Program-made: the position numbers and the translations under genes
Source of the DNA: Lachnospiraceae bacterium
Lineage (GTDB): Bacteria; Bacillota; Clostridia; Lachnospirales; Lachnospiraceae
Reading direction: 5' to 3'
Assembly: GCA_016290905.1 (NCBI GenBank)
Contig: JAEEVO010000007.1
Coordinates: forward strand, 1 to 62,111
DNA: 62,111 bases
In this document: piece by piece, positions 1 through 62,111 of the stretch
Position numbering within the stretch: the stretch's first letter is position 1
Layout of the letters: every line of letters starts with the position of its first letter
The notes under the pieces: generated by a model
The model's input: the letters and a program-made list of their open reading frames with translations, nothing else
Told to the model about the DNA's origin: nothing
The model's database searches: none

Positions 1-50
1 ATTACCTCAACAAGGCTAAAACCCATATTGTCCAACGATTTTTTTCTCAT
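1..50 (-). CDS. type IV prepilin, N-terminus only (cut by window edge)
   Basis: The first 50 bases read on the minus strand give an ATG at 48-50 followed by MRKKSLDNMGFSLVEV, which is a type IV prepilin leader: a short basic stretch, Gly at the cleavage site, Phe at +1 and Glu at +5. A ribosome binding site (AAAAGGGGGAAG) lies a few bases upstream, between this start and the stop codon of the preceding prepilin at 86. The rest of the gene lies outside the window. From its position as the next gene after PilV-like and PilX-like prepilins it is probably a minor pilin. Confidence 0.8.
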   Translation of the reverse strand, partial: MRKKSLDNMGFSLVEV

Positions 51-85
51 AAATAGTCTTCCCCCTTTTCTTTATGAAAAGCAAA

Positions 86-2668
86 TCAGTTTTCTTTAAA
101 TTCGTCTATTTCAACAGAAACAAATTCTTTTCCGGAACCGCCTGCCGAACCGCTGTTGTTAAATACATTGAATATTGCTTCAAGCCTGTTATTGGCGTTT
201 AATGGAACCATAGGATTGTCTTCTTTTACACCTGTTATAACGCTTAGAAGAGCCTGAAATTCAGAAGGATTCTCTATGCTTCCTGTATTTGAAGGTATAC
301 GTGAAACCATACCAAGACATTCCATATCAAGATCGCCCTGAATAGTGATATCTCCGCCTGCAAGGATCATTCCTCTAAAGCTTCCCGTGTACGCAATATC
401 AACATCTCCCGGAGTAATGATAATATATGTTTCTTTAAGTCCGGGTTTTCTTACTTCAACCCAGGTTTTATCGTTAGCATCAGTCACAACATTATAAACA
501 TCACCTGTATACGTTGAAGATATCCTGACATTCTTCCCGGTAACAAGATAATAATTCATATCACCTAACTTTTTGGAAGTCGATTTATCTTCATAGGTTA
601 CTTGTGCACCGTTCAATTTATATGAAGTGAGCGGTCCAAAGCCAAGTTTTCCGAAATATGGTTTTGCGGGTAGGAAATTAGTGCTGTTTACCTTAGTTTT
701 GCCACCAAATATAGTATAGAAGAGTTTACTGCTATCTTTTTCCTCTTCCGTAATAGTTCCGGCATTAGTTATGCTCTTTGAAGGATTTAGTTCAAAAAGC
801 ATACCAAAATACTTCTCAAGATAATTCGTTCCGATGTTAAGGGTATGATCCAAAGGTACGGTCGAAAACGTTGAGGAAGAATAACTTATTGCATTACCCT
901 TTGCTTTAATATCTGAATCGTCCGGTAATATGATCTCGCCTTCGTTTAGTCCAAGGATGTCCAGCTGTTTCACCGCAAAGCTCATATATTTATCATTTAG
1001 TAAAAGGTTGTTAAAATACTTTGTGGCGTCAGCAGTGGATTTAAAGTTCCAAAACAGATATACATACGAGTCAGTACCATCCAGATATTGCACTTCATGA
1101 TGTTTATAGATCGGATCGCCAAGAAGACCATCAACATATTCTTTAGCTGAATCCATATCTATAGAACCTGCTGTCAACGAATCAAATTCCGATTTTTTCA
1201 TCGGGTTATGTCCAACGCCCTTTATAAATTCACCGGGAATAAGGTACAATGCCTGAAGAGCACGATATGTTATGGATTCACCCTGTGAATAATATGCAAG
1301 TTTTGACAGATACGGTGTCATATTCCCGCCATTATTGTAATAATCATACAAGATGTCTATACCTGATATCTCAGGAAGAACTGAAAACGCCGTCCCGGCA
1401 AGCTGAAGGTCTGATACATTAGCAAGGTTAAGTTTGGCGCCAAGTCCATTTAAGATAATAGCGCTGCTGGCGAGATCAAACGGCTTTTCTGTTCCAAATT
1501 CATCAGATGCCGCCTTGGTTTTATCATAATATGATTCAGCCGAATCTCCTGAGTACCCATATAATATGTCGGCAGAAGCGGTAAAAGCTGATGACTTTCC
1601 ATTAAGCTCCAGATTTTTCCTGAGATAAAGCTCTGTGTATAAATCTGAAGTCTTATTTACAGTCACAATCGAGTCGGATCCCAAAACTTTAATATTTTCG
1701 CACCACAACTCCGTGCCCACGTTCCTTGTGCCGGAATCATCGGTTTTACTCCTTACAATAGATATCTCGGCATCGTTTAACGGAGAAACATTAAGTACAC
1801 CATCTACATTTATATCGCCGCCTACTATGATCCTGTCTGCTGTGATATTTACAGGATTTACATCATCACTGTATCCCGTATCTTTCGGGCTTTTGGTCTT
1901 GATATCAAGATTACCGTATGAGTAGATACTGCCAACGATACTGCCCGACATATTCATGGCGGTCTCCGGTTTTATATCTCCACCTGCAATCATAACAAAG
2001 TGATCTATATCTTCATTGAACTCTCCTGACGTATCCTCCCAATCGGTTTTCGGCATATTTACTCTTAACGTCACATCCGCAGTAACCTTATTCTCATATC
2101 CGTATTCATCAATAAAAGACACCTCGACGTTCTTTAACTTAACCGGATTCTTATTTTCCATATTTACATCGTCGGTCTTTGTAGGATCGTAATTCCACTC
2201 AATATCTTCAATCTTGATACTGATAGAGTTTGCCCTTCCATACGAGATCTGATTCTTAACGAAATCCGAATCTATTACATAACTTTCCCCGACTTTTTCA
2301 ATGTACTTGTTCTGACTTGGATCCGTAACCGACGCAGTTTTGATATTATCCTGCATCACAGAATAAAACTGTTTCTTAAAATTATAAGAGAAATTATCAT
2401 CAGTCAGCGATGAATTTTCAATAGTTTCTTCAAAAGCCTGAGTAGCCGCCGAAGTTGCTACCTTTTTCATATACATCTTAAAATCGTCAAGAACGCTTTC
2501 CGAGCTGTAAAAAGCTTCAGAATCTTCAATAGTCGTCTTTGTGCTTTTACTGTTGCCAACTGTGATAGTAAGGACAATCCCTCCTATAATGCCAACAAAA
2601 AGCATGGCTACAAGAATCAGAACAAGTGAAGCTCCTTTGTTGTTACCCATTAATCTTCTTCCGCTCAT
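86..2668 (-). CDS. large PilX/GspK-like minor prepilin with a long exported domain
   Basis: This 860-residue protein has a class III signal at its start: a short basic leader, NNKG, then the hydrophobic ASLVLILVAMLFVGIIGG segment. The residue at +5 is Leu rather than Glu, as in GspK/PilX-type tip pilins. The remaining 820 residues are far longer than usual for the family. Two segments with an AGGDI signature (about residues 228-300 and 760-785) are predicted to be short beta repeats resembling bactofilin or polymer-forming domains; this is a resemblance only. It starts 12 bases after the PilV-like gene, with AGGAGG before the ATG, so the two are co-transcribed. It probably sits at the pilus tip or primes assembly; adhesion is a guess. 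Confidence 0.75.
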   Translation of the reverse strand: MSGRRLMGNNKGASLVLILVAMLFVGIIGGIVLTITVGNSKSTKTTIEDSEAFYSSESVLDDFKMYMKKVATSAATQAFEETIENSSLTDDNFSYNFKKQFYSVMQDNIKTASVTDPSQNKYIEKVGESYVIDSDFVKNQISYGRANSISIKIEDIEWNYDPTKTDDVNMENKNPVKLKNVEVSFIDEYGYENKVTADVTLRVNMPKTDWEDTSGEFNEDIDHFVMIAGGDIKPETAMNMSGSIVGSIYSYGNLDIKTKSPKDTGYSDDVNPVNITADRIIVGGDINVDGVLNVSPLNDAEISIVRSKTDDSGTRNVGTELWCENIKVLGSDSIVTVNKTSDLYTELYLRKNLELNGKSSAFTASADILYGYSGDSAESYYDKTKAASDEFGTEKPFDLASSAIILNGLGAKLNLANVSDLQLAGTAFSVLPEISGIDILYDYYNNGGNMTPYLSKLAYYSQGESITYRALQALYLIPGEFIKGVGHNPMKKSEFDSLTAGSIDMDSAKEYVDGLLGDPIYKHHEVQYLDGTDSYVYLFWNFKSTADATKYFNNLLLNDKYMSFAVKQLDILGLNEGEIILPDDSDIKAKGNAISYSSSTFSTVPLDHTLNIGTNYLEKYFGMLFELNPSKSITNAGTITEEEKDSSKLFYTIFGGKTKVNSTNFLPAKPYFGKLGFGPLTSYKLNGAQVTYEDKSTSKKLGDMNYYLVTGKNVRISSTYTGDVYNVVTDANDKTWVEVRKPGLKETYIIITPGDVDIAYTGSFRGMILAGGDITIQGDLDMECLGMVSRIPSNTGSIENPSEFQALLSVITGVKEDNPMVPLNANNRLEAIFNVFNNSGSAGGSGKEFVSVEIDEFKEN

Positions 2669-2680
2669 TTTTTCCTCCTG

Positions 2681-3994
2681 TTATCCAACTTCAATCAATG
2701 TAGAAGTCTTCTGTTGCAAAACATTTCCACTACTGTCCCTTACTGTTACCGTGACATTTTTCATCTTGCTCTTCTTTCCGGTTATCCCGGTTCCAAACGT
2801 ATCAAGCAGTGTGCATCCAACCGGAGGAGTCGTGTTCAGATTTGTATATACTTTAAGATTCGCGCCAGATGGTTCAGTAGAATCCTGCCCTTTGAAATCT
2901 ACCTTGAATCCCCAGTTCTTTAATGAGTTTCCATTTTCGCAAAGCGCATAAACAGAAACTAAACCGTCAACACTCTTTTCTATTGTAATGAAATCATTTC
3001 CTTCTCCAAGCTGTACATTTTCACCTTTGTTCTTTAATTGCTTAAAGGTAAGTATATAATTCGGTTTTAAAGTATCATACGCTTTTATCTGGTCCTGCTG
3101 AGTAGGGTCCAGAGAATTCGGTACCTCACTGATTTCCTTAAACACTCTCTTTTCATCTACAGTCCAGTTAGTACTATCCTTAACAGAATACTCTACCCGT
3201 TTTTCCACGGAAATCTTCTCTTTTGCCTCTTCGCCTTCACCAACGGTCACTGTTCTTAAGGTAAGTACCGTATTCCTTACCAGCCACTTATCAGCCTTCG
3301 CCACCAGAGTATCGACAGGATTTGCGCCATCATAAGACAATGCCGGGTTCAGCTCCTTGTCTTTAATGAGCTGTTTCACTATCCATTCAATATTATCCTC
3401 AGAATAATTAACAAACACTACTTTCTCTAAACCTCCGGCCTGAGGATACCCTGAAAAGTCATTCTGAATATCAAGCGGATTCTCAGCATTTCCCTCATCA
3501 AACTCAACAGTAGCATTAAACACTTTACCGGTACCGGAAATTATATTGTTTATAGTATAACTCTTCTTTGCTACATTCTCATTAATAGTAGCATCGGTAC
3601 CAAATAAATCGGAAATTTTCTCCGAAATGGCAATACTGCTACCGCTTCCGGACGACCCTCCGCTTCCGGAAGACCCTCCACTTCCGGATAACTCTCCGCT
3701 TCCGGATAGTTCTCCGCTTCCGGACAATGAGCCACTGCCTGAAGAGTTGTGAGAATTTTTGTACAAAAGCGCAAGACCTTGTGTTCCATAAGATTTTGCT
3801 ACTTCCATTACATTCGAGGCTACTTTTTCAGCATACAACTTAGTCTCATTCTGTTTATTCACATTCAAAGCCGTATTCAGCCCTATCATCAGTGGAACAA
3901 AAGCTATCCCCACTATAAGGACGCTGACTATGACCTCTATAAGGGTGGAACCTTTCGAGTCTACAAAAAAACCTTTATGCTCATTCCTATTCAT
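2681..3994 (-). CDS. PilV-like minor prepilin with a Ser-Gly repeat stalk
   Basis: The N-terminus has a prepilin cleavage motif, DSKG followed by STLIEVIVSVLIVGIAF, with Glu at +5; the leader of about 15 residues ends at Gly15. Residues 84-120 are a run of six-residue Gly-Ser repeats of the type GSGELS or GSGGSS, which probably form a flexible linker between the pilin helix and a distal domain of about 310 residues that I do not recognise. The total of 437 residues is long for PilV. An AAAGGAG site precedes the ATG by about 10 bases. The gene lies between pilO and the PilX-like gene, downstream of a structured leader at 4010-4135. Confidence 0.75.
   Translation of the reverse strand: MNRNEHKGFFVDSKGSTLIEVIVSVLIVGIAFVPLMIGLNTALNVNKQNETKLYAEKVASNVMEVAKSYGTQGLALLYKNSHNSSGSGSLSGSGELSGSGELSGSGGSSGSGGSSGSGSSIAISEKISDLFGTDATINENVAKKSYTINNIISGTGKVFNATVEFDEGNAENPLDIQNDFSGYPQAGGLEKVVFVNYSEDNIEWIVKQLIKDKELNPALSYDGANPVDTLVAKADKWLVRNTVLTLRTVTVGEGEEAKEKISVEKRVEYSVKDSTNWTVDEKRVFKEISEVPNSLDPTQQDQIKAYDTLKPNYILTFKQLKNKGENVQLGEGNDFITIEKSVDGLVSVYALCENGNSLKNWGFKVDFKGQDSTEPSGANLKVYTNLNTTPPVGCTLLDTFGTGITGKKSKMKNVTVTVRDSSGNVLQQKTSTLIEVG
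3635..3745 (-). repeat. 18-bp tandem repeats encoding a Gly-Ser linker
   Basis: About six imperfect copies of an 18-base unit (six codons, GSGxxS) lie in frame inside the PilV-like gene. Because the unit is a multiple of three, copy-number changes by slippage would alter linker length without breaking the frame. Confidence 0.8.
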
Positions 3995-4020
3995 TCCACT
4001 TACACTCCTTTCATCAAAGC

Positions 4021-4038
4021 TTATTCAACTAACACCAT
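4021..4038 (-). CDS. five-codon leader ORF (MVLVE) upstream of the PilV-like gene
   Basis: On the minus strand an ATG at 4036-4038 follows a strong Shine-Dalgarno sequence (GGGAGGAG, 4042-4049) by four bases and encodes M-V-L-V-E before a TAA. Its coding sequence forms the 3' arm of a hairpin whose loop holds the Shine-Dalgarno. Translation here would disrupt that hairpin, so it may act as a small regulatory ORF. It could also be a chance ORF with a good ribosome site. Confidence 0.35.
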   Translation of the reverse strand: MVLVE

Positions 4039-4135
4039 AATCTCCTCCCTTTATGCTGTTAGTTAAATAAGATAAGCTTTTTCAAAAATCCTCTACCTGC
4101 ACGTCATTTGCTTATCTCTGTATGACGTGCAGGTA
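4021..4135 (-). promoter_or_regulatory. structured leader with hairpin, pseudoknot potential and alternative pairing
   Basis: Read as minus-strand RNA, a perfect 14-bp hairpin (4122-4135 with 4094-4107) is followed by GAGGATTTTT, so it can act as a terminator or attenuator after pilO. Its loop carries AGATAAGC, complementary to GCTTATCT downstream (4070-4077), allowing an 8-bp pseudoknot. That downstream stretch adjoins a 14-base arm (4057-4070) which pairs 13/14 with 4021-4034, enclosing the Shine-Dalgarno of the five-codon ORF. The competing pairings suggest a switch between pilO and the prepilin genes. I do not recognise it as a known riboswitch class. Confidence 0.5.
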
Positions 4136-4153
4136 TGGATTGATCATTGATTA

Positions 4154-4867
4154 TTATTCCTCAGTCAATGTCGGAATTATTGGCTGTCCGTTCTCATCAA
4201 GCTCAGGTTCTTCCTCCGGAACATATTCGGGTGCCTTGAAAATATTTTCGTTTCCAATTTCAATATCTTCAAGAACCGGAGGCTCGTACTTATGATTCTC
4301 ATCAGATACACCGTACAAGTTCACCGTCATAGATGTTGAAATCAGGCCGGTCTCAGAATTATACTTCGAACTGAAGTTCTCTATATTCATTCTCTCATAA
4401 TGTGAATTCGAATAATATGAGTTTATGAAATCCACGATCTTCTTAAGTGCTGTATATCCGCTCGTTATGCTGATGGACATACCTGACTTATAAACCTTTA
4501 TTTCCGGCGATGCGCTTTCATAAATAACTCTGTTGTCCTGGAATGCTATGCTTGAAATCGAACATCCTGTCATCTGGCATAACTTAACTACAGTCATAAT
4601 AGTTTTTTCAGGTGTGTTTCCAGGACCGTACAGTGAAAGCACCGTATCGATGATGTCCTTTGAGCTCTCGATGCCCTGTTCATATTCAGCTTTCTTCTCG
4701 TTTTTTGCATTCAGATCATTAAGTCTTGTCTGAAGTGAATTGATCTGGTTCTGTACTTTTTTTGTTTCATCCTGATCAGCAGAATAAAAGAATTTCCACG
4801 AACCTGCTACAAGGAGGAGTGCTATGAGTACCGAACCGACAAGTACATATTTTCCATTTACTTTCAT
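4154..4867 (-). CDS. pilO: PilO-like type IV pilus alignment protein
   Basis: The 237-residue protein has a short cytoplasmic N-terminus, one membrane segment (about residues 8-28), a coiled coil (about 30-75) and a ferredoxin-like-sized domain, which is the PilO/GspM layout. PilO pairs with PilN in the inner-membrane alignment complex linking the motor to the pilus. The ATG overlaps the stop of the PilM-PilN gene by four bases (ATGA) and AAGGAGGG precedes it, indicating translational coupling. An acidic tail of about 35 residues rich in Glu and Pro follows the domain. Assignment rests on topology and position, because PilO sequences diverge strongly. Confidence 0.75.
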   Translation of the reverse strand: MKVNGKYVLVGSVLIALLLVAGSWKFFYSADQDETKKVQNQINSLQTRLNDLNAKNEKKAEYEQGIESSKDIIDTVLSLYGPGNTPEKTIMTVVKLCQMTGCSISSIAFQDNRVIYESASPEIKVYKSGMSISITSGYTALKKIVDFINSYYSNSHYERMNIENFSSKYNSETGLISTSMTVNLYGVSDENHKYEPPVLEDIEIGNENIFKAPEYVPEEEPELDENGQPIIPTLTEE

Positions 4868-6885
4868 GGCTGCATTCCCTCCTTCTGTGCTGCTTCAATT
4901 TCATCCAGTATTCTTAAATACTCAATGCCGTCAAGAATATCTACAACATCGTCCTTATTCAGATCACCAATAAAGGCTAAATCAAGATTTTCAAGTCTTG
5001 CGTACAAGGTTCTGTCATCTTCATTAACCTCGCCATCCTTGTTTATGTCATCATCGTCATTAACAATTCCGTCGTTATTGATATCTTTTTCAATAAGTTC
5101 CCAGGTCTTTGCCCTTACCTTGTTCTCCGCCTCAATGATATCACGTATATCATACAAATTGTCAGAGTTTACATCACCGTATACATCCAGCTTGTCGACA
5201 ATGCCGTCACCGTTTTTATCATCGTTCTCATCAACAGTGCCATCCTCGTTTACATCTCTGTCATAGTATACCTGATACTTACATGTTACGGTAAAGCTCA
5301 CTATAGTCTGTCCTGTGCTTTCCGAATGTCCCTCTTTAATTGAGGTAACATATACAGAACTGAAGTAAGGTACCTGTTGCAGCTGTAAGAGCAGCTTAGC
5401 GGCTTCTTCTTTTGAAGCAACTACCAGGTTTAATACAAGGTTGTTATTATCCGAAGATAATCCGGATACTATCATGGAGCTAACAGCCTTTTCCTCCAAC
5501 TGTTTCAAAACATCATTCCACTGCTCGTTTTTCCTGTAAGTCCCATTATGGAAATCGATAACAGCGTTCTTGGAAACTATTGCAGCATTATAATCAGCTT
5601 CCAATTGTTCTATACCTGATGCTTCAAGATCCTTTATCAATGTTTCTACTTTTTCTTTTTCATTTACTTTCTTGTTGTACTGTCCTTTACCAAGGAAGAA
5701 AAGCACAGCTGCGCCCGCAAGACCTGCTACTAAAACAAGTGCTCCAAGGAATACGAGTTTATTCGCTTTGCTTTCTTTTGATATTGTTACAAATGTAAGC
5801 GAACCTTCAGCCGCACCAAGACATGCGATAAGCTCTGAAGTGTTTATGCCCGCCTTACTTACAGAAGAACTGATTTTTACGTCAGGGAGTTGTTCAAGTG
5901 TTACTATCTCAACTCCTGAGAATTCGTTCTCCAAGAAACTCTTGATGCCTTTTATCTTTGCGCCGCATCCGCCGATGTAGATGGTATTAAGTTCTGCGTT
6001 TTGATTTTTGGAGTGGTAATACTCCATGACACGTGAGAGGTTACCAAGGAGCTGCCTCATACCTTCGGTTACCTGCTCTTTAGCTACATGCAGACGTTCT
6101 GCAGCCTCCGAATCCGGCTCGCTAAGTCTGATTGCGGCAAAGCTAGGAAACATAAGTTCCTCTTCAGTCAGCTTTTTTAAAGCTTCTGTTCTGGTAATGC
6201 CCTGACCCATATCTTCACTGTCATAATATCCGCTCTGGATAAGTCGGTCACAGAGCACATATGCACCAAAGTTTATATTTCTCTGAATGGCATACTTTCT
6301 CTTTTCAAGAACGGTGAATAATGTACTGCGTTCATTTATCTGCAGATACATATCCATCTCTTTATGAGCCTCGTTAGAAAGCCACTGATAGATAGCGTTT
6401 CCGTTATAGTCTATGCTGACAATACGAAGTCCTGCAAGTGAAGCAAACGACTGGTAATTCATTATAAGCTTCTGAGGTACAGCATATACGATAATACGTA
6501 TCTGCTTAGCATCCTTATTTCTGTCAAGAACCCTGTAAACAAGATTATGCCCCGACGTATCCATAGGGAAATACTCGCTCCTCTGATTCTCAACAAAGTC
6601 ATTGATCTGATCATCCTTCATTTCAGGAATAGCTACTTCCCTGCTGATGACCTTGTTTGTTGCAAGTGCGATAACAACATTTTTGGTACCGAAGCCGTGA
6701 GTCTGTCTCTGGAACTCCTTTGTGAACGTCTCTACGCCTTCTATAACGCCGTCACTAACGGTCTTGTCCGGGGTGGGAAAAACCACCGCTTTGTGGACTA
6801 CCGGATCTTTTTTACCATAGTCTACTTCGACCACTCTGGTAACAATATCCGTAACTTCAATACTTAGTACTTTTGTTACAGCCAT
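4864..6885 (-). CDS. PilM-PilN fusion with C-terminal dockerin-like calcium-binding repeats
   Basis: I start at the ATG at 6885 (MAVTKVLSIEV), which has GGAGGAG six bases upstream; the TTG seven codons earlier lies before that site. Residues 1-370 are an actin-like PilM domain. Residues about 376-398 form one membrane helix. Residues about 400-540 have the coiled-coil and small-domain layout of PilN. Residues 543-673 contain six acidic loops of the form DxNxDGxVxxxD (for example DVNEDGTVDEND and DINKDGEVNEDD), typical of dockerin or EF-hand calcium sites. By topology these lie outside the membrane. PilM and PilN are normally separate proteins, so the fusion plus calcium module is unusual. It probably couples the pilus motor to the cell wall or senses extracellular calcium. 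Confidence 0.85.
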   Translation of the reverse strand: MAVTKVLSIEVTDIVTRVVEVDYGKKDPVVHKAVVFPTPDKTVSDGVIEGVETFTKEFQRQTHGFGTKNVVIALATNKVISREVAIPEMKDDQINDFVENQRSEYFPMDTSGHNLVYRVLDRNKDAKQIRIIVYAVPQKLIMNYQSFASLAGLRIVSIDYNGNAIYQWLSNEAHKEMDMYLQINERSTLFTVLEKRKYAIQRNINFGAYVLCDRLIQSGYYDSEDMGQGITRTEALKKLTEEELMFPSFAAIRLSEPDSEAAERLHVAKEQVTEGMRQLLGNLSRVMEYYHSKNQNAELNTIYIGGCGAKIKGIKSFLENEFSGVEIVTLEQLPDVKISSSVSKAGINTSELIACLGAAEGSLTFVTISKESKANKLVFLGALVLVAGLAGAAVLFFLGKGQYNKKVNEKEKVETLIKDLEASGIEQLEADYNAAIVSKNAVIDFHNGTYRKNEQWNDVLKQLEEKAVSSMIVSGLSSDNNNLVLNLVVASKEEAAKLLLQLQQVPYFSSVYVTSIKEGHSESTGQTIVSFTVTCKYQVYYDRDVNEDGTVDENDDKNGDGIVDKLDVYGDVNSDNLYDIRDIIEAENKVRAKTWELIEKDINNDGIVNDDDDINKDGEVNEDDRTLYARLENLDLAFIGDLNKDDVVDILDGIEYLRILDEIEAAQKEGMQP

Positions 6886-6909
6886 TATGCTCCTCCAAAT
6901 CCCCAAATA

Positions 6910-6959
6910 AGTATTGGGTTAATATTTTGGTTCTGAAATTGCGCTTCTTCCCCAATACT
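6910..6959 (-). promoter_or_regulatory. 5' leader hairpin before pilMN
   Basis: AGTATTGGG (6951-6959 on the minus strand) can pair with CCCAATACT (6910-6918), nine perfect base pairs closing a 32-base loop, just upstream of the pilMN ribosome site. The predicted transcription start (about 6956) falls at the 5' edge of the hairpin. It may stabilise the 5' end of the mRNA or bind a regulator. Confidence 0.4.
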
Positions 6960-6962
6960 CAT

Positions 6963-6971
6963 ATTTTATCA
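6963..6971 (-). promoter_or_regulatory. extended -10 promoter candidate for the pilMN operon
   Basis: TGATAAAAT on the minus strand is an extended -10 element with no clear -35. It is placed about 80 bases before the pilMN start. The rest of the 6972-7198 gap is A+T-rich and holds only the plus-strand hairpin described separately. Confidence 0.35.
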
Positions 6972-7071
6972 TTTATAGTTTAACATAAAACTATTAAAAT
7001 TACTAGTTTTTTTTTAATAAAAGATGTGGTATTATATATAATTTTAATTAAAATTGAATGATAGTTTAAAT

Positions 7072-7117
7072 TCGTCGGGTGAATTTTATGTTTATAAAGT
7101 TTATCCGGCGATTTTTT
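7072..7117 (+). terminator. plus-strand terminator-like hairpin, possible small RNA 3' end
   Basis: An 11-bp stem with some G-U pairs (7072-7083 with 7101-7111) is followed by TTTTTT. No plus-strand gene ends here. An extended -10 sequence (TGGTATTAT, 7027-7035) lies upstream, so a transcript of about 75 nt in the 6886-7248 gap is possible. No good -35 is visible. Confidence 0.3.
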
Positions 7118-7198
7118 CAGTTTTCGGTCGTCTTTTTGTTTTAATTTCTTTTTATTCGGAATATTGTGAATTTTTACTTCTCGAACTTTTTTTCAATC

Positions 7199-7228
7199 AA
7201 AAAAAGGCGGACAGAAACAACTCTGTCC
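7199..7228 (-). terminator. terminator after the prepilin peptidase gene
   Basis: GGACAG (7223-7228 read in reverse) pairs with CTGTCC (7209-7214) around an 8-base loop, followed on the minus strand by GCC and a run of seven T. It lies 20 bases past the pilD stop codon and separates it from pilMN. Confidence 0.7.
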
Positions 7229-7248
7229 AACCTCTTGATCCATCTTTT

Positions 7249-8187
7249 TTAGAAAAAGCTTCCGTACCACTTTACTATTGCATCGCCAAACCACAGTGCC
7301 GTTACGATACCGGCCGATAGATACGGTCCCATCGCGAGCTGTTTGCCTTCACCGGATACCTTCATGCGTATGATATGGATGATACTTCCGTACAGACATC
7401 CTGCTATAAGAGCGACGATTGCCAGTTTCCATCCAAGAAACAGTCCTGCAACAGCCATCAGCTTTACATCTCCGCCACCCATGGCTCTTCCCTTAGAGGC
7501 ATAATAAATGATAGCTAACCGTATACTTACAGCAAAGAAGCCTATCAGAAGCTCCAAAAAACGACCACGTGCATACAGCAATTCGAAGAATCCGGGATTC
7601 TTTCCTATAGCATCACAATAAAACTTAAAATATCTGATATCCTGGTACCAATATGAAACGAATTTTATGATTCCCAACACAAGTATAACAATATTGGCGC
7701 TTAACGGTATCTCAAAGGTCCTCCAGTCGATGACTGATATTACTATCAGTACCGAACATAAGATACATGCAAGAATTATAGCTTCAATATCATATACGGA
7801 TGCAAACCAGTCTTCTATAATTATGTCCGCGTTTGTTGTAGGATCAACTCCGACTTTTATATATATACTTATATTACTTAAAATATCTGCTGTAAAACCC
7901 GAGAATACGAAGCACAATACAGCCAATGCCCCGTTTATAAACTCAACTATCGGGTATTGTTTGCTGATCTTCGCTTTACAGTAACGGCATTTTCCGCCAA
8001 GAAAAAGGTAACTGAATAAAGGAAACAGATCATACCATGCAAGCTGATGCCCGCAGCTCATACAATGTGAGCGTTTCTTAACAATCGTTTCTTTAAGCGG
8101 TATCCTCAAGATACAGACATTTAAAAAGCTGCCAATGATAATACCGTATATAAATATAATTGTATATATAAGTATATTAACAAGCAT
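7249..8187 (-). CDS. pilD: type IV prepilin peptidase / N-methyltransferase
   Basis: The 312-residue membrane protein has the N-terminal cytoplasmic zinc-binding cysteines C42-x2-C45 and C67-x2-C70 and the two catalytic aspartates of the aspartic prepilin peptidase family: D154 in SVIDWRTFEIP and D240 in GGGDVKLM. It removes the leader from the prepilins encoded around it and methylates the new N-terminus at the membrane. It starts 19 bases after the upstream pilin gene, with GAGG before the ATG, so it is co-transcribed with that pilin. It should process all prepilins of the locus. It lies within the usual size range (about 250-310). Confidence 0.92.
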   Translation of the reverse strand: MLVNILIYTIIFIYGIIIGSFLNVCILRIPLKETIVKKRSHCMSCGHQLAWYDLFPLFSYLFLGGKCRYCKAKISKQYPIVEFINGALAVLCFVFSGFTADILSNISIYIKVGVDPTTNADIIIEDWFASVYDIEAIILACILCSVLIVISVIDWRTFEIPLSANIVILVLGIIKFVSYWYQDIRYFKFYCDAIGKNPGFFELLYARGRFLELLIGFFAVSIRLAIIYYASKGRAMGGGDVKLMAVAGLFLGWKLAIVALIAGCLYGSIIHIIRMKVSGEGKQLAMGPYLSAGIVTALWFGDAIVKWYGSFF

Positions 8188-8206
8188 TTATAATCCTCTT
8201 TTTCTA

Positions 8207-8680
8207 TCAAGATCCACTTAACTCTCTACTCGAAAAACCGGAAAGAGTGCTGAAAGTATGTCCATCAATATATACATAAACTCTTAATTCTATCTGAGGT
8301 GCATTATCCGGAGTACTCTTTAACTCAATGGAGTTTTTAAACTCTTCCCAATCATTTACACCATAAACCTGAGCGACTCTGTCCCAGAAAATACCGCTCT
8401 CATCAGGTATTGCCTGTACATGAGTACCCGATGAATCTTTAGTTATATATATCTGGTGATCACCACTTTCTACTTCAGAAAAAACGTCTTCATTTCCTAT
8501 GGCAAATTGGCAGGCTTTCTCTATATTTGTTCTGATTTCAAGGTCCGAAGATATACGTGAATTCTCGACCCACTTTACTACTTGTGGAGCAAGTGCAACT
8601 GCCACTATCGCCATGATAAGAACTACAACTATAAGCTCAACTAATGAAAAACCCTTGTTGTCCCTGCGTATGCCTTCCAT
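8207..8680 (-). CDS. type IV pilin, PulG/PilA-like (second copy)
   Basis: I choose the ATG at 8680 (MEGIRRDNKGFSLVEL), which has GGGGGGAAGAAAGG upstream; an upstream in-frame ATG would give an atypically long hydrophobic leader. The cleavage site is NKG followed by FSLVELIVVVLIMAIV. The helix is nearly identical to that of the pilin at 9608, so the two are paralogues with divergent C-terminal domains. The mature protein is about 148 residues. It could be an alternative major pilin or an abundant minor one. It is followed directly by pilD. Confidence 0.85.
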   Translation of the reverse strand: MEGIRRDNKGFSLVELIVVVLIMAIVAVALAPQVVKWVENSRISSDLEIRTNIEKACQFAIGNEDVFSEVESGDHQIYITKDSSGTHVQAIPDESGIFWDRVAQVYGVNDWEEFKNSIELKSTPDNAPQIELRVYVYIDGHTFSTLSGFSSRELSGS

Positions 8681-8856
8681 TCCTTTCTTCCCCCCGTCTA
8701 ATCTATACACTAAAATTTTTAATAAAATATTAATCATTATAAAGCATATCATACTTTTTCGACGATTGCAAGAGAAAATTCATAATTTATTCATAAATTG
8801 TTCAATATAGTATTCTTCTATCATTTTGTTATGAAATTGAATTTAGCGAAAAATAT

Positions 8857-8901
8857 AAACCTTTGCGAATAGGCTGAGTGCCTTTAGTAACGCAAAGGTT
8901 T
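8857..8901. terminator. bidirectional hairpin terminator after the toxin/antitoxin pair
   Basis: An 11-bp stem (8857-8867 with 8891-8901) encloses a loop with its own small AGGC/GCCT stem. A T-run follows on the plus strand and an A+T-rich run with TTTTT on the minus strand. It insulates the toxin/antitoxin operon from the downstream pilin gene. Confidence 0.65.
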
Positions 8902-8914
8902 TTCGTATGCAGTT

Positions 8915-9094
8915 TTATGCATTTCGTTTATTTCGTTGTTTCACGACACATTCCATGGCTTTTATCATCGCATGAGAAAGTTCAGGGCAATCTTCATCAT
9001 AGACTATAGGCATTTTCATAGCTTCTTCAATTTCTTTTTTTTGTTCATCTGTAGGTTTTTGTCCCGGTTTAGTAGTATAATATTTGATCATCAT
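8915..9094 (-). CDS. small antitoxin partner of the BrnT-like toxin
   Basis: The protein is 59 residues, starting at the ATG at 9094 or the next ATG at 9091; AAAGGAGG lies 4 to 7 bases upstream. The start lies inside the end of the toxin gene, so translation is probably coupled. It is a charged helical protein (DEQKKEIEEAMKMP) with no recognised DNA-binding motif that I can name. The role as antitoxin is inferred from size, overlap and order, since in BrnTA loci the toxin gene comes first. Such antitoxins usually bind the toxin and repress the operon. Confidence 0.65.
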   Translation of the reverse strand: MMIKYYTTKPGQKPTDEQKKEIEEAMKMPIVYDEDCPELSHAMIKAMECVVKQRNKRNA

Positions 9095-9347
9095 ACAACC
9101 TCCTTTCAACTGCATTTGCTAATCTGGCAGAAATAATTCTCAAATTATCTTTACGTTCCGTAAAAACAACAAATAACAGGGCGTCAACCATACCTATTGC
9201 AATATATCTGTCTTCATCAATACTATGCTCAAAATCATACATTTCCAGGTAATGTGGATCCTCAAAAACAAGAGCTGCGTATTCAAACGAAATCCTGTGT
9301 TTCTCTATATTTGCTTTGTTTTTATCCTCGTCCCATTCAAATTTCAA
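9069..9347 (-). CDS. brnT: BrnT-family (DUF497) ribonuclease toxin
   Basis: The 92-residue protein begins MKFEWDEDKNKANIEKHRISF, with the F-x-W-D-x-x-K-x-x-x-N-x-x-K-H pattern of the BrnT/DUF497 family, and ends with the conserved R-x-I-S-A-R segment. The family adopts a RelE-like fold and cleaves RNA. The start is TTG with GGAGG 10 bases upstream and a consensus promoter further up. The gene overlaps its antitoxin. It sits between two pilin genes on the same strand and has its own promoter and terminator, so it looks like an independent unit inserted into the pilus locus. Confidence 0.88.
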   Translation of the reverse strand: MKFEWDEDKNKANIEKHRISFEYAALVFEDPHYLEMYDFEHSIDEDRYIAIGMVDALLFVVFTERKDNLRIISARLANAVERRLYDDQILYY

Positions 9348-9388
9348 AATTATTAAGCCTCCATATAAAAATATTATACCTTTTTATT

Positions 9389-9417
9389 ATAATATTATGT
9401 TTTTTCTGATCTGTCAA
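9389..9417 (-). promoter_or_regulatory. promoter of the toxin/antitoxin operon
   Basis: On the minus strand TTGACA (9412-9417) is separated by 17 bases from TATTAT (9389-9394), with the toxin ribosome site about 30 bases further on. The region between is A+T-rich and probably contains the autorepression site. Confidence 0.75.
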
Positions 9418-9539
9418 CAGAAATATAAAAACACCTTCTGTAGACAATTAAGGGATACAGAAGATGTTTATTAATTCATATCAAATTTTTGTACTACGTA
9501 ACTACAAAAATCTTTACCGGTATACTTACCGTAAATCTC

Positions 9540-9567
9540 CCGGCTCAGGTCTCCCCACCCGAGCCGG
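9540..9567 (-). terminator. hairpin after the major-type pilin gene
   Basis: An 11-bp G+C-rich stem with one mismatch (9540-9550 with 9557-9567) and a 6-base loop lies 40 bases past the pilin stop. The T-run behind it is weak, so it may protect the 3' end of an abundant pilin mRNA as much as terminate it. Confidence 0.55.
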
Positions 9568-9607
9568 AGATGATTTTAGTTGTTATTCAAAATCGATTAA
9601 CTGTTTA

Positions 9608-10042
9608 TTACGAGAAATCCTTAGAAGGAGCACTTGTTCTATCAACCTTTATACCATCACCAGATGAAAAACTTAAAGTAATTTTGAATGTTTTATCTTT
9701 CCAGTCACTTGATGTAACCTTAATTGCATCATTGCTATCGTTCAACTCAGGTAATGTACGCTTAACATTTGTTGCAAGAGCACCACTAAGACCACCAACA
9801 CCGGATGCTGAGAATGTAACTACGATATTTCCACTCTTAACCTGTGAAACTACTGCTTCATCAGTACTTGCTGTGTTACAAGCGGTAACTAATGAATTAT
9901 AAGACTCGATATCGTTTGACTTTCTTGAGTTCTCAACCCATCTCATAACCTGAGGTGCAAGAGCTACAGCGATGATTGCCATGATAAGAACTACGACGAT
10001 AAGTTCTACCAGTGAAAAACCTTTGTTGTTCATTTTTTTCAT
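9608..10042 (-). CDS. pilA: type IV major-type pilin
   Basis: The 144-residue prepilin begins MKKMNNKGFSLVEL, with a short basic leader, cleavage after Gly8, Phe at +1 and Glu at +5, and a single long helix ending APQVMRWVENSR. The mature pilin is about 136 residues and small, as expected for a major subunit. The C-terminal domain has no cysteine pair, so no disulfide-closed D-region is expected. The AAAGGAG site lies nine bases from the ATG. It follows pilC by 95 bases and ends at a strong hairpin. That this is the main subunit is inferred from size and its place after pilC. Confidence 0.85.
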   Translation of the reverse strand: MKKMNNKGFSLVELIVVVLIMAIIAVALAPQVMRWVENSRKSNDIESYNSLVTACNTASTDEAVVSQVKSGNIVVTFSASGVGGLSGALATNVKRTLPELNDSNDAIKVTSSDWKDKTFKITLSFSSGDGIKVDRTSAPSKDFS

Positions 10043-10137
10043 AACATATTCTCCTTTGTTTTAATAAAATTTTGTTATTATTTCTTAAACCCCTCCGATC
10101 CGCTCCCTTGTCCCGGACCGAACGGAATCTAATACAA

Positions 10138-11352
10138 TTATAAGTTTCCGATATCTCCGTACATATTGATCATAGGAGAGTACATTGCAAGTACCATCCA
10201 TCCTACGATACCACCAAGCACTACTATGATGATAGGCTGCATCATTTCTGACATAGACTGGGTTGCAAGCTCCGCTTCTTCCTCGTAGTACTCTGCAACC
10301 TTATCAAGCATCTGCTCAATATTACCGGTTTCTTCTCCAATAGCTATCATATTAGGAACCAGTGTAGGATAAACCTTGGCACGTCTGATAGGTACCGAAA
10401 GGTTGATACCTTGCTCAACATCCTGTTTCGCTTTAATAAGAGCATTCCTAAACAAAACATTCTTCATGGCTTTAGCACATATCTCAAGTGACTGAGATAT
10501 ACCCATACCTGATGAAACGAGTGTGCTCATTGTACGAGCAAATGATGCCGACTGCGTTTTTATATTTACCGAACCAATAATTGGTATCTTTATGGCTATA
10601 GTACCAAAGACTTCTTTACCCTTGTCAGTCTTGCCAAACATCTTTAGACCTATAATCGTACATACAACTATGATGATAAGTAACCACCACTTGTTCATAA
10701 GGAAATCTGCCAAGGCCATAACCGCCTTCGTAGCACCCGGAAGTTCAGAACCCATGTCTGCAAACATCTCTGCGAACTTAGGAACTACCGCAACAGACAT
10801 TATAATCATAACACCCAAAGCGACTACAATAACCGCTATAGGATAGATCATAGCCTTTTTTATAATACCAGCCAGCTTTGCACTCTTTTCAAACTGAGTA
10901 CCCATACGGGAAACAGCCTCTTCCAAGCTGCCTGAAACCTCACCGGCTTCAACCATATTTACGAACATTTCCGGAAATATCTTCGGATGTTTCGCCATAG
11001 ATACTGCAAGAGTTTCACCTTGTTGAACCGACTCAGAAGTCTTTCTCAATGCCTTAACCAAGGTTTTGTTCTGTGTCTGGTCTGCCAGCATATTCAGTGC
11101 CTCTACAACGGTAACTCCGGCATTTAATATTGAAGTAAACTGTCTACAGAAAACAGAAAGATCTCTCTTTGTAACCTTCTTTTCTCCACCAATGTTAAGG
11201 TCTTTAGAGAAAATACTCTGCGCCTTTACTGATATAGGCGTGAGTCCATTCGTCTGAAGCATCAGTTTTGCGGCTTCAACATTTTTCGCTTCAATATTGC
11301 CTTTTGTCTGATCACCCATCTTGGTGACCGCTACATAACTGTATGTTGCCAC
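10138..11352 (-). CDS. pilC: type IV pilus inner-membrane platform protein
   Basis: The 404-residue protein has two T2SSF repeats (about residues 70-195 and 270-395), each ending in membrane helices, with three or four helices in all: the PilC/GspF layout. The platform couples the PilB and PilT ATPases to pilin polymerisation. The start is GTG at 11352, with GGAGAG six bases upstream. It has its own promoter (11376-11404) giving a very short leader, so pilC and pilA can be transcribed without pilB and pilT. The conserved GEETGNIEQML stretch is present near residue 340. Confidence 0.93.
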   Translation of the reverse strand: MATYSYVAVTKMGDQTKGNIEAKNVEAAKLMLQTNGLTPISVKAQSIFSKDLNIGGEKKVTKRDLSVFCRQFTSILNAGVTVVEALNMLADQTQNKTLVKALRKTSESVQQGETLAVSMAKHPKIFPEMFVNMVEAGEVSGSLEEAVSRMGTQFEKSAKLAGIIKKAMIYPIAVIVVALGVMIIMSVAVVPKFAEMFADMGSELPGATKAVMALADFLMNKWWLLIIIVVCTIIGLKMFGKTDKGKEVFGTIAIKIPIIGSVNIKTQSASFARTMSTLVSSGMGISQSLEICAKAMKNVLFRNALIKAKQDVEQGINLSVPIRRAKVYPTLVPNMIAIGEETGNIEQMLDKVAEYYEEEAELATQSMSEMMQPIIIVVLGGIVGWMVLAMYSPMINMYGDIGNL

Positions 11353-11375
11353 GGCTTCTCTCCTTCAGTAATCAT

Positions 11376-11404
11376 AATATAACACATGATGTACAAGATG
11401 TCAA
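11376..11404 (-). promoter_or_regulatory. promoter upstream of pilC
   Basis: TTGACA (11399-11404) and TATATT (11376-11381) on the minus strand are spaced by 17 bases. The start of transcription would be about 17 bases before the pilC GTG. Confidence 0.75.
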
Positions 11405-11450
11405 GTGTTTTATTCAAAAAATATTCACATTTTGTTCATTTTTAACAAAA

Positions 11451-12512
11451 TTAGAATGATAACCTATTCGCCAGCGTTCCTGCGTCCTGAGCGAAGCTCA
11501 GTGCAGTCTCTCTGTCTATTATGTGCTGGTTGTAGATGTCATAGATATCGTCATCCAGGGTTTTCATTCCGAGCTTTCTGGAAGTCTGCATCGTACCTGC
11601 TATCTGGAAAGTCTTGTTTTCACGGATCAGGTTTCTTATAGCGGGAGTTGCGAGCATGACCTCAAATGCTGCCTTTCGTCCGTTACCGCCTATGACAGGA
11701 AGCAGTGCCTGTGAGATAACGCCTTCAAGAACCATTGCGAGCTGTGAACGTATCTGTGTCTGCTGATAAGGCGGGAATACGTCGATGATACGGTCGATGG
11801 TAGCTGCCGCACCGATGGTATGCAGGGTACTGAATACCAGGTGGCCCGTTTCTGCTGCAGTAATGGCTGTCGCTATGGTATCAAGGTCACGCATCTCACC
11901 TACGAGGATAACGTCGGGGTCTTCACGAAGTGCAGATGTAAGCGCCTGTGAGAAGCTCTTTGTATCAAGTCCTACTTCACGCTGGTTAACGATAGAACGC
12001 TTGTGAGGGTGAAGGTACTCGATAGGATCCTCCAGAGTTATTACATGGAAGGGTGACCTGTCATTTATCAGGTTGATAAGTGATGCCAGTGTTGTTGACT
12101 TACCCGATCCTGTAGGTCCGGTAACGAGCACCAGTCCTCTCTTTTTGAACGTAAGGTCTACAACCGCATTCGGTATTCCGAGCTGTCCGGGTGAAGGTAT
12201 GTTCATACCGATCAGACGAAGTACAGCTGCGATAGTTCCTCGCTGATGGAATACGTTTGCTCTGTATCGTCCTTCTCCCATGATCGCATAAGAGAAGTCG
12301 AGCTCGCCCTGCTCTTCAAATCTCTGTACCAGCTGCGGAGGTATGATGGAATATCCGAGTTCCGCAGTATCGGCAGGTGTAAGTATCGAACAGCCTTCGA
12401 TATCGACTAGATCACCGAAAACTCTTACCTTAGGCGGTACGCCTACTGAAAGGTGTAAGTCCGACGCGTGCATCTGGTTTGCTATGATAAGCATTTCATT
12501 GATTGAGAGCAT
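11451..12512 (-). CDS. pilT: type IV pilus retraction ATPase
   Basis: The 353-residue hexameric ATPase has Walker A GPTGSGKST (residues 132-140), an Asp box, Walker B around EDPDVILVGEMRD (197-209), the His box ETGHLVFSTLHT (221-232) and the PilT-specific AIRNLIRE motif (291-298), which separates it from assembly ATPases. It powers depolymerisation of pili and hence twitching motility. It starts 26 bases after pilB with AAAGGAG before the ATG, in the same transcript. The presence of PilT shows that this is a retractable pilus, not only a competence pseudopilus. Confidence 0.95.
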   Translation of the reverse strand: MLSINEMLIIANQMHASDLHLSVGVPPKVRVFGDLVDIEGCSILTPADTAELGYSIIPPQLVQRFEEQGELDFSYAIMGEGRYRANVFHQRGTIAAVLRLIGMNIPSPGQLGIPNAVVDLTFKKRGLVLVTGPTGSGKSTTLASLINLINDRSPFHVITLEDPIEYLHPHKRSIVNQREVGLDTKSFSQALTSALREDPDVILVGEMRDLDTIATAITAAETGHLVFSTLHTIGAAATIDRIIDVFPPYQQTQIRSQLAMVLEGVISQALLPVIGGNGRKAAFEVMLATPAIRNLIRENKTFQIAGTMQTSRKLGMKTLDDDIYDIYNQHIIDRETALSFAQDAGTLANRLSF

Positions 12513-12538
12513 AGGTTGGTCTCCTTTGTATTTGATTT

Positions 12539-14281
12539 TTATGATGTAACCGCATCAACATCATCAACATCCTCGCCTGCGTATACGATACGCTTCAGCT
12601 CGTTGATGGATGTAACGCCGTTCTTGACATGCTTAGCGCATGCCATCTGCAGGGTATACATACCGTCTGCAAGTGCTGCATTTTCTATCTGTTCGGTGGT
12701 GCCCTTTGCAGCAATAATACTCTTTATACGCTGTGATACCGGCATGAGCTCATATACGCCGATACGTCCGCGGTATCCGTTGTAGCTGCACTGAGGACAG
12801 CCCTTGGGCTCCCAAATCTTTACTTCATCCTCGCCTTCCATGCCGAGCAGTCTCTTCTCACGGTCGTTGGCAAGTCTTTCCTGACGGCAGGCTGTACAAA
12901 GACGTCTTACCAGACGCTGTGCGATAACGCCCACTACAGAGTCGGCGATGAGGTAATACTCAAGTCCCATATCCGCAAGACGGGTGATGGATGCTGCGGA
13001 TGAGTTGGTATGCAGTGTGGATACGACCAAGTGACCTGTGATAGATGCCGTAACGGCTATACTCGCGGTCTCCTGGTCACGGATCTCACCGATCATGATG
13101 ATGTCCGGGTCCTGACGTAAGATAGAACGAAGGGCCGATGCGAAGGTAAGACCTGCTTTTACATTGGTCTGTACCTGATTGATGCCCTCGATATTAGCTT
13201 CGACAGGGTCTTCTACCGTGATGATGTTAACATCTTCTTTGTTCAGCTCTGAAAGAGCGGTATACAGTGTAGTTGATTTACCTGATCCGGTAGGTCCCGT
13301 AACAAGGATGATACCGTTCGGGTTCGAGAATATCTTATCAAATGTTCCAAGCTCGGCCTCGTCAAATCCGAGGTTCCTCTTGTCACGTGAAAGTGCTTTC
13401 TTCTGGGTAAGACGCATAACCGTCTTTTCGCCGTATACGGTAGGAAGCATGGAAACACGGATATCGTACTCTACCTTGTCTACGATCGATGTGATACGAC
13501 CGTCCTGAGGCTTACGCTTTTCTGAAATATCCATGCCGCCGATGATCTTGATACGTGTATTTACAGCAGAAAGCATGTTTATCTTATAGTCACCGGAGTT
13601 CTTCAGCACACCGTCTATACGGTAGCGGACTCTGATATGCTTTTCAAACGGCTCGATATGAATATCGGATGCACGCTGACGTGCTGCCTGTTCGATGATA
13701 CGGTTAACGAGCACAACAACGGGTGAGTTCTCGACTGCGGCGTTCGCCTCGGTCATGTCCTCGTCCTTGTACTGCTCTTCTTCTGCCGCACGCTCGGCTG
13801 CGAACATTTCTGCCACGGCCTGGTTTTCCAAGTTACCGAAGTACTTGTCGATAGCGGCGAGGATATCGGTCGAAGTTGCTATACACGGCGATATCTGCAT
13901 ACCCGTGAGGAGCGTCATGTCGTCGATGACCTTTATGTCCATCGGGTCTGCCATGGCTACCTTCAGGTATCTGGAGTCGTACTCGTCAAAGTCGAACGGG
14001 ATCACAAGGCTCTTCTTTAATACTGTATGATCCTTTATAAGGTTAAGGATGTTCTCCTTTATCGCAACTCGGTTCGGGTCTACCAGTTCAAGTCCCAGCT
14101 GTCTCGAAAGTGCTGTGGCTATCTGCCTTTCGGTGGTGATACCGAGCTCGACGAGTGTTTCACCGAGCTTGTGTTTTGTTTCCTGCTGTCTTGTCAGTGC
14201 CTGGTTCAGCTGGTCAAGGGTGATGACACCCTCGTCCATCAGTACATCACCGAGCCTGACCTTTTTATTCATGAAAGCCAT
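12539..14281 (-). CDS. pilB: type IV pilus assembly ATPase
   Basis: The 580-residue protein has an N-terminal MshEN/GspE_N region (about 1-150), the N2 domain and the motor domain with Walker A GPTGSGKST (329-337), Walker B DPDIIMIGEIRD (391-402), a His box (TGHLVVSTLHTN) and the zinc-binding tetracysteine C462-x2-C465 and C495-x2-C498 found in PilB/GspE. It drives pilin polymerisation. MshEN domains in this family can bind c-di-GMP, relevant because the locus also contains an EAL protein; binding is not shown here. The ribosome site GGAGACC precedes the ATG. A long hairpin separates it from the EH-like gene upstream. Confidence 0.95.
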   Translation of the reverse strand: MAFMNKKVRLGDVLMDEGVITLDQLNQALTRQQETKHKLGETLVELGITTERQIATALSRQLGLELVDPNRVAIKENILNLIKDHTVLKKSLVIPFDFDEYDSRYLKVAMADPMDIKVIDDMTLLTGMQISPCIATSTDILAAIDKYFGNLENQAVAEMFAAERAAEEEQYKDEDMTEANAAVENSPVVVLVNRIIEQAARQRASDIHIEPFEKHIRVRYRIDGVLKNSGDYKINMLSAVNTRIKIIGGMDISEKRKPQDGRITSIVDKVEYDIRVSMLPTVYGEKTVMRLTQKKALSRDKRNLGFDEAELGTFDKIFSNPNGIILVTGPTGSGKSTTLYTALSELNKEDVNIITVEDPVEANIEGINQVQTNVKAGLTFASALRSILRQDPDIIMIGEIRDQETASIAVTASITGHLVVSTLHTNSSAASITRLADMGLEYYLIADSVVGVIAQRLVRRLCTACRQERLANDREKRLLGMEGEDEVKIWEPKGCPQCSYNGYRGRIGVYELMPVSQRIKSIIAAKGTTEQIENAALADGMYTLQMACAKHVKNGVTSINELKRIVYAGEDVDDVDAVTS

Positions 14282-14310
14282 TTTTTAAGGTCTCCTAAAA
14301 TACTAACGGT

Positions 14311-14374
14311 ACTCAGAATTTTTTTAACGCGGCGCTTAGGCAAAGCCTAAGCTATTTCGCTAAAAATTCCGAGT
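14311..14374 (-). promoter_or_regulatory. long nested hairpin between the EH-like gene and pilB
   Basis: A 13-bp outer stem with one mismatch (14311-14323 with 14362-14374) encloses a perfect 8-bp stem with a 3-base loop (14334-14341 with 14345-14352). It fills the gap between the two genes. There is no clean T-run, so it may be an mRNA processing or stability element rather than a terminator. Confidence 0.55.
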
Positions 14375-14379
14375 TGTAA

Positions 14380-15606
14380 TTATTGATATTTAGATATATA
14401 GTCCCTGACAGAATACTGCCAGTCTCCCATGTGTACACGTCTCCAGTTCATGCCGGCGTTCATGTCGGTCTTGCCGGAGAGGTATCCGCTGAGATCTTTT
14501 TCGGTCTCGAAGTCGATGATGTTGGGAGAGACGCTTTCCTTATAATATCCCATTTCGTAGAAGAAAGCCGTATTTGTTTCCACTATCTCGATGACTACGA
14601 ACTTTCCGAAGTCCAGGATAACGCTTCCGCAGGGATGTACCTGTACCGAGATCTTCGAGGAGTAGTTCATCCAGAAGTTTGCAACGTCAGTCTTGCCAAG
14701 CATCCTTGTGATAAGGAACTGATTAAGCCATACTGCATATCTTTGCTGATACTGAGGAGCAAGATCCTCCATGACGGATATGTATTTCTCGCTTCCCTTT
14801 GCACCGGTAACCGGCTCGAAGAGCTCTACAAGGCTCGCATACTTACGGAGCTGTACGGTATCCAGGTTCTTGACCATATTGATGAGAAGCTTTTTCTTCA
14901 TATCATCATCGAAGTCCTTTGCCATCTCATAAAGGTCTTCTTCCTTGAACTTCCTGTACTCCTCGGCGTTACATATGACGATGAAGTAAACCATGCACTC
15001 ATTATAGAGAGCGGTGTCCTTGACAACTCCGACCATCTCCAGTGCCTGAGCATAATTACCGTTCTGACCGGTTTTGGCTGTTGCAAGCTTGTTGAAGTAT
15101 GCGGCAATGCTTCCTTCAGCGAACTGATGCATCAGTTCTTTAGCGTCCTGTCCGCTCTGACGGCGCAGGGAATCACAGAATGTATCGTCTTTTTCAAGGC
15201 GTTTGTAGAGAGGCTTTAATGCAGGTGACTTGAAATTGTCCTGGCAGCCCCTGTATATATCCATTACGACATCGTCAGGCATCTTTTCGGAGCTTTCCGT
15301 CAGGATGCTGATATATTTGTTTACATGGTCTTCCACCTTCTGAGGATCGGCCTGTCCTTCCTGAGCAGCCTTCATCTGTGAAAACATATACGGTATGAGG
15401 AGATTCTTTTCCTCGGCGCTTAAACAATATGCTATGCCCTGCATCTCTGATAGCGGCTTTTCACCGATCTTTTCAAAGATACGTGCGCATTCACCCAGTC
15501 CCGCCGATGCCTCCTCAGCTTTTCTTTTTATCCTGTCCTCGCGCTGCTGCCGGATATTGTCGGCCGCCGCACCGAGAATGGAGGGCTCGTACATAGTATA
15601 TTCCAT
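14380..15606 (-). CDS. protein with an EH_signature-like C-terminal domain
   Basis: The protein has 408 residues from the ATG at 15606, which has AAGGA nine bases upstream; an ATG three codons earlier is too close to that site. The first 300 residues are helical and unfamiliar. The last 100 residues resemble the EH_signature domain (as in Zorya ZorC) as I remember it: an FW-x-x-Y start, VVIEIVETNTAFFYE with the key Glu near 340, and RRVHMGDWQ with the key His near 392. This is recognition by eye, not a search result. It follows the coiled-coil gene and precedes pilB, so a role in pilus control, wall passage or defence is possible. Confidence 0.5.
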   Translation of the reverse strand: MEYTMYEPSILGAAADNIRQQREDRIKRKAEEASAGLGECARIFEKIGEKPLSEMQGIAYCLSAEEKNLLIPYMFSQMKAAQEGQADPQKVEDHVNKYISILTESSEKMPDDVVMDIYRGCQDNFKSPALKPLYKRLEKDDTFCDSLRRQSGQDAKELMHQFAEGSIAAYFNKLATAKTGQNGNYAQALEMVGVVKDTALYNECMVYFIVICNAEEYRKFKEEDLYEMAKDFDDDMKKKLLINMVKNLDTVQLRKYASLVELFEPVTGAKGSEKYISVMEDLAPQYQQRYAVWLNQFLITRMLGKTDVANFWMNYSSKISVQVHPCGSVILDFGKFVVIEIVETNTAFFYEMGYYKESVSPNIIDFETEKDLSGYLSGKTDMNAGMNWRRVHMGDWQYSVRDYISKYQ

Positions 15607-15679
15607 ATTTATCATTCCTTACTATGTGAATTTTATTTTTGTGCACCTTAACCCTAGGATCTGAAGGGCTTTCCCGTTA

Positions 15680-16669
15680 TCAGGTCAGTCCTCTCAGTGC
15701 CTTAGGCAGCCTTGCGGCAGCTTCGTTGATCTCCTCTGTGGTCTTGCCGAGTGTCGTAGCTACGTCTGCCAGTTGCTTGTCGAGGAGTGCGAATATGTCG
15801 TTTATGGTCTTTGCCATCATCTCTTCGAACGAAGGCAGGTTTACCTTCATGTCTGCGGATACTTCGTTCAGTGCTACCGTGTAGCTTGTCATGGACTTCG
15901 TGTACTTTGTCATCTGAGCAAGGAGTTCCTCTGAGTTCTTGTTGATCTCCTCGTCTGCCTTTACATAGCTTGTAGCCCAGCTTGACTGATGTCCTTCGAG
16001 TATCTTCTTCTCTTCTGCCAGATGATCTCCCAGACGGTTGAGAACGGTTCCGAGATCCTGCAGGTTGGTTGCCTGTGTTTCGGAGATGTTCTTTAAGCTC
16101 TTTGAAATGTCGTCGTATACGTTCTTTAAGCTGTTGATGGTATCTGTCGTAAGTGAGTTCATACCGTCCGATACACCTACGGTGATATTCTTCATGGCAT
16201 CCGATGCGTCCTTAATGGACCTCTGCATCTCAACGGAAGCTAAGGAAACGGTCGAGCGGAGATCTTCCGTAGCCGTCTTCATGTCTTCTAATATAGCCTT
16301 CTGAGCATTAGATATCTCCTTCATCTCAGAAAGTGTGCTGGAGAAACCGTCTACCAACTGTTTTACAGCATCGGTGCTTTCCTTCTGCAGTCTTGCTCCT
16401 TCCACTGCCGAACGTGAAAGATCCTGGAATGTGCCCTGTGTGGACTCCTCAAGTCTGTCCATGAAGGCCTGTGTAAGTCTTCCGATAGCATCTGCCTGAA
16501 GATCCTTTGATACTTCAAGCTGTTTCTTTACATTTGCGGCAAATACTGTAAATACGGGTGTCAGTGCATCCGTGATGGCACGTGTAACTGTCTCTGATAT
16601 GCCTGCTACTACCTGCTCTGCCAATTGTTGATTGTTGTTTCCGCTTTTTGCGTCGTTAAAAATAGCCAT
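15680..16669 (-). CDS. long coiled-coil protein of unknown function
   Basis: The 329-residue protein is almost entirely helical, rich in Ala, Ser, Lys, Asp and Glu, with heptad-like spacing over most of its length and no signal peptide or membrane segment. The repeated helical pattern is like the tail of ZorA-type motor proteins or the signalling part of chemoreceptors, without the HAMP or MCP hairpin motif. GGAGGAACGTT precedes the ATG. It lies immediately before the EH_signature-like gene (73 bases), and the two probably form a pair. The role is unknown; a cytoplasmic scaffold for the pilus motor is one possibility. Confidence 0.6.
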   Translation of the reverse strand: MAIFNDAKSGNNNQQLAEQVVAGISETVTRAITDALTPVFTVFAANVKKQLEVSKDLQADAIGRLTQAFMDRLEESTQGTFQDLSRSAVEGARLQKESTDAVKQLVDGFSSTLSEMKEISNAQKAILEDMKTATEDLRSTVSLASVEMQRSIKDASDAMKNITVGVSDGMNSLTTDTINSLKNVYDDISKSLKNISETQATNLQDLGTVLNRLGDHLAEEKKILEGHQSSWATSYVKADEEINKNSEELLAQMTKYTKSMTSYTVALNEVSADMKVNLPSFEEMMAKTINDIFALLDKQLADVATTLGKTTEEINEAAARLPKALRGLT

Positions 16670-16793
16670 AACGTTCCTCCATATGTATATCTTTTGCTTA
16701 TCATCGCAAAATCACCTTTACTATTATATGCTTTTATAATAAAAATTTCAAGGAATTTTGCATTTTTTTGTAACATTTTTATAAAAATCTTTT

Positions 16794-19700
16794 TTACTTC
16801 TCGAAAACCAACCCGTTTTCAAGCTTTTTCGGCATTATCATAATGCCATGCTCATCCTTTACGGTCACGTCCAGATCGTGTATCGTCGTGAAGCTTCCGT
16901 AACGCAAAGTGAACGGTCCCTTCTGAGTGCCCAGTGACCTCGGGATACCTGCAAGTATCTCTACCTTTACGTCTCCTCCGGATACCGTTGTCTCTGCGAT
17001 GTCCTCGCCGCTTCCGATACCGTTGATCTGCGTACCCTCAGAGTAGATGGCGATGTTTGCATCCTCAAACTTAAGATCTGCCTTGTTCATGAGCGAGCCT
17101 ATGCCCATACCGCAATAGCTGTGGATCACTACCGATATTTCATTGCTCAGCAGATCGACCTTTGAGTAGTTGTAGATAGAGCCTATACCGACAGTCTTTT
17201 CACCGTCTCCCATAATCTCGAGACGTCCTCTCGAAATTATCTCCGCCTTTCCGTTTATGGAGCCGAGAGCGATCGAATCGTTTCCGTCACTCTTGAGCCT
17301 GCAGTTTACGTTTCTACCTATATATATGTCCGTATCTCCGACATCACTTCCTATGGCTACCGCATGTATTGCCTTGGCCGCTATGTCAAAGTTTCCGTTT
17401 ATGAGCCTTATCCTTGATCCGTCGCATCTGCCTCCGCCTATGCCGACCACCTTGTCGCCGTTTGCCACGATCTTTATGGTACCCGTCATGTCAAATGAAA
17501 GATCTCCGTGCGGCTCGTTGCAGTTCGATCCTATACCGATACTCAGATTCCTGCTTGTGATGATGTGCAGGTTTCCGGGACCGCTGCATGTAAGTCTCGA
17601 ACCTGCCGGAACCGAAATCCCGTCCTTGTTCAAAGTACATTCACCGTGGATAGCAAGCGCTGTCTCAGAGTTCCTTCCGAGCTGGATGGTCGTCTCAAGT
17701 TCGCCCCTTAAGTTTACGTTTTCAAGGATCAGCTCGGTTTTCCTGTTATCGGCAGTCCTTATTATCATGTCTATGACATTATCCGGTTCTCCGACAATCT
17801 TTACTCTTCCGCCCGGGACAAATACCACGGTGTATTTCTGAAGTACTATATCCAGAAGGTTTACCGTCTCTCCTGCTTTGGCGTTATAGATCATGTTGTC
17901 ATTGTCGAACTTGGCAGCCTTTATGCTCTCATTCAGTATCTCGCTGCGGATGTTCTGCGGTATCTGCTGTATAAGCCGCGCATCGGGGTGTGCCGTATAA
18001 TAGCCCTGAATGTAGTCAACCCCGTATCCTATCACCGTCTTCAGTTCCTCTGAAGTCTCAACGCCCTCAGCAAGCACCTTTATCCGGTTAAGTGCCGCAA
18101 ACTCGATCGTATTCTTTACGAACATCTGTTTGTTGCTGTCATCCTGTATGTTGCTGATCAGATATCTGTCAATCTTTATATATTGTGGCGCATAACGGAT
18201 CAGATTTACGATGTTCGAATGTCCTGTTCCGTAATCATCTACGGCTACACCCGGTTTCTTGCCGTTCATGGTTGATGCTCTGAGTTTCTCCAGTTCATCA
18301 TCGGTAACCGTATTGGACTCCGTTACTTCAAAGACAAATGCATCCAGGTATTTTCCGTACCTGTTTATCAGCTCGGCCCTGTCCGTATCGTTAAGGAAAT
18401 ATCCGGGGATCGTGTTTATGAACAGCTTTCTGTCTCCGAATTCTTCGATATGTTCCTCATAGAACTGCATGACATTGAACAGTGTAGCCTTTTCTATATC
18501 ATAGAGCCTGCCTGCATTCTTTGCGATATCAAGCACATCAAGCGGTGTCATCGATATACCGCCTCCGGTCCTCATAAGAGCCTCGTAAGCGAATATCTTT
18601 CCGGTACCCGCATCAACTATCGGCTGGAAATGATATCTGAACAGATTTCTGTCGACCAGCAGTTCAAATGTGGTGAAGTATTCCCGGTCAAAGGTCTTGT
18701 CCCTTATCACAGGCATCTTGCCCTGCCGCAGTCTTCTTAGGTACATGTCGCTCATGGCCATTCGTACAAGGCTTTCAAGAGTCGAATCCCAGCCTTCCTC
18801 AACGTAAGCCGTTCCGTAATTAACCTCAAGGAAATATTCCTTTGTGCTCTTACGGTTGTGTTCTTCCATGATCTTGTCGAACTTTAGGAAGATCCCCTCC
18901 ATGACGGCTGTTTCATCGTTTACGACCTCACTGCCGTTTTGCGCTGCGACAGGTTCGACACTGTCTATGGCAACAAACTCGCCCTCGGCGAACTGGCTTA
19001 AGAAGCTAGTTTTCGGACATGCCGCTCTCACCTTGTCAACAAGGAACCTTACGCTTTCCTCTATCTCATTCAATCCGTAGTTTTCGTATATGTACGTATA
19101 TCTCGGCATCGAGAATACGCTTATGCTCAAGCCCTTCTTATGGTTCTCAATATCCTCGGAGAATTCCTCAAACCATCGTGTAAGTCCTTTCAGGTTCGGA
19201 AGTCCGGTCATGGAGCTTACAAATGTTGAATTCTCGATGTTGTAGAGCATCTGCTTCTGCTTCTTCTGGTTTGCAAGGAATCGGCATACCAGGTTCAGGC
19301 CTACACACAACAGCTTCGTAGTGCTTCGTATATCGCTTACCTGCCTTGTTTTCACTGCGTAATACCCGCATATCGAATCCCCGACAAACACCGGGTTTAA
19401 CACAAGCATGGTTCCGTCTATGCTGCTCTTAAGATAATCGATGGTAATATCCTTTACCTTTACCGTCGGTTTTTCTTCATATTCTATAGGCACGGAATCT
19501 TTACGGTTTTTATCTTCCTGCTCTATCACCGTAAGGCTTTCGTTCCCAAGATTGGTTATCTCGAAATTATCGATATCGAAGCCGGATTCCAGAAGCCTTG
19601 TAAATACATAGAAGGTTGCACCCTCGTCCAGCCTTTTTGAGATGTTGTCCAGGATGGAGTCAATGTCCGTCAGCTCCAGCATCTTGTCGATCCATGCGAG

Positions 19701-21377
19701 TGTCGAGTCTTCTCTCCGTTCTATCTCATCGAGCTCCTTGTAGATGTAGGCCACATAGTTTCCGGAGCGGAACCTTGCTTCTCCGTGCCCGTCCATGCAC
19801 TTCTTGTCTTCCGCTACGTCAAGCGCATGTCTTACAGCCCTGTCTATCTCGGGATCGAAGTTTTCTATTTCCGTAATTTCTTTATCTGTGCCGGCGTCCG
19901 TATCTTCATGCTCCGGATCCGCCGTATTATTCTTAAATATGTCGGATGGATATATCTTTGCCATCCCGGAAGGCTGCTCAGTAGTGTCCGGTGCAGCAGG
20001 TGCCGGTGAGGGTTTTTCTCCTCTTCCGTGACCGTAGGAGATATCATATCCGCCCTTTCTTGCTTCTGCCAGCCTCTGGTCTGCCAGCGTTTCTGCTTCC
20101 TTAAGCTCCTCGGGTGAATACTCCGGGATATCTTCTTTACTTATGCCGAATCTCATGGTCGAAGGTGCCTTATGCACTTCTTCGGTCCCGCTGTCTTCGG
20201 AACCGTCTCCGGTTAAGGAAACGTTTCTGCCTGTGTCTCCGGTGCTATCGGCTGATGTTGCTTCATCATCTCCCGGTTTTTCATTTTCCGAAGGTTTCTT
20301 ATACAAAAATACGGTCCCGTCCTTTGCCGCGTCGGGCATGAATACGGTTTCTTCAACGGGCTCCGAGGCACCGGCTGCCTGAGTCCTCTCCCTGATCGCA
20401 TTCTCTTCGTATTTCTCAACTACATCTTCGTCTATATCCGGTATGCAGAGGCCTGCTGCCCTTGCAGCCGCTAAGTCGTAGTCACGTCTTCCCGCGGACA
20501 GGTATGAACGCATGTCGCAGCCACATGAACGTCTTATCCTGGCCTTGAAAGGATTTTTATATATTTTGGGCTCCTCGCCCTTTAAAGCGTCTTCAGCCGC
20601 CGCCATTACTATCTTTGCAAATTCATCCACATTGTCAGAGCATGAGGAAATGCTCGGATGATAGTAATATGCCGCCGGTATCCCGCCGAATCCCGTAACT
20701 ATGAGGTCCTCGGGAACTCTCAGGTCATATTCGAACAGCTTCTCACAGACCTGTATGGCTGTCTTGTCATCTATACAGAAGACTGCCTGAGGAACTTTGC
20801 CTCTTCTCAGCATTTTCTCTACTGCTTCATTTATGACATTGTCCCTGTAATCCCCGTATCCGACCATGCTCTCGTCAAACGCAAGCCCGTGGGTTTTCAG
20901 AACATCCTGATAACACTTTAATCTCAGCTCCGTCCTTGCGTCATCGTCTGCGAATCCGCCCATAAAGTAAGTATCCGTTACCTTATGTACTTCGATAACA
21001 TGGGTGAGAAGATCCTTGAAGCCCGCACTGTAATCCCTTATGACGGAAAAACAGCCTTCCTTCTCGGAACCTATGCTTATGACCGGCTTTCCTTGTTCCT
21101 TCACCTCGGCAATGATCGTATCTGCCGTTTCACTGCGGTTCATGCTCTCAGGGAATACTGCGATAACATCTATCTCGTCATAATTTATGATATCGTATAT
21201 CGACTTCGAACCCTGCAGGCAGATGTCGTTTTTCCTGAAATCCCTGAAGCTGTTAAATGTGACAACCTTCCATCCGGAAACCGATGCCGCCCTGTTTATG
21301 GCGTTCAAGTATTCAGTTCTGATCCTGTCCTGAAGCTTTGCAAGACATATGCCCAATACCTTGTTTCTGTCGTTCAT
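16794..21377 (-). CDS. sugar-binding-like sensor / degenerate GGDEF / EAL phosphodiesterase with C-terminal beta-solenoid
   Basis: I start at the ATG at 21377 (MNDRNKVLG), which has AGGGGGAAG upstream, giving 1527 residues. Residues 1-290 resemble the LacI/periplasmic-binding ligand domain without its HTH. An acidic linker follows (about 300-510). A GGDEF domain near 700-850 has AEGEF (797-801) in place of GGDEF, so it should not make c-di-GMP. The EAL domain (about 880-1140) keeps YEALMR (E932), FINT, FEVTES, VAVDDYGTG, IKIDR and AEGVET, so hydrolysis of c-di-GMP is likely. The last 340 residues are predicted beta repeats with GIGS or GIGG turns, like surface carbohydrate-binding solenoids, which is odd for a protein with no export signal. 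It heads the pilus locus. Confidence 0.85.
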   Translation of the reverse strand: MNDRNKVLGICLAKLQDRIRTEYLNAINRAASVSGWKVVTFNSFRDFRKNDICLQGSKSIYDIINYDEIDVIAVFPESMNRSETADTIIAEVKEQGKPVISIGSEKEGCFSVIRDYSAGFKDLLTHVIEVHKVTDTYFMGGFADDDARTELRLKCYQDVLKTHGLAFDESMVGYGDYRDNVINEAVEKMLRRGKVPQAVFCIDDKTAIQVCEKLFEYDLRVPEDLIVTGFGGIPAAYYYHPSISSCSDNVDEFAKIVMAAAEDALKGEEPKIYKNPFKARIRRSCGCDMRSYLSAGRRDYDLAAARAAGLCIPDIDEDVVEKYEENAIRERTQAAGASEPVEETVFMPDAAKDGTVFLYKKPSENEKPGDDEATSADSTGDTGRNVSLTGDGSEDSGTEEVHKAPSTMRFGISKEDIPEYSPEELKEAETLADQRLAEARKGGYDISYGHGRGEKPSPAPAAPDTTEQPSGMAKIYPSDIFKNNTADPEHEDTDAGTDKEITEIENFDPEIDRAVRHALDVAEDKKCMDGHGEARFRSGNYVAYIYKELDEIERREDSTLAWIDKMLELTDIDSILDNISKRLDEGATFYVFTRLLESGFDIDNFEITNLGNESLTVIEQEDKNRKDSVPIEYEEKPTVKVKDITIDYLKSSIDGTMLVLNPVFVGDSICGYYAVKTRQVSDIRSTTKLLCVGLNLVCRFLANQKKQKQMLYNIENSTFVSSMTGLPNLKGLTRWFEEFSEDIENHKKGLSISVFSMPRYTYIYENYGLNEIEESVRFLVDKVRAACPKTSFLSQFAEGEFVAIDSVEPVAAQNGSEVVNDETAVMEGIFLKFDKIMEEHNRKSTKEYFLEVNYGTAYVEEGWDSTLESLVRMAMSDMYLRRLRQGKMPVIRDKTFDREYFTTFELLVDRNLFRYHFQPIVDAGTGKIFAYEALMRTGGGISMTPLDVLDIAKNAGRLYDIEKATLFNVMQFYEEHIEEFGDRKLFINTIPGYFLNDTDRAELINRYGKYLDAFVFEVTESNTVTDDELEKLRASTMNGKKPGVAVDDYGTGHSNIVNLIRYAPQYIKIDRYLISNIQDDSNKQMFVKNTIEFAALNRIKVLAEGVETSEELKTVIGYGVDYIQGYYTAHPDARLIQQIPQNIRSEILNESIKAAKFDNDNMIYNAKAGETVNLLDIVLQKYTVVFVPGGRVKIVGEPDNVIDMIIRTADNRKTELILENVNLRGELETTIQLGRNSETALAIHGECTLNKDGISVPAGSRLTCSGPGNLHIITSRNLSIGIGSNCNEPHGDLSFDMTGTIKIVANGDKVVGIGGGRCDGSRIRLINGNFDIAAKAIHAVAIGSDVGDTDIYIGRNVNCRLKSDGNDSIALGSINGKAEIISRGRLEIMGDGEKTVGIGSIYNYSKVDLLSNEISVVIHSYCGMGIGSLMNKADLKFEDANIAIYSEGTQINGIGSGEDIAETTVSGGDVKVEILAGIPRSLGTQKGPFTLRYGSFTTIHDLDVTVKDEHGIMIMPKKLENGLVFEK

Positions 21378-21546
21378 TAGACTTCCCCCTGTTGCATTAT
21401 TGCCGTCCCCCGGCATCTTCATCAACATCTAAAGACAATCCTTCTCACTACAGTATAGCAGATACACGCCGATTTTACCACTTAAATTTTTTATGTCTTT
21501 TACGTTATATTTTTGATATCGAGCTACTATTCACAGCAGGATTAAA

Positions 21547-21585
21547 AGGAGCATCCCTGCAAGCAAGCTTGCGAGATGCTCTTTT
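21547..21585 (-). terminator. terminator after lysA
   Basis: GAGCATC and GATGCTC (21549-21555 and 21575-21581) close a stem with an inner GCAAG/CTTGC helix. On the minus strand it is followed by CCTTTTAAT. It lies about 70 bases past the lysA stop. Confidence 0.65.
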
Positions 21586-21653
21586 GTTAGCAGTATATGA
21601 TAGACGACCTAAAATCACGAGTAAACCGAATAGTCACGGCCGGTGGACCGGTG

Positions 21654-22913
21654 TCACAGCACTTTCTTCATTACATCACAGAAGTCAAATGTTGCAAAGT
21701 AATCCTTCGCGGTCTCGGCGCGGCGGATCAGCTGTACGCTTCCGTCAGAGTGCAGGAGCAGCTCCTTCGACCTCAGCATTCCGTTATAGTTATAGCCCAT
21801 CGAAAACCCGTGCGCTCCGGTATCGTGGATGCAGATATAATCTCCCATGTCTATCTTCGGAAGCTCTCTGTCAATGGCAAATTTATCATTGTTCTCACAT
21901 AAGTTTCCAACCACGTCATATACATGATCCTTCGGCTCGTTCTCTTTCCCGAGGACGGTCAGATGGTGGTATGCGCCGTACATTGCGGGTCTCATAAGGT
22001 TTGCGGCACAAGCGTCCACGCCGATGTACTCCTTATATGTGTGCTTTTCATGGATAGCCTTTACGATAAGATGGCCGAAAGGAGCGAGCATGAAACGTCC
22101 GAGCTCTGTAAATATGGCGACCTCCATACCTGCAGGCTCTATTATCTCCTGATACTTCTTCCTTACTCCCTCACCGATCTTTAATATATCGCAGCCTTCC
22201 TGGTCGGGTCTGTAGGGGATGCCCACTCCGCCCGAGAGGTTGATGTACTTTACATCCACTCCCGTTTCTTCCTTAAGCTCGACTGCAAGCTTGAACAGAT
22301 CGCCCGCAAGCATCGGATAGTAATCGTTCGATACCGCTCCGCTGCAAAGGAAGGCATGTATTCCGAAATTCTTTGCTCCAAGCTCCTTAAGCCTCTTAAA
22401 CGCCTCTGCTATCTGAGGACGGGTCATTCCGTACTTTGCGTCTCCGGGATTATCCATGATACCGTTTGATACATTGTATACTCCGCCGGGATTGAACCTG
22501 CAGAAAATCGTCTCAGGCACGCCGCATTCCTTCTCAAGGAAGTCTACCAGCGTGATATCGTCAAGGTTTATATATCCGCCGAGCTGTCTGCACTTGGTAA
22601 ACTCACCCTCAGGCGTCTCGTTTGAGGAGAACATGATATCCCCTTCCTTCATCCCGCAGGCTTCAGCCATAAGAAGCTCCTGCATCGAAGCGCAGTCAAC
22701 TCCGCAGCCCTCCTCCTTAAGGATATTTATAATGAAAGGATTCGGTGTAGCCTTTACCGCAAAAAACTCCTTATATCCCTTGTTCCATGCAAATGCCTGC
22801 TTTAATTTCCTCGCATTCTCCCTGATACCCTTTTCGTCGTATATATGGAACGGTGTGGGGTATTTCTTAACTATCTCTTCTATCTGTTCCTTTGTCACAA
22901 ACGGTGTCTTCAT
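21654..22913 (-). CDS. lysA: diaminopimelate decarboxylase family protein
   Basis: The 419-residue protein is a fold-type III PLP enzyme. The N-terminal barrel carries the PLP lysine K54 in FFAVKATPNP, and the glycine-rich phosphate-binding stretch is NLSGGVGIPY. The C-terminal part has CIHDTGAHGFSMGYNYNG, which supplies the substrate Tyr and the conserved Cys partners. It decarboxylates meso-diaminopimelate to lysine in the cytoplasm. The length is normal. It stands alone between two terminators. Other enzymes of this fold (ornithine or carboxynorspermidine decarboxylases) are possible but fit less well. Confidence 0.85.
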   Translation of the reverse strand: MKTPFVTKEQIEEIVKKYPTPFHIYDEKGIRENARKLKQAFAWNKGYKEFFAVKATPNPFIINILKEEGCGVDCASMQELLMAEACGMKEGDIMFSSNETPEGEFTKCRQLGGYINLDDITLVDFLEKECGVPETIFCRFNPGGVYNVSNGIMDNPGDAKYGMTRPQIAEAFKRLKELGAKNFGIHAFLCSGAVSNDYYPMLAGDLFKLAVELKEETGVDVKYINLSGGVGIPYRPDQEGCDILKIGEGVRKKYQEIIEPAGMEVAIFTELGRFMLAPFGHLIVKAIHEKHTYKEYIGVDACAANLMRPAMYGAYHHLTVLGKENEPKDHVYDVVGNLCENNDKFAIDRELPKIDMGDYICIHDTGAHGFSMGYNYNGMLRSKELLLHSDGSVQLIRRAETAKDYFATFDFCDVMKKVL

Positions 22914-22940
22914 AGTGTTCTTCCTGTCTTTCTGTAAAAA

Positions 22941-22978
22941 TTATCCCGTTACCTTGAAAAATCAAAATAACGGGATAA
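22941..22978. terminator. terminator between tagD and lysA
   Basis: A perfect 11-bp stem (22941-22951 with 22968-22978) with a 16-base loop is followed on the minus strand by TTTTTAC. It terminates the tagD transcript before lysA. Confidence 0.7.
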
Positions 22979-23027
22979 GGATAACATATTTTTTTGTTCC
23001 ATGCAAGAAAATATTGAAAAAGCTTCT

Positions 23028-23417
23028 TTATTTGTTAAAAAGGTCCTGTTTGATCTTGGTTGTGGAGATTCCCTCAGTCCTCGGAAGGTATACAACCTCG
23101 CAGTATTCCTTTAAGAAATCGAACTTGCCTGTCCAGTCGTCTCCCATGACGAAAACATCAACGTTATTGTTCTTTACGTCGTCTATCTTCTGTTCCCAGG
23201 TGTACTCCGGAAGTACCTCGTCAACGTACCTGATGGCTTCAAGTATCTTCTTTCTGTCTTCAAAGCTGTAATATGCCTTCTTGCCCTTTATGGCATTGAA
23301 CTCATCCGACGATACCACCACGATAAGATAGTCTCCGAGCTCCCTTGCACGTCGGAGTAAGTTGATATGTCCCACATGGAGCAGGTCATAGGTTCCGTAG
23401 GTTATTACTTTTCTCAT
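23028..23417 (-). CDS. tagD: glycerol-3-phosphate cytidylyltransferase
   Basis: The 129-residue enzyme has the nucleotidyltransferase HxGH motif (H14-V-G-H17) and the ISTTKIK signature (117-123) of CTP:glycerol-3-phosphate cytidylyltransferases. It makes CDP-glycerol in the cytoplasm for teichoic acid or other glycerol-phosphate surface polymers. The length matches TagD (about 129-132). GGGAGG lies 10 bases before the ATG. No other teichoic acid gene is adjacent, although the surface-glycan group is 25 kb away. A related adenylyltransferase is unlikely given the TagD-type ends. Confidence 0.92.
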   Translation of the reverse strand: MRKVITYGTYDLLHVGHINLLRRARELGDYLIVVVSSDEFNAIKGKKAYYSFEDRKKILEAIRYVDEVLPEYTWEQKIDDVKNNNVDVFVMGDDWTGKFDFLKEYCEVVYLPRTEGISTTKIKQDLFNK

Positions 23418-23513
23418 TTCTTATTATCCTCCCTATATATTAGGTTCTAAAGTCAATGTCATTCTATAAATTTAATGTAACTTTACTTTCAAATTGACAA
23501 ATAATACTTACTA

Positions 23514-25505
23514 TCAGGTTGACAATGTAAATGTCTGGTTAAACGGCGGTACTACTGCCTGTGTCCCGTACAGGGCGGCATACAGGTTGGAATAGCTGGT
23601 GGCATCCGTTACGGGGCTGTCAGATTCGTTCTTAAAGCTTATCCCGCAGTACTGACCTGAAAACTCCCTGTAAAAATCACTCATCAGGTTTGTCGGCGAT
23701 GAGAACATCATCGTAAATCCGTTGGAGTCCTCGGCAGCACCGGCAAATGCCACGAAAGCGATGTACATATCATTATAACGGTCACTGTTATAGTCCTCAT
23801 CGGTATACTTAAGCGTCACCGATTTTACATAACGGCCTTCAGTTTTTACAATGAAATCCGGCATCTTTCCGGAATATCCCGTAAACTTCATGACCTCGGC
23901 AACATTATCATAAAACTGCTCGGAAGTCATATATCCGCGGTTTGACGGGATAAGTGCCTGTTTTGACACTATCTCGCCCGCAAAATTAACAGCCATTATC
24001 GCAATGAGGCACAGGATGACCCTTGCGTTGCTCTTGTCCGTGATCTCAACATCTATACCCTCATCCCACGGCATTGTGTCATTAAGACGGCATTTTGCAA
24101 AGGAAGAAACCCTTTTGAATATGGTATATATAGGTATCATGAAGCCGAATCCCTGCCATGCCAGCCTGAAGGCTCTCTTATACGCCTTCTTTATGTCAAG
24201 GTTTTCTTTGGTTTTCATGTCCCTGACTTTTATGCCCATGATCCACTTGCCGGGCGTTGTACCTATCGTCGTAAGGAGCAGAGGTTCTATGAGCATTGAA
24301 AATGCCCAGAATATGGTCTCGCAGTACACGATCATCGTAAGCGTAAGGCTCGTGTTTATCCCGAAGCCCAGCATCAGTACCGCGCTTCCCACTATGTTGA
24401 CCAGCGTTGTGTCCAGTACCCTTGCGATATATCTGCGGATCGGATGGGGACAAGTCTTTTCCCCGTTGTTTACACGCTCTCTGGCTCCGACGGGACGTGT
24501 ATACGAACCATACCCCGCTGTCCAGCCGTGCCAGTTTCCGGCTCCCATGTTGGATGCGCCGAAGCCTCTGTTCATATACGGGCTCCAGCCGTTAGCATAT
24601 CCGTTTGACCCGTTGTTTTCTTCTGTCTTATCTCCGGTGCTTTCTTCCTGCTCAGCACCGGCATTTTCTTCTGCCTCAGCACCGGTGCTTTCATTTTCAT
24701 CGTTTTCTGTATTGCCTCGGGCGGCTTTTGTTTCGGGATCTTCCTTATGATCTATAGGTCCTTCCCTATTGCTATCGTTCCATGAACCGGTTCTCACATT
24801 GGATACGAAGCTGCTGACTTTATCGGAACCTCCGTTTTTCTCCCCGGCGTCGTCACCGGCATTTTCGTTCCACGAACCCTTTGTCACCTTGGACATGAGA
24901 TTGTTGTTATCTTCCGGGTCATTTACCGATCCCGCAGTCCCTTTTTTCTCACTTGAACTGCCGGGATTTTCTCTGTCAACGTTTTCGCTTCCTGATCCGT
25001 TTTCCTGATATCTGTTTTCCTCAGTTTGTTCCTTGTAAAGTGAAAGCCTTTCAAAAAAGCCCTTATTCTTCCTCGTTTTGTCTTTACTTCCCGAAGAGAG
25101 CTCCGAAGTATTTATGTCGTAAAAGATACCGCCCTGGTACTTCAGTTCCTTTATATGCTGCAGATACGGCTCGGGATCAAGCGACTCCTCATCACTGCAC
25201 TCACGCCTCATGTTCTGCAGGACTATCGCAGCCTGACTGCTGTTATCTTCATCGTCAAGTATTACCTGTATCTGATGCTTCAGGGTTTCTTTAAAATCGG
25301 CACTTCCGTTTTTAACTTTGGCATATTCTTCAGGAGCTATCCCGAGCATGCTAAAAAGACAGCTTTTACGAATATTCTTTACTTCTTCTTCGTCAAGGCT
25401 GCCAAGCATTATGGTACTGCTTTTTCTTATTATGCCTGCTTCCGCAAGTCGGGAAATATAGGCTCCGCCTATCCCGAATTCCTGCGACAATTCCCTGTAG
25501 GTCAT
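23514..25505 (-). CDS. MerR-like HTH / RDD-family membrane protein with extracellular domain
   Basis: Residues 1-45 of 663 look like a MerR-type helix-turn-helix start (YRELSQEFGIGGAYISRLAE). Residues about 140-340 are a low-complexity acidic linker containing repeats with GSWN (TKGSWNEN, RTGSWNDS) and Glu/Asn-rich repeats. Residues about 355-490 form an RDD domain with several membrane helices (RYIARVLDTTLVNI, TTIGTTPGKWIMGIKVRD). A further helix near 505-525 is followed by an extracellular domain of about 135 residues. The combination is unfamiliar. It might be a membrane-tethered regulator. GGGAG precedes the ATG. Confidence 0.7.
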   Translation of the reverse strand: MTYRELSQEFGIGGAYISRLAEAGIIRKSSTIMLGSLDEEEVKNIRKSCLFSMLGIAPEEYAKVKNGSADFKETLKHQIQVILDDEDNSSQAAIVLQNMRRECSDEESLDPEPYLQHIKELKYQGGIFYDINTSELSSGSKDKTRKNKGFFERLSLYKEQTEENRYQENGSGSENVDRENPGSSSEKKGTAGSVNDPEDNNNLMSKVTKGSWNENAGDDAGEKNGGSDKVSSFVSNVRTGSWNDSNREGPIDHKEDPETKAARGNTENDENESTGAEAEENAGAEQEESTGDKTEENNGSNGYANGWSPYMNRGFGASNMGAGNWHGWTAGYGSYTRPVGARERVNNGEKTCPHPIRRYIARVLDTTLVNIVGSAVLMLGFGINTSLTLTMIVYCETIFWAFSMLIEPLLLTTIGTTPGKWIMGIKVRDMKTKENLDIKKAYKRAFRLAWQGFGFMIPIYTIFKRVSSFAKCRLNDTMPWDEGIDVEITDKSNARVILCLIAIMAVNFAGEIVSKQALIPSNRGYMTSEQFYDNVAEVMKFTGYSGKMPDFIVKTEGRYVKSVTLKYTDEDYNSDRYNDMYIAFVAFAGAAEDSNGFTMMFSSPTNLMSDFYREFSGQYCGISFKNESDSPVTDATSYSNLYAALYGTQAVVPPFNQTFTLST

Positions 25506-25556
25506 TTCATGCTCCCAAATTATACTACGGAAAAACCGTAATACTCCAAAAAAAAC

Positions 25557-25585
25557 TTGACTTAGCTGTGTTTATATGCTATATT
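25557..25585 (+). promoter_or_regulatory. promoter of the antisense RNA (type I antitoxin)
   Basis: TTGACT (25557-25562) and TATATT (25580-25585) are spaced by 17 bases on the plus strand, with a predicted start near 25592. No plus-strand gene lies nearby, but a terminator ends the transcript at about 25689. Confidence 0.7.
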
Positions 25586-25591
25586 TCATAT

Positions 25592-25689
25592 GCAAGGAGT
25601 TGTCCGTTAAAACGACGGTCAGTCTCCTAACTATGGGTTATAAAAATAACCGCTTTAGTCGTGGAAAACTAGGGGGCGGTTATTTTTTT
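25592..25689 (+). ncRNA. antisense RNA antitoxin, convergent with the holin-like toxin gene
   Basis: A predicted transcript of about 98 nt runs from the promoter at 25557 to a hairpin plus T-run at 25645-25689. It overlaps the 3' end of the toxin gene, including its stop codon, by about 45 nt, so it can pair with the toxin mRNA tail as in txpA/RatA and fst/par systems. Its 5' end carries a GGAGTTGTC...AGTCTCC hairpin motif (25596-25627) that recurs in the same RNA sense at the 5' end of the toxin mRNA (25833-25865). Confidence 0.6.
25645..25689. terminator. bidirectional terminator shared by the toxin mRNA and antisense RNA
   Basis: A perfect 9-bp stem (25645-25653 with 25676-25684) with a 22-base loop has a T-run on each side: seven T on the plus strand and TTTTT on the minus strand. 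The toxin stop codon (25680-25682) lies inside the stem. Shared bidirectional terminators are typical of fst/par-type modules. Confidence 0.75.
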
Positions 25690-25790
25690 GCATTCTTTTT
25701 ATTATCTTTGATATCTTTTCCGATATCGTAGAAGAGTCTGGCAACCGTACATAACAGTATGCCAAACTGAAATATTTCAGAGATACTCAA
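25680..25790 (-). CDS. small holin-like type I toxin (Fst/TxpA-like)
   Basis: A 36-residue peptide starts at TTG 25790 with AGGAAGGAGG six bases upstream. It begins MSISEIFQFGILLCTVARLF, a single membrane helix, and ends in a basic tail (KDNKKNAKK). That matches the putative holin-like toxin family of type I systems in Firmicutes. It has its own promoter (25873-25901), a leader of about 75 bases and a terminator shared with a convergent RNA. Such peptides insert in the membrane and stop growth when not silenced by the RNA. The family call is by pattern, and it is too short for most gene finders. Confidence 0.7.
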   Translation of the reverse strand: MSISEIFQFGILLCTVARLFYDIGKDIKDNKKNAKK

Positions 25791-25872
25791 AAATTGCCTC
25801 CTTCCTGTCAAGCCCGAAGCCTGACCGGTGCAGGAGACTCAACCGCCATCCGTCAAGACAACTCCACCGTTT

Positions 25873-25901
25873 ATAATACCCCAATGACCGTACGCTGTCA
25901 A
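25873..25901 (-). promoter_or_regulatory. promoter of the holin-like toxin mRNA
   Basis: On the minus strand TTGACA (25896-25901) and TATTAT (25873-25878) are spaced by 17 bases. The predicted start (about 25866) falls at the 5' hairpin motif, leaving a leader of about 75 bases. From there to the PII-like gene (26045), the plus strand carries only that gene's ribosome site (AGAAAGGA). Confidence 0.75.
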
Positions 25902-26044
25902 GAAAAATGCGATATTTAACAGTATTTTCATAAAAAACAGCTTGACTATGATTACCGACAGATGTATTATACACATTTAAAGAATTTCATTTATAAATAA
26001 AAAAATTTACAGAAAGGATCTGTATCTACAGACATGGTGATGTT

Positions 26045-26380
26045 ATGCAGTTACTTGTTGTAATACTTAAAAACGAGAAGCTTCTCGACGATATTTTAAA
26101 GAAACTGGCGGAGGAAGGCGTCAAGGGCGGAACCATCCTCTCAGGAAAAGGCATGGGCGAAGAGCTTATGAACATGGAGGACATCCCGATGTTTTCAACA
26201 CTCCGCCGCCTGATGAAGGATGAAGACCGTGAAGCGGTACATGTAGCACTTTTTGTCATCCGCGACGAACAGGTTGTCGAAGCCAGAGAGACGGTAAAGC
26301 AGATGGTAAACTTAAAAGAACCCAATACAGGCATCATGTTTGTGGTTCCTATCACTTATGTGGAAGGACTGGGAAAATGA
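26045..26380 (+). CDS. PII-like regulatory protein
   Basis: The 111-residue protein is predicted to have the beta-alpha-beta-beta-alpha-beta fold of PII/CutA-like proteins (MQLLVVILKNEKLLDDILKK start and a T-loop region near EELMNMEDIPMFSTLRRL). It is not GlnB, as it lacks the Tyr51 uridylylation loop. Its stop is two bases before the start of the antiporter gene, so the two are co-translated. Stand-alone PII-like proteins next to transporters often bind them and gate them in response to nucleotides or ions. That role is inferred from position. Confidence 0.65.
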   Translation: MQLLVVILKNEKLLDDILKKLAEEGVKGGTILSGKGMGEELMNMEDIPMFSTLRRLMKDEDREAVHVALFVIRDEQVVEARETVKQMVNLKEPNTGIMFVVPITYVEGLGK

Positions 26381-26381
26381 C

Positions 26382-27551
26382 ATGGATCTTAATATCTTCA
26401 TATATATTGCAATAGCCCTGACGTTTACACTGCTGTCAAGCAAGCTTATGAAAGCCATTAAGCTTCCGAACGTTACCGGTTATCTGCTGGCAGGTCTCCT
26501 TGCAGGGCCTTATGTATTAAATATCATCCCGCAGGACACCGTTGACAAGCTGGGTATCATCCCCGATGCGGCTCTCGGATTCATCGCTTTCTCGATCGGT
26601 TCGGAATTTAAGTTTTCATATTTAAAGAAAGTGGGAAAGGCTCCGATAATCATAGCATGTCTCGAATCACTCGGAGCCGTGCTGGTTGTCGATCTTGCCC
26701 TTATATGCACAGGACATGACGTACCTTTCTCTCTCTGCCTCGGTGCCATCGCCGCGGCAACCGCTCCTGCCGCTACCCTCATGGTAGTCAAGCAGTACAA
26801 GGCGCACGGTCCCGTCACCGAAACCCTGCTGCCCGTTGTTGCACTTGATGATGCAACTGCACTTATGTGCTTCGGTATTTCGGTCGCAATAGCAAAAACT
26901 ATAGAAGGCGGTGCAGGTGATAACCTTGTGCTTACCATTGTTAAGCCCCTTCTCGAGATAATCGGCGCTCTTGCTATAGGCCTTATCTTCGGTATTGTTT
27001 TCAGGTTCGCCATTAAATGGTTCACCGGCCGCGGTAACAGACTGGCTATCACATATGCACTTGTTTTTGCATGTATAGGTCTCGGCGAGATGCTGAATGT
27101 TTCATCGCTTCTTGCATGTATGGCTCTCGGCGGGACACTTGCCAATACTTCCAACTTCGCCGATGTTATCTTCGATCAGACGGACCGTATGACGCCACCC
27201 ATATTTATGATGTTCTTCTTCCTTTCGGGCGCGGCGCTTGATATATCGCTGATACCTTCCGTCGGAGTTATCGGAATTATATACATTTTTATGCGGGTGG
27301 TCGGGAAAATGCTCGGTTCCTATGCCGGAGCCGCCATCTCCAAGGCAAATAAGAATGTCCGTAAATATCTTGGTTTCACTCTTATCCCTCAGGCCGGTGT
27401 CGCTATAGGTCTTGCTACCACAGCCATGAGCATCGTCCCGCAGCACGGTCCCCAGATACGTACTATCATCCTCTGCGGCACGGTCATTTATGAACTTACA
27501 GGTCCGGTCATAACAAAACTGGCATTAAAAAAAGCAGGAGAGATCTCATGA
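26382..27551 (+). CDS. CPA2-family cation/proton antiporter
   Basis: The 389-residue membrane protein starts at ATG 26382 (MDLNIFIYIAIALTF), placed two bases after the PII-like stop; an upstream in-frame ATG lies within that gene. It has about 12-13 helices and the Na/H exchanger fold, with APAATLMVVKQYKAHGPVTETLLPVVALDDATAL containing the DD pair used in cation/proton exchange. It lacks RCK/TrkA domains, so the PII-like partner may replace them as regulator. Na+/H+ or K+/H+ exchange is likely. The gene ends at a dispersed repeat. Confidence 0.85.
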   Translation: MDLNIFIYIAIALTFTLLSSKLMKAIKLPNVTGYLLAGLLAGPYVLNIIPQDTVDKLGIIPDAALGFIAFSIGSEFKFSYLKKVGKAPIIIACLESLGAVLVVDLALICTGHDVPFSLCLGAIAAATAPAATLMVVKQYKAHGPVTETLLPVVALDDATALMCFGISVAIAKTIEGGAGDNLVLTIVKPLLEIIGALAIGLIFGIVFRFAIKWFTGRGNRLAITYALVFACIGLGEMLNVSSLLACMALGGTLANTSNFADVIFDQTDRMTPPIFMMFFFLSGAALDISLIPSVGVIGIIYIFMRVVGKMLGSYAGAAISKANKNVRKYLGFTLIPQAGVAIGLATTAMSIVPQHGPQIRTIILCGTVIYELTGPVITKLALKKAGEIS

Positions 27552-27561
27552 TCCAGTGGCA

Positions 27562-27657
27562 TTAAGTTAAGATTTTTGTCATCCTGAGCGTTAGCGAAGG
27601 ATCTTATTGCGTAAAGCTTAAAGATTCTTCGCTTTGCTCAGAATGACATTAACTTAA
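27562..27657. repeat. dispersed palindromic repeat, copy 1 (complete)
   Basis: Two inverted arms, 27578-27605 (GTCATCCTGAGC...) and 27621-27647 (...GCTCAGAATGAC), pair imperfectly. Outside them is a perfect TTAAGTTAA/TTAACTTAA pair (27562-27570, 27649-27657). It fills the gap between the convergent antiporter and trmO genes and may also act as terminator. Confidence 0.75.
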
Positions 27658-27688
27658 CAGCATGGATTTCAAAACTCTCCTGCTATAT

Positions 27689-28378
27689 TTATTTAATAAC
27701 ATCTACTACACTCACCGTATCTCCGCTTACCCTGAACTTTACCTCATATCCGGCAAATGACATACCGTATATTCTTTGAGGATCGTTCTGGTAATGGGGA
27801 CGCGGATCGTTTGCAAGGATTTTCACAAGGCTTAGCCGCTCTTCTTCCGGCAGCATATCATCTTTTTTCTCCCAGACAACATTTAAAGTCTTATACTCAG
27901 TACTGTCCGTAAACCCGCCCTTTGCGCCTAAAACGGCATCGGCGTAAGGGATATAGGGTTTTATGTCAAAAACGGGAGTATTATCCACCATATCCGCACC
28001 GAGCACATATATTACCGGACCAAGTCCGGGTTCCTCGGTTATTTTCTCTATTTTGACAACCGATAAGCCAAGAGGATTCGGTCTGAACGGGGATCTTGTC
28101 GCAAATACGCCCTTTCTCTCATTTCCTCCGAGCCTCGGAGGTCTCACAGTCGGAGTCCACCGGCTGTTTCCTTCTTCATCAAGGTTTTTCGAAAACTCCC
28201 ATATGAGCCAGAGATGTGAAAATTCCTCAAGACCCTTGAGCATGTCGGCGTTCCTGAACTCAGGTTCAAAGACTATCTTGCCCTTAAGCTCCGGAACCAC
28301 TCCGGCTTGACGCGGAACTCCGAACTTTTCCTTAAAATCCGTTCTTATATGAGCTATCTGAGATATTCTGCATTCCAT
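27689..28378 (-). CDS. trmO: tRNA (adenine-N6) methyltransferase TrmO-like
   Basis: The 229-residue protein has the TrmO/TsaA fold signatures: GVPRQAG near residue 21, LEEFSHLWLIWEFSKN (about 50-65), GVFATRSPFRPNPLGLS (about 90-106) and DMVDNTPVFDIKPYIPYAD. TrmO uses SAM to methylate the t6A37 position of tRNAs to m6t6A. The C-terminal domain of about 70 residues is present. GAGGAG precedes the ATG. It sits alone between a dispersed repeat and a short tandem repeat, upstream of trpS in the genome but on the same strand downstream of it. Confidence 0.85.
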   Translation of the reverse strand: MECRISQIAHIRTDFKEKFGVPRQAGVVPELKGKIVFEPEFRNADMLKGLEEFSHLWLIWEFSKNLDEEGNSRWTPTVRPPRLGGNERKGVFATRSPFRPNPLGLSVVKIEKITEEPGLGPVIYVLGADMVDNTPVFDIKPYIPYADAVLGAKGGFTDSTEYKTLNVVWEKKDDMLPEEERLSLVKILANDPRPHYQNDPQRIYGMSFAGYEVKFRVSGDTVSVVDVIK

Positions 28379-28453
28379 TTTTTCTCCTCTTTCACGTATA
28401 AGCCACGGGTATAAGCCAGTGTCGTCAACTTAAGCTCTGTCTATCATTATGTT

Positions 28454-28504
28454 AAGTTTTGTCTGCCATTAGGTCTTGTTTGCCATTAGGTCTTGCTTGC
28501 CATT
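28454..28504. repeat. three 17-bp tandem repeats
   Basis: Three near-identical 17-base units (AGGTCTTGTTTGCCATT and variants) lie at 28454-28470, 28471-28487 and 28488-28504, in the gap between trmO and trpS. No coding role is seen. They directly precede a half copy of the dispersed repeat. Confidence 0.7.
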
Positions 28505-28513
28505 TAAATCTAT

Positions 28514-28541
28514 GTCATCCTGAGCGTTAGCGAAGGATCTT
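28514..28541. repeat. dispersed palindromic repeat, half copy 2
   Basis: One arm (GTCATCCTGAGC...GAAGGATCTT) is present with no matching second arm. Its end overlaps the trpS stop codon (28540-28542), so the repeat may have supplied the present stop. Confidence 0.75.
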
Positions 28542-29625
28542 AATTCCCGTATTTCTCCATCTGCTCTCTTATAAGCGCACCGTCATCGAAATAGTTGATC
28601 TTCATTGCCTTCTTGACATCCGCAAGTGTCTGTGCTGCAACACTCTCAGCCACTTCACTTCCTTTTTTAAGGATGTCGTAAACGCCGGGTATGTTCTGTT
28701 CCCACTTCTTTCTTCTCTCTCTGATGGGTGCCAGCTCTTTTTCAAGAACCTTTATAAGGAATTTCTTTACCTTTACATCCCCGAGTCCGCCCTTTTTGTA
28801 ATGCTCCTTAACCTCATCAAGGCAGGAATAATCGGGCCAGAACTCTGCAAAATCCTCGGGAGTACTGAATGCGTCAAGATAAGTGAATACACAATTGCCC
28901 TCAACCTTGCCGGGGTCTTCCACACGGATATGATCCGGATCGGTGTACATGGACATAACCTTTGTCTTAACTTCCTTCTCATCATCGGAAAGATAGATGC
29001 AGTTTCCGAGTGACTTGCTCATCTTTGCCTTTCCGTCGGTACCGGGAAGCCTTAAGCATGCGGAGTTCGAAGGTAAAAGGATCTTCGGCTCCACGAGAGC
29101 TTCTCCGTATACGGAATTGAACTTTCTCACTATTTCCTGGCACTGCTCAAGCATCGGCATCTGGTCCTCGCCTACAGGTACCGTCGTTGCCTTAAATGCG
29201 GTGATGTCGGCAGCCTGGCTTATGGGATATGTGAAGAAACCTACAGGGATGCTTGTCTCAAAGTTTCTCATCTGTATCTCGGATTTTACCGTAGGATTTC
29301 TCTGAAGCCTTGATACCGTAACCAGATTCGCATAATAGAAGGTCAGTTCCGTAAGCTCGGGAACCATAGACTGTATAAAGAGCGTTGATTTCTCGGGATC
29401 AAGTCCTACGGATAGATAATCAAGCGCCACCTCTACTATGTTCTGGCGTACCTTTTCAGGATTGTCCGCGTTATCGGTCAGTGCCTGTGCGTCAGCTATC
29501 ATTATGAATATCTTATCGTATTCTCCGGAATTCTGAAGCTCAACCCTTCTCTTCAGTGAGCCTACATAGTGTCCCAAATGCAGCCTTCCCGTAGGCCTGT
29601 CTCCGGTCAGTATTATTTTTTCCAT
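28540..29625 (-). CDS. trpS: tryptophanyl-tRNA synthetase
   Basis: The 361-residue class I synthetase has the HIGH motif as HLGH (16-19) and KMSKS (201-205). It charges tRNA-Trp in the cytoplasm. The length is near the family range (about 330-360), with a few extra C-terminal residues near the dispersed repeat. AGGAGGACAAA precedes the ATG. It belongs to the minus-strand group that includes the HD-GYP gene upstream (27-base gap), so the two may be co-transcribed. No T-box leader is visible upstream. Confidence 0.95.
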
Positions 29626-29652
29626 TTTGTCCTCCTGTAAAACCTTATATTT

Positions 29653-31563
29653 TTATTTGATCATTACCTGCTCTATCCGGATCTCGGTGTTTTCTTCCTT
29701 GTCGGAAATGTACCGTCTGTAAATATCATAGTAGATATTGGTCCGACCGGCGTCCGTTATGTAAGATATCTCATTGCAGGTATCGTTATCGTTCTTTATG
29801 ATGTTCACGATTTCCTGATTATAGCGCATCTGATCATCATTTTCAAGCTCATCTGCCAAAGAAGGGAGCCAGGTCTTGCTCTTCGTATAATTTCTTCCGA
29901 GAGTATCCGTCGCTGCGTCGATACAGTCGGCAATCGTGATGATATCTATCATTATCTTCATCCGGTCATTCACATTGTCAAATGTGACCGGATATCCGCC
30001 AAGCCCGTCGAAGCTTCTGTGATGTCCCTCAATAACCGAGTTGTACTTGGCGGAAAGCTTTGTTCCCGCAAGGAGCTCATGCCCGAAGGTCGGATGCTGC
30101 CTTATAAGGAAATACTCCTCACCTGTCAGCCTTCGCGTCTGCTGGTTTATGATATCGGAGATATAAGCTTTTCCTATATCGTGGAGATGAGCACATTTCT
30201 CTATATAGTTCAGCAGGTACTGCCTTCGGTTCCTCACCACATGATAATCCCTGGTCCCGATCAGTGTGAAGAACAGCTCCGGCATTTTGTCTATGATGGC
30301 ATTCATGATTATGCCCGCTATCTTTCCTACCATCATTGAATGGATCAGCGTCATCGAGTTACGGTTCAGGATTATCTCCTGTATGTATTCGAGTGACTCT
30401 TCCTCATCATACGCCGTACGCAGCATCAGTCTCACGGTCCGGCAGAGGTCGTCATTTATGTATCCGTTGTTTGTCAGATGAGGTATGGAGGTGTAAATCT
30501 TCCTGAACTCTCCCGCCATTTCATAAAACAGTTCTTCCTTGTTCTCAAGCATGACATCCGGCAGCGCCAATACCCTGAAACACTCCTGCATACAGGTTAT
30601 CTTTTTCTGATATGCCTCGTTTGCGGTGTGTGAGCTGAGTACCGAGGGATAATCGATTTCTTCGTCATTTGCCTCATAATACTTAAACAGCAGTATTACC
30701 GCCGTGTCTGCGGGAAAGTTATCGGAATAGAGATTGCACCAGATATAAGATACGGCGTTTACCGCTGTCTGTTGATTAAGGTTTTCCCTGGTGATACCTT
30801 CCGGGAGCAGCTCCCTTACCATGTATTCGAGCACTGCCCTGTTCGGTGCCGAATCCGACCTGACAAGCGCCCACATCAGGGCATCCTTTATGAGCCTTAA
30901 AAGCTCGTCAAAGTTGAACTTGTCGCTGTCGAGATCCCGAACATCCTTTCTTTCAAGGAACTTCCTGAAGTTTTCGTACTGTACGATTCGCTCAAGCCGT
31001 TCTTCATTGTTCTGCAGGTCCTTGTCCTCTATACTGTAATAGGCGGACATTATTATTCTTCGCCTTGTTTCCCATTCCTTAAGCTCACAGTATTTGTGGC
31101 TCATTCTCGCAACATCTTCGAAACAGTCACGGGCTTTTTCTATGGAAATATCATTCGACTTGTCATTATAGGAAAGGGCAAGCATGTAAGTAGTAAGTAT
31201 CCACTTTTCCTCGTCCCCCCGCTCCCGGTAAAAATCCTGAAGCTTTAAAAGGACCTCGGTTGTCAGCAGTGAATCATTCTCGGCGGCCATTGACATCGCA
31301 TATATGTTCTCATAAAACTCGTCGGCGGTCTCCTCATCGAGCTTTTGGCCTTCCTTTACGAAGGGATATATGAGTTCTCCGAGCTTTCTTTCATTGTATG
31401 CGTATGTTTTACGGAGGAATTCCGATTTTTCTGCAAGCTTTTCAAGCCATTCGCCCCTGTCAGACACTTTTACAAGGCTTTCCTCGATAAGTCTTGATTT
31501 TTCGAGATTCTGCCTGTAAGTATTATAGAATTCGGTTATCAAGCCTTTTTCTATTACAGCCAT
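29653..31563 (-). CDS. HD-GYP domain protein with helical repeat sensor region
   Basis: I start at ATG 31563 (MAVIEKGLITEFYN), which has GAAGGAGGAAACC before it, giving 636 residues; an upstream frame extension has no ribosome site. Residues 1-420 are helical and look like tetratricopeptide-type repeats. Residues about 430-600 form an HD-GYP domain: H461-D462 in HLHDIGK, HHRSFDGLGGYP and DCIDAATDTLGR. This domain hydrolyses c-di-GMP to GMP. There is no receiver or membrane domain, so input is probably by protein contact. It has its own promoter at 31652-31680. Confidence 0.85.
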   Translation of the reverse strand: MAVIEKGLITEFYNTYRQNLEKSRLIEESLVKVSDRGEWLEKLAEKSEFLRKTYAYNERKLGELIYPFVKEGQKLDEETADEFYENIYAMSMAAENDSLLTTEVLLKLQDFYRERGDEEKWILTTYMLALSYNDKSNDISIEKARDCFEDVARMSHKYCELKEWETRRRIIMSAYYSIEDKDLQNNEERLERIVQYENFRKFLERKDVRDLDSDKFNFDELLRLIKDALMWALVRSDSAPNRAVLEYMVRELLPEGITRENLNQQTAVNAVSYIWCNLYSDNFPADTAVILLFKYYEANDEEIDYPSVLSSHTANEAYQKKITCMQECFRVLALPDVMLENKEELFYEMAGEFRKIYTSIPHLTNNGYINDDLCRTVRLMLRTAYDEEESLEYIQEIILNRNSMTLIHSMMVGKIAGIIMNAIIDKMPELFFTLIGTRDYHVVRNRRQYLLNYIEKCAHLHDIGKAYISDIINQQTRRLTGEEYFLIRQHPTFGHELLAGTKLSAKYNSVIEGHHRSFDGLGGYPVTFDNVNDRMKIMIDIITIADCIDAATDTLGRNYTKSKTWLPSLADELENDDQMRYNQEIVNIIKNDNDTCNEISYITDAGRTNIYYDIYRRYISDKEENTEIRIEQVMIK

Positions 31564-31651
31564 CGGTTTCCTCCTTCCCTTTTTCTTGTGTTCGTTATCG
31601 GAAAAATCTCTTGTTCCGATCCCATGCCCGAGAGCGGCACAGTTAAATTTT

Positions 31652-31680
31652 ATTTTATCATACTTTTTACAATCGTACAA
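31652..31680 (-). promoter_or_regulatory. promoter of the HD-GYP gene
   Basis: On the minus strand TTGTAC (31675-31680) and TAAAAT (31652-31657) are spaced by 17 bases. It lies back to back with the pflB riboswitch promoter, with about 35 bases between the two -35 elements. Confidence 0.55.
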
Positions 31681-31716
31681 GTACCGCTTTTCAGAAAAAT
31701 TATTTTTATTTACATC

Positions 31717-31745
31717 TTGACAGCCGGATATTTGTGTGTTAACGT
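31717..31745 (+). promoter_or_regulatory. promoter of the pflB leader
   Basis: TTGACA (31717-31722) is followed 17 bases later by TAACGT (31740-31745), a weak -10. The predicted start (about 31752) lies five bases before the riboswitch aptamer. Confidence 0.5.
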
Positions 31746-31756
31746 AAAAAAGGATG

Positions 31757-31848
31757 AAGGCTCTGACGGATGATTTTCGTGGATGTAACCACGGTGAGCC
31801 TTTCCCTGAATGCACAGAAGTATTCAGTTTTAGCCGACCGTCTGGGCA
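31757..31848 (+). ncRNA. ZTP (ZMP, pfl motif) riboswitch aptamer
   Basis: The leader has the pfl-motif core: P1 (31757-31763 with 31796-31802), the conserved TGACGGA segment, P2 CGTGG...CCACG and the 3' block GCCGACCGTCTGGGC (31833-31847), which forms the pseudoknot with the first part. These match the Fusobacterium ulcerans aptamer I remember. ZTP riboswitches sense ZTP/ZMP, which build up when 10-formyl-tetrahydrofolate is low, and turn on folate and one-carbon genes. Here it controls pyruvate formate-lyase, whose formate feeds that pathway. Confidence 0.9.
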
Positions 31849-31878
31849 GTGTTTTCTTTTGAAAGCGCTGCCTTTTTT
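31845..31878 (+). terminator. riboswitch-controlled terminator before pflB
   Basis: A 12-bp stem (31845-31856 with 31861-31872) with a TTTT loop is followed by six T. Its 5' arm overlaps the last bases of the aptamer (GGGC), so ligand binding would compete with the terminator and allow pflB transcription. Confidence 0.85.
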
Positions 31879-31908
31879 CTAACTTTAAACATATATAAGG
31901 AGGCAGCT

Positions 31909-34134
31909 ATGGAAGCTTGGAAGGATTTTAAAGGTGAGACCTGGAAAAATGAGATCAATGTTAGGGATTTTATCCAGCAGAACTACACCCCCTATGAAGG
32001 GAACGAAGAATTTCTTGTCGGTGCTACCGACAGAACAAAGGAACTGATGCATAAGCTCTCCGGCCTGTTTGAGCTTGAACAGCGCTTCGGCGGAGTCCTT
32101 GATATCGATACCCAGCACGTAACCTCTCTTCTTAATTATAAGCCCGGTTATCTTGATAAAGATAAAGAGCTTATCGTGGGCCTCCAGACCGACCGTCCTT
32201 TAAGGCGAGGCGTAAATCCTTTCGGCGGACTCAACATGACCAGAAAGGCTTGCCAGGCTTACGGCTATGAGCTTTCGGAAAAGGTCGAGGAGGAGTTCCT
32301 TTACAGGACAACTCACAACGACGGCGTTTTCCGTGTATATAACGAGGAAATAAGGAAAGCCAGACATGTCGGCATCATCACAGGTCTGCCCGACGCATAC
32401 GGACGCGGCAGGATAATCGGTGATTACAGACGTGTGGCTCTTTACGGAGTTGACAGGCTTATCGAAGAAAAGCAGAAGGATAAGGCAAGACTCGGAGCGC
32501 AGCTTCAGGATGCAGAGAGCATCCGCCGCTTGGAGGAGCTTTACCAGCAGATCAATTTCCTCGGCAAGCTTAAGGATATGGCTCTGCTTTACAACATTGA
32601 TATCAGCAAGCCCGCAACAAACTCCCGTGAAGCCGTTCAGTGGCTCTACTTCGGATATCTGGGCGCGATCAAGGAACAGAACGGCGCCGCAATGAGCCTC
32701 GGACGTACCTCCACATTCCTTGACATCTATTTTGAAAGAGATCTTGCGAACGGTGTTTATACCGAGGACGAGCTTCAGGAGATCCTTGATGATTTCGTTA
32801 TGAAGCTGCGTATGGCAAGACATCTCCGTACACCGGAATATAATGAGCTTTTCGCCGGAGATCCCATGTGGATCACCGAATCGATCGGAGGAATGGGCGA
32901 GGACGGCAGAACCCTCGTCACAAAGAATTCCTTCCGTATTCTTAATACGCTGTACACCTTAGGTCCGTCCGCCGAGCCCAACCTTACGGTGCTTTACTCT
33001 AAAAATCTGCCTAAGAATTTTAAACGTTTTGCCGCAAAGGTATCGTGTGATACCCACGCCATCCAGTATGAGAACGACGATCTTATGCGTCCCATCTACG
33101 GTGACGATTACGGGATCGCATGCTGTGTTTCCGCAATGAGACTCGGCAAGGATATGCAGTTCTTCGGCGCCCGTGCAAATCTTGCAAAGCTTCTCCTGAT
33201 GAGCCTTAACGGCGGCAAGGATGAAAGATATGACGTCCAGGTCGGCCCCGAGATGCCTGTTTACGAGGATGAATATCTTGATTACGATAAGGTACTTGAA
33301 AGGATGCAGTTCTACCGTTCATGGCTTGCTAAGACCTATGTGACCGCCATGAACATGATCCACTATATGCATGACAAATACGCATATGAGAAGACCCAGA
33401 TGGCTCTCCACGATACGGATGTCCACAGATATATGGCTTTCGGTGTCGCAGGCCTTTCGGTTCTTGCCGATTCCCTTTCCGCCATCAAATATGCAAAAGT
33501 CCGTGTGATAAAGGACGAAAACGGCCTTATCAAGGACTTTGAAACCGTGGGTGAATTCCCCTGCTACGGAAACGATGACGACAGGGTTGACATGATCGCA
33601 AAGGAACAGACCGAGCTTTTCCTTGAAGAGCTTAAGAAAATTCCTACCTATAGAAATGCGGAGCATACACTTTCCATACTCACGATCACCTCGAATGTCA
33701 TGTACGGAAAGAAGACCGGAAATACGCCCGACGGCAGGCGTGCCGGCGAGCCCTTCGCTCCGGGTGCAAATCCGATGCACGGAAGGGATAAGAACGGCGC
33801 ACTCGCATCTCTCAATTCGGTTGCAAAGCTTTCCTACAGGACCTGCAAGGACGGCATCAGCAATACCTTCTCGATCGTTCCGCAGGCTTTAGGCCACAGT
33901 GATGAGGAAAGATATGAAAACCTTATAAATATTCTTGACGGTTATTTTGCACAGGGCGCTCATCATCTCAACGTTAACGTGCTTAACCGCGAGACCCTGA
34001 TCGATGCAATGAACAACCCCGAGAAGTACCCCACCCTGACCATACGTGTATCGGGCTATGCGGTAATCTTCAATAAGCTGACATTAGAGCAGAAGAAGGA
34101 AGTCATAAGCCGTACATTCCATGAGGCAGTATAA
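31909..34134 (+). CDS. pflB: pyruvate formate-lyase
   Basis: The enzyme has 741 residues from ATG 31909 ([13 protein letters not shown]), which has AAGGAGG five bases before it. C405-C406 in [11 protein letters not shown] are the catalytic cysteines and G716 in RVSGYAV carries the glycyl radical. It converts pyruvate and CoA to acetyl-CoA and formate without oxygen. An upstream in-frame ATG at 31849 lies in the riboswitch terminator and is not the start. It is controlled by the ZTP riboswitch. A dispersed repeat separates it from pflA. Confidence 0.97.
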
Positions 34135-34146
34135 TTTTGGAATAAT

Positions 34147-34209
34147 GTCATTCTGAGCAAAGCGAAGAATCTTGGAAAGATCCTTCGTCGCAATGCTCCT
34201 CAGGATGAC
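34147..34209. repeat. dispersed palindromic repeat, copy 3
   Basis: Two arms, 34147-34173 (GTCATTCTGAGC...) and 34177-34209 (...CTCAGGATGAC), lie in the 121-base gap between pflB and pflA. On the mRNA it would form a hairpin that could lower pflA expression relative to pflB or protect the pflB end. Confidence 0.75.
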
Positions 34210-34255
34210 AGATATGGGTTCCTTAAGTTTACAAGTGAAAGTCTAAAATCTATAA

Positions 34256-35191
34256 ATGAATAACATAATTGAAAATATAAAAACAGAAAACACAGGTCAT
34301 ATTATCGGATACGTCCACTCCCTCCAGAGTATGGGGGCGGTGGACGGACCCGGTATAAGGTTCTGTGTTTTTTTGCAGGGATGTCCCTTAAGATGCATGT
34401 ACTGCCACAATCCCGACACCTGGCAGATTAAGTCAGAGACAAATCATAGTTCTTCCGGCGTGATATCTGTTAAGACTGAAAACACCCAGGCATCTCCGAT
34501 GCACAAAACGGATGATTACACCGGGGATGTTCCCTCAAACCCTGCCATGTCTTACACGCCCGAAGAGCTTGTCTTGAAGATCCTTCGCTACAAACCTTAT
34601 TTCGCTAACGGCGGCGGAGTTACCGTTTCCGGCGGCGAACCGCTCGTGCAGGCAGAGTTCGTAACCGAATTGTTTACGCTCCTGCATGAGCATGGTATAC
34701 ATACATGCCTCGATACTTCCGGCAATTTCCCGGAGGGTTTAAGATGTGACAATGGGGACGGTTCTCTTTGTCACATCGAAGACGTGACAAAGAGAACCGT
34801 CCCCATTGTCACATCTGCCGTCAAATATGACCGTCTGCTCTCCGTGACTGACCTTGTCATCTGCGATATAAAATTCACAACCGAAAAAGAATACCGTGAA
34901 TATACCGGCGGAAGTCTTAATAAAGTGCTGGCTTTCCTCGATATGGTAACCAGGCACTCCGTTCCTCTCTGGATCAGGCATGTGGTGGTTCCCGGATACA
35001 CAGATTCGGCTGAAGAAGTCAGCGCCATGGTAAGGATTGCAAAAAGCTATCCGACACTACAGAAAATCGAGCTCCTTCCTTTTCACAAGCTCTGTATTCC
35101 CAAATATGAGGCTCTCGGCATTCCGTTCCGCTGTGCCGACATTCCCGAATGCGATGGAGAAACTATAGAAAGACTTTCTAAACTATTATAG
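34256..35191 (+). CDS. pflA: pyruvate formate-lyase activating enzyme with two insertions
   Basis: The 311-residue radical-SAM enzyme has C43-x3-C47-x2-C50 (GCPLRCMYC), GGGVTVSGGEPL (119-130) and the C-terminal substrate region. It makes the glycyl radical in PflB. It is about 60 residues longer than usual. Residues about 60-100 are a polar insertion. Residues about 163-187 are encoded by a 32-bp perfect inverted repeat (34743-34815). The frame stays open through both. Whether the enzyme is active is uncertain, but the catalytic motifs are intact. No clear ribosome site precedes the ATG. A terminator follows at 35194. Confidence 0.9.
   Translation: MNNIIENIKTENTGHIIGYVHSLQSMGAVDGPGIRFCVFLQGCPLRCMYCHNPDTWQIKSETNHSSSGVISVKTENTQASPMHKTDDYTGDVPSNPAMSYTPEELVLKILRYKPYFANGGGVTVSGGEPLVQAEFVTELFTLLHEHGIHTCLDTSGNFPEGLRCDNGDGSLCHIEDVTKRTVPIVTSAVKYDRLLSVTDLVICDIKFTTEKEYREYTGGSLNKVLAFLDMVTRHSVPLWIRHVVVPGYTDSAEEVSAMVRIAKSYPTLQKIELLPFHKLCIPKYEALGIPFRCADIPECDGETIERLSKLL
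34743..34815. repeat. 32-bp perfect inverted repeat inside pflA
   Basis: Left arm 34743-34774 and right arm 34784-34815 are exact reverse complements around a 9-base loop. The arms contain GGGGACGGTTCTCTTTGTCAC. Because it is a palindrome, both strands encode a similar peptide (KRTVPIVTS). It resembles the mobile REP-type palindromes with this core that I recall in other bacteria. It lies in the coding region between the SAM-binding motif and the C-terminal half. Confidence 0.9.
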
Positions 35192-35193
35192 TA

Positions 35194-35224
35194 AAAAAAT
35201 CTCTTGATTATGAGAGATTTTTTT
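35194..35224. terminator. bidirectional terminator after pflA
   Basis: An 11-bp stem (35194-35204 with 35213-35223), A-rich on one side and T-rich on the other, with an 8-base loop. It separates pflA from the phosphate transporter gene. Confidence 0.85.
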
Positions 35225-35282
35225 AGTATGATGTTATCGTGGGAATAGGTTCTAATATTACGGAAACGGATGGAAGTTCTAT

Positions 35283-37103
35283 ATGAACATATTTGATATC
35301 ATTTCACTTTTGGGCGGACTGGCATTATTCCTTTACGGAATGAAGCTTATGGGTAATTCCTTAAAGGAAGGCTCTTCGGGTACTTTGAAGGTTGTTATGG
35401 AAAAGGTTACAAACAACCCGGTCAAGGCTTTCTTCCTCGGAGTTATCGTCACGGCCGTCATCCAGTCGTCCACCGCTACCATCGTCATCACCTCGGGTCT
35501 GGTAGCCGGCGGCATCATCTCTCTCAGACAGTCACTGGGTATCATAATCGGTGCTAACGTAGGAACAACCGTCACCGGTCAGATAATCAGGCTTCTTGAC
35601 GTTAATGCCGAAGGCGGTTCTGTCCTTAAGTTATTTACCCCTTCTACTCTCGCACCGCTCGCTCTCATAGCCGGTATCATTCTCATAATGTTCCTGAAAT
35701 TCAATAAATCCGATAATATCGGAAACATATTGATGGGTTTCGGTATACTCTTCACGGGACTTATGAACATGACCGCAGCCGTAAGCGCGCTGACAGAAGG
35801 CGGGATGATAGAAGACATCTTCTCCGGTCTCGGAGACAATCCGTTTCTCGGATACCTTGCAGGCGCAGGCGTCGCTTTCGTACTGCAAAGCTCTTCCGCC
35901 TCAATCGGTATACTGCAGGCATTCTCCATGGCGGGCAGCATTCCTTTTAAGACCGTATATATCATCCTCGTCGGAATATACCTCGGCGACTGCGTGACCA
36001 CGGCCATTGTTTGTTCGATAGGTGCCAAGCCCGAGTCAAAAAGGGTCGGTATCATCAATATTCTTTACAACCTGAGCAAGACTTTACTTGTTATAATCGG
36101 CGTGACTATTTTCCATAAGATAGGTACTCTTGACAATCTCTGGAACGCATCCATGACGGCCGGCACCATAGCCAATGCAAACACGGTATTCAACCTCGGA
36201 TGTGCGGTTCTGCTCCTGCCGCTTGTCGGCGTATATGAGAAATTCAGCTATGTAATCGTAAAGGACGAGGCTGTATCAAACGGAAAATATTCCGATAAGC
36301 TCGCTGCATTGAACCCTGTATTCTTCAGTACTCCGGCTCTCGCACTGCGCAGTATCTATGATGTCCTCCGTACAATGCTTGAAGCATCGATCGCCAACAT
36401 TGATAAAGCTATGAACCTCCTCTATGATTACAGACCGGGGATTGCCGCGGAGATAGACAAGGAAGAGGATGCCATTGACCAGATGACGGATGCCGCCAGC
36501 AACTATATGCTCAAGCTCTCGCCTCACGTAAAGGAGGAACTGCATATAAAGATCCTTGACCAGTATTATAAGGATGTTACGGAATTCGAGCGCCTGGGCG
36601 ACCATGCCGTAAACCTTATGGAGTCGGCAAAAGAGCTTGCAAAGGATGATTCCGCTTTGTCGGATGAGGCCAAGGACGAGCTTGATATATTAAGAAGGCT
36701 TTTGGGAAGGATCCTGGAAAATGCATCTCTTGCCTTTGAAAAGCGAGATGTTGTAGCCGCCCGTCACATAGAGCCCATGGAAGAGGTTGTCGATGATCTC
36801 GTTAACTCGCTTCATGACAACCATATCATACGTCTGCGCGACGGAAAATGTAAGGTAAACGCCGGGATCATATTCCTTGACATCTTAGGAAACATGGAAA
36901 GGATTTCGGATATCTGCTCAAATATCGGTGTGGCAACCATTGCCCGTGCAACTCCGGGCGTGGATACACTCGCGCATTCCTATATTTCGTCTCTGCATCA
37001 GGGTAACGATGCCGAATATAATATGGAATACAGCAGGATCCACAGTGAATATTATAAGATGTTCGAGGAACAGAAAACCAAGAAGGCCAAAGCCAAAGCA
37101 TGA
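35283..37103 (+). CDS. Na/Pi cotransporter family protein with PhoU-like C-terminus
   Basis: The 606-residue protein has two Na/Pi-cotransporter repeats, each with a QSS motif (VIQSSTATIV near residue 60 and VLQSSSASIG near 205), about nine membrane helices, and a cytoplasmic PhoU-like helical domain from about residue 340 to 560. It imports phosphate with sodium. The PhoU-type tail may regulate it. It stands alone between two terminators. The lysine-rich tail (KTKKAKAKA) is unremarkable. GGAAG lies before the ATG, a weak ribosome site. Confidence 0.9.
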   Translation: MNIFDIISLLGGLALFLYGMKLMGNSLKEGSSGTLKVVMEKVTNNPVKAFFLGVIVTAVIQSSTATIVITSGLVAGGIISLRQSLGIIIGANVGTTVTGQIIRLLDVNAEGGSVLKLFTPSTLAPLALIAGIILIMFLKFNKSDNIGNILMGFGILFTGLMNMTAAVSALTEGGMIEDIFSGLGDNPFLGYLAGAGVAFVLQSSSASIGILQAFSMAGSIPFKTVYIILVGIYLGDCVTTAIVCSIGAKPESKRVGIINILYNLSKTLLVIIGVTIFHKIGTLDNLWNASMTAGTIANANTVFNLGCAVLLLPLVGVYEKFSYVIVKDEAVSNGKYSDKLAALNPVFFSTPALALRSIYDVLRTMLEASIANIDKAMNLLYDYRPGIAAEIDKEEDAIDQMTDAASNYMLKLSPHVKEELHIKILDQYYKDVTEFERLGDHAVNLMESAKELAKDDSALSDEAKDELDILRRLLGRILENASLAFEKRDVVAARHIEPMEEVVDDLVNSLHDNHIIRLRDGKCKVNAGIIFLDILGNMERISDICSNIGVATIARATPGVDTLAHSYISSLHQGNDAEYNMEYSRIHSEYYKMFEEQKTKKAKAKA

Positions 37104-37141
37104 TAAAAACGGACTGATATCCGTAAAAATAAAAAAAATAC

Positions 37142-37182
37142 GGGCTGTGAAGCAAGAGAAAATTCTCCTGTTTTCACAGCCC
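37142..37182. terminator. bidirectional terminator between convergent genes
   Basis: A 10-bp stem (37142-37151 with 37173-37182) encloses a small GAGAA/TTCTC stem. The minus strand has a long T-run and the plus strand a short one. It serves the phosphate transporter and DHH genes. Confidence 0.8.
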
Positions 37183-37208
37183 TTTAATTTCATTTACGAT
37201 CGAACAGA

Positions 37209-38129
37209 TCACCCATTAGCAAGCTCACAAAGCTCCTTAAGCATCTTAGGAAGATCTGTCTCCATATTTTCATTTGAGAACTGACATGTGCCTACTGCCT
37301 TATGCCCGCCTCCGTTATACTTCAGCATCAGATTTCCAACGTCAAGTGTACAGGTACGGTTAAGTATGCTGTAACCTACTGCAGCGGAACATCCCTGTCC
37401 GCCTCTGCCCGAAACGATCCATGCGGAAATGTTCTGATCGGGATAGAGGCTGTAGATCATGAAACGGTTTCCGGTATAGATGGGATCAACTCCGCGAAGG
37501 TCGGTAATGATGACATTTCCGTTTGTGGTAGTGTACTTTACTACCATCTCCTTGAACTTCTCTGTCTGCTCGTTATATACTTCGATACGTTCCTGAACGT
37601 CCGAAAGCGCAAGTATTTCATCAATAGTCATCGTGCGGCATGCGTCAATAAGCATCTCCATCAGCTGATAATTTGAAATGGTGAACTGTCTCCAGCGGCC
37701 GAGTCCTGTACGGGGATCCATAAGGAATCCGATAAGTATCCATCCCGAGGGATTTAATACTTCCTCACGTGTAAGGTTTCCTGAGTCAACCTTGTCAACA
37801 GCAACCATCATTTCGGTGAACTGAGGGAATTTCTCAATGCCGCCGTAGTAATCATATATGATGCGGGCACATGAAGGAGCAATCCTGCTTTCGCCCTTGT
37901 ACTTGCCCTGAAGCTCATTTCTCTCAAACTCGCTTGAATGATGGTCAAACCAGAGTCCGCAGCCGGGAACAAACGGAACGTTTGCAAGGCAGTCATTTTC
38001 GTTTACTTCCACTATGCCATCCTGAAGATCCTTGGGATGTGCAAATTTCCAGCTGTCGATGATGCCCGCTTCCTTTAAGAGTGCACCACATGCCAAACCA
38101 TCAAAATCCGAACGTGTAATCAATCTCAT
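37209..38129 (-). CDS. DHH-family phosphoesterase
   Basis: The 306-residue protein has the DHH-family motifs: MRLITRSDFDGLACGALL (D-x-D near residues 8-10), LWFDHHSSEFE with the DHH triplet near residue 62, and the DHHA1 motif NGGGHKAVGTCQF near 280. This places it with NrnA/RecJ-like exonucleases that cut short oligonucleotides or cyclic dinucleotide products such as pGpG. That would fit the c-di-GMP enzymes in the window, but the substrate cannot be read from the sequence. It converges on the phosphate transporter. Confidence 0.8.
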   Translation of the reverse strand: MRLITRSDFDGLACGALLKEAGIIDSWKFAHPKDLQDGIVEVNENDCLANVPFVPGCGLWFDHHSSEFERNELQGKYKGESRIAPSCARIIYDYYGGIEKFPQFTEMMVAVDKVDSGNLTREEVLNPSGWILIGFLMDPRTGLGRWRQFTISNYQLMEMLIDACRTMTIDEILALSDVQERIEVYNEQTEKFKEMVVKYTTTNGNVIITDLRGVDPIYTGNRFMIYSLYPDQNISAWIVSGRGGQGCSAAVGYSILNRTCTLDVGNLMLKYNGGGHKAVGTCQFSNENMETDLPKMLKELCELANG

Positions 38130-38267
38130 TTAAACCACCAATACCGTAAAACGGATCCTTTCTCTGTATCTTATTCGGTTATATAACCGGACAAGTGTTT
38201 TTATCTACACTTAAATCTATTATAATATAGACTTTTCATTTTTGCAAGTGTATAAACAGAAAATTTT

Positions 38268-38298
38268 AAAAAAGCATAGCAAAACGCCATGCTTTTTT
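38268..38298. terminator. terminator after the 84-residue hypothetical gene
   Basis: A 10-bp stem (38268-38277 with 38289-38298) reading AAAAAAGCAT/ATGCTTTTTT with an 11-base loop. It can end transcripts in both directions. The 38130-38267 stretch holds the DHH promoter region and nothing else that I recognise. Confidence 0.75.
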
Positions 38299-38340
38299 AA
38301 CCCCAATACATTTATTTATATACACCCATAAAGTTTCCGA

Positions 38341-38595
38341 CTACGACCAATAAGGCTTCTGCTCACTGTTAGATACTCCCTTGAGCTTTTCCTTGAACTC
38401 ATCAAGTATCTCAGTATAGTCTTCAGCCTTATAATCCTTTATTTTCTTGTTTTCCACAAGGTACTTTAACGTTTCCTCAAACTTGGCTACGTCCTGGATA
38501 GCTGTATCCTTGTAATTGTTGGAAATATTCATTTTAATCTTCTCAATTAAAAGATCTAACTGATTTTCCTCTTTGCTCTTGAAAAAAAGTCCCAT
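38341..38595 (-). CDS. hypothetical protein, 84 residues
   Basis: I start at ATG 38595 (MGLFFKSKEENQLD), which has GGGAGG about six bases upstream. The protein is charged, Lys/Glu-rich and mostly helical, with no membrane segment or known motif. It follows the 100-residue gene at 38609 by 13 bases, so the two are co-transcribed and end at the terminator at 38268. I do not recognise its family. Confidence 0.6.
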   Translation of the reverse strand: MGLFFKSKEENQLDLLIEKIKMNISNNYKDTAIQDVAKFEETLKYLVENKKIKDYKAEDYTEILDEFKEKLKGVSNSEQKPYWS

Positions 38596-38608
38596 GACGT
38601 ACCTCCCA

Positions 38609-38911
38609 TCAACCTTTCTCGGCTTCTTCAATACTCTTTATGTCAAATCGCCGACCGTGCGGCACTTTTTTGTAATCTCCGAAATGTTCGTTCATCCAGG
38701 CGATTGCCTGCTCATATCCTTCATTTGAGAACTTAAAATCTGCTTTAAGCTTCTTTTCCTCGGGCGTGCTGTCAAAATTGTACGGTCCCTGATACAGATA
38801 GGCTTCAAGCGTGTCCTCATCTTTTTTTACGAAAGCAAAGCTTATGCCTTCGAAGCTTCCGAAATACGGAGCCTTTTTTATGTAATTAATGGAAATCGGT
38901 TTTTCAAACAT
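38609..38911 (-). CDS. hypothetical protein, 100 residues
   Basis: The protein starts MFEKPISINYIKKAPYFGSF and has a beta-rich first half with a helical second half ending EGYEQAIAWMNEHFGDY. It has no signal peptide, membrane helix or catalytic motif that I can name. AAAGGA lies about 10 bases before the ATG. It is the first of two small genes that run together. I do not recognise its function. Confidence 0.6.
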   Translation of the reverse strand: MFEKPISINYIKKAPYFGSFEGISFAFVKKDEDTLEAYLYQGPYNFDSTPEEKKLKADFKFSNEGYEQAIAWMNEHFGDYKKVPHGRRFDIKSIEEAEKG

Positions 38912-38964
38912 CTGCTGTCCGTCCTTTCCTCTTTGTCAATTATAGCAAAAAAATCCGAATAAAA

Positions 38965-38994
38965 AACTGTACTTTTTTGACAAAAAGTACAGTT
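38965..38994. terminator. terminator after the PTS IIC-like gene
   Basis: A 13-bp stem (38965-38977 with 38982-38994) with a 4-base loop is followed on the minus strand by a T-run. It is placed 34 bases past the PTS gene stop. Confidence 0.8.
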
Positions 38995-39027
38995 AGGATT
39001 ATTCATTATCAAATTATTACACCTTTA

Positions 39028-40152
39028 TTACAGTTTTAGGTCACCCTCTTTTATCCATTTGATCTTTCTCAGACCCAGACATATAGCCCATGAAATGATT
39101 GCCGGGAGGATGAAACAGATAAGTCCGAGTCCTATCCAGTCAACCGCATTGACGGCTACGGACTCAATGATCTCACCGCTTTCGTTCTTTACGATCTGTG
39201 CTGCCCAGCCGTTATCTGCCCAGCCTGTGATAACACCTATCTGGCCTACAAAACCGCAGGTACCCATACCCGATGATATAGGAGCTCCGTTCATCTGAAG
39301 CTTGAATACACATGTTGCGAGGGGACCGGTTATGGCAGAAGCAAGTATCGGCGGTATCCATATTCTTGGATTTTTTATAATATTGCCCATCTGGAGCATG
39401 CTCGTGCCCAATCCCTGCGAAACAAGTCCGCCCACCTTATTCTCACGGTAACTCATGACCGCAAAGCCTATCATCTGCGCGCAGCATCCGGCTACCGCAG
39501 CTCCGCCGGCAAGTCCGTCAAGGCCAAGTGCCAGGCATATGGCCGCAGAACTTATGGGAAGCGTCAGTGCTATACCTACAACCACCGATACGACTATACC
39601 CATCAGGAAAGGCTGCTGGGTTGTCGCCCATTTGATTATCTCTCCTACAGAGCTTGCGGCATCACCTATGGCTGAAGCGCAGAGCTTTGCAAGCGCAAAA
39701 CCCGAACCGATCGATACCAGCGGCGTTACGAGTATATCTATTTTTGTTGTCTTGGAAACAAGTTTACCGAGTTCGGTACTGATGATCGCAATAAAGAATA
39801 CTGCCAGAGGACCGCCCGCTCCGCCAAGCGTATTCGCCGCACTTCCGACAGCGAGCATGGAGAACAGTACAAGAGGCGATGCCTTTAAGGCATATGCGAT
39901 AGCCACCGCCATTGCAGGCCCTGCAACGCCCTTTGCAAAATTACCCATCTCTACAAAAAAGTCGAGTTTGAGCTGTGTTCCGAGCGTTCCGACTATCGTG
40001 CCGATAAGAAGCGAGGCAAACAGGCCCTGTGCCATGGCCCCCATAGCGTCAATGAAATATCTTTTCGCAGAAATCTCAATGTTCTGCTTTTTCAGGAATT
40101 GTGACAGTTTTGATTCATTTTTTGAATCCTGCTTTTTCTCTTCGATTTCCAT
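39028..40152 (-). CDS. PTS_EIIC_2 / PfoR-type membrane protein
   Basis: The 374-residue protein has about nine membrane helices and the PTS_EIIC_2 (PfoR-like) pattern, for example MGAMAQGLFASLLIGTIVGTLG near residue 30 and NAVDWIGLGLICFILPAIISW near the C-terminus. It has no EIIA or EIIB domain and no such gene is adjacent, so whether it transports sugar by the PTS or acts otherwise is open. In Clostridium perfringens a related protein, PfoR, affects toxin gene expression. The first 25 residues are a charged cytoplasmic tail. It lies alone between terminators. Confidence 0.8.
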   Translation of the reverse strand: MEIEEKKQDSKNESKLSQFLKKQNIEISAKRYFIDAMGAMAQGLFASLLIGTIVGTLGTQLKLDFFVEMGNFAKGVAGPAMAVAIAYALKASPLVLFSMLAVGSAANTLGGAGGPLAVFFIAIISTELGKLVSKTTKIDILVTPLVSIGSGFALAKLCASAIGDAASSVGEIIKWATTQQPFLMGIVVSVVVGIALTLPISSAAICLALGLDGLAGGAAVAGCCAQMIGFAVMSYRENKVGGLVSQGLGTSMLQMGNIIKNPRIWIPPILASAITGPLATCVFKLQMNGAPISSGMGTCGFVGQIGVITGWADNGWAAQIVKNESGEIIESVAVNAVDWIGLGLICFILPAIISWAICLGLRKIKWIKEGDLKL

Positions 40153-40289
40153 TTTTCCCTCCGGTTATTTTCTTATGCTCTTTAAGACCTTAACTATACC
40201 CTGCGTTCTTACTTTGGGCAGACAAAAGTCCGTCCCGTGTTCATACGCCAAAGAATAATTTTTCGGAAGGATTCGCTTAATAAACGAAC

Positions 40290-40317
40290 AGGCAGGATCC
40301 GTCTTAAGATCCTGCCT
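40290..40317. terminator. terminator after nagB
   Basis: A 10-bp stem AGGCAGGATC/GATCCTGCCT (40290-40299 with 40308-40317), loop of eight bases, lies 84 bases past nagB. The rest of 40153-40400 holds no credible gene. Confidence 0.65.
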
Positions 40318-40400
40318 ATTTTCCCTGTTGATTGATCGATGTAAAAATTTCATCCTGTCCAAAGGTTATTAGTGCCGGTCCTAACGGAGCATTTGCCTAA

Positions 40401-41189
40401 TCATAACCTCTCTGACCTATAAATGTCAAGAAAATATTTATAAGTATCTACTTTTAATTCTCCGCAGGCCTGTTCATCGCATGCGATTATGGCATTATTA
40501 TGAAGCTGGAGAGCGCTTAAAGTCCACATTTGTGATACTCCGCCCTCAACAACGGCTGCTAAGGCTCTTGCTTTATTATGTCCGTTTATCAGGATCATGA
40601 CTTCCTTGGAATCGGTAACCGTACCAACGCCTACGGAAAGAGCCTTTGCGGGAACCTGCTCGGGATCGTTGTCAAAGAATCTTGAATTAACGATACGGGT
40701 ATCTTCGGTCAGATCCCTTACGCCTGTACGTGAATTAAGTGATGTGAACGGCTCGTTGAAAGCTATGTGACCATCAACGCCGCAGCCTCCCATGAAGAGG
40801 TCGATGCCGCCGTAGGAAGCTATCTTCTCTTCGTAACGTCTGCACTCTGCCTCGGGATCCTCTGCAAGACCGTTTAAGATATTGATATTCTCTCTCGGGA
40901 TATCTATATGGTTAAACAGATTGTCATGCATGAAATACCAGTAGCTTTCATGATGCTCATGAGGAAGTCCCACATACTCATCCATATTGAAGGTTACAAC
41001 GTTCTTAAATGTAACGCGGCCTTCCTTGTTGGCCTTTACAAGGTTTTTGTAAACACCGATCGGTGACGAGCCTGTAGGGAGACCGAGTATGAACGGTCTG
41101 TCCTCCTTGTGGGCATTGATGGCACTGATAATGTGTTCTGCAGCCCATCGGCTCATTTTGTCATAGTTTTCCTGGATAATTACCTTCAT
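40401..41189 (-). CDS. nagB: glucosamine-6-phosphate deaminase
   Basis: The 262-residue enzyme has the family signatures [14 protein letters not shown] (residues about 35-48), [17 protein letters not shown] (about 68-84) with the catalytic Asp, and [14 protein letters not shown] (about 133-146) with the active-site Asp and His. It converts glucosamine-6-phosphate to fructose-6-phosphate and ammonia. AGAGAGG lies before the ATG. It is the third gene of the glmM-nagR-nagB operon. A hairpin (41229-41266) lies in the gap to nagR. Length is normal. Confidence 0.95.
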
Positions 41190-41228
41190 TTTAAATACCT
41201 CTCTTTTATCAACGTTTTATTATCAACC

Positions 41229-41266
41229 TTACCCTTAAAGATGCTTCCGCATCCCCGGAGGGTAAG
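41229..41266 (-). promoter_or_regulatory. intercistronic hairpin between nagR and nagB
   Basis: CTTACCCT (41259-41266 on the minus strand) pairs with AGGGTAAG (41229-41236), and GATGC/GCATC forms an inner stem. There is no T-run, so it probably marks mRNA processing or stability rather than termination. Confidence 0.45.
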
Positions 41267-41287
41267 AAAATGATGCTTTGATCTTCT

Positions 41288-42013
41288 CTAGATCCTGAAA
41301 GAAAATATGTCTCCGCGTATATACTGGCTGGATATATGCAGCGGTCTTCCTTTTTTATCGTAAATAACTTCGTGCAGATACATGACCGGAGTTTCCTCTT
41401 CTATTTTAAGCAGGCCCGCTATCTGCTTTGATGCCTTCTTTAGAGAAATGACATGTGTGGCCTGCGCAGGCTCCGCTCCGCATTCGCTTAAGAGATTGTA
41501 AAGAGAACCGTTCAGATCGCTTTCAAGCAGGTAGGAATATGCCATGGAAAAATGGTTTTCCTCCAGTATCACCGGTACTCTGTCCGCAAAATGAACCCTG
41601 ACAGTCTCTACAACTCTTGCGCCCTCGGAAACCCCGAGCTCGTCTATATCCTTTTTTGCCGCCGGAACCGTTCTCGATACAAGTACCTTGGTGGAGGGCT
41701 TCTGACCGTTCATCCTGCACGTATCATGAAAGCTGTTCACGGAATGAAGCTTCCTGTATACTGCCGGTACGGTCACGAAAGTACCTTTTCCCTGCTTCTT
41801 TTCAAGTATCCCCTGCTTTTCGAGCTCAGTGATCGCTTTTCTTACCGTGATCCTGCTCACACCGTACTCGGCGCAGAGCTCCTGTTCCGGGGCAATCCTT
41901 TCTCCTGTCTGCAATTCACCGTTGCTTATGCTGTTCTTGATCTTCTGCATGAGCTGTGCGTAAAGCGGACTGGAGGTTTCGCTGTTTAGTTTCTCTGCAT
42001 TCTTTATTCTCAT
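41288..42013 (-). CDS. nagR: GntR/HutC-family regulator of amino-sugar genes
   Basis: The 241-residue protein has an N-terminal winged helix typical of GntR (ISNGELQTGERIAPEQELCAEYGVSRITVRKAITELEKQGIL, about residues 28-72) and a UTRA ligand-binding domain (about 95-238). Such proteins (YvoA/NagR) release DNA when they bind glucosamine-6-phosphate or GlcNAc-6-phosphate. It lies between glmM and nagB, on the same strand, 15 bases after glmM. The 24-bp palindrome at the glmM promoter is the likely operator. The NagR name is by context. Confidence 0.88.
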   Translation of the reverse strand: MRIKNAEKLNSETSSPLYAQLMQKIKNSISNGELQTGERIAPEQELCAEYGVSRITVRKAITELEKQGILEKKQGKGTFVTVPAVYRKLHSVNSFHDTCRMNGQKPSTKVLVSRTVPAAKKDIDELGVSEGARVVETVRVHFADRVPVILEENHFSMAYSYLLESDLNGSLYNLLSECGAEPAQATHVISLKKASKQIAGLLKIEEETPVMYLHEVIYDKKGRPLHISSQYIRGDIFSFRI

Positions 42014-42028
42014 AAATATCCTTTTGCT

Positions 42029-43390
42029 TTAGCGGATCTTGGTCAGATGTCCCGATACCTTCATTGCTTCGATGATGTTGTCCACCTGTTTCTCACAGTC
42101 CTCATGTGTCTGAGCCTCGGACATGACACGAAGCACGGGCTCTGTACCTGATTTTCTTAAGAGTACTCTTCCGTTGTTTCCGAGTTCCTCGGTTGCCTTC
42201 TCAACTGCTGCCTTTACTGCTGCATCATTGAGTGTTTCGTCCTTATCATCAACCTCAACATTCTTTAATACCTGAGGGAACATTGTGCAGCCTGCTGCCA
42301 GTGTCGACAGAGGAAGCCTTGTGTTTATCATAACGGACATAAGCATGATAGCTGTGATCAGGCCGTCACCGGTATGTGCGTATTTACGGAAAATAACGTG
42401 CCCGGACTGTTCGCCGCCGATAAGATGATCAAACTCCTTCATATTCTCATATACGTATCTGTCGCCTACCGCGGTCTTCTCATATTCTATCTCTGCTTCA
42501 TCAAGAGCCTTATAAAGGCCGAAGTTTGACATAACTGTCGTAACTACGGTATTTGAAGGAAGCATTCCGTTTTTCTTCATCCACTTTGCGCAGATGTACA
42601 TGATCTTGTCGCCGTTGATCTCATCACCGTTCTCGTCAACAGCAAGACATCTGTCCGCATCACCGTCGAAAGCGAAACCAACATCCATCTTGTTTTCCTT
42701 CACATATGCCTTGAGGGACTCAAGATGTGTCGAACCGCAGTTCATGTTGATGTTAAGTCCGTCGGGTGTGGCGTTGATCACATAAGTCTTTGCGCCGAGA
42801 GCATTGAATACTGCCGGCCCTATCATCCATGATGCTCCGTTTGAACAGTCGAGAGCGATCTTATAATTCTCAAACGAGTGTGTTGCTATTCCGGCAAGAT
42901 AACCGATGTAACGGTTTCTTCCGGAATAGAAATCTATTGTACGTCCTATTGCGTCATCCACAGCTTCCTCTAAGGTTGCGGGATCGCCGTCTATAAAACG
43001 TTCAAGCTCGTTCTGAAGATCGTCATCCATCTTCTCGCCTTCGTTATTCATGAGCTTGATACCATTATCAAAATAAGGATTGTGTGAAGCGGAAATCATA
43101 ACTCCGCAGTCAAAGCCTTCGGTCCTCGTAATGTAGCTTACGCAGGGAGTTGTGGTTACATGTAAGAGATATGCATCAGAGCCTGTGGAAGTGATACCTG
43201 CGGCCAGAGCGTTTTCATACATATATGATGATCTTCTCGTATCTTTTCCTATTACGATCTTAGCAGGATTTCCGTCATGCTTCTTCTTGTAATACCAGCC
43301 CAAAAACTGTCCTGTCTTAAATGCATGTTCTGCTCTTAAGACCTTTCCTGCCTTGCCCCTGAAACCGTCAGTTCCGAAATATTTTCCCAT
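42029..43390 (-). CDS. glmM: phosphoglucosamine mutase
   Basis: The 453-residue enzyme has the phosphoserine loop GVMISASHNP with S102, the metal loop DGDADRC (about 240) and the sugar loop GEQSGH (about 325), as in GlmM. It converts glucosamine-6-phosphate to glucosamine-1-phosphate for UDP-GlcNAc and wall synthesis. It is the first gene of the operon, with an AGGAGG site before the ATG. Pairing GlmM with NagB under one regulator places the anabolic and catabolic uses of glucosamine-6-phosphate together. Length is normal. Confidence 0.95.
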   Translation of the reverse strand: MGKYFGTDGFRGKAGKVLRAEHAFKTGQFLGWYYKKKHDGNPAKIVIGKDTRRSSYMYENALAAGITSTGSDAYLLHVTTTPCVSYITRTEGFDCGVMISASHNPYFDNGIKLMNNEGEKMDDDLQNELERFIDGDPATLEEAVDDAIGRTIDFYSGRNRYIGYLAGIATHSFENYKIALDCSNGASWMIGPAVFNALGAKTYVINATPDGLNINMNCGSTHLESLKAYVKENKMDVGFAFDGDADRCLAVDENGDEINGDKIMYICAKWMKKNGMLPSNTVVTTVMSNFGLYKALDEAEIEYEKTAVGDRYVYENMKEFDHLIGGEQSGHVIFRKYAHTGDGLITAIMLMSVMINTRLPLSTLAAGCTMFPQVLKNVEVDDKDETLNDAAVKAAVEKATEELGNNGRVLLRKSGTEPVLRVMSEAQTHEDCEKQVDNIIEAMKVSGHLTKIR

Positions 43391-43420
43391 TAAACTTTTC
43401 CTCCTTGTTTTGTCAGGGTT

Positions 43421-43472
43421 TTGACCCCGACTTATGATACGGACAAAAGTCTGAACGCTCTTAAGACTTTTG
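43421..43472 (-). promoter_or_regulatory. two-hairpin leader of the glmM mRNA
   Basis: In the minus-strand leader, CAAAAGTCT/AGACTTTTG (43464-43472 with 43444-43452) forms nine base pairs and GTCGGGG/CCCTGAC (43421-43440) seven. Neither has a T-run. They may stabilise the leader. There is no glmS ribozyme. Confidence 0.45.
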
Positions 43473-43483
43473 ACTCTAGTAAC

Positions 43484-43511
43484 ATTATATGTAAAAATAA
43501 GACCTTGTCAA
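43484..43511 (-). promoter_or_regulatory. promoter of the glmM-nagR-nagB operon
   Basis: On the minus strand TTGACA (43506-43511) and TATAAT (43484-43489) are spaced by 16 bases. A TAACATTAT half-site overlaps the -10 and the palindrome adjoins the -35. Confidence 0.8.
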
Positions 43512-43534
43512 CATAATGTTATATAACATTATGT
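43511..43534. promoter_or_regulatory. 24-bp perfect palindrome, likely NagR operator
   Basis: The 12-base arm ACATAATGTTAT is followed by its exact reverse complement (43511-43534). It touches the -35 of the glmM promoter by one base. A third copy of the half-site TAACATTAT lies over the -10 (43480-43488). The arrangement suits a dimeric GntR-type repressor with cooperative sites. Confidence 0.7.
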
Positions 43535-43601
43535 ATAAAAAGAAAAAATAAAAGAGGACCTGCATTAAGTCCTCTCTTTAATACTGCTTAATTTGTTTGA
43601 T

Positions 43602-45515
43602 TTACTTAATGATCTTTCTGGTTGCACGATTGTTTTCCTTCATTTCATACATCCTGTCATCACTGAACGAAAGCCATTCGGTCAGCGTAAACGAAGGATC
43701 CGAATTACATATGAAATATCCGTAGCTTGCCCTTACGTTATAAGGCTTATCCGATTTTGAATTGAAATCCTCGAGATAATCCACGAAATGCTTAATGAAT
43801 TTCCGGATGCTGTTTTCGGAGTAGTCCATCGCAAGTATCTCAAACTCGTCTCCTCCGACCCTGAAGCCCTGCTCGTCGGTAAATGCAGCACTCCTTATCG
43901 CATCGGCTATTATCTTCAGTGCAAAGTCGCCTTCTCCGTGTCCGAACGTATCGTTTATGGTCTTAAGGCCGTCCATGTCTATGCCGATGATCGCCATGGT
44001 ACGGTTTTCATTTACCACCCGGTCGTACATCTCATGGGATTCCACATCAAAACCGTGCCTGTTCTTAAGTCCCGTGAGCACATCGGTTACATACATTGAC
44101 TGCAGCTTATCGATCAGTGCCTCCGATCTTCTGTTTGCTCTCATGTGCTGCAGCGCATTACATATAGACACAAGCATAAATTCATAGAAGCTGCCTATAG
44201 TTCCGCCCGGGAAATAGTCTATTACCGCATAACCAAAGCTTGCGCGCTGGAAATGCAGAGGTATGACATAGTAAGCTTTCGGTTCGTCACTTATGAACTT
44301 ATCGGGAAGTATCTCACTCCTCGGGAACTTGATCTTTATATTCTCAAGCCGTTTCGTGTCAACGAATGCTGTCCTTAAGACAACCTCATCGGTATAACCG
44401 ACCATTTTCTCGTTTTCTATGGTTTCCCATGGATAATCGTTCAGCACTACGAAGAAATCTTTGTAATAATCATTGTTGCCTATGTATTTTTCGATATAGG
44501 AGTTAAGAGTATCAACATCCGATGAAACAACAGTGTCCAGGCTCATGAAACACGACTGCAGGTGTTCGCTGCGCTGTCTCTGCCACAGATCGAAGTAGTT
44601 TCTCAGAGCTTTTGTAAGTATCTTGGTCGAACTCTCACAGCAACCGCAGCTCTGTCTCGGTATGACAGTGGTCTTGACATACTCGTACTTATCAACCTTC
44701 TTTTTCTGACTCAGCCTGATGAACATGTCGCTGGCCATCTCTGCCATTTCCTTGACATCCATCTTTACGGATGTGATCGTGGGAATGGTATAGCTTACCT
44801 CATCAATATCATCAAAACCGGTTACCACTACATCCTTCGGGATCTCATAGCCTCTCGCCTGAAGCGCATGACACACGGAAATGGCCATGTAATCGTTGGC
44901 GCATACTATAGCCTCGGGAAGCTTTCCTCCCTTTCGCCTTTCTATTATGGTGTCAACAATCCGGTCTCCGGAGCCTCTCCAGAAATCTCCGTGATAAAGG
45001 TTCTCCTCTTTAAGCTCGAGCCCGTATTTTGCGAGCGTCCGTTTAAAACAGTTCAGTCTTTTTACCGCATCCGGATGTCCCTTGATACCGCTGACATAGA
45101 ACAGATCCTTAAAATGATGAACCTCGATCAGGTGCTCTGTTATGCTTTCCATCGAATTCTCGTCATCTATAAGGATCGTATGGTAATCATCCGCTTCGCG
45201 CCTTATGCTTACTACGGGACATTTACTGTATTGCTTTACCATGTTAAGGACTTCTTCGGAAGCTTCTTCGTTTGTAAATGTATCAAGGCACAGGAATATG
45301 CCGTCATAATCGGAATAATCCGGCAGATAGGCCGCATTAAATTCACCGGCTTCAAATTCTACAGTTTCACCATATCCACCGAACCAGTTATAAATTATTG
45401 AATAATAGCCAAGCTCAGCCATCCTGTCAGAGAGATGACTGACCAGCTGGCTCTGATAATCGACTATAGTGCCGCATATGAATATAGCAACCTTTTTTCT
45501 TCCAACAAATCCCAT
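43602..45515 (-). CDS. LacI-type sensor / GGDEF diguanylate cyclase
   Basis: Residues 1-290 of 637 resemble a periplasmic-binding/LacI ligand domain (VAIFICGTIVDYQSQLV start and VVTGFDDIDEVSYT near 255) but without a signal peptide or HTH. Residues about 300-460 are a helical and GAF-like linker. The GGDEF domain (about 470-630) has RVGGDEFEIL with an intact GGDEF at 554-558, so it should make c-di-GMP. An inhibitory RxxD site is not visible. The sensor layout is the same as in the EAL protein at 16794, so the two form a paired architecture. It probably senses a sugar-like ligand in the cytoplasm. Confidence 0.88.
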   Translation of the reverse strand: MGFVGRKKVAIFICGTIVDYQSQLVSHLSDRMAELGYYSIIYNWFGGYGETVEFEAGEFNAAYLPDYSDYDGIFLCLDTFTNEEASEEVLNMVKQYSKCPVVSIRREADDYHTILIDDENSMESITEHLIEVHHFKDLFYVSGIKGHPDAVKRLNCFKRTLAKYGLELKEENLYHGDFWRGSGDRIVDTIIERRKGGKLPEAIVCANDYMAISVCHALQARGYEIPKDVVVTGFDDIDEVSYTIPTITSVKMDVKEMAEMASDMFIRLSQKKKVDKYEYVKTTVIPRQSCGCCESSTKILTKALRNYFDLWQRQRSEHLQSCFMSLDTVVSSDVDTLNSYIEKYIGNNDYYKDFFVVLNDYPWETIENEKMVGYTDEVVLRTAFVDTKRLENIKIKFPRSEILPDKFISDEPKAYYVIPLHFQRASFGYAVIDYFPGGTIGSFYEFMLVSICNALQHMRANRRSEALIDKLQSMYVTDVLTGLKNRHGFDVESHEMYDRVVNENRTMAIIGIDMDGLKTINDTFGHGEGDFALKIIADAIRSAAFTDEQGFRVGGDEFEILAMDYSENSIRKFIKHFVDYLEDFNSKSDKPYNVRASYGYFICNSDPSFTLTEWLSFSDDRMYEMKENNRATRKIIK

Positions 45516-45682
45516 ACTTTTTCTCCAATGCCGTAAATGCGTAACGAAAATAAACCGATGGTCTCTATCAGATATATCGGCTTATTCTCTTACGTTTATT
45601 ATATATTATTTTCGAAAAAATACAAGATAATTCGCGATTTTTTTAACATTTTTTAACATTTTTGACCATTTTCAGAGTCCGG

Positions 45683-47698
45683 TCAGGCATTTTCGATACG
45701 TTTTTCAACCTTTAAGGCTCTCATGGAGTTAAGAATAGCGAGAACAGCCACTCCCACATCGGCAAATACGGCCGCCCACATCGAGGCAAGACCGACTGCT
45801 CCGAGGATGAGTACAAGCAGCTTTATGCCGAGGGCAAATACAATGTTTTCCTTTACTATCCTTACCGTCTTACCCGCTATCTTCATGACAGCTGCGATCT
45901 TGGCCGGGTTGTCATCCATTATGACCACATCGGCAGCTTCTATAGCCGCATCCGATCCGAGGCTTCCCATGGCTATTCCTATGTCGGCTCTCGTAAGTAC
46001 GGGCGAATCGTTTATCCCGTCTCCCGCAAATGCCAACTTGCCGCGTCCCGTAAGCTCTCCCATCAGCCTTTCCACAGCAAGTACCTTGTCCTGGGGATAA
46101 AGCTCCGCAGCCACTTCGTCAATTGCCCTTCCGGAAAATGAGGGGTGCTTCGAAACCGCATTTTCATGTATCTTATCACAAACTGCCTCAGCCTGGTCTT
46201 TACGGTCTCCGGTAAGGAGCACGCATTTCTCGACACCTGCGGCTTTCAGTCCCACAAGCGCATCAACGCTCTCAGGCTTTATGGAATCCGAGATGAGTAT
46301 CGAACCCATGAACCTTCTGTTTTTTGCTATATAGACTACCGTCCCGGGATCTTTAACCTTTTTATAGGATATATCGTAAGCCTGCATAAGCTTTTCGTTT
46401 CCCGCAAGGATCTCTTCCTGTCCTTCTCTTGCATCATTCTTTAAGATATCCGCCTCTGTTCCTGTCTTTGCCTGTGCATCCGCTAAAGGGATCCTCAAAG
46501 CCACTACGCCCTGTCCGGCAATCTCGCGGGTATCGATGACCTGATACTTGTCTTCGCTCTTTGACATGTTTGCTTCGGCGGCAAGGCATACGGCCCGTGC
46601 CACCGGATGGGTAGAGTTTTTCTCGGCCGCTCCCGCCAATGCCAGCAAATCTTCATCGCTGATGTTTTCGGGATAAATCCCATTCACCTTAAATTCGCCC
46701 TTTGTAAGTGTTCCCGTTTTGTCAAAGCATACCGTTTTTACATCCGCGACAGCTTCAAGATGGTTACTGCCCTTTACAAGCACTCCTATGGACGAGGCTG
46801 CGCCTATCCCGCTGAAAAATCCCATGGGAACCGATATGACAAGCGCACACGGACATGATATTACGAGGAACGTACATGCTCTCTTGATCCACTCCGCCCA
46901 TTCTCCCGTGATCAGGGACGGTACCACCGCAAGTATCACTGCCGCAATGGTTACAGCCGGCGTATAATACTTTGCGAAGCGGTGTATGAAGTTTTCATGT
47001 TTGCTTTTCCTTGAGGATGCATTCTCAACCATTTCAAGTATCTTTGAAACTGTCGAATCCTCATATGCCTTTGTGGTCCTGCACTTAAGCAGTCCGCTTC
47101 CGTTTATGCTGCCGCTGTATATCTCGTCGCCTTCTGCAGCACGTCTCGGTACCGCCTCTCCGGTTAAGGCCGAAGTGTCAAGGTAGGACTCGCCGCTTAA
47201 GATAACGCAGTCTATCGGAACCCTTTCACCGGGTTTTATTATTATCGTGCTTCCCGTCTCAACGTCCTCGGGATCGGTTTTCTCCACCGTTCCGTCTTCT
47301 GTCTCGACATTAGCGTATTCGGGGCATATGTCCATGAGATCCGCGATCGATTTTCTCGATTTTCCGACAGCGTACGACTGGAAAAGCTCTCCAACCTGGT
47401 AAAACAGTATGACCGCTACAGCCTCGGAGTACTCTTTTATCCCATAAGCTCCTATGCTTGCGATTAGCATCAGGAAATTTTCGTCAAAAACCTGACCGTG
47501 ACAGATGTTTTTTACCGCCTTAAAGACTATATCGTAACCTGCAAGCAGGAACGGTACCAGGAATACGAGGGGTTCATATATCTTTCCTTCAATGTTTTCC
47601 TCGTAAAATCCCGAAGTATGCGAAAATATGAGCAAGCCTGCATATATTATGCCTGCCGCTATGATCCTGTATAATATTTTCTTCTGTTTCGGACTCAT
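45683..47698 (-). CDS. cadA: zinc/cadmium-type heavy-metal P1B ATPase
   Basis: The 671-residue pump has the CPC metal-binding motif (C282-P-C284), the phosphorylation site D326 in FDKTGTLTKG and a hinge (GDGINDSPVLTRADIGIAMG). It exports divalent soft metals using ATP. It lacks an N-terminal HMA domain, which is encoded by the separate gene at 47780. The CPC with a C-terminal region like ZntA supports Zn, Cd or Pb rather than Cu. It is the last gene of the operon. Confidence in metal class is less than in family. Confidence 0.93.
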   Translation of the reverse strand: MSPKQKKILYRIIAAGIIYAGLLIFSHTSGFYEENIEGKIYEPLVFLVPFLLAGYDIVFKAVKNICHGQVFDENFLMLIASIGAYGIKEYSEAVAVILFYQVGELFQSYAVGKSRKSIADLMDICPEYANVETEDGTVEKTDPEDVETGSTIIIKPGERVPIDCVILSGESYLDTSALTGEAVPRRAAEGDEIYSGSINGSGLLKCRTTKAYEDSTVSKILEMVENASSRKSKHENFIHRFAKYYTPAVTIAAVILAVVPSLITGEWAEWIKRACTFLVISCPCALVISVPMGFFSGIGAASSIGVLVKGSNHLEAVADVKTVCFDKTGTLTKGEFKVNGIYPENISDEDLLALAGAAEKNSTHPVARAVCLAAEANMSKSEDKYQVIDTREIAGQGVVALRIPLADAQAKTGTEADILKNDAREGQEEILAGNEKLMQAYDISYKKVKDPGTVVYIAKNRRFMGSILISDSIKPESVDALVGLKAAGVEKCVLLTGDRKDQAEAVCDKIHENAVSKHPSFSGRAIDEVAAELYPQDKVLAVERLMGELTGRGKLAFAGDGINDSPVLTRADIGIAMGSLGSDAAIEAADVVIMDDNPAKIAAVMKIAGKTVRIVKENIVFALGIKLLVLILGAVGLASMWAAVFADVGVAVLAILNSMRALKVEKRIENA

Positions 47699-47779
47699 AC
47701 ACCGCCTCCTGCTAAACTTTTATAACCATGGCAAACCTATACTTTCCTCACGGTTATAAGTGTTTGGATTTCTGTCCCA

Positions 47780-47998
47780 TTATCTCTCTATAACGCAGTC
47801 AGGTTCAACCTTCTTACATACCTTGACTATCTCTTCCATTATCTCTTCAAAACGTGCGTCATCCGCATCCACTGTCATCTTCTGAGCCATGAAGCTTACG
47901 CTTGCGTCGTTTACTCCATCGATCTTTTTGATGGCATCCTCCATTTTTGCTGCGCAGTTAGCACAATCAAGATCCTGCAGTTTGAATTTCTTTTTCAT
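47780..47998 (-). CDS. heavy-metal-associated (HMA) domain protein
   Basis: The 72-residue protein has the CxxC metal motif in DLDCANCAAKM and the HMA fold length of about 65-70 residues. It is predicted to bind a single soft metal ion in the cytoplasm. It lies between the SmtB-type regulator and the ATPase gene and probably delivers metal to the pump, which lacks its own HMA domain. Copper chaperones share the fold, but the neighbours suggest Zn or Cd. Confidence 0.88.
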   Translation of the reverse strand: MKKKFKLQDLDCANCAAKMEDAIKKIDGVNDASVSFMAQKMTVDADDARFEEIMEEIVKVCKKVEPDCVIER

Positions 47999-48153
47999 GT
48001 TTTCTACCCGCCGTTTCCGGCATCCTTTCTTTAAAAATATTTTATTTTTTATAACGTTTTTTACATCTTGAATATATGTTGCGATATCACTGAGTTAAGT
48101 CTCGTATGTCATTAAGTCTTCGGCTTTTCTAAGCCGTTAACGCATTCCAGGTT

Positions 48154-48528
48154 TTATTCCAGGATATGTTCTATCCCCTGGGCGATGATCGAGCTTACAT
48201 GTGAATCTGCAAGCATATATATGATCGACTTGCCCTCTCTTCTGTTAGTTATAAGCTTCATCTGTTTAAGGATCTTAAGCTGATGCGAAACAGCCGACTG
48301 TGTCATATTGAGTGAATCGGCCAGGTCGCACACGCACATCTCGTTTTCAAACAGCGCAAACAGAATCCTTATCCTTGTTGAATCCCCGAAGCACTTAAAC
48401 AGTTCAGCCAGATCGTAAAGCTTGTCCTCGTCCGGCATAAGGTTTTTAAGCTCATGTGCGTTCCCTGTGTGTTCGTGCACATGCACAGCCGCATTTTTTC
48501 CGTTCTCTTTTATTGCCATATCCTTCAA
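48154..48528 (-). CDS. SmtB/ArsR-family metal-responsive repressor
   Basis: The 124-residue winged-helix protein has FKCFGDSTRIRILFAL and the recognition helix NMTQSAVSHQLKILKQM. It has the C-terminal alpha-5 metal site in the exact SmtB spacing, D-x-H then H-x-x-E (DSHVSSIIAQGIEHILE), and CVCDL on the alpha-3 helix as in CadC. The N-terminus is His-rich (HVHEHTGNAHE). It should release DNA on binding Zn or Cd. A matching operator and promoter lie directly upstream (48551-48606). It leads the operon. Confidence 0.92.
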   Translation of the reverse strand: MKDMAIKENGKNAAVHVHEHTGNAHELKNLMPDEDKLYDLAELFKCFGDSTRIRILFALFENEMCVCDLADSLNMTQSAVSHQLKILKQMKLITNRREGKSIIYMLADSHVSSIIAQGIEHILE

Positions 48529-48550
48529 CCCCCGTCAGATTTAAGTCTGC

Positions 48551-48576
48551 AACATATGAGCATCTGTTCATATGTT
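48551..48576. promoter_or_regulatory. 12-2-12 operator for the SmtB-type repressor
   Basis: The arms AACATATGAGCA and TGTTCATATGTT match 11/12 in inverted orientation with two central bases. This is the classic SmtB/CadC operator. It lies just past the -10 and covers the transcription start, so binding would block initiation. Confidence 0.85.
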
Positions 48577-48577
48577 C

Positions 48578-48606
48578 ATAATATATCATTCTTTTACTCT
48601 TGTCAA
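48578..48606 (-). promoter_or_regulatory. promoter of the metal-resistance operon
   Basis: On the minus strand TTGACA (48601-48606) and TATTAT (48578-48583) are spaced by exactly 17 bases. Confidence 0.85.
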
Positions 48607-48628
48607 CTACTTTTTTAACTTTTTTCAA

Positions 48629-48657
48629 TTGACTAAAAAGCAAATATAAACTATAAT
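48629..48657 (+). promoter_or_regulatory. promoter of the rfbC-glf group
   Basis: TTGACT (48629-48634) and TATAAT (48652-48657) are spaced by 17 bases. It is back to back with the metal-operon promoter, with the two -35 elements 22 bases apart. Confidence 0.85.
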
Positions 48658-48706
48658 AGTAAGATGCATAGGTTTGCAAAAAAGTCAAGATTAAGAGGAG
48701 GTCCTC

Positions 48707-49261
48707 ATGGAATTCATAAAAACTGATTTAAAAGATGTTTACATTATCGAACCCAAGGTTTTCGGAGATCACAGAGGCTGGTTTTATGAGAGCTGGACAG
48801 AAAGGGATTTTGAGAATGCAGGTCTCTCCTATCATTTCATACAGGATAACCAGAGTTATTCCGCAAAAGCGGGTACCCTTCGCGGTCTGCATTTTCAGAA
48901 GGGCGAGTATTCACAGGCAAAACTGGTACGTTGCGTAAGAGGCAAGATCATGGATGTCGCCGTAGACTTAAGACATGATTCTCCTACCTATCTTAAGTGG
49001 ACAACCATCGAGCTTTCCGCCGAAAACAAGCGCGAGTTCCTTATCCCGAGAGGATTTGCCCACGGTTTTCTTACATTGACGGATGATGTGGAGTTTATAT
49101 ACAGATGCGACAATTACTACGCTCCCGCTCACGAGGCAAGCATCCGCTTTGACGATCCCGACCTCAATATAAACTGGGGCATCACGGATCCTATCCTTGC
49201 AGCAAAAGACACTGCCGCTCCTTTCCTTAAAGACTATCTTGACAAGGGGGTATTATTCTGA
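48707..49261 (+). CDS. rfbC: dTDP-4-dehydrorhamnose 3,5-epimerase
   Basis: The 184-residue enzyme has the RmlC signatures DHRGWFYESW, RGLHFQKGEYSQAKLVRC with the catalytic His, and IPRGFAHGFLTLTDDVEF. It epimerises dTDP-4-keto-6-deoxyglucose in dTDP-rhamnose synthesis for surface polysaccharides. GAGGAGG lies before the ATG. Its stop overlaps the glf start by one base (TGATG). rfbA, rfbB and rfbD are not in the window. Length is normal. Confidence 0.95.
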   Translation: MEFIKTDLKDVYIIEPKVFGDHRGWFYESWTERDFENAGLSYHFIQDNQSYSAKAGTLRGLHFQKGEYSQAKLVRCVRGKIMDVAVDLRHDSPTYLKWTTIELSAENKREFLIPRGFAHGFLTLTDDVEFIYRCDNYYAPAHEASIRFDDPDLNINWGITDPILAAKDTAAPFLKDYLDKGVLF

Positions 49262-50409
49262 TGGAAAAAAAGTATGATTACTTAATAGTTGGTGCGGGCC
49301 TTTACGGCGCCGTTACGGCATACGAGCTAAAAAACAAGGGGTACAGCTGTCTTGTCATTGACAAGCGTAAAACCATCGCAGGTAATATCTACACAGAAAA
49401 TGTGGATGGTATAAACGTACATAAGTATGGTGCACATATCTTCCACACCTCCGATAAAAAGATATGGGATTACATCAATCAGTTTGCGGATTTCAACAAT
49501 TTCGTAAACTCACCGGTTGCCCGTTTCCATGACGAGCTCTACAATCTGCCCTTCAACATGAACACCTTCTCCAAGCTCTGGGGCATAGTTACTCCTCAGG
49601 AGGCTGCCGCAAAGATACGCGAGCAGATAGCTGCCGAGAACATCACCGGCGAACCTTCAAACCTCGAGGAGCAGGCCTTAAGTCTTGTCGGACGTGATGT
49701 GTACGAGAAGCTTGTAAAGGAATATACCGAGAAGCAGTGGGGAAGAAGCTGCAAAGATCTTCCCGCATTTATCATAAAGAGGCTTCCGGTACGTTTCACT
49801 TTCGATAACAACTATTTCAACGATAGATATCAGGGTATCCCCATCGGCGGATATACCGCTATAGTGGAAAAGATGCTCGAAGGCGTCGATGTCCGTTTAA
49901 ATACCGATTATTTCAGCCTTAAGCGTGAATATCAGGCAAAAGCCGGCAGCGGAAACGACCAGATCACCGATTACGGCTGCGGCATAGCCGACAAGGTTAT
50001 CTATACGGGAATGATCGACCGTTTCTTCGATTGTTCACTCGGCGAGCTTGAGTACAGATCGTTGAGATTTGAGACCGAGAAACTTGATACCGAGAACTTC
50101 CAGGGCGTGGCTGTAGTAAACTACACCAGTCACGAGGTTGACTATACGAGGATCATCGAGCATAAGCATTTCGAGTTCGGAAAACAGCCTTCAACCATTA
50201 TCACAAAGGAATATCCCAAGACCTGGGAGGCAGGCGACGAGCCCTACTATCCCGTAAACAACGAGATGAACAACAAGCTTTACGCAGAATATAAAAAGAT
50301 GGCGGATGCCATCCCGAACGTATTCTTCGGCGGCAGGCTCGGTCAGTACAAGTATTTCGATATGGATAAGGTTATCGCACAGGCACTTGAGGACATCCCG
50401 TCCATGTAA
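49261..50409 (+). CDS. glf: UDP-galactopyranose mutase
   Basis: The 382-residue flavoenzyme has the FAD-binding motif DYLIVGAGLYGAVTAYE at residues 5-21 and the family stretches GINVHKYGAHIFHTSD and EKQWGRSCKDLP. It converts UDP-galactopyranose to UDP-galactofuranose for surface glycans. It overlaps rfbC and is followed by a half copy of the dispersed repeat. Length is normal (about 365-385). Confidence 0.96.
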   Translation: MEKKYDYLIVGAGLYGAVTAYELKNKGYSCLVIDKRKTIAGNIYTENVDGINVHKYGAHIFHTSDKKIWDYINQFADFNNFVNSPVARFHDELYNLPFNMNTFSKLWGIVTPQEAAAKIREQIAAENITGEPSNLEEQALSLVGRDVYEKLVKEYTEKQWGRSCKDLPAFIIKRLPVRFTFDNNYFNDRYQGIPIGGYTAIVEKMLEGVDVRLNTDYFSLKREYQAKAGSGNDQITDYGCGIADKVIYTGMIDRFFDCSLGELEYRSLRFETEKLDTENFQGVAVVNYTSHEVDYTRIIEHKHFEFGKQPSTIITKEYPKTWEAGDEPYYPVNNEMNNKLYAEYKKMADAIPNVFFGGRLGQYKYFDMDKVIAQALEDIPSM

Positions 50410-50413
50410 ACAT

Positions 50414-50441
50414 AAGATCCTTCGCTGACGCTCAGGATGAC
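50414..50441. repeat. dispersed palindromic repeat, half copy 4
   Basis: One arm (AAGATCCTTCGC...CTCAGGATGAC) starts four bases past the glf stop codon. It matches the right arm of the family. Confidence 0.75.
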
Positions 50442-50561
50442 ATACAAGTGAAGTGATGACACGAAAGTGAAAAAGAAAGACTTTTAGTAACACGGTACAA
50501 AAACATATTTTGTATATAAGTAAAGGAGGGACTGCGCCATTTAAGGCTGCCGGACGTATTA

Positions 50562-52718
50562 ATGGGAATAAGAAGAACATATCGCATAAGCCTGATCGTT
50601 ATGATCGCATTTTTGACATCAGTTATCATAATTTCATGTACGGACAGGGAGGTGCTTGCCAGAGAGGAACTTACCGGCAGGACTTCCAAAGAGGTAGTTT
50701 CCAAAATGGGACTCGGCTGGAATCTCGGCAATACCTTTGATGCCACCGGAGGAAACCGGTCAAACATTTACAGCCAGGAGACATCATGGGGAAATCCCCA
50801 GGTGACCCGCGAGCTTATTGAGGCCATCCATGACAGAGGCTTCAAGACTATCCGTATTCCTGTTACTTGGATGAACCACATTGACAAAAACAATAATTAT
50901 ACGATCAATCCCGAGTTCCTTGCACGTGTAAAGGAAGTTGTCGATTATGCTTATGAGCTCGATATGTTCATCATCCTTAACGCACATCACGAATCCTGGA
51001 TAAACACTCCGAAGATTGGAGAGATCCCTACCTCGGATAATACCGGCTACATGGCAATAGGCACGGAGCTTGCTGCTGTCTGGGATCAGATTGCCGATTA
51101 TTTTGCGGATTACGACCAGCACCTGATCTTCGAAGGAATGAACGAGCCGAGAATGCAGGGCACCGATATCGAATGGTCCGGAAACCGGAATGCATACGAA
51201 GGCGTAAATTACCTCAACCAGGTATTTACTTATACAATAAGAAACAACGGCAAAGGGCTTAACAGCGAACGCTGTCTGATGATCCCCGGATATGCGGCTT
51301 CATCAAGTGATACCGTCTTAAAAACGATCTCCATACCCACCTACGCCGGCGAACCCGTAAAAAATCTCATAATTTCAGTACACTGCTACAGTCCTTATGA
51401 CTTCTGTCTTTCGGACAACCTTGATGATTTTTACCCGGATGACAAGAATCTTACCTCATCGATCGACAATGTATTCAAGGATGTCGAGGAGCTTTTCCTG
51501 TTTAACGATATCCCGGTTGTCATAGGCGAAACAGGCGCCACAAATACAAACGATAATACCGAAGCCCGTGAGAGATGGGCCGCTTACATGGGACAGAAGT
51601 CAAGCGAATACGGTATCCCCATCGTTATCTGGGATAACGGTTCTTACGGAACCTTAAACGGCGAACGTCATGCATGGATCAACCGGAGATCCTGTGAATG
51701 GAACTACCCCACAGTTGTCGACAGTCTTTTCGAAGGCGCCGGAAAATCGGAGTGGGGCAAGCTCACAGCAGAGCATAAAGCTTCATATGTAGATGATAAT
51801 ATAAAAACATCCGTTATCGGAGGAAATATGATCTGGCAGAATACCGAAGGTGTCAGCGTCTCATCATATCCTGCCGCAAACGCACTGCAGCTTAAATATT
51901 TAAGAAATTACATTTATCCCAGCGGAGAACTTGCTGTTCTATACTCCGGGAACTCCGCTCCGAGGCTTGATTTAAGTGACGGTGAAAACGACACAACGGC
52001 CGCCGGCATCTTCCCTGACCGTATTGAGGATTGCGATGATAAACACATAGCATATTATACATATCTTACAGTTTACCGGATAGTGGATAACAGTGAGATT
52101 TTCTCTCTCAGCAGCGTAAAAGAATTCACCGTATGCTCATCCGGCGAAGATATCACGGTATATGAGATTTCTACCGTCATGAATGATTCAGCCGTAACAT
52201 ATATTGCAAACGGTGCCGAATTTGACGGCTCAGTCCGGTCCGTACCTGTTCTGCCCGGTCTTAAGTTCCTCGGCTGGTACACGACAAAGACCTACAATGA
52301 AGGAACTGTTTATACCGGGAAGGCCGGACGGAATCTTACGGTGTATGCGAAATTTGCGCTTGCGGCTGACGAGGAAGCGGATTCCCATGTTATACTTCCG
52401 CCCGACCCTACACCGACGCCGACGCCTGTCCCGACAGCTGTCCCGACTGCAACTCCGACCCCGGTTCCGACAGTAACGCCTACTCCGACAGCGACTCCTG
52501 CTCCGACAGTGACTCCTACTCCGACTTCCGTTTCAAAAGAGGAAGTCACCTCTGCTCCGGCTAAGGACAATGACAGCGGAAAGACTGACAAATCCGATAA
52601 CAAAGAAGCTCCGGAAAACAATACCGACAATACCGTACTTATTATAGTATTAACGGCACTCGGGACCTTCATTATCGGTATGGGCTCATTCTTCCTTATA
52701 AAACGAAAGAAAAAATAA
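50562..52718 (+). CDS. secreted GH5 endoglucanase with a membrane anchor
   Basis: The 718-residue protein has an N-terminal signal or anchor (about 8-27). The GH5 domain (about 38-430) has GWNLGNTFD, the acid/base E195 (EGMNEPR) and the nucleophile E323 (VVIGETGA). After a short spacer, residues about 555-605 look like a Listeria-Bacteroides repeat (GLKFLGWYTTKTYNEG). A Pro-Thr linker (about 612-660) and a C-terminal membrane helix with a KRKKK tail follow. There is no LPxTG. It should cut beta-1,4-glucan at the cell surface. The ribosome site is weak: GGAGGG is 32 bases upstream. Confidence 0.9.
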   Translation: MGIRRTYRISLIVMIAFLTSVIIISCTDREVLAREELTGRTSKEVVSKMGLGWNLGNTFDATGGNRSNIYSQETSWGNPQVTRELIEAIHDRGFKTIRIPVTWMNHIDKNNNYTINPEFLARVKEVVDYAYELDMFIILNAHHESWINTPKIGEIPTSDNTGYMAIGTELAAVWDQIADYFADYDQHLIFEGMNEPRMQGTDIEWSGNRNAYEGVNYLNQVFTYTIRNNGKGLNSERCLMIPGYAASSSDTVLKTISIPTYAGEPVKNLIISVHCYSPYDFCLSDNLDDFYPDDKNLTSSIDNVFKDVEELFLFNDIPVVIGETGATNTNDNTEARERWAAYMGQKSSEYGIPIVIWDNGSYGTLNGERHAWINRRSCEWNYPTVVDSLFEGAGKSEWGKLTAEHKASYVDDNIKTSVIGGNMIWQNTEGVSVSSYPAANALQLKYLRNYIYPSGELAVLYSGNSAPRLDLSDGENDTTAAGIFPDRIEDCDDKHIAYYTYLTVYRIVDNSEIFSLSSVKEFTVCSSGEDITVYEISTVMNDSAVTYIANGAEFDGSVRSVPVLPGLKFLGWYTTKTYNEGTVYTGKAGRNLTVYAKFALAADEEADSHVILPPDPTPTPTPVPTAVPTATPTPVPTVTPTPTATPAPTVTPTPTSVSKEEVTSAPAKDNDSGKTDKSDNKEAPENNTDNTVLIIVLTALGTFIIGMGSFFLIKRKKK

Positions 52719-52734
52719 TCATAAAGGTACAAAA

Positions 52735-53913
52735 ATGCAAAACGATACAGAAATCAAAGAACTGCTCGTCCGTAAGTTCAAAGAGCTTTACGGAAGTGGC
52801 GATTGCCGGATCTTCTTTGCTCCCGGCAGAGTAAATCTCATAGGTGAACACACCGACTATAACGGAGGGCATGTTTTTCCCTGTGCTCTTACAATCGGTA
52901 CTTATGCAGCGGTCATCAAAAGACAGGATCGCAAGCTCCGTTTCTTTTCTGTAAACTTTGAGGGAAAAGGAGTTATCGAATCTTCGATTGACGATCTCGT
53001 ATATAGTGAAGCTGCCGGATGGACAAATTATCCCAAGGGCGTCATGTGGGCGTTTAAGGAAAAAGGCATGGAGCTTCCTTCCGGCCTCGATATCGTCTAC
53101 TACGGCAATATCCCCAACGGCTCCGGGCTTTCCTCTTCCGCTTCGATAGAGGTGCTTACGGGCTTCCTCCTTAAGGAATTGTACGGATTTGATGTTTCAA
53201 ACATTGACCTTGCGCTTATCGGTCAGTTCTCGGAGAATAAGTTCAACGGCATGAACTGCGGCATTATGGATCAGTTCGCATCGGCCATGGGAAAAAGAGA
53301 CCACGCGATCTTTCTCGACACGGCAACCCTTGAATTTACGTATGTTCCCATCCGCCTTGAGGGCATAAAGATCGTCATTGCAAATACCAACGTAAAGCAT
53401 ACGCTTACGTCTTCAAAATACAACGACCGCCGCCGCGAAAGCGAGGCCGGGCTTGCTGAATTAAAGAAGGTATGCGGCATTTCATCCTACGGAGATATGG
53501 ATAATGCCATGTTTAGTAAATACGGCAGTGCCATAAAGGATGAAATCTGCTACAGAAGGGCAAGGCATGCGGTAAGTGAAAACATCAGGACCATAGACGC
53601 CGTTAAGGCTCTAAACGCAAATGACCTTGCCACCTTCGGAAAGCTCATGAACGAATCCCATGTTTCTCTTGACCGGGATTATGAGGTTACCTGTGATGAG
53701 CTTAATGCCATGGCCGAAGCCGAATGGCAGCAGGAGGGCGTGATCGGCGCTCGAATGACCGGCGGAGGTTTCGGCGGATGTACGGTTGCACTGGTCAAAG
53801 AAGATAAAGTGGATGACCTTATATCTGCTGTCGGCAGAAAGTATTTCGAAAAAACAGGCATCAAAGCTGACTTCTATGTTGTAAGTATAGGAGATGGTCC
53901 TTATGAATTATGA
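52735..53913 (+). CDS. galK: galactokinase
   Basis: The 392-residue GHMP kinase has the galactokinase signature GRVNLIGEHTDYNGG (about residues 30-44), the ATP loop GNIPNGSGLSSSASIEV (about 122-138) and the C-terminal GGGFGGCTVALV (about 342-353). It phosphorylates galactose to galactose-1-phosphate in the cytoplasm. AAAGG lies before the ATG, 16 bases after the GH5 gene. Galactose made available here could enter the UDP-Gal pool used by Glf. Length is normal. Confidence 0.95.
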   Translation: MQNDTEIKELLVRKFKELYGSGDCRIFFAPGRVNLIGEHTDYNGGHVFPCALTIGTYAAVIKRQDRKLRFFSVNFEGKGVIESSIDDLVYSEAAGWTNYPKGVMWAFKEKGMELPSGLDIVYYGNIPNGSGLSSSASIEVLTGFLLKELYGFDVSNIDLALIGQFSENKFNGMNCGIMDQFASAMGKRDHAIFLDTATLEFTYVPIRLEGIKIVIANTNVKHTLTSSKYNDRRRESEAGLAELKKVCGISSYGDMDNAMFSKYGSAIKDEICYRRARHAVSENIRTIDAVKALNANDLATFGKLMNESHVSLDRDYEVTCDELNAMAEAEWQQEGVIGARMTGGGFGGCTVALVKEDKVDDLISAVGRKYFEKTGIKADFYVVSIGDGPYEL

Positions 53914-53939
53914 TATGATACCGGTTAGCGGAGGTTTTT

Positions 53940-56036
53940 ATGAGCGGCAAAGTCAGAAATAAAGTAAATAGTAAAAATCAGGCTAAGCCGGACAACATAA
54001 AGGAAGCCATAGTATACAAGAACAAATTCGGGCTTAATCCCTATCTGCTGCCGCTGATGTTTGTCCTATGCATTCTTCCCCTGATAATCCACGTAAAGGT
54101 ATACCGCGATTATCTTGAGGATTGCCCGTTCTTTTACAGCAATGAATACGGAGAATCATCCGATGTCTTCCTGTATTACAAGATGGTCTTCTTTATCACG
54201 TCAGGCTGTATAATGCTTGCCTTGCTGGTTGTAAGGACCTTCTTCAGCAATCTGAAATTAAGCTTCGTAAAACTGTTCGTTCCGCTCGGCGGCTATGCTC
54301 TGCTTGCATTTTTATCGGCAGTGTTTTCAAAGAACAGCAGCTTCAGCTTTTCCGGGATTTATGAGCACTTTGAGTCGGTATGGGTTCTGCTCGGATATGC
54401 ACTTACCGCCTACTATGCATTCCTTATCGTTTCAACCACAAAAGATCTCGAATGGCTGATGTGTGCACTTACGGTAGGAACGATAATCATGTTCCTGCTC
54501 GGACTGTCACAGGCGTTTTCTCATGACTTCATCCGTTCGGACTTTGCGGCCGACATGCTTATCCCGTCCGAAATACGCGAGTTTAATCCGGATGCAAAGC
54601 TGGAATTCATGTTCCCGCTGGATCGTGTATATCTGACATTATACAATCCGAACTATGTAGGCTCATATGCAGCGCTTCTTTCTCCGGTATTCCTGATGTA
54701 CGGTTTTGCAAAGAAGAACCTGAAGATGCTGATAATAAACATCATCATATATCTGGGTCTGCTCATGTGTCTGCTCGGTTCAGGTTCAAGGGCAGGTTTC
54801 ATAGGTATCTTCTTCTCACTTCTACTGCTCGGTATAATATATAATAAGAAGCTGATCAAGTTCATTCCCGAGCTTATCATCGGTATCGTACTTGTCGTAG
54901 GAACCGTTTATACCTACAACAATTATACCAACGGCCAGCTGACAAACCGTTTAAAGTCCGCACTTGAGATTGAACCGTACGAGCCGGCGCTTAAAGGCAT
55001 AGATACCAACAAGGACAACCTGACCATACACTACAAGGATAACGATCTGATCCTAGCCATACCGTCAGACCGCAGTAATCCTACCTACGATCTTTATGCA
55101 TTTGACGGTACAGGCGCCGAAGTTGCTTATACCGGTTCCTTTAACAAGACCGACATCTGCTTTGATTACGTAACGGAGGATCCCCGTTATAAGAGTATTT
55201 CCATCAAATATATTTATACCAGCCTTAACATCTGGAACAGCGAGGTTAATGATGTTCCGGCCTTTATCATAAACATTGACGGTAAGAAATGGAAATTCAT
55301 CTACCTTAATACAAAATCCGAGGACAAAACCGGTTTCTATTACTACACAAAACAGAACAAGCCCTCAAAGATGAACAATGCGGATCATCTTGAGTCCATG
55401 GCAAAATACGGAAGAGCTTTTTCGGGCCGATTCTTCATCTGGTCATACACTCTGCCTCTGTTAAAGAACAATATCATCTTAGGTACAGGTCCCGATACCT
55501 TTATCCTGAACTTCCCGAACGACGATTATGTCGCCATGGAAAATTACGGCTACGGCGATGAGGTCATGACCAAGCCTCACAACATGTATCTGCAGATAGC
55601 CGTTCAGACCGGAGTACTTTCGCTCATATGCTTCCTTGCCTTCTATTTCTGGTATTTCGTATCAAGCATACGTCTTTTCAGGAGGGCGGACAGGTCTCAA
55701 TACACTGTTATGCTGGGTATCGGTATACTCTGCGGTACTTTCGGCTATATGATAGTCGGACTGATCAACGACTCCATGATAGTGGTCGCTCCCCTCTTCT
55801 GGTGTCTTACCGGAATAGGCATAGCCATCAACTTTATGATAAAAAGAGATGAGCTGTTTGCGGTTATAAGCGAGGTTAAGCCCGAAACTAAGACCGGGGA
55901 TGCAGACAAAGATAAAGAAAACGTGCCGGAAGAAAATACCGTGCCGGAAGACGCAACACTTCCGGAATCAAATGTCAAAGAGCAGAATCCAAAAAATAAA
56001 GCTCCAAAAAAGAACACGAAGTCAAAGCACAAATAA
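53940..56036 (+). CDS. O-antigen ligase/polymerase-like membrane protein
   Basis: The 698-residue protein has about 12 membrane helices, with a Wzy_C/O-antigen ligase-like region (about 230-310 and 490-610) and a large extracellular loop of about 150 residues between them (about 335-480). The end is charged and repetitive (EENVPEENTVPEDATLPE, then KKNTKSK). Such proteins link or polymerise glycans at the outer face of the membrane. It is 26 bases after galK and 18 before the transglutaminase gene. The substrate is not known. Confidence 0.75.
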   Translation: MSGKVRNKVNSKNQAKPDNIKEAIVYKNKFGLNPYLLPLMFVLCILPLIIHVKVYRDYLEDCPFFYSNEYGESSDVFLYYKMVFFITSGCIMLALLVVRTFFSNLKLSFVKLFVPLGGYALLAFLSAVFSKNSSFSFSGIYEHFESVWVLLGYALTAYYAFLIVSTTKDLEWLMCALTVGTIIMFLLGLSQAFSHDFIRSDFAADMLIPSEIREFNPDAKLEFMFPLDRVYLTLYNPNYVGSYAALLSPVFLMYGFAKKNLKMLIINIIIYLGLLMCLLGSGSRAGFIGIFFSLLLLGIIYNKKLIKFIPELIIGIVLVVGTVYTYNNYTNGQLTNRLKSALEIEPYEPALKGIDTNKDNLTIHYKDNDLILAIPSDRSNPTYDLYAFDGTGAEVAYTGSFNKTDICFDYVTEDPRYKSISIKYIYTSLNIWNSEVNDVPAFIINIDGKKWKFIYLNTKSEDKTGFYYYTKQNKPSKMNNADHLESMAKYGRAFSGRFFIWSYTLPLLKNNIILGTGPDTFILNFPNDDYVAMENYGYGDEVMTKPHNMYLQIAVQTGVLSLICFLAFYFWYFVSSIRLFRRADRSQYTVMLGIGILCGTFGYMIVGLINDSMIVVAPLFWCLTGIGIAINFMIKRDELFAVISEVKPETKTGDADKDKENVPEENTVPEDATLPESNVKEQNPKNKAPKKNTKSKHK

Positions 56037-56054
56037 TATACAGGGGGGAACAAC

Positions 56055-57527
56055 ATGAAGCTGAAGAGACTGACTTTCCTATTGCTCACATTTTTATTCA
56101 TTTTCGTTCTGAGCGAGCCTTTTCTTACTCTGACAACAGCCGCAACGGCTCCTTCGGTAAAAGAAAAGGAAGTAACGCTTTATACCGATTCCGATACATA
56201 TAAGATAAAGTATAATAACGTTGCGGACGACGCCACCCTGAAGTTTAAATCTTCCAAAAGATCCGTTGTTACGATAAAGAAATCAAAAGTAACTCCCAAG
56301 GGCCCCGGAAAAGCTACAGTAACCATAAAGGTTAAGCAGAACGGAAAAAGCTATACCCTTAAGGTTAAGTTCACGGTACTTGATGCCTCACAAAAACAGT
56401 CTTCAAAAACCGACTATGACGCACTTGCTATAGAGAGGGTTGCAGAGCTCAAAAAAAGCGCAGTTGACAAGGGCAATACAATCTTCAGATTTGAGGGTGA
56501 TGTTCTTCAAACATCCGATGATGTTACAAACAAGATTTTTTCACAGGCAAGCAAGTATTATTCCTCATATTTTTCGCTCTGTGTCAACAGCCTTGACATC
56601 CTAAGATCCGAACAGGAATATCTTGACATGTTCCCGGGGATTTCCACCATTGTATTCGACGATGTAAGGATTTATAAAAATACCATTGCCGTAAAGGTCA
56701 CTGTGGAACGTAAAGGGAGCAGTTTTAACTCGGATGAATTTGTCATCGACTGTGTCCTGTCAAACGGAAACACTTCCTATCTGACTTCTTCGCAGAAAGC
56801 ACTGTATGACAAAGTATTATCCCTTGCCAAAAGCTTAAAGGGCAAGGATGAATATACAACCGTAAAGAACATACATGACTATCTTGTGCTGAACATTGCA
56901 TATCCTTCCAGCTATTCCGGTGATGGCTACCATACACTTGACTATGCGTTAAACAGAGGAAAATGTGTATGTGACGGTTATTCCAAGGCTTTCTATTTCC
57001 TTTGCAAGGCATCGGGAATTGATGTGATCCTGCTATCAGGTGATGCGGTCAATTCTTCCGGTAACTCCGAATCCCATGCATGGAACAAGGTTAAGATCAA
57101 TGATAAATGGTACAGCATCGATGTCACATGGGACGATCCCTTCCCCGACGTTCCCGGTCAGGTAAAGACCAATTATTTCCTTATAACAGACAAGGATATA
57201 AGCATCAACCACTTCTGGGACAATACCGGACTCCCTGTTGCGGATAGTACCGATCTCGGTATAATATATTCCACCTACGGCAGTCTACCTTCCGTATCGG
57301 GTTCATCCGAAACTATTGACTATATCTCTTCCAAAGTTTCCGGAAAGCTCGGCGACAGCTTCGATGTTACATTTGAATTCGTCGAGAAGACCGGCAGTAA
57401 GGCAATCACCACAAAAGTACAGGATCTCCTTAAAGGTTACCACAACAGTTACGGATGCGGATACAGTTACAGCACCGAAAGCGCAGGCTTCTACGGAACA
57501 TATTACAAAGTACGTATTTACAGATAA
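56055..57527 (+). CDS. secreted transglutaminase-like protein with Ig-like domain
   Basis: The 490-residue protein has a signal peptide (about 1-30), a Big_2-like domain (about 34-110; KVTPKGPGKATVTIKVK) and a transglutaminase-like domain (about 260-390) with the catalytic Cys in NRGKCVCDGYSK, His in ESHAWNKV and Asp in IDVTWDDP. The C-terminal 95 residues are unfamiliar. Such proteins act as peptidases or cross-linkers at the wall. GGGGGG-AA lies before the ATG. A terminator follows at 57532, so this is the end of the surface-glycan group. Confidence 0.88.
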   Translation: MKLKRLTFLLLTFLFIFVLSEPFLTLTTAATAPSVKEKEVTLYTDSDTYKIKYNNVADDATLKFKSSKRSVVTIKKSKVTPKGPGKATVTIKVKQNGKSYTLKVKFTVLDASQKQSSKTDYDALAIERVAELKKSAVDKGNTIFRFEGDVLQTSDDVTNKIFSQASKYYSSYFSLCVNSLDILRSEQEYLDMFPGISTIVFDDVRIYKNTIAVKVTVERKGSSFNSDEFVIDCVLSNGNTSYLTSSQKALYDKVLSLAKSLKGKDEYTTVKNIHDYLVLNIAYPSSYSGDGYHTLDYALNRGKCVCDGYSKAFYFLCKASGIDVILLSGDAVNSSGNSESHAWNKVKINDKWYSIDVTWDDPFPDVPGQVKTNYFLITDKDISINHFWDNTGLPVADSTDLGIIYSTYGSLPSVSGSSETIDYISSKVSGKLGDSFDVTFEFVEKTGSKAITTKVQDLLKGYHNSYGCGYSYSTESAGFYGTYYKVRIYR

Positions 57528-57531
57528 AATG

Positions 57532-57565
57532 AAAAGGATATACCGGCTTAACGGTATATCCTTTT
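57532..57565. terminator. bidirectional terminator between convergent genes
   Basis: A 14-bp perfect stem (57532-57545 with 57552-57565) with a 6-base loop, rich in T at the plus-strand end. It separates the transglutaminase gene from the DUF4317 gene. Confidence 0.9.
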
Positions 57566-57569
57566 TGTT

Positions 57570-58781
57570 TTAAACTTCCTTTATAAACGGTTCCTCTCCG
57601 TCTGCTACGGGGATCATGACGAATCTTTCTCCCTCCATCGTCTCAATCTTTATCGTCTCCGCGCGTCCTGTGGGTATTATTATCTTTATCGCCTTATTCT
57701 CCGGCATATCCGCGGTATCGGGACTTTCAAGCTTCTGCTTAAGCTCCGTGATCTCTTTTACGAGAGCCTTTTCCCTTCTCTCCCCTTCGCTTGCTTTTAA
57801 AGCTTTTTTATCGACAAAGCTTTGTAATACAGGAGGCTCCTTCTCAAACGCCTCCTCACAGGTATCAACTATCTTGTTGACATAAGCTTCTTCCTTTACC
57901 GCATCCTTTACCGCAGCTGTAAGCACCTCCCGGTCAAGTGTCATGCCGCTTACATCCTCGCCCTCGGCAGAGCTTTCTTCGAGTTTGGTGTTTATGCTGT
58001 CGTGTATCTTTAAAAGCATATCCTTTGCTTTTTCCTTATCCTCGGTGCCGAATGACTCATCCACAACATCCTTCAAAACAGTTCTGCACTGTGTGGCCGT
58101 CTTTTTAGTGCTGCATCCAATTACGGAATCTATTATCTCATCATGTATATCGGCCGTATCCTTGGTATAATAGCATACATGATGAATATCTGCGGAACGG
58201 TCCGAAAAGCAGGGGAACATGAATGCCACATCGGGAGCTCCCGCAACCCAGTCCTTCTCTCTCGCTCCCATCCTGTTCTCATTCGGAAGGTACCCGAGTC
58301 CGGCCTTGGTCTGGTTTACCGGACATATGCTCACTATAATATAGGAAAATACTTCCTCCGATTCATCTAAGGCCAGCTTGTCCTTTGTCTTTGTCATCAC
58401 GTCATAATCGTCATAGAGAACCGTTATAAGGAAATTCCCGTCATAAACATAGCTGTCTATTATCCTGTCAAAAAGCAGGTCAACAAGCTCAGCATTCTTT
58501 AATCCGCTTTCCTTCAGAGCGGTAAGGAATCTGTAGTTTTCTCCCTCCTCCTGTGAGGAAGTAAAGGCGAATTCCATCAGATTGTCACCGATATTACCGG
58601 ATAGCGATTTCTTTGCAATATCAAGGTATTTAAAGGCTTCCTCTTCCGGAAGGTTCTGGAAGCTCTCATTCTGGACAACTACCTTTTCCCTTGAGCTGTT
58701 TACATAGCAGAGGCTCATCCTGCTTATCGAATTATCCTTAACAAAACGTCTTCTTAGTTCGTTTCTGTCTGAATTAGTCAT
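57570..58781 (-). CDS. DUF4317 family protein
   Basis: The 403-residue protein has the family features as I remember them: RNELRRRFVKDNSISRMSLCYV at the start, a stretch DGNFLITVLYDDYDV near 120 and a charged helical C-terminus. It has no signal peptide or membrane helix. The family is common in Lachnospiraceae and of unknown function. It begins five bases after the stop of the GH10-like gene, with AAAGGA nine bases before the ATG. Some inward signalling role is a guess. Confidence 0.85.
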   Translation of the reverse strand: MTNSDRNELRRRFVKDNSISRMSLCYVNSSREKVVVQNESFQNLPEEEAFKYLDIAKKSLSGNIGDNLMEFAFTSSQEEGENYRFLTALKESGLKNAELVDLLFDRIIDSYVYDGNFLITVLYDDYDVMTKTKDKLALDESEEVFSYIIVSICPVNQTKAGLGYLPNENRMGAREKDWVAGAPDVAFMFPCFSDRSADIHHVCYYTKDTADIHDEIIDSVIGCSTKKTATQCRTVLKDVVDESFGTEDKEKAKDMLLKIHDSINTKLEESSAEGEDVSGMTLDREVLTAAVKDAVKEEAYVNKIVDTCEEAFEKEPPVLQSFVDKKALKASEGERREKALVKEITELKQKLESPDTADMPENKAIKIIIPTGRAETIKIETMEGERFVMIPVADGEEPFIKEV

Positions 58782-58785
58782 TATC

Positions 58786-60108
58786 TCATCCTTTCGGGCT
58801 GTCCTCTTCCGTTTTTGTCTCAGCCGTATCCAGTATCTCCTCGCGAAGGCTTTCGACCATGTCCGCGTTCTTTGCCTTTACGAGCGCATCATAATCAAAA
58901 ACAATGAATCCCGTAGCTTTTCCCGATTTTCTCATATATCTTACCATATCGGCTATCAGGTACTGATTGTACCATTCGGTATCTAAAATATTCCCTTTTA
59001 CCGTATTGTCCGAGTTCATCTTATATGCGGGAAGTCCGGTATATATCCTTACATTTTCATTCGTACATGCATCGATCCACTTCCGGAGCGTTTCGTTATA
59101 CGGGAAAATGTTTTTGCTGTTAAAGCTCCAGTAAAGCTGCGGACAGATATAATCTATATACCCGTCCTCAGACATCCATGTCCTGTAATCCACATAATAG
59201 CTGTTCTTATCGTCGAAATAATCTATGAAACCTCCGGGACTTATACCGAAGACCACGTTCTTATCGATTGATTTTACAGCTTTGTAAACCGACTTTACAA
59301 GGGTATTGACATTATCCATCCTCCACTCGTAGATGGGCATAACCCGGTCTCCCGCTTTCTGAGCCTTCTTTTTATATGTCTCATACTCCCGGGCATCAAA
59401 ATTCGTCTCGTAGTCCGTCCCAAGGTCAGGATAGAAATAATCGTCAAAATGTATGCCGTCAACATCATAATTCTTTACTATTTCCTTTACGCCGTTTACG
59501 ATAAGCTTTCTTACCGCAGGAACCGAAGGATTGTAATAAAGCTCTCCGTTATATGTAAGGACATAGCGGTCGTCACTTTTCTTGGAATTGGTAAGCCATT
59601 TACGTGCCTGGTTTTTCTTTGAAAGTTTCTCTACACTCGTCCCGTAATTCCAGGTACTGGTTACCCTGTAAGGGTTTATCCATGCATGAATTTCAAGTCC
59701 TCTTGAGTGCGCCTCTTCTACCATGATCTTTAAGGGATCATAGCCGGGATTCACTCCCTGCTGCCCCGAAGCAAAAGATGACCACGGAAAATAGGAGGAT
59801 TTATACATCGCATCCCCGTAAGGACGTACATGCACCATTACCGCATTCAGCTCACAGCTGACAGCTGTATCGAACATTTCCCCTACATACGCCGTAAAGT
59901 CCTCTGCAGACATATGGCTTGAGTCCTCAAAATCATAGTATGGGATCCATACTCCCCTGAATTCCTTAACATTCCCCGTCAGCCGGTCTTCATAATAGTC
60001 ATTGTAAAAAGCCTCTGCTCCCGCTCTTCCCGAAGGAAAAAGAGAGATGAGCAAAACGGAGATCAAACCTAAAACAACGTTTGTCCTTATCTTCTTTCCG
60101 ATATTCAT
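58786..60108 (-). CDS. family 10-like glycosyl hydrolase (GHL10/DUF187)
   Basis: I start at ATG 60108 (MNIGKKIRTNVVLGL), which has GAGGA five bases upstream; the upstream frame runs into a dispersed repeat. The 440-residue protein has a signal peptide (about 5-30) and a GHL10 barrel with FRGVWIPYYDF, AVMVHVRPYGDAMY, GLEIHAWINPYRV and VDGIHFDDYFYP, and a PQLYWSF stretch. GHL10 proteins are thought to act on peptidoglycan or glycan strands outside the cell. The acidic C-terminus (ETKTEEDSPKG) is short. Confidence 0.88.
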   Translation of the reverse strand: MNIGKKIRTNVVLGLISVLLISLFPSGRAGAEAFYNDYYEDRLTGNVKEFRGVWIPYYDFEDSSHMSAEDFTAYVGEMFDTAVSCELNAVMVHVRPYGDAMYKSSYFPWSSFASGQQGVNPGYDPLKIMVEEAHSRGLEIHAWINPYRVTSTWNYGTSVEKLSKKNQARKWLTNSKKSDDRYVLTYNGELYYNPSVPAVRKLIVNGVKEIVKNYDVDGIHFDDYFYPDLGTDYETNFDAREYETYKKKAQKAGDRVMPIYEWRMDNVNTLVKSVYKAVKSIDKNVVFGISPGGFIDYFDDKNSYYVDYRTWMSEDGYIDYICPQLYWSFNSKNIFPYNETLRKWIDACTNENVRIYTGLPAYKMNSDNTVKGNILDTEWYNQYLIADMVRYMRKSGKATGFIVFDYDALVKAKNADMVESLREEILDTAETKTEEDSPKG

Positions 60109-60139
60109 TCTGTCCTCGTATTTCTTTTTGAAAACCTGT

Positions 60140-60211
60140 GTCATTCTGAGCAAAGCGAAGAATCCTTTAGTCTTACGGCTATAAGATTCTTCGCTAACCG
60201 CTCAGGATGAC
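60140..60211. repeat. dispersed palindromic repeat, copy 5 (complete)
   Basis: Two arms, 60140-60165 (GTCATTCTGAGC...) and 60183-60211 (...CTCAGGATGAC), lie between the amidohydrolase and GH10-like genes. It ends 10 bases before the amidohydrolase stop codon. Confidence 0.75.
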
Positions 60212-60220
60212 GATCAGAGC

Positions 60221-61609
60221 TTAAATATGTCTTTTAATGTATTTACCGCGGCCGGGCTGTGCAGTAATTACGCCGTCCTTCTGGAGTATCTCACCGCGTC
60301 CGATTGTATATCTGGGCCATCCTTTGAATTTCATGCCTTCATATACCGAGAAATCACTGTCTCCGAAAAGTTCGGGAGTTATCTCCCTCTCCCAGCCAAG
60401 GTCCACTATAGCAAGGTCGGCGTCATATCCGGGTGCGATCACGCCCTTATCCCTTAAAAGGAATACCTTTGCGGCATTTGTACTGTTCACCTTTGAGAGC
60501 GTGGTCAGCGGGATGCCCCTCTTATGATAACCTTCGCTGATAAGAGTCGGAAGTATCATTCCGGGACCTCCGAAACCAACAAAAACATCCCAGATATCAT
60601 TTCCTCTCTCGAATCTCTTTTCCTTCCTTACCGGTACATTATCGGTTCCCATGGTCTGTACGCTTCCGTTACGGATACCTTCCCAGAGTGCCTCATTATC
60701 ATCCTTTGTACGAAGAGGAGGATTAACCTTTCCCAAAAGCCCACAGGGTGAATCCTTTGTAAGCGCAAGGTAATGAGGGCAGGTTTCGATCGTTACCTTA
60801 CCCCTTAAGACCTTCCTCAGTGTCTCGTACATTTCAACGGACGATTTTGCGGAAGTATGCACAACATACATGTTTCCGTCCACGATATGGTTAAGCCACA
60901 TGGTATCGGCCACGGTTATGGTCTCTACCCAGCCGGGACGGGTCTTTTCAAAGCCGGTAAGTGAGAATCTGTCCTCTTCAAGATTCTGTTCCTTTACATC
61001 CTTCTGGAGAGCCCTGAAGATATCCGCATCTTCGCAGTGTATGCACATTACAAGCTCGGGAGATATTTCACGCAGCCTCTTCATTATAAAGTAAAAATCA
61101 GCCTTGTCAAGAGTAAGTGCAGCTTCCTTCGGCAGATCGTAGAAGGTATGCGCTATATCCTGCTTGTCAAAGAAAAACTTGAATGAAGTAATGCCCAGCT
61201 TCTCCACATAACCCTCAAGCTCACCGATATGCTCTTTTGCACAAAGTCCCAGTGAAAAAGCAAAGTCAACAAGACTGTTCTTCTCGCCTTCCTCTATTGC
61301 CTCCTGTACGGTCTCATAGTAATTTCCTTTTCCCCTGTGGTAATTTAACAGAGTGGTAAGTCCGCCTATTACCTGTCTGGGAGTATCTGCCCTGAAGGCG
61401 TCTCCCAAGGGCTTATAAAGTCCCAGATGCTGATGGGGATCGATGGTACCCGGCATAATGTACATGCCGCCGGCGTCGATCACCTCGGCATCCCCTGCAT
61501 ATTCTCCCGGTTGAAAAACTGCTGCGATCTTTTCTCCCCTTATAAGAAGATCGGCTTTTCTAACCTCTGTTTCAAATACGACGTTTCCGTTAATGATGAT
61601 CTTATCCAT
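60221..61609 (-). CDS. dihydropyrimidinase/dihydroorotase-type amidohydrolase
   Basis: The 462-residue enzyme has the metal ligands HQH in DPHQHLG, a Lys in TSFKFFFD for the bridging carbamate, His in CIHCEDAD and VVHTSAKSS, and Asp in TMGTDNVPV. This fits the hydantoinase, allantoinase and dihydropyrimidinase group. The substrate is not clear. AAGGAGG precedes the ATG. The adjacent livF gene (branched-chain-type ABC transporter) suggests import of an amide or hydantoin-like nutrient, such as a purine or pyrimidine breakdown product. Confidence 0.85.
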   Translation of the reverse strand: MDKIIINGNVVFETEVRKADLLIRGEKIAAVFQPGEYAGDAEVIDAGGMYIMPGTIDPHQHLGLYKPLGDAFRADTPRQVIGGLTTLLNYHRGKGNYYETVQEAIEEGEKNSLVDFAFSLGLCAKEHIGELEGYVEKLGITSFKFFFDKQDIAHTFYDLPKEAALTLDKADFYFIMKRLREISPELVMCIHCEDADIFRALQKDVKEQNLEEDRFSLTGFEKTRPGWVETITVADTMWLNHIVDGNMYVVHTSAKSSVEMYETLRKVLRGKVTIETCPHYLALTKDSPCGLLGKVNPPLRTKDDNEALWEGIRNGSVQTMGTDNVPVRKEKRFERGNDIWDVFVGFGGPGMILPTLISEGYHKRGIPLTTLSKVNSTNAAKVFLLRDKGVIAPGYDADLAIVDLGWEREITPELFGDSDFSVYEGMKFKGWPRYTIGRGEILQKDGVITAQPGRGKYIKRHI

Positions 61610-61680
61610 GTTAAACCCTCCTTCTGGATTTTGTATTTTTTCTTTTTGATACAGGTTCGTAATATATCCGCCGCCAAAAG

Positions 61681-61755
61681 TTTACCGGTAAATGTCACCT
61701 GGCAAATGCCAGCCGGCAAATACTTTTTATGGTCCCCGGACAATAAAATGTCCGG
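61681..61755. repeat. cluster of three short palindromes
   Basis: TTTACCGGTAAA (61681-61692), CTGGCAAATGCCAG (61699-61712) and CCGGACA/TGTCCGG (61736-61742 with 61749-61755) follow one another between livF and the amidohydrolase gene. They share GGCAA and CCGG elements. On the minus strand the last can act as a livF terminator; the others may be regulator sites. Confidence 0.55.
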
Positions 61756-61774
61756 CAATACCCCTCGTGACACA

Positions 61775-62111
61775 TTACATACCCAGATACATTTCTTTTA
61801 TCTCACTGCTCTCAAGAATTTCCTTTGCGGTTCCCTCTTTGCGGATCCTGCCCTGCTCAAGTACATATGCCCTGTCCACGATTTTTAAAACATCAAATAT
61901 ATTCTGCTCGGCTATGAGCACCGCTACGCCCTTTTTCCTGATGTTTACGACTGCCTCAAGCACCTTCTGCGTCATGATCGGAGAAAGTCCGATAGAAGGC
62001 TCATCAAGAAGCAGCAGCTTGGGATCTGCCATCAGGCCCCTGCCTATGGCAACCATCTGCTGCTGACCGCCGCTTAAGTTTCCGGCTGCCTTGGCGCTCA
62101 TCTCTTCAAGC
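61775..62111 (-). CDS. livF: LivF-type ABC transporter ATPase (C-terminal part)
   Basis: The frame runs off the window edge in the form LEEMSAKAAGNLSGGQQQMV. It has the ABC signature LSGGQ, Walker B LLLLDEPSIGLSP and the family tail IAEQN...GRIRKEGTAKEIL. LivF is the second ATPase of branched-chain amino acid or urea-type importers. Only the last 112 residues are here. It lies upstream of the amidohydrolase on the same strand of transcription. Confidence 0.88.
   Translation of the reverse strand, partial: LEEMSAKAAGNLSGGQQQMVAIGRGLMADPKLLLLDEPSIGLSPIMTQKVLEAVVNIRKKGVAVLIAEQNIFDVLKIVDRAYVLEQGRIRKEGTAKEILESSEIKEMYLGM

Follow-up and report, generated by a model that had tools for sequence, protein, structure and literature searches.

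In type IVa pilus machines, PilM is cytoplasmic and PilN lies outside the membrane, and in C. difficile both are fused in one protein, as described in the available sections of a review (PMC6916266). These sections name the crossing of the thick monoderm wall by type IV pili as a question for the future and speculate that a monoderm base protein, PilO of S. sanguinis, anchors the machine to the wall. Calcium dependence of a type IVa pilus has been shown for Myxococcus PilY1, which acts in priming and at the pilus tip (excerpts of PMC8833165). For calcium-site mutants of the PilY1 family, later studies found no major effect on piliation, and effects vary by species, according to the parts available of another paper (PMC4471445).

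Here we describe a PilM–PilN fusion protein encoded on a 62,111-nucleotide stretch of DNA from a Lachnospiraceae bacterium (contig JAEEVO010000007.1, the window hereafter), which ends in a tail of six calcium-type loops. The fusion is already known, the calcium-loop tail is the new part: we did not find such a tail on PilMN in the literature searched, i.e., mostly open-access papers in partial lists of best matches. The papers compared, in the parts available, included PMC3244431, PMC4471445, PMC6958937, PMC6916266, PMC6143707, PMC7057214, PMC2914790 and PMC8833165.

The window encodes a PilM–PilN fusion with a calcium-loop tail

The original prediction had placed the gene correctly at 4864..6885; it lies on the minus strand. 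The ATG start codon is at 6885, with GGAGG shortly 5′ of it, and the stop codon at 4864 shares ATGA with the start of the downstream gene. The features of the gene, all on the minus strand, are as follows.

4864..6885, minus strand: pilMN gene, PilM–TM–PilN fusion with calcium-loop tail, 673 amino acids
5851..6885, minus strand: PilM actin-like domain, residues 1–345 (approximate boundary), PF11104
5692..5757, minus strand: predicted membrane helix, residues ~377–398, a hydrophobic stretch between PilM and PilN
5278..5511, minus strand: PilN domain, residues 459–536, PF05137
4867..5271, minus strand: calcium-loop tail, residues 539–673
5221..5256, minus strand: loop A, DVNEDGTVDEND (544–555), core also matched by the codon pattern
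5185..5220, minus strand: loop B, DKNGDGIVDKLD (556–567), abuts loop A, core also matched by the codon pattern
5140..5175, minus strand: loop C, DVNSDNLYDIRD (571–582), followed by helix 580–600
5050..5085, minus strand: loop D, DINNDGIVNDDD (601–612)
5014..5049, minus strand: loop E, DINKDGEVNEDD (613–624), abuts loop D, followed by helix 622–632
4930..4965, minus strand: loop F, DLNKDDVVDILD (641–652), followed by helix 650–670, absent in two of six tails

PilM, a membrane helix and PilN had been predicted in one reading frame, and this is what we found: in the window protein both Pfam domains scored over their cut-offs, i.e., 65.2 bits for PilM_2 (PF11104, cut-off 27) and 28.3 bits for PilN (PF05137, cut-off 22.8), with the helix between them, as in a type IVa PilMN fusion. 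The PilM domain matched the PilM chains 3jc8 (E 2.5e-10) and 2ych (E 1.5e-6) of the PDB, which come from Myxococcus and Thermus, respectively. At the site of the membrane helix, the full-length model shows a helix of residues 370–397 at low confidence. Five relatives from the same genus share the tail; in these, PilM was over its cut-off, and PilN was below it (n = 1) or unlisted at E ≤ 0.01 (n = 4). The identical in-frame join is present in all six genomes, and a frameshift or assembly error as origin of the fusion was therefore rejected.

Residues 544–652 contain six 12-residue calcium-type loops, whose successive starts lie 12, 15, 30, 12 and 28 residues apart. The prediction of six DxNxDGxVxxxD loops was right in number, and the glycine is present in four of them, but the third (DVNSDNLYDIRD) and the sixth (DLNKDDVVDILD) lack it. 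When the tail was shuffled 20,000 times, six loops occurred in 0/20,000 sequences (mean 0.016 with the strict and 0.097 with the loose pattern). The loop core, searched as a codon pattern, occurred at two places in the 2.94 Mb genome, both in pilMN, and at none in the control; the pattern undercounts, since it caught only two of the six loops (A and B).

An AlphaFold2 model of the tail alone (mean pLDDT 85, pTM 0.55) has a helix behind each of loops C, E and F, and the full-length model, otherwise poor, shows the same tail helices. Foldseek found no fold significantly similar to the tail structure (best E 3.7), and NCBIfam has no family for the window tail or for the tail of one relative. About six residues separate the last PilN strand from the start of the tail, with no linker, and in all six tailed proteins the tail follows this strand almost directly. 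We therefore favour reading it as a rigid continuation of PilN that points outward. Among the untailed relatives inspected, the ends are variable and often acidic.

pilMN belongs to a cluster of type IVa pilus genes

The gene is clustered with those for PilB, PilC, PilT, PilD and pilins, and by position only with one for PilO.

4154..4867, minus strand: PilO by position and architecture (TM and coiled coil), directly 3′ of pilMN
7249..8187, minus strand: pilD, prepilin peptidase, PF06750 and PF01478 over cut-off
8207..8752, minus strand: pilin-like, N_methyl over cut-off
9608..10042, minus strand: pilin-like, N_methyl over cut-off
10138..11352, minus strand: pilC, platform protein, PF00482 with 217 bits, NCBIfam PilC models below their own cut-offs
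11451..12512, minus strand: pilT, retraction ATPase, TIGR01420 with 451 bits, over cut-off
12539..14281, minus strand: pilB, extension ATPase with c-di-GMP motif domain, PF00437, PF05157 and NF053729 over cut-off

The cluster is of type IVa. The product of 4154..4867 has no Pfam PilO match, and for PilB, TIGR02538 was the best match, yet below its cut-off. Two larger genes lie beyond the PilO-like gene, the first being weakly pilin-like (below cut-off); the weakly pilin-like protein at 2681–3994 contains a long run of Ser-Gly repeats in the early part of its sequence. Gene order is kept by the five tailed relatives in the stretches compared (the contig of one, G315, starts at a pilin), and G304 has two extra genes between the pilins. 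All five also have a large, probably secreted protein after the minor pilins (L082, L083, L084, L085 and L086). In L085 it comprises 1484 amino acids (11386–15840), with no Pfam match over cut-off; in L082, L083, L084 and L086 its gene is at the end of the locus, and the window contig stops before the counterpart.

Near pilB, a 1544-residue protein (16794–21428) combines a periplasmic-binding-type sensor domain with EAL; GGDEF was below its cut-off. This EAL protein and the c-di-GMP motif domain of PilB suggest that c-di-GMP may control the pilus. Two genes lie between pilB and the EAL gene: the product of 14380–15615 (411 amino acids) has no Pfam match and has relatives beside pilB in G306, G311 and G316, and that of 15680–16669 (329 amino acids) gave weak coiled-coil-type matches only.

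The tail loops are conserved and dockerin-like

Identity of the tailed relatives to the window protein is 78% (G306), 72% (G315), 70% (G304), 65% (G308) and 51% (G311). Across the span of loops A–E in the six sequences, 21 of 25 ligand columns are invariant, compared with 9 of 56 other columns (Fisher p 7e-9, a guide only, because the six sequences are related). Mean pN was 0.14 in PilM, 0.37 in the PilN region, 0.25 in loops A–E and 0.44 in the F region, with synonymous sites near saturation (pS 0.71–0.84). The F region is thus more diverged than PilN, and loop F itself is missing in G308 and G311. By these measures, the tail loops appear to be under selection. Calcium binding of the tail is predicted from the ligand pattern and its conservation.

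Domain searches with PilM, PilN, dockerin and EF-hand profiles had been proposed as a check. Besides the two pilus domains, over cut-off in the window protein, they gave Dockerin_1 (PF00404) as best Pfam family for six of six isolated tails; four exceeded the cut-off of 22.9 bits, but the window tail (21.1 bits) and that of G315 (18.9 bits) did not. The Pfam EF-hand had no match in the window tail and reached at best 11.4 bits in the six tails (cut-off 25.9). Whole-protein Pfam scans of all six tailed proteins showed no dockerin or EF-hand domain. The loops are hence dockerin-like, and by its score the window copy is not a member of Dockerin_1.

A type I dockerin consists of two F-hands, i.e., loop plus helix, in about 60 residues. 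In a search of PDB sequences with a profile of the six tails (best E 2.1e-4), the alignment covered loops C through D. The nine best matches were named as dockerin domains, endoglucanases and cellulosomal enzymes, with a carbohydrate-binding protein as the first; presumably all nine chains are dockerins. Thus C–helix–D aligns to dockerin-kind chains, and A–B and D–E abut without a helix. In hhalign, the tails matched three ordinary dockerins of the genus, those caught by a regular expression among 26 dockerin match rows, with a probability of 55%. Here, loops C and E stood opposite the dockerin loops, which disagrees with the C/D pairing from the PDB profile search.

The distribution of the tail fits a single gain

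Homologues of pilMN at E ≤ 1e-10 occur in 84/299 genomes of the family and 78/392 of the order. Many of these frames have about 510–650 amino acids, as expected of fusions; certain families of the order have frames of about 310–420 amino acids instead. A scan of the phylum gave a match in 40/398 genomes, and among the matches listed outside the order most had 308–445 amino acids, as expected of unfused PilM, with two longer ones. That PilM and PilN are always separate, as the original prediction assumed, is contradicted by these common fused frames and by the C. difficile fusion (PMC6916266, available sections). For the same two reasons we dropped the fusion as a novelty; what stands of the layout claimed as undescribed is the tail, found in one genus.

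Within this genus, 12 of 24 genomes have pilMN homologues, three of them only a distant PilM-like paralogue. Such a second, distant PilM-like protein is also present in the genome of the window (G000:C185:11587-12129, 511-residue frame) and has counterparts in several genomes of the genus. The tail occurs in 6/24 genomes, i.e., that of the window (G000), G306, G315, G304, G308 and G311, and among the frames inspected loop arrays were limited to these six. Accordingly, the six-tail profile hit 6/24 genomes of the genus and, in a family sample, 1/397, namely that of the window; the rows listed for this sample include only two genomes of the genus, and the match in G311 runs past its stop codon into the following stretch. 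In the family, order and phylum scans, which sampled part of the species, no match outside the genus convincingly reached the loop region. One alignment in G188 extended to residue 669 and was rejected, since it passes through a stop and the G188 frame ends without loops. Single loop-pattern matches were seen in L004 and L053.

In a tree built on PilM (56 rows), all six tailed proteins group in one clade with 100/100 support, adjoining untailed PilMN of the same genus and of G039. The script removed rows that had fewer than 250 aligned residues or were identical in sequence to another, and L001, L040, L041, L042 and L043 were excluded by hand as duplicates or distant paralogues. On the genomes sampled, the distribution fits a single gain of the tail in one genus. 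Because other PilMN proteins lack such a tail, it is accessory. Three untailed PilMN proteins (L037, L038 and L039, from G316, G303 and G314, respectively) have additional residues around position 300, in the late part of the PilM domain; in L037 this stretch is Gly/Lys/Asp-rich.

Cohesins in tailed and untailed genomes

The original prediction had suggested that the tail ties the pilus to a cohesin partner. In the window's own genome (81% complete), neither a cohesin nor a dockerin-family match was found at E ≤ 1. In the genus, cohesin was over its cut-off (24.1 bits) in 2/6 tailed genomes (G308, G315) and in 0/18 untailed ones, for which the one-sided chance is 15/276 = 0.054. G306 (97% complete) and G304 (100% complete) had no cohesin over cut-off, with matches of 20.0 and 16.1 bits, respectively; at E ≤ 1, cohesin matches occurred in 15/24 genomes, tailed or untailed, and in the E. 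coli control as well. Dockerin matches at E ≤ 0.01 were absent from G304 and numbered 12 in the untailed G302. The sensitivity of these genome searches was limited: they did not report the tails, four of which exceed the cut-off when scanned in isolation. Since G304, rated 100% complete, lacks a cohesin over cut-off, a detectable cohesin is unnecessary for retention of the tail. With no cohesin over cut-off in four of the six tailed genomes, the proposed tie is weak. A divergent cohesin partner is conceivable.

In G308 and G315, a cohesin-plus-leucine-rich-repeat protein is encoded beside a dockerin protein, of 1016 amino acids in G308 (L078, contig C48, 4711–6096 and 1469–4519) and of 964 in G315 (L079, contig C9, 4344–5525 and 1362–4256). 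These genes make up a small cohesin–dockerin system. The G315 cohesin protein was over cut-off in the genome search and had no cohesin row in the whole-protein scan. Among the matches listed for the G308 cohesin protein, only those in G308 and G315 were convincing relatives of its cohesin part, and the others covered mainly leucine-rich and linker parts. We also considered a cohesin partner within the pilus cluster and discarded it, as the large protein 3′ of the pilins in the relatives had no cohesin match (one of five scanned).

Discussion

On balance, we lean towards the view that the window encodes a monoderm type IVa PilMN with an added calcium-folded, dockerin-like module on its extracytoplasmic end, which would brace or gate the pilus base. 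PilM would form a cytoplasmic ring, one helix would span the membrane, and PilN would form a ring outside; that the tail faces the wall, as predicted originally, is supported by homology to type IVa machines, where PilN is outside. The tail would then probably be a rigid extension that surrounds the pilus exit within the wall zone. It might be exported unfolded and fold once each subunit binds five to six calcium ions; calcium outside the cell should suffice to occupy loops of this type. The folded collar could brace the machine against the wall or against neighbouring machine parts, and assembly or stability of the pilus base would become dependent on external calcium. The calcium response of the pilus suggested in the original prediction is thus conceivable.

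Alternatively, the tail might sense calcium and thereby switch the motor from extension to retraction and back, as proposed for PilY1. We consider this unlikely, even though the ligands are conserved, PilY1 offers a precedent and the tail is fixed directly to the PilN ring, which would face PilB/PilT across the membrane. Loops with full ligand sets predict tight calcium sites that would remain occupied at millimolar calcium, and a structural role therefore suits the tail better than a switch. Moreover, PilY1 is a pilus-tip and priming protein, unlike the base protein PilN (excerpts of PMC8833165), and later studies did not bear out its proposed calcium switch for piliation (parts of PMC4471445). 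If the tail were instead an acidic, mostly disordered C-terminal extension, with incidental calcium binding, it would resemble the many untailed relatives that end in acidic low-complexity stretches. This is very improbable in our view: the loops keep their ligands and their spacing in proteins 51–78% identical to that of the window, pN is lower in loops A–E than in PilN, AlphaFold2 predicts a confident fold for the tail, and none of the 20,000 shuffles produced six loops.

It also seems to us improbable, if less so than disorder, that the tail is a true dockerin which connects the pilus base to a wall or scaffold protein that carries a cohesin. Dockerin_1 as the best family of all six isolated tails, over cut-off in four, speaks for it, as do the cohesin proteins beside dockerin proteins in two tailed genomes, the bias of cohesins towards tailed genomes and the sub-cut-off matches in G306 and G304. 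However, such sub-cut-off matches are common in the genus, irrespective of tails, and extend to E. coli; four of six tailed genomes, including G304 and G306, lack a cohesin over cut-off, and convincing relatives of the G308 cohesin are confined to G308 and G315 among the matches listed. These two own separate, ordinary dockerins for their cohesins, and the untailed G302 has dockerins too. Furthermore, the loops are paired and abutting, without the inter-loop helix of the dockerin F-hand, and the tail has no long flexible linker. We therefore retain the calcium-folded module that braces or gates the pilus base as our preferred reading.

A conserved, probably wall-facing calcium-loop module on PilN is a concrete candidate part for the crossing of the monoderm wall, and it suggests a pilus base held or controlled by calcium in the cell wall. 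We offer only tentatively, as possible yet doubtful, the more specific proposal that in this gut-bacterial lineage the PilN ring is a calcium-dependent wall collar with five to six ions per subunit, which seats the machine in the cell wall and makes piliation conditional on external calcium. Such a role for a type IV pilus base protein was not found in the literature searched, as far as its available parts extend.

The tail shares the loop ligand pattern with the type I dockerin (PF00404). It differs in having five to six loops instead of two, which abut in two pairs, and in being attached to a pilus base protein instead of an enzyme. PilY1/PilC1, also a pilus protein located outside the membrane, likewise has a calcium site that resembles an EF-hand (PMC4471445, parts available), but is a beta-propeller tip protein of diderms with one described site, and the likeness is one of description only. 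S. sanguinis PilO, too, is an enlarged base-complex component for which a role in the wall has been proposed (PMC6916266, available sections); in that system PilO bears the extension, whose nature is unspecified, whereas in the window protein it is on PilN and built of calcium loops. The closest described system is PilMN of C. difficile, a fusion that is clustered in the same way with PilO, PilB, PilC, PilD and PilT; a calcium-loop tail is unmentioned in the available sections of PMC6916266 and PMC7057214, and by description it is this tail that sets the window protein apart.
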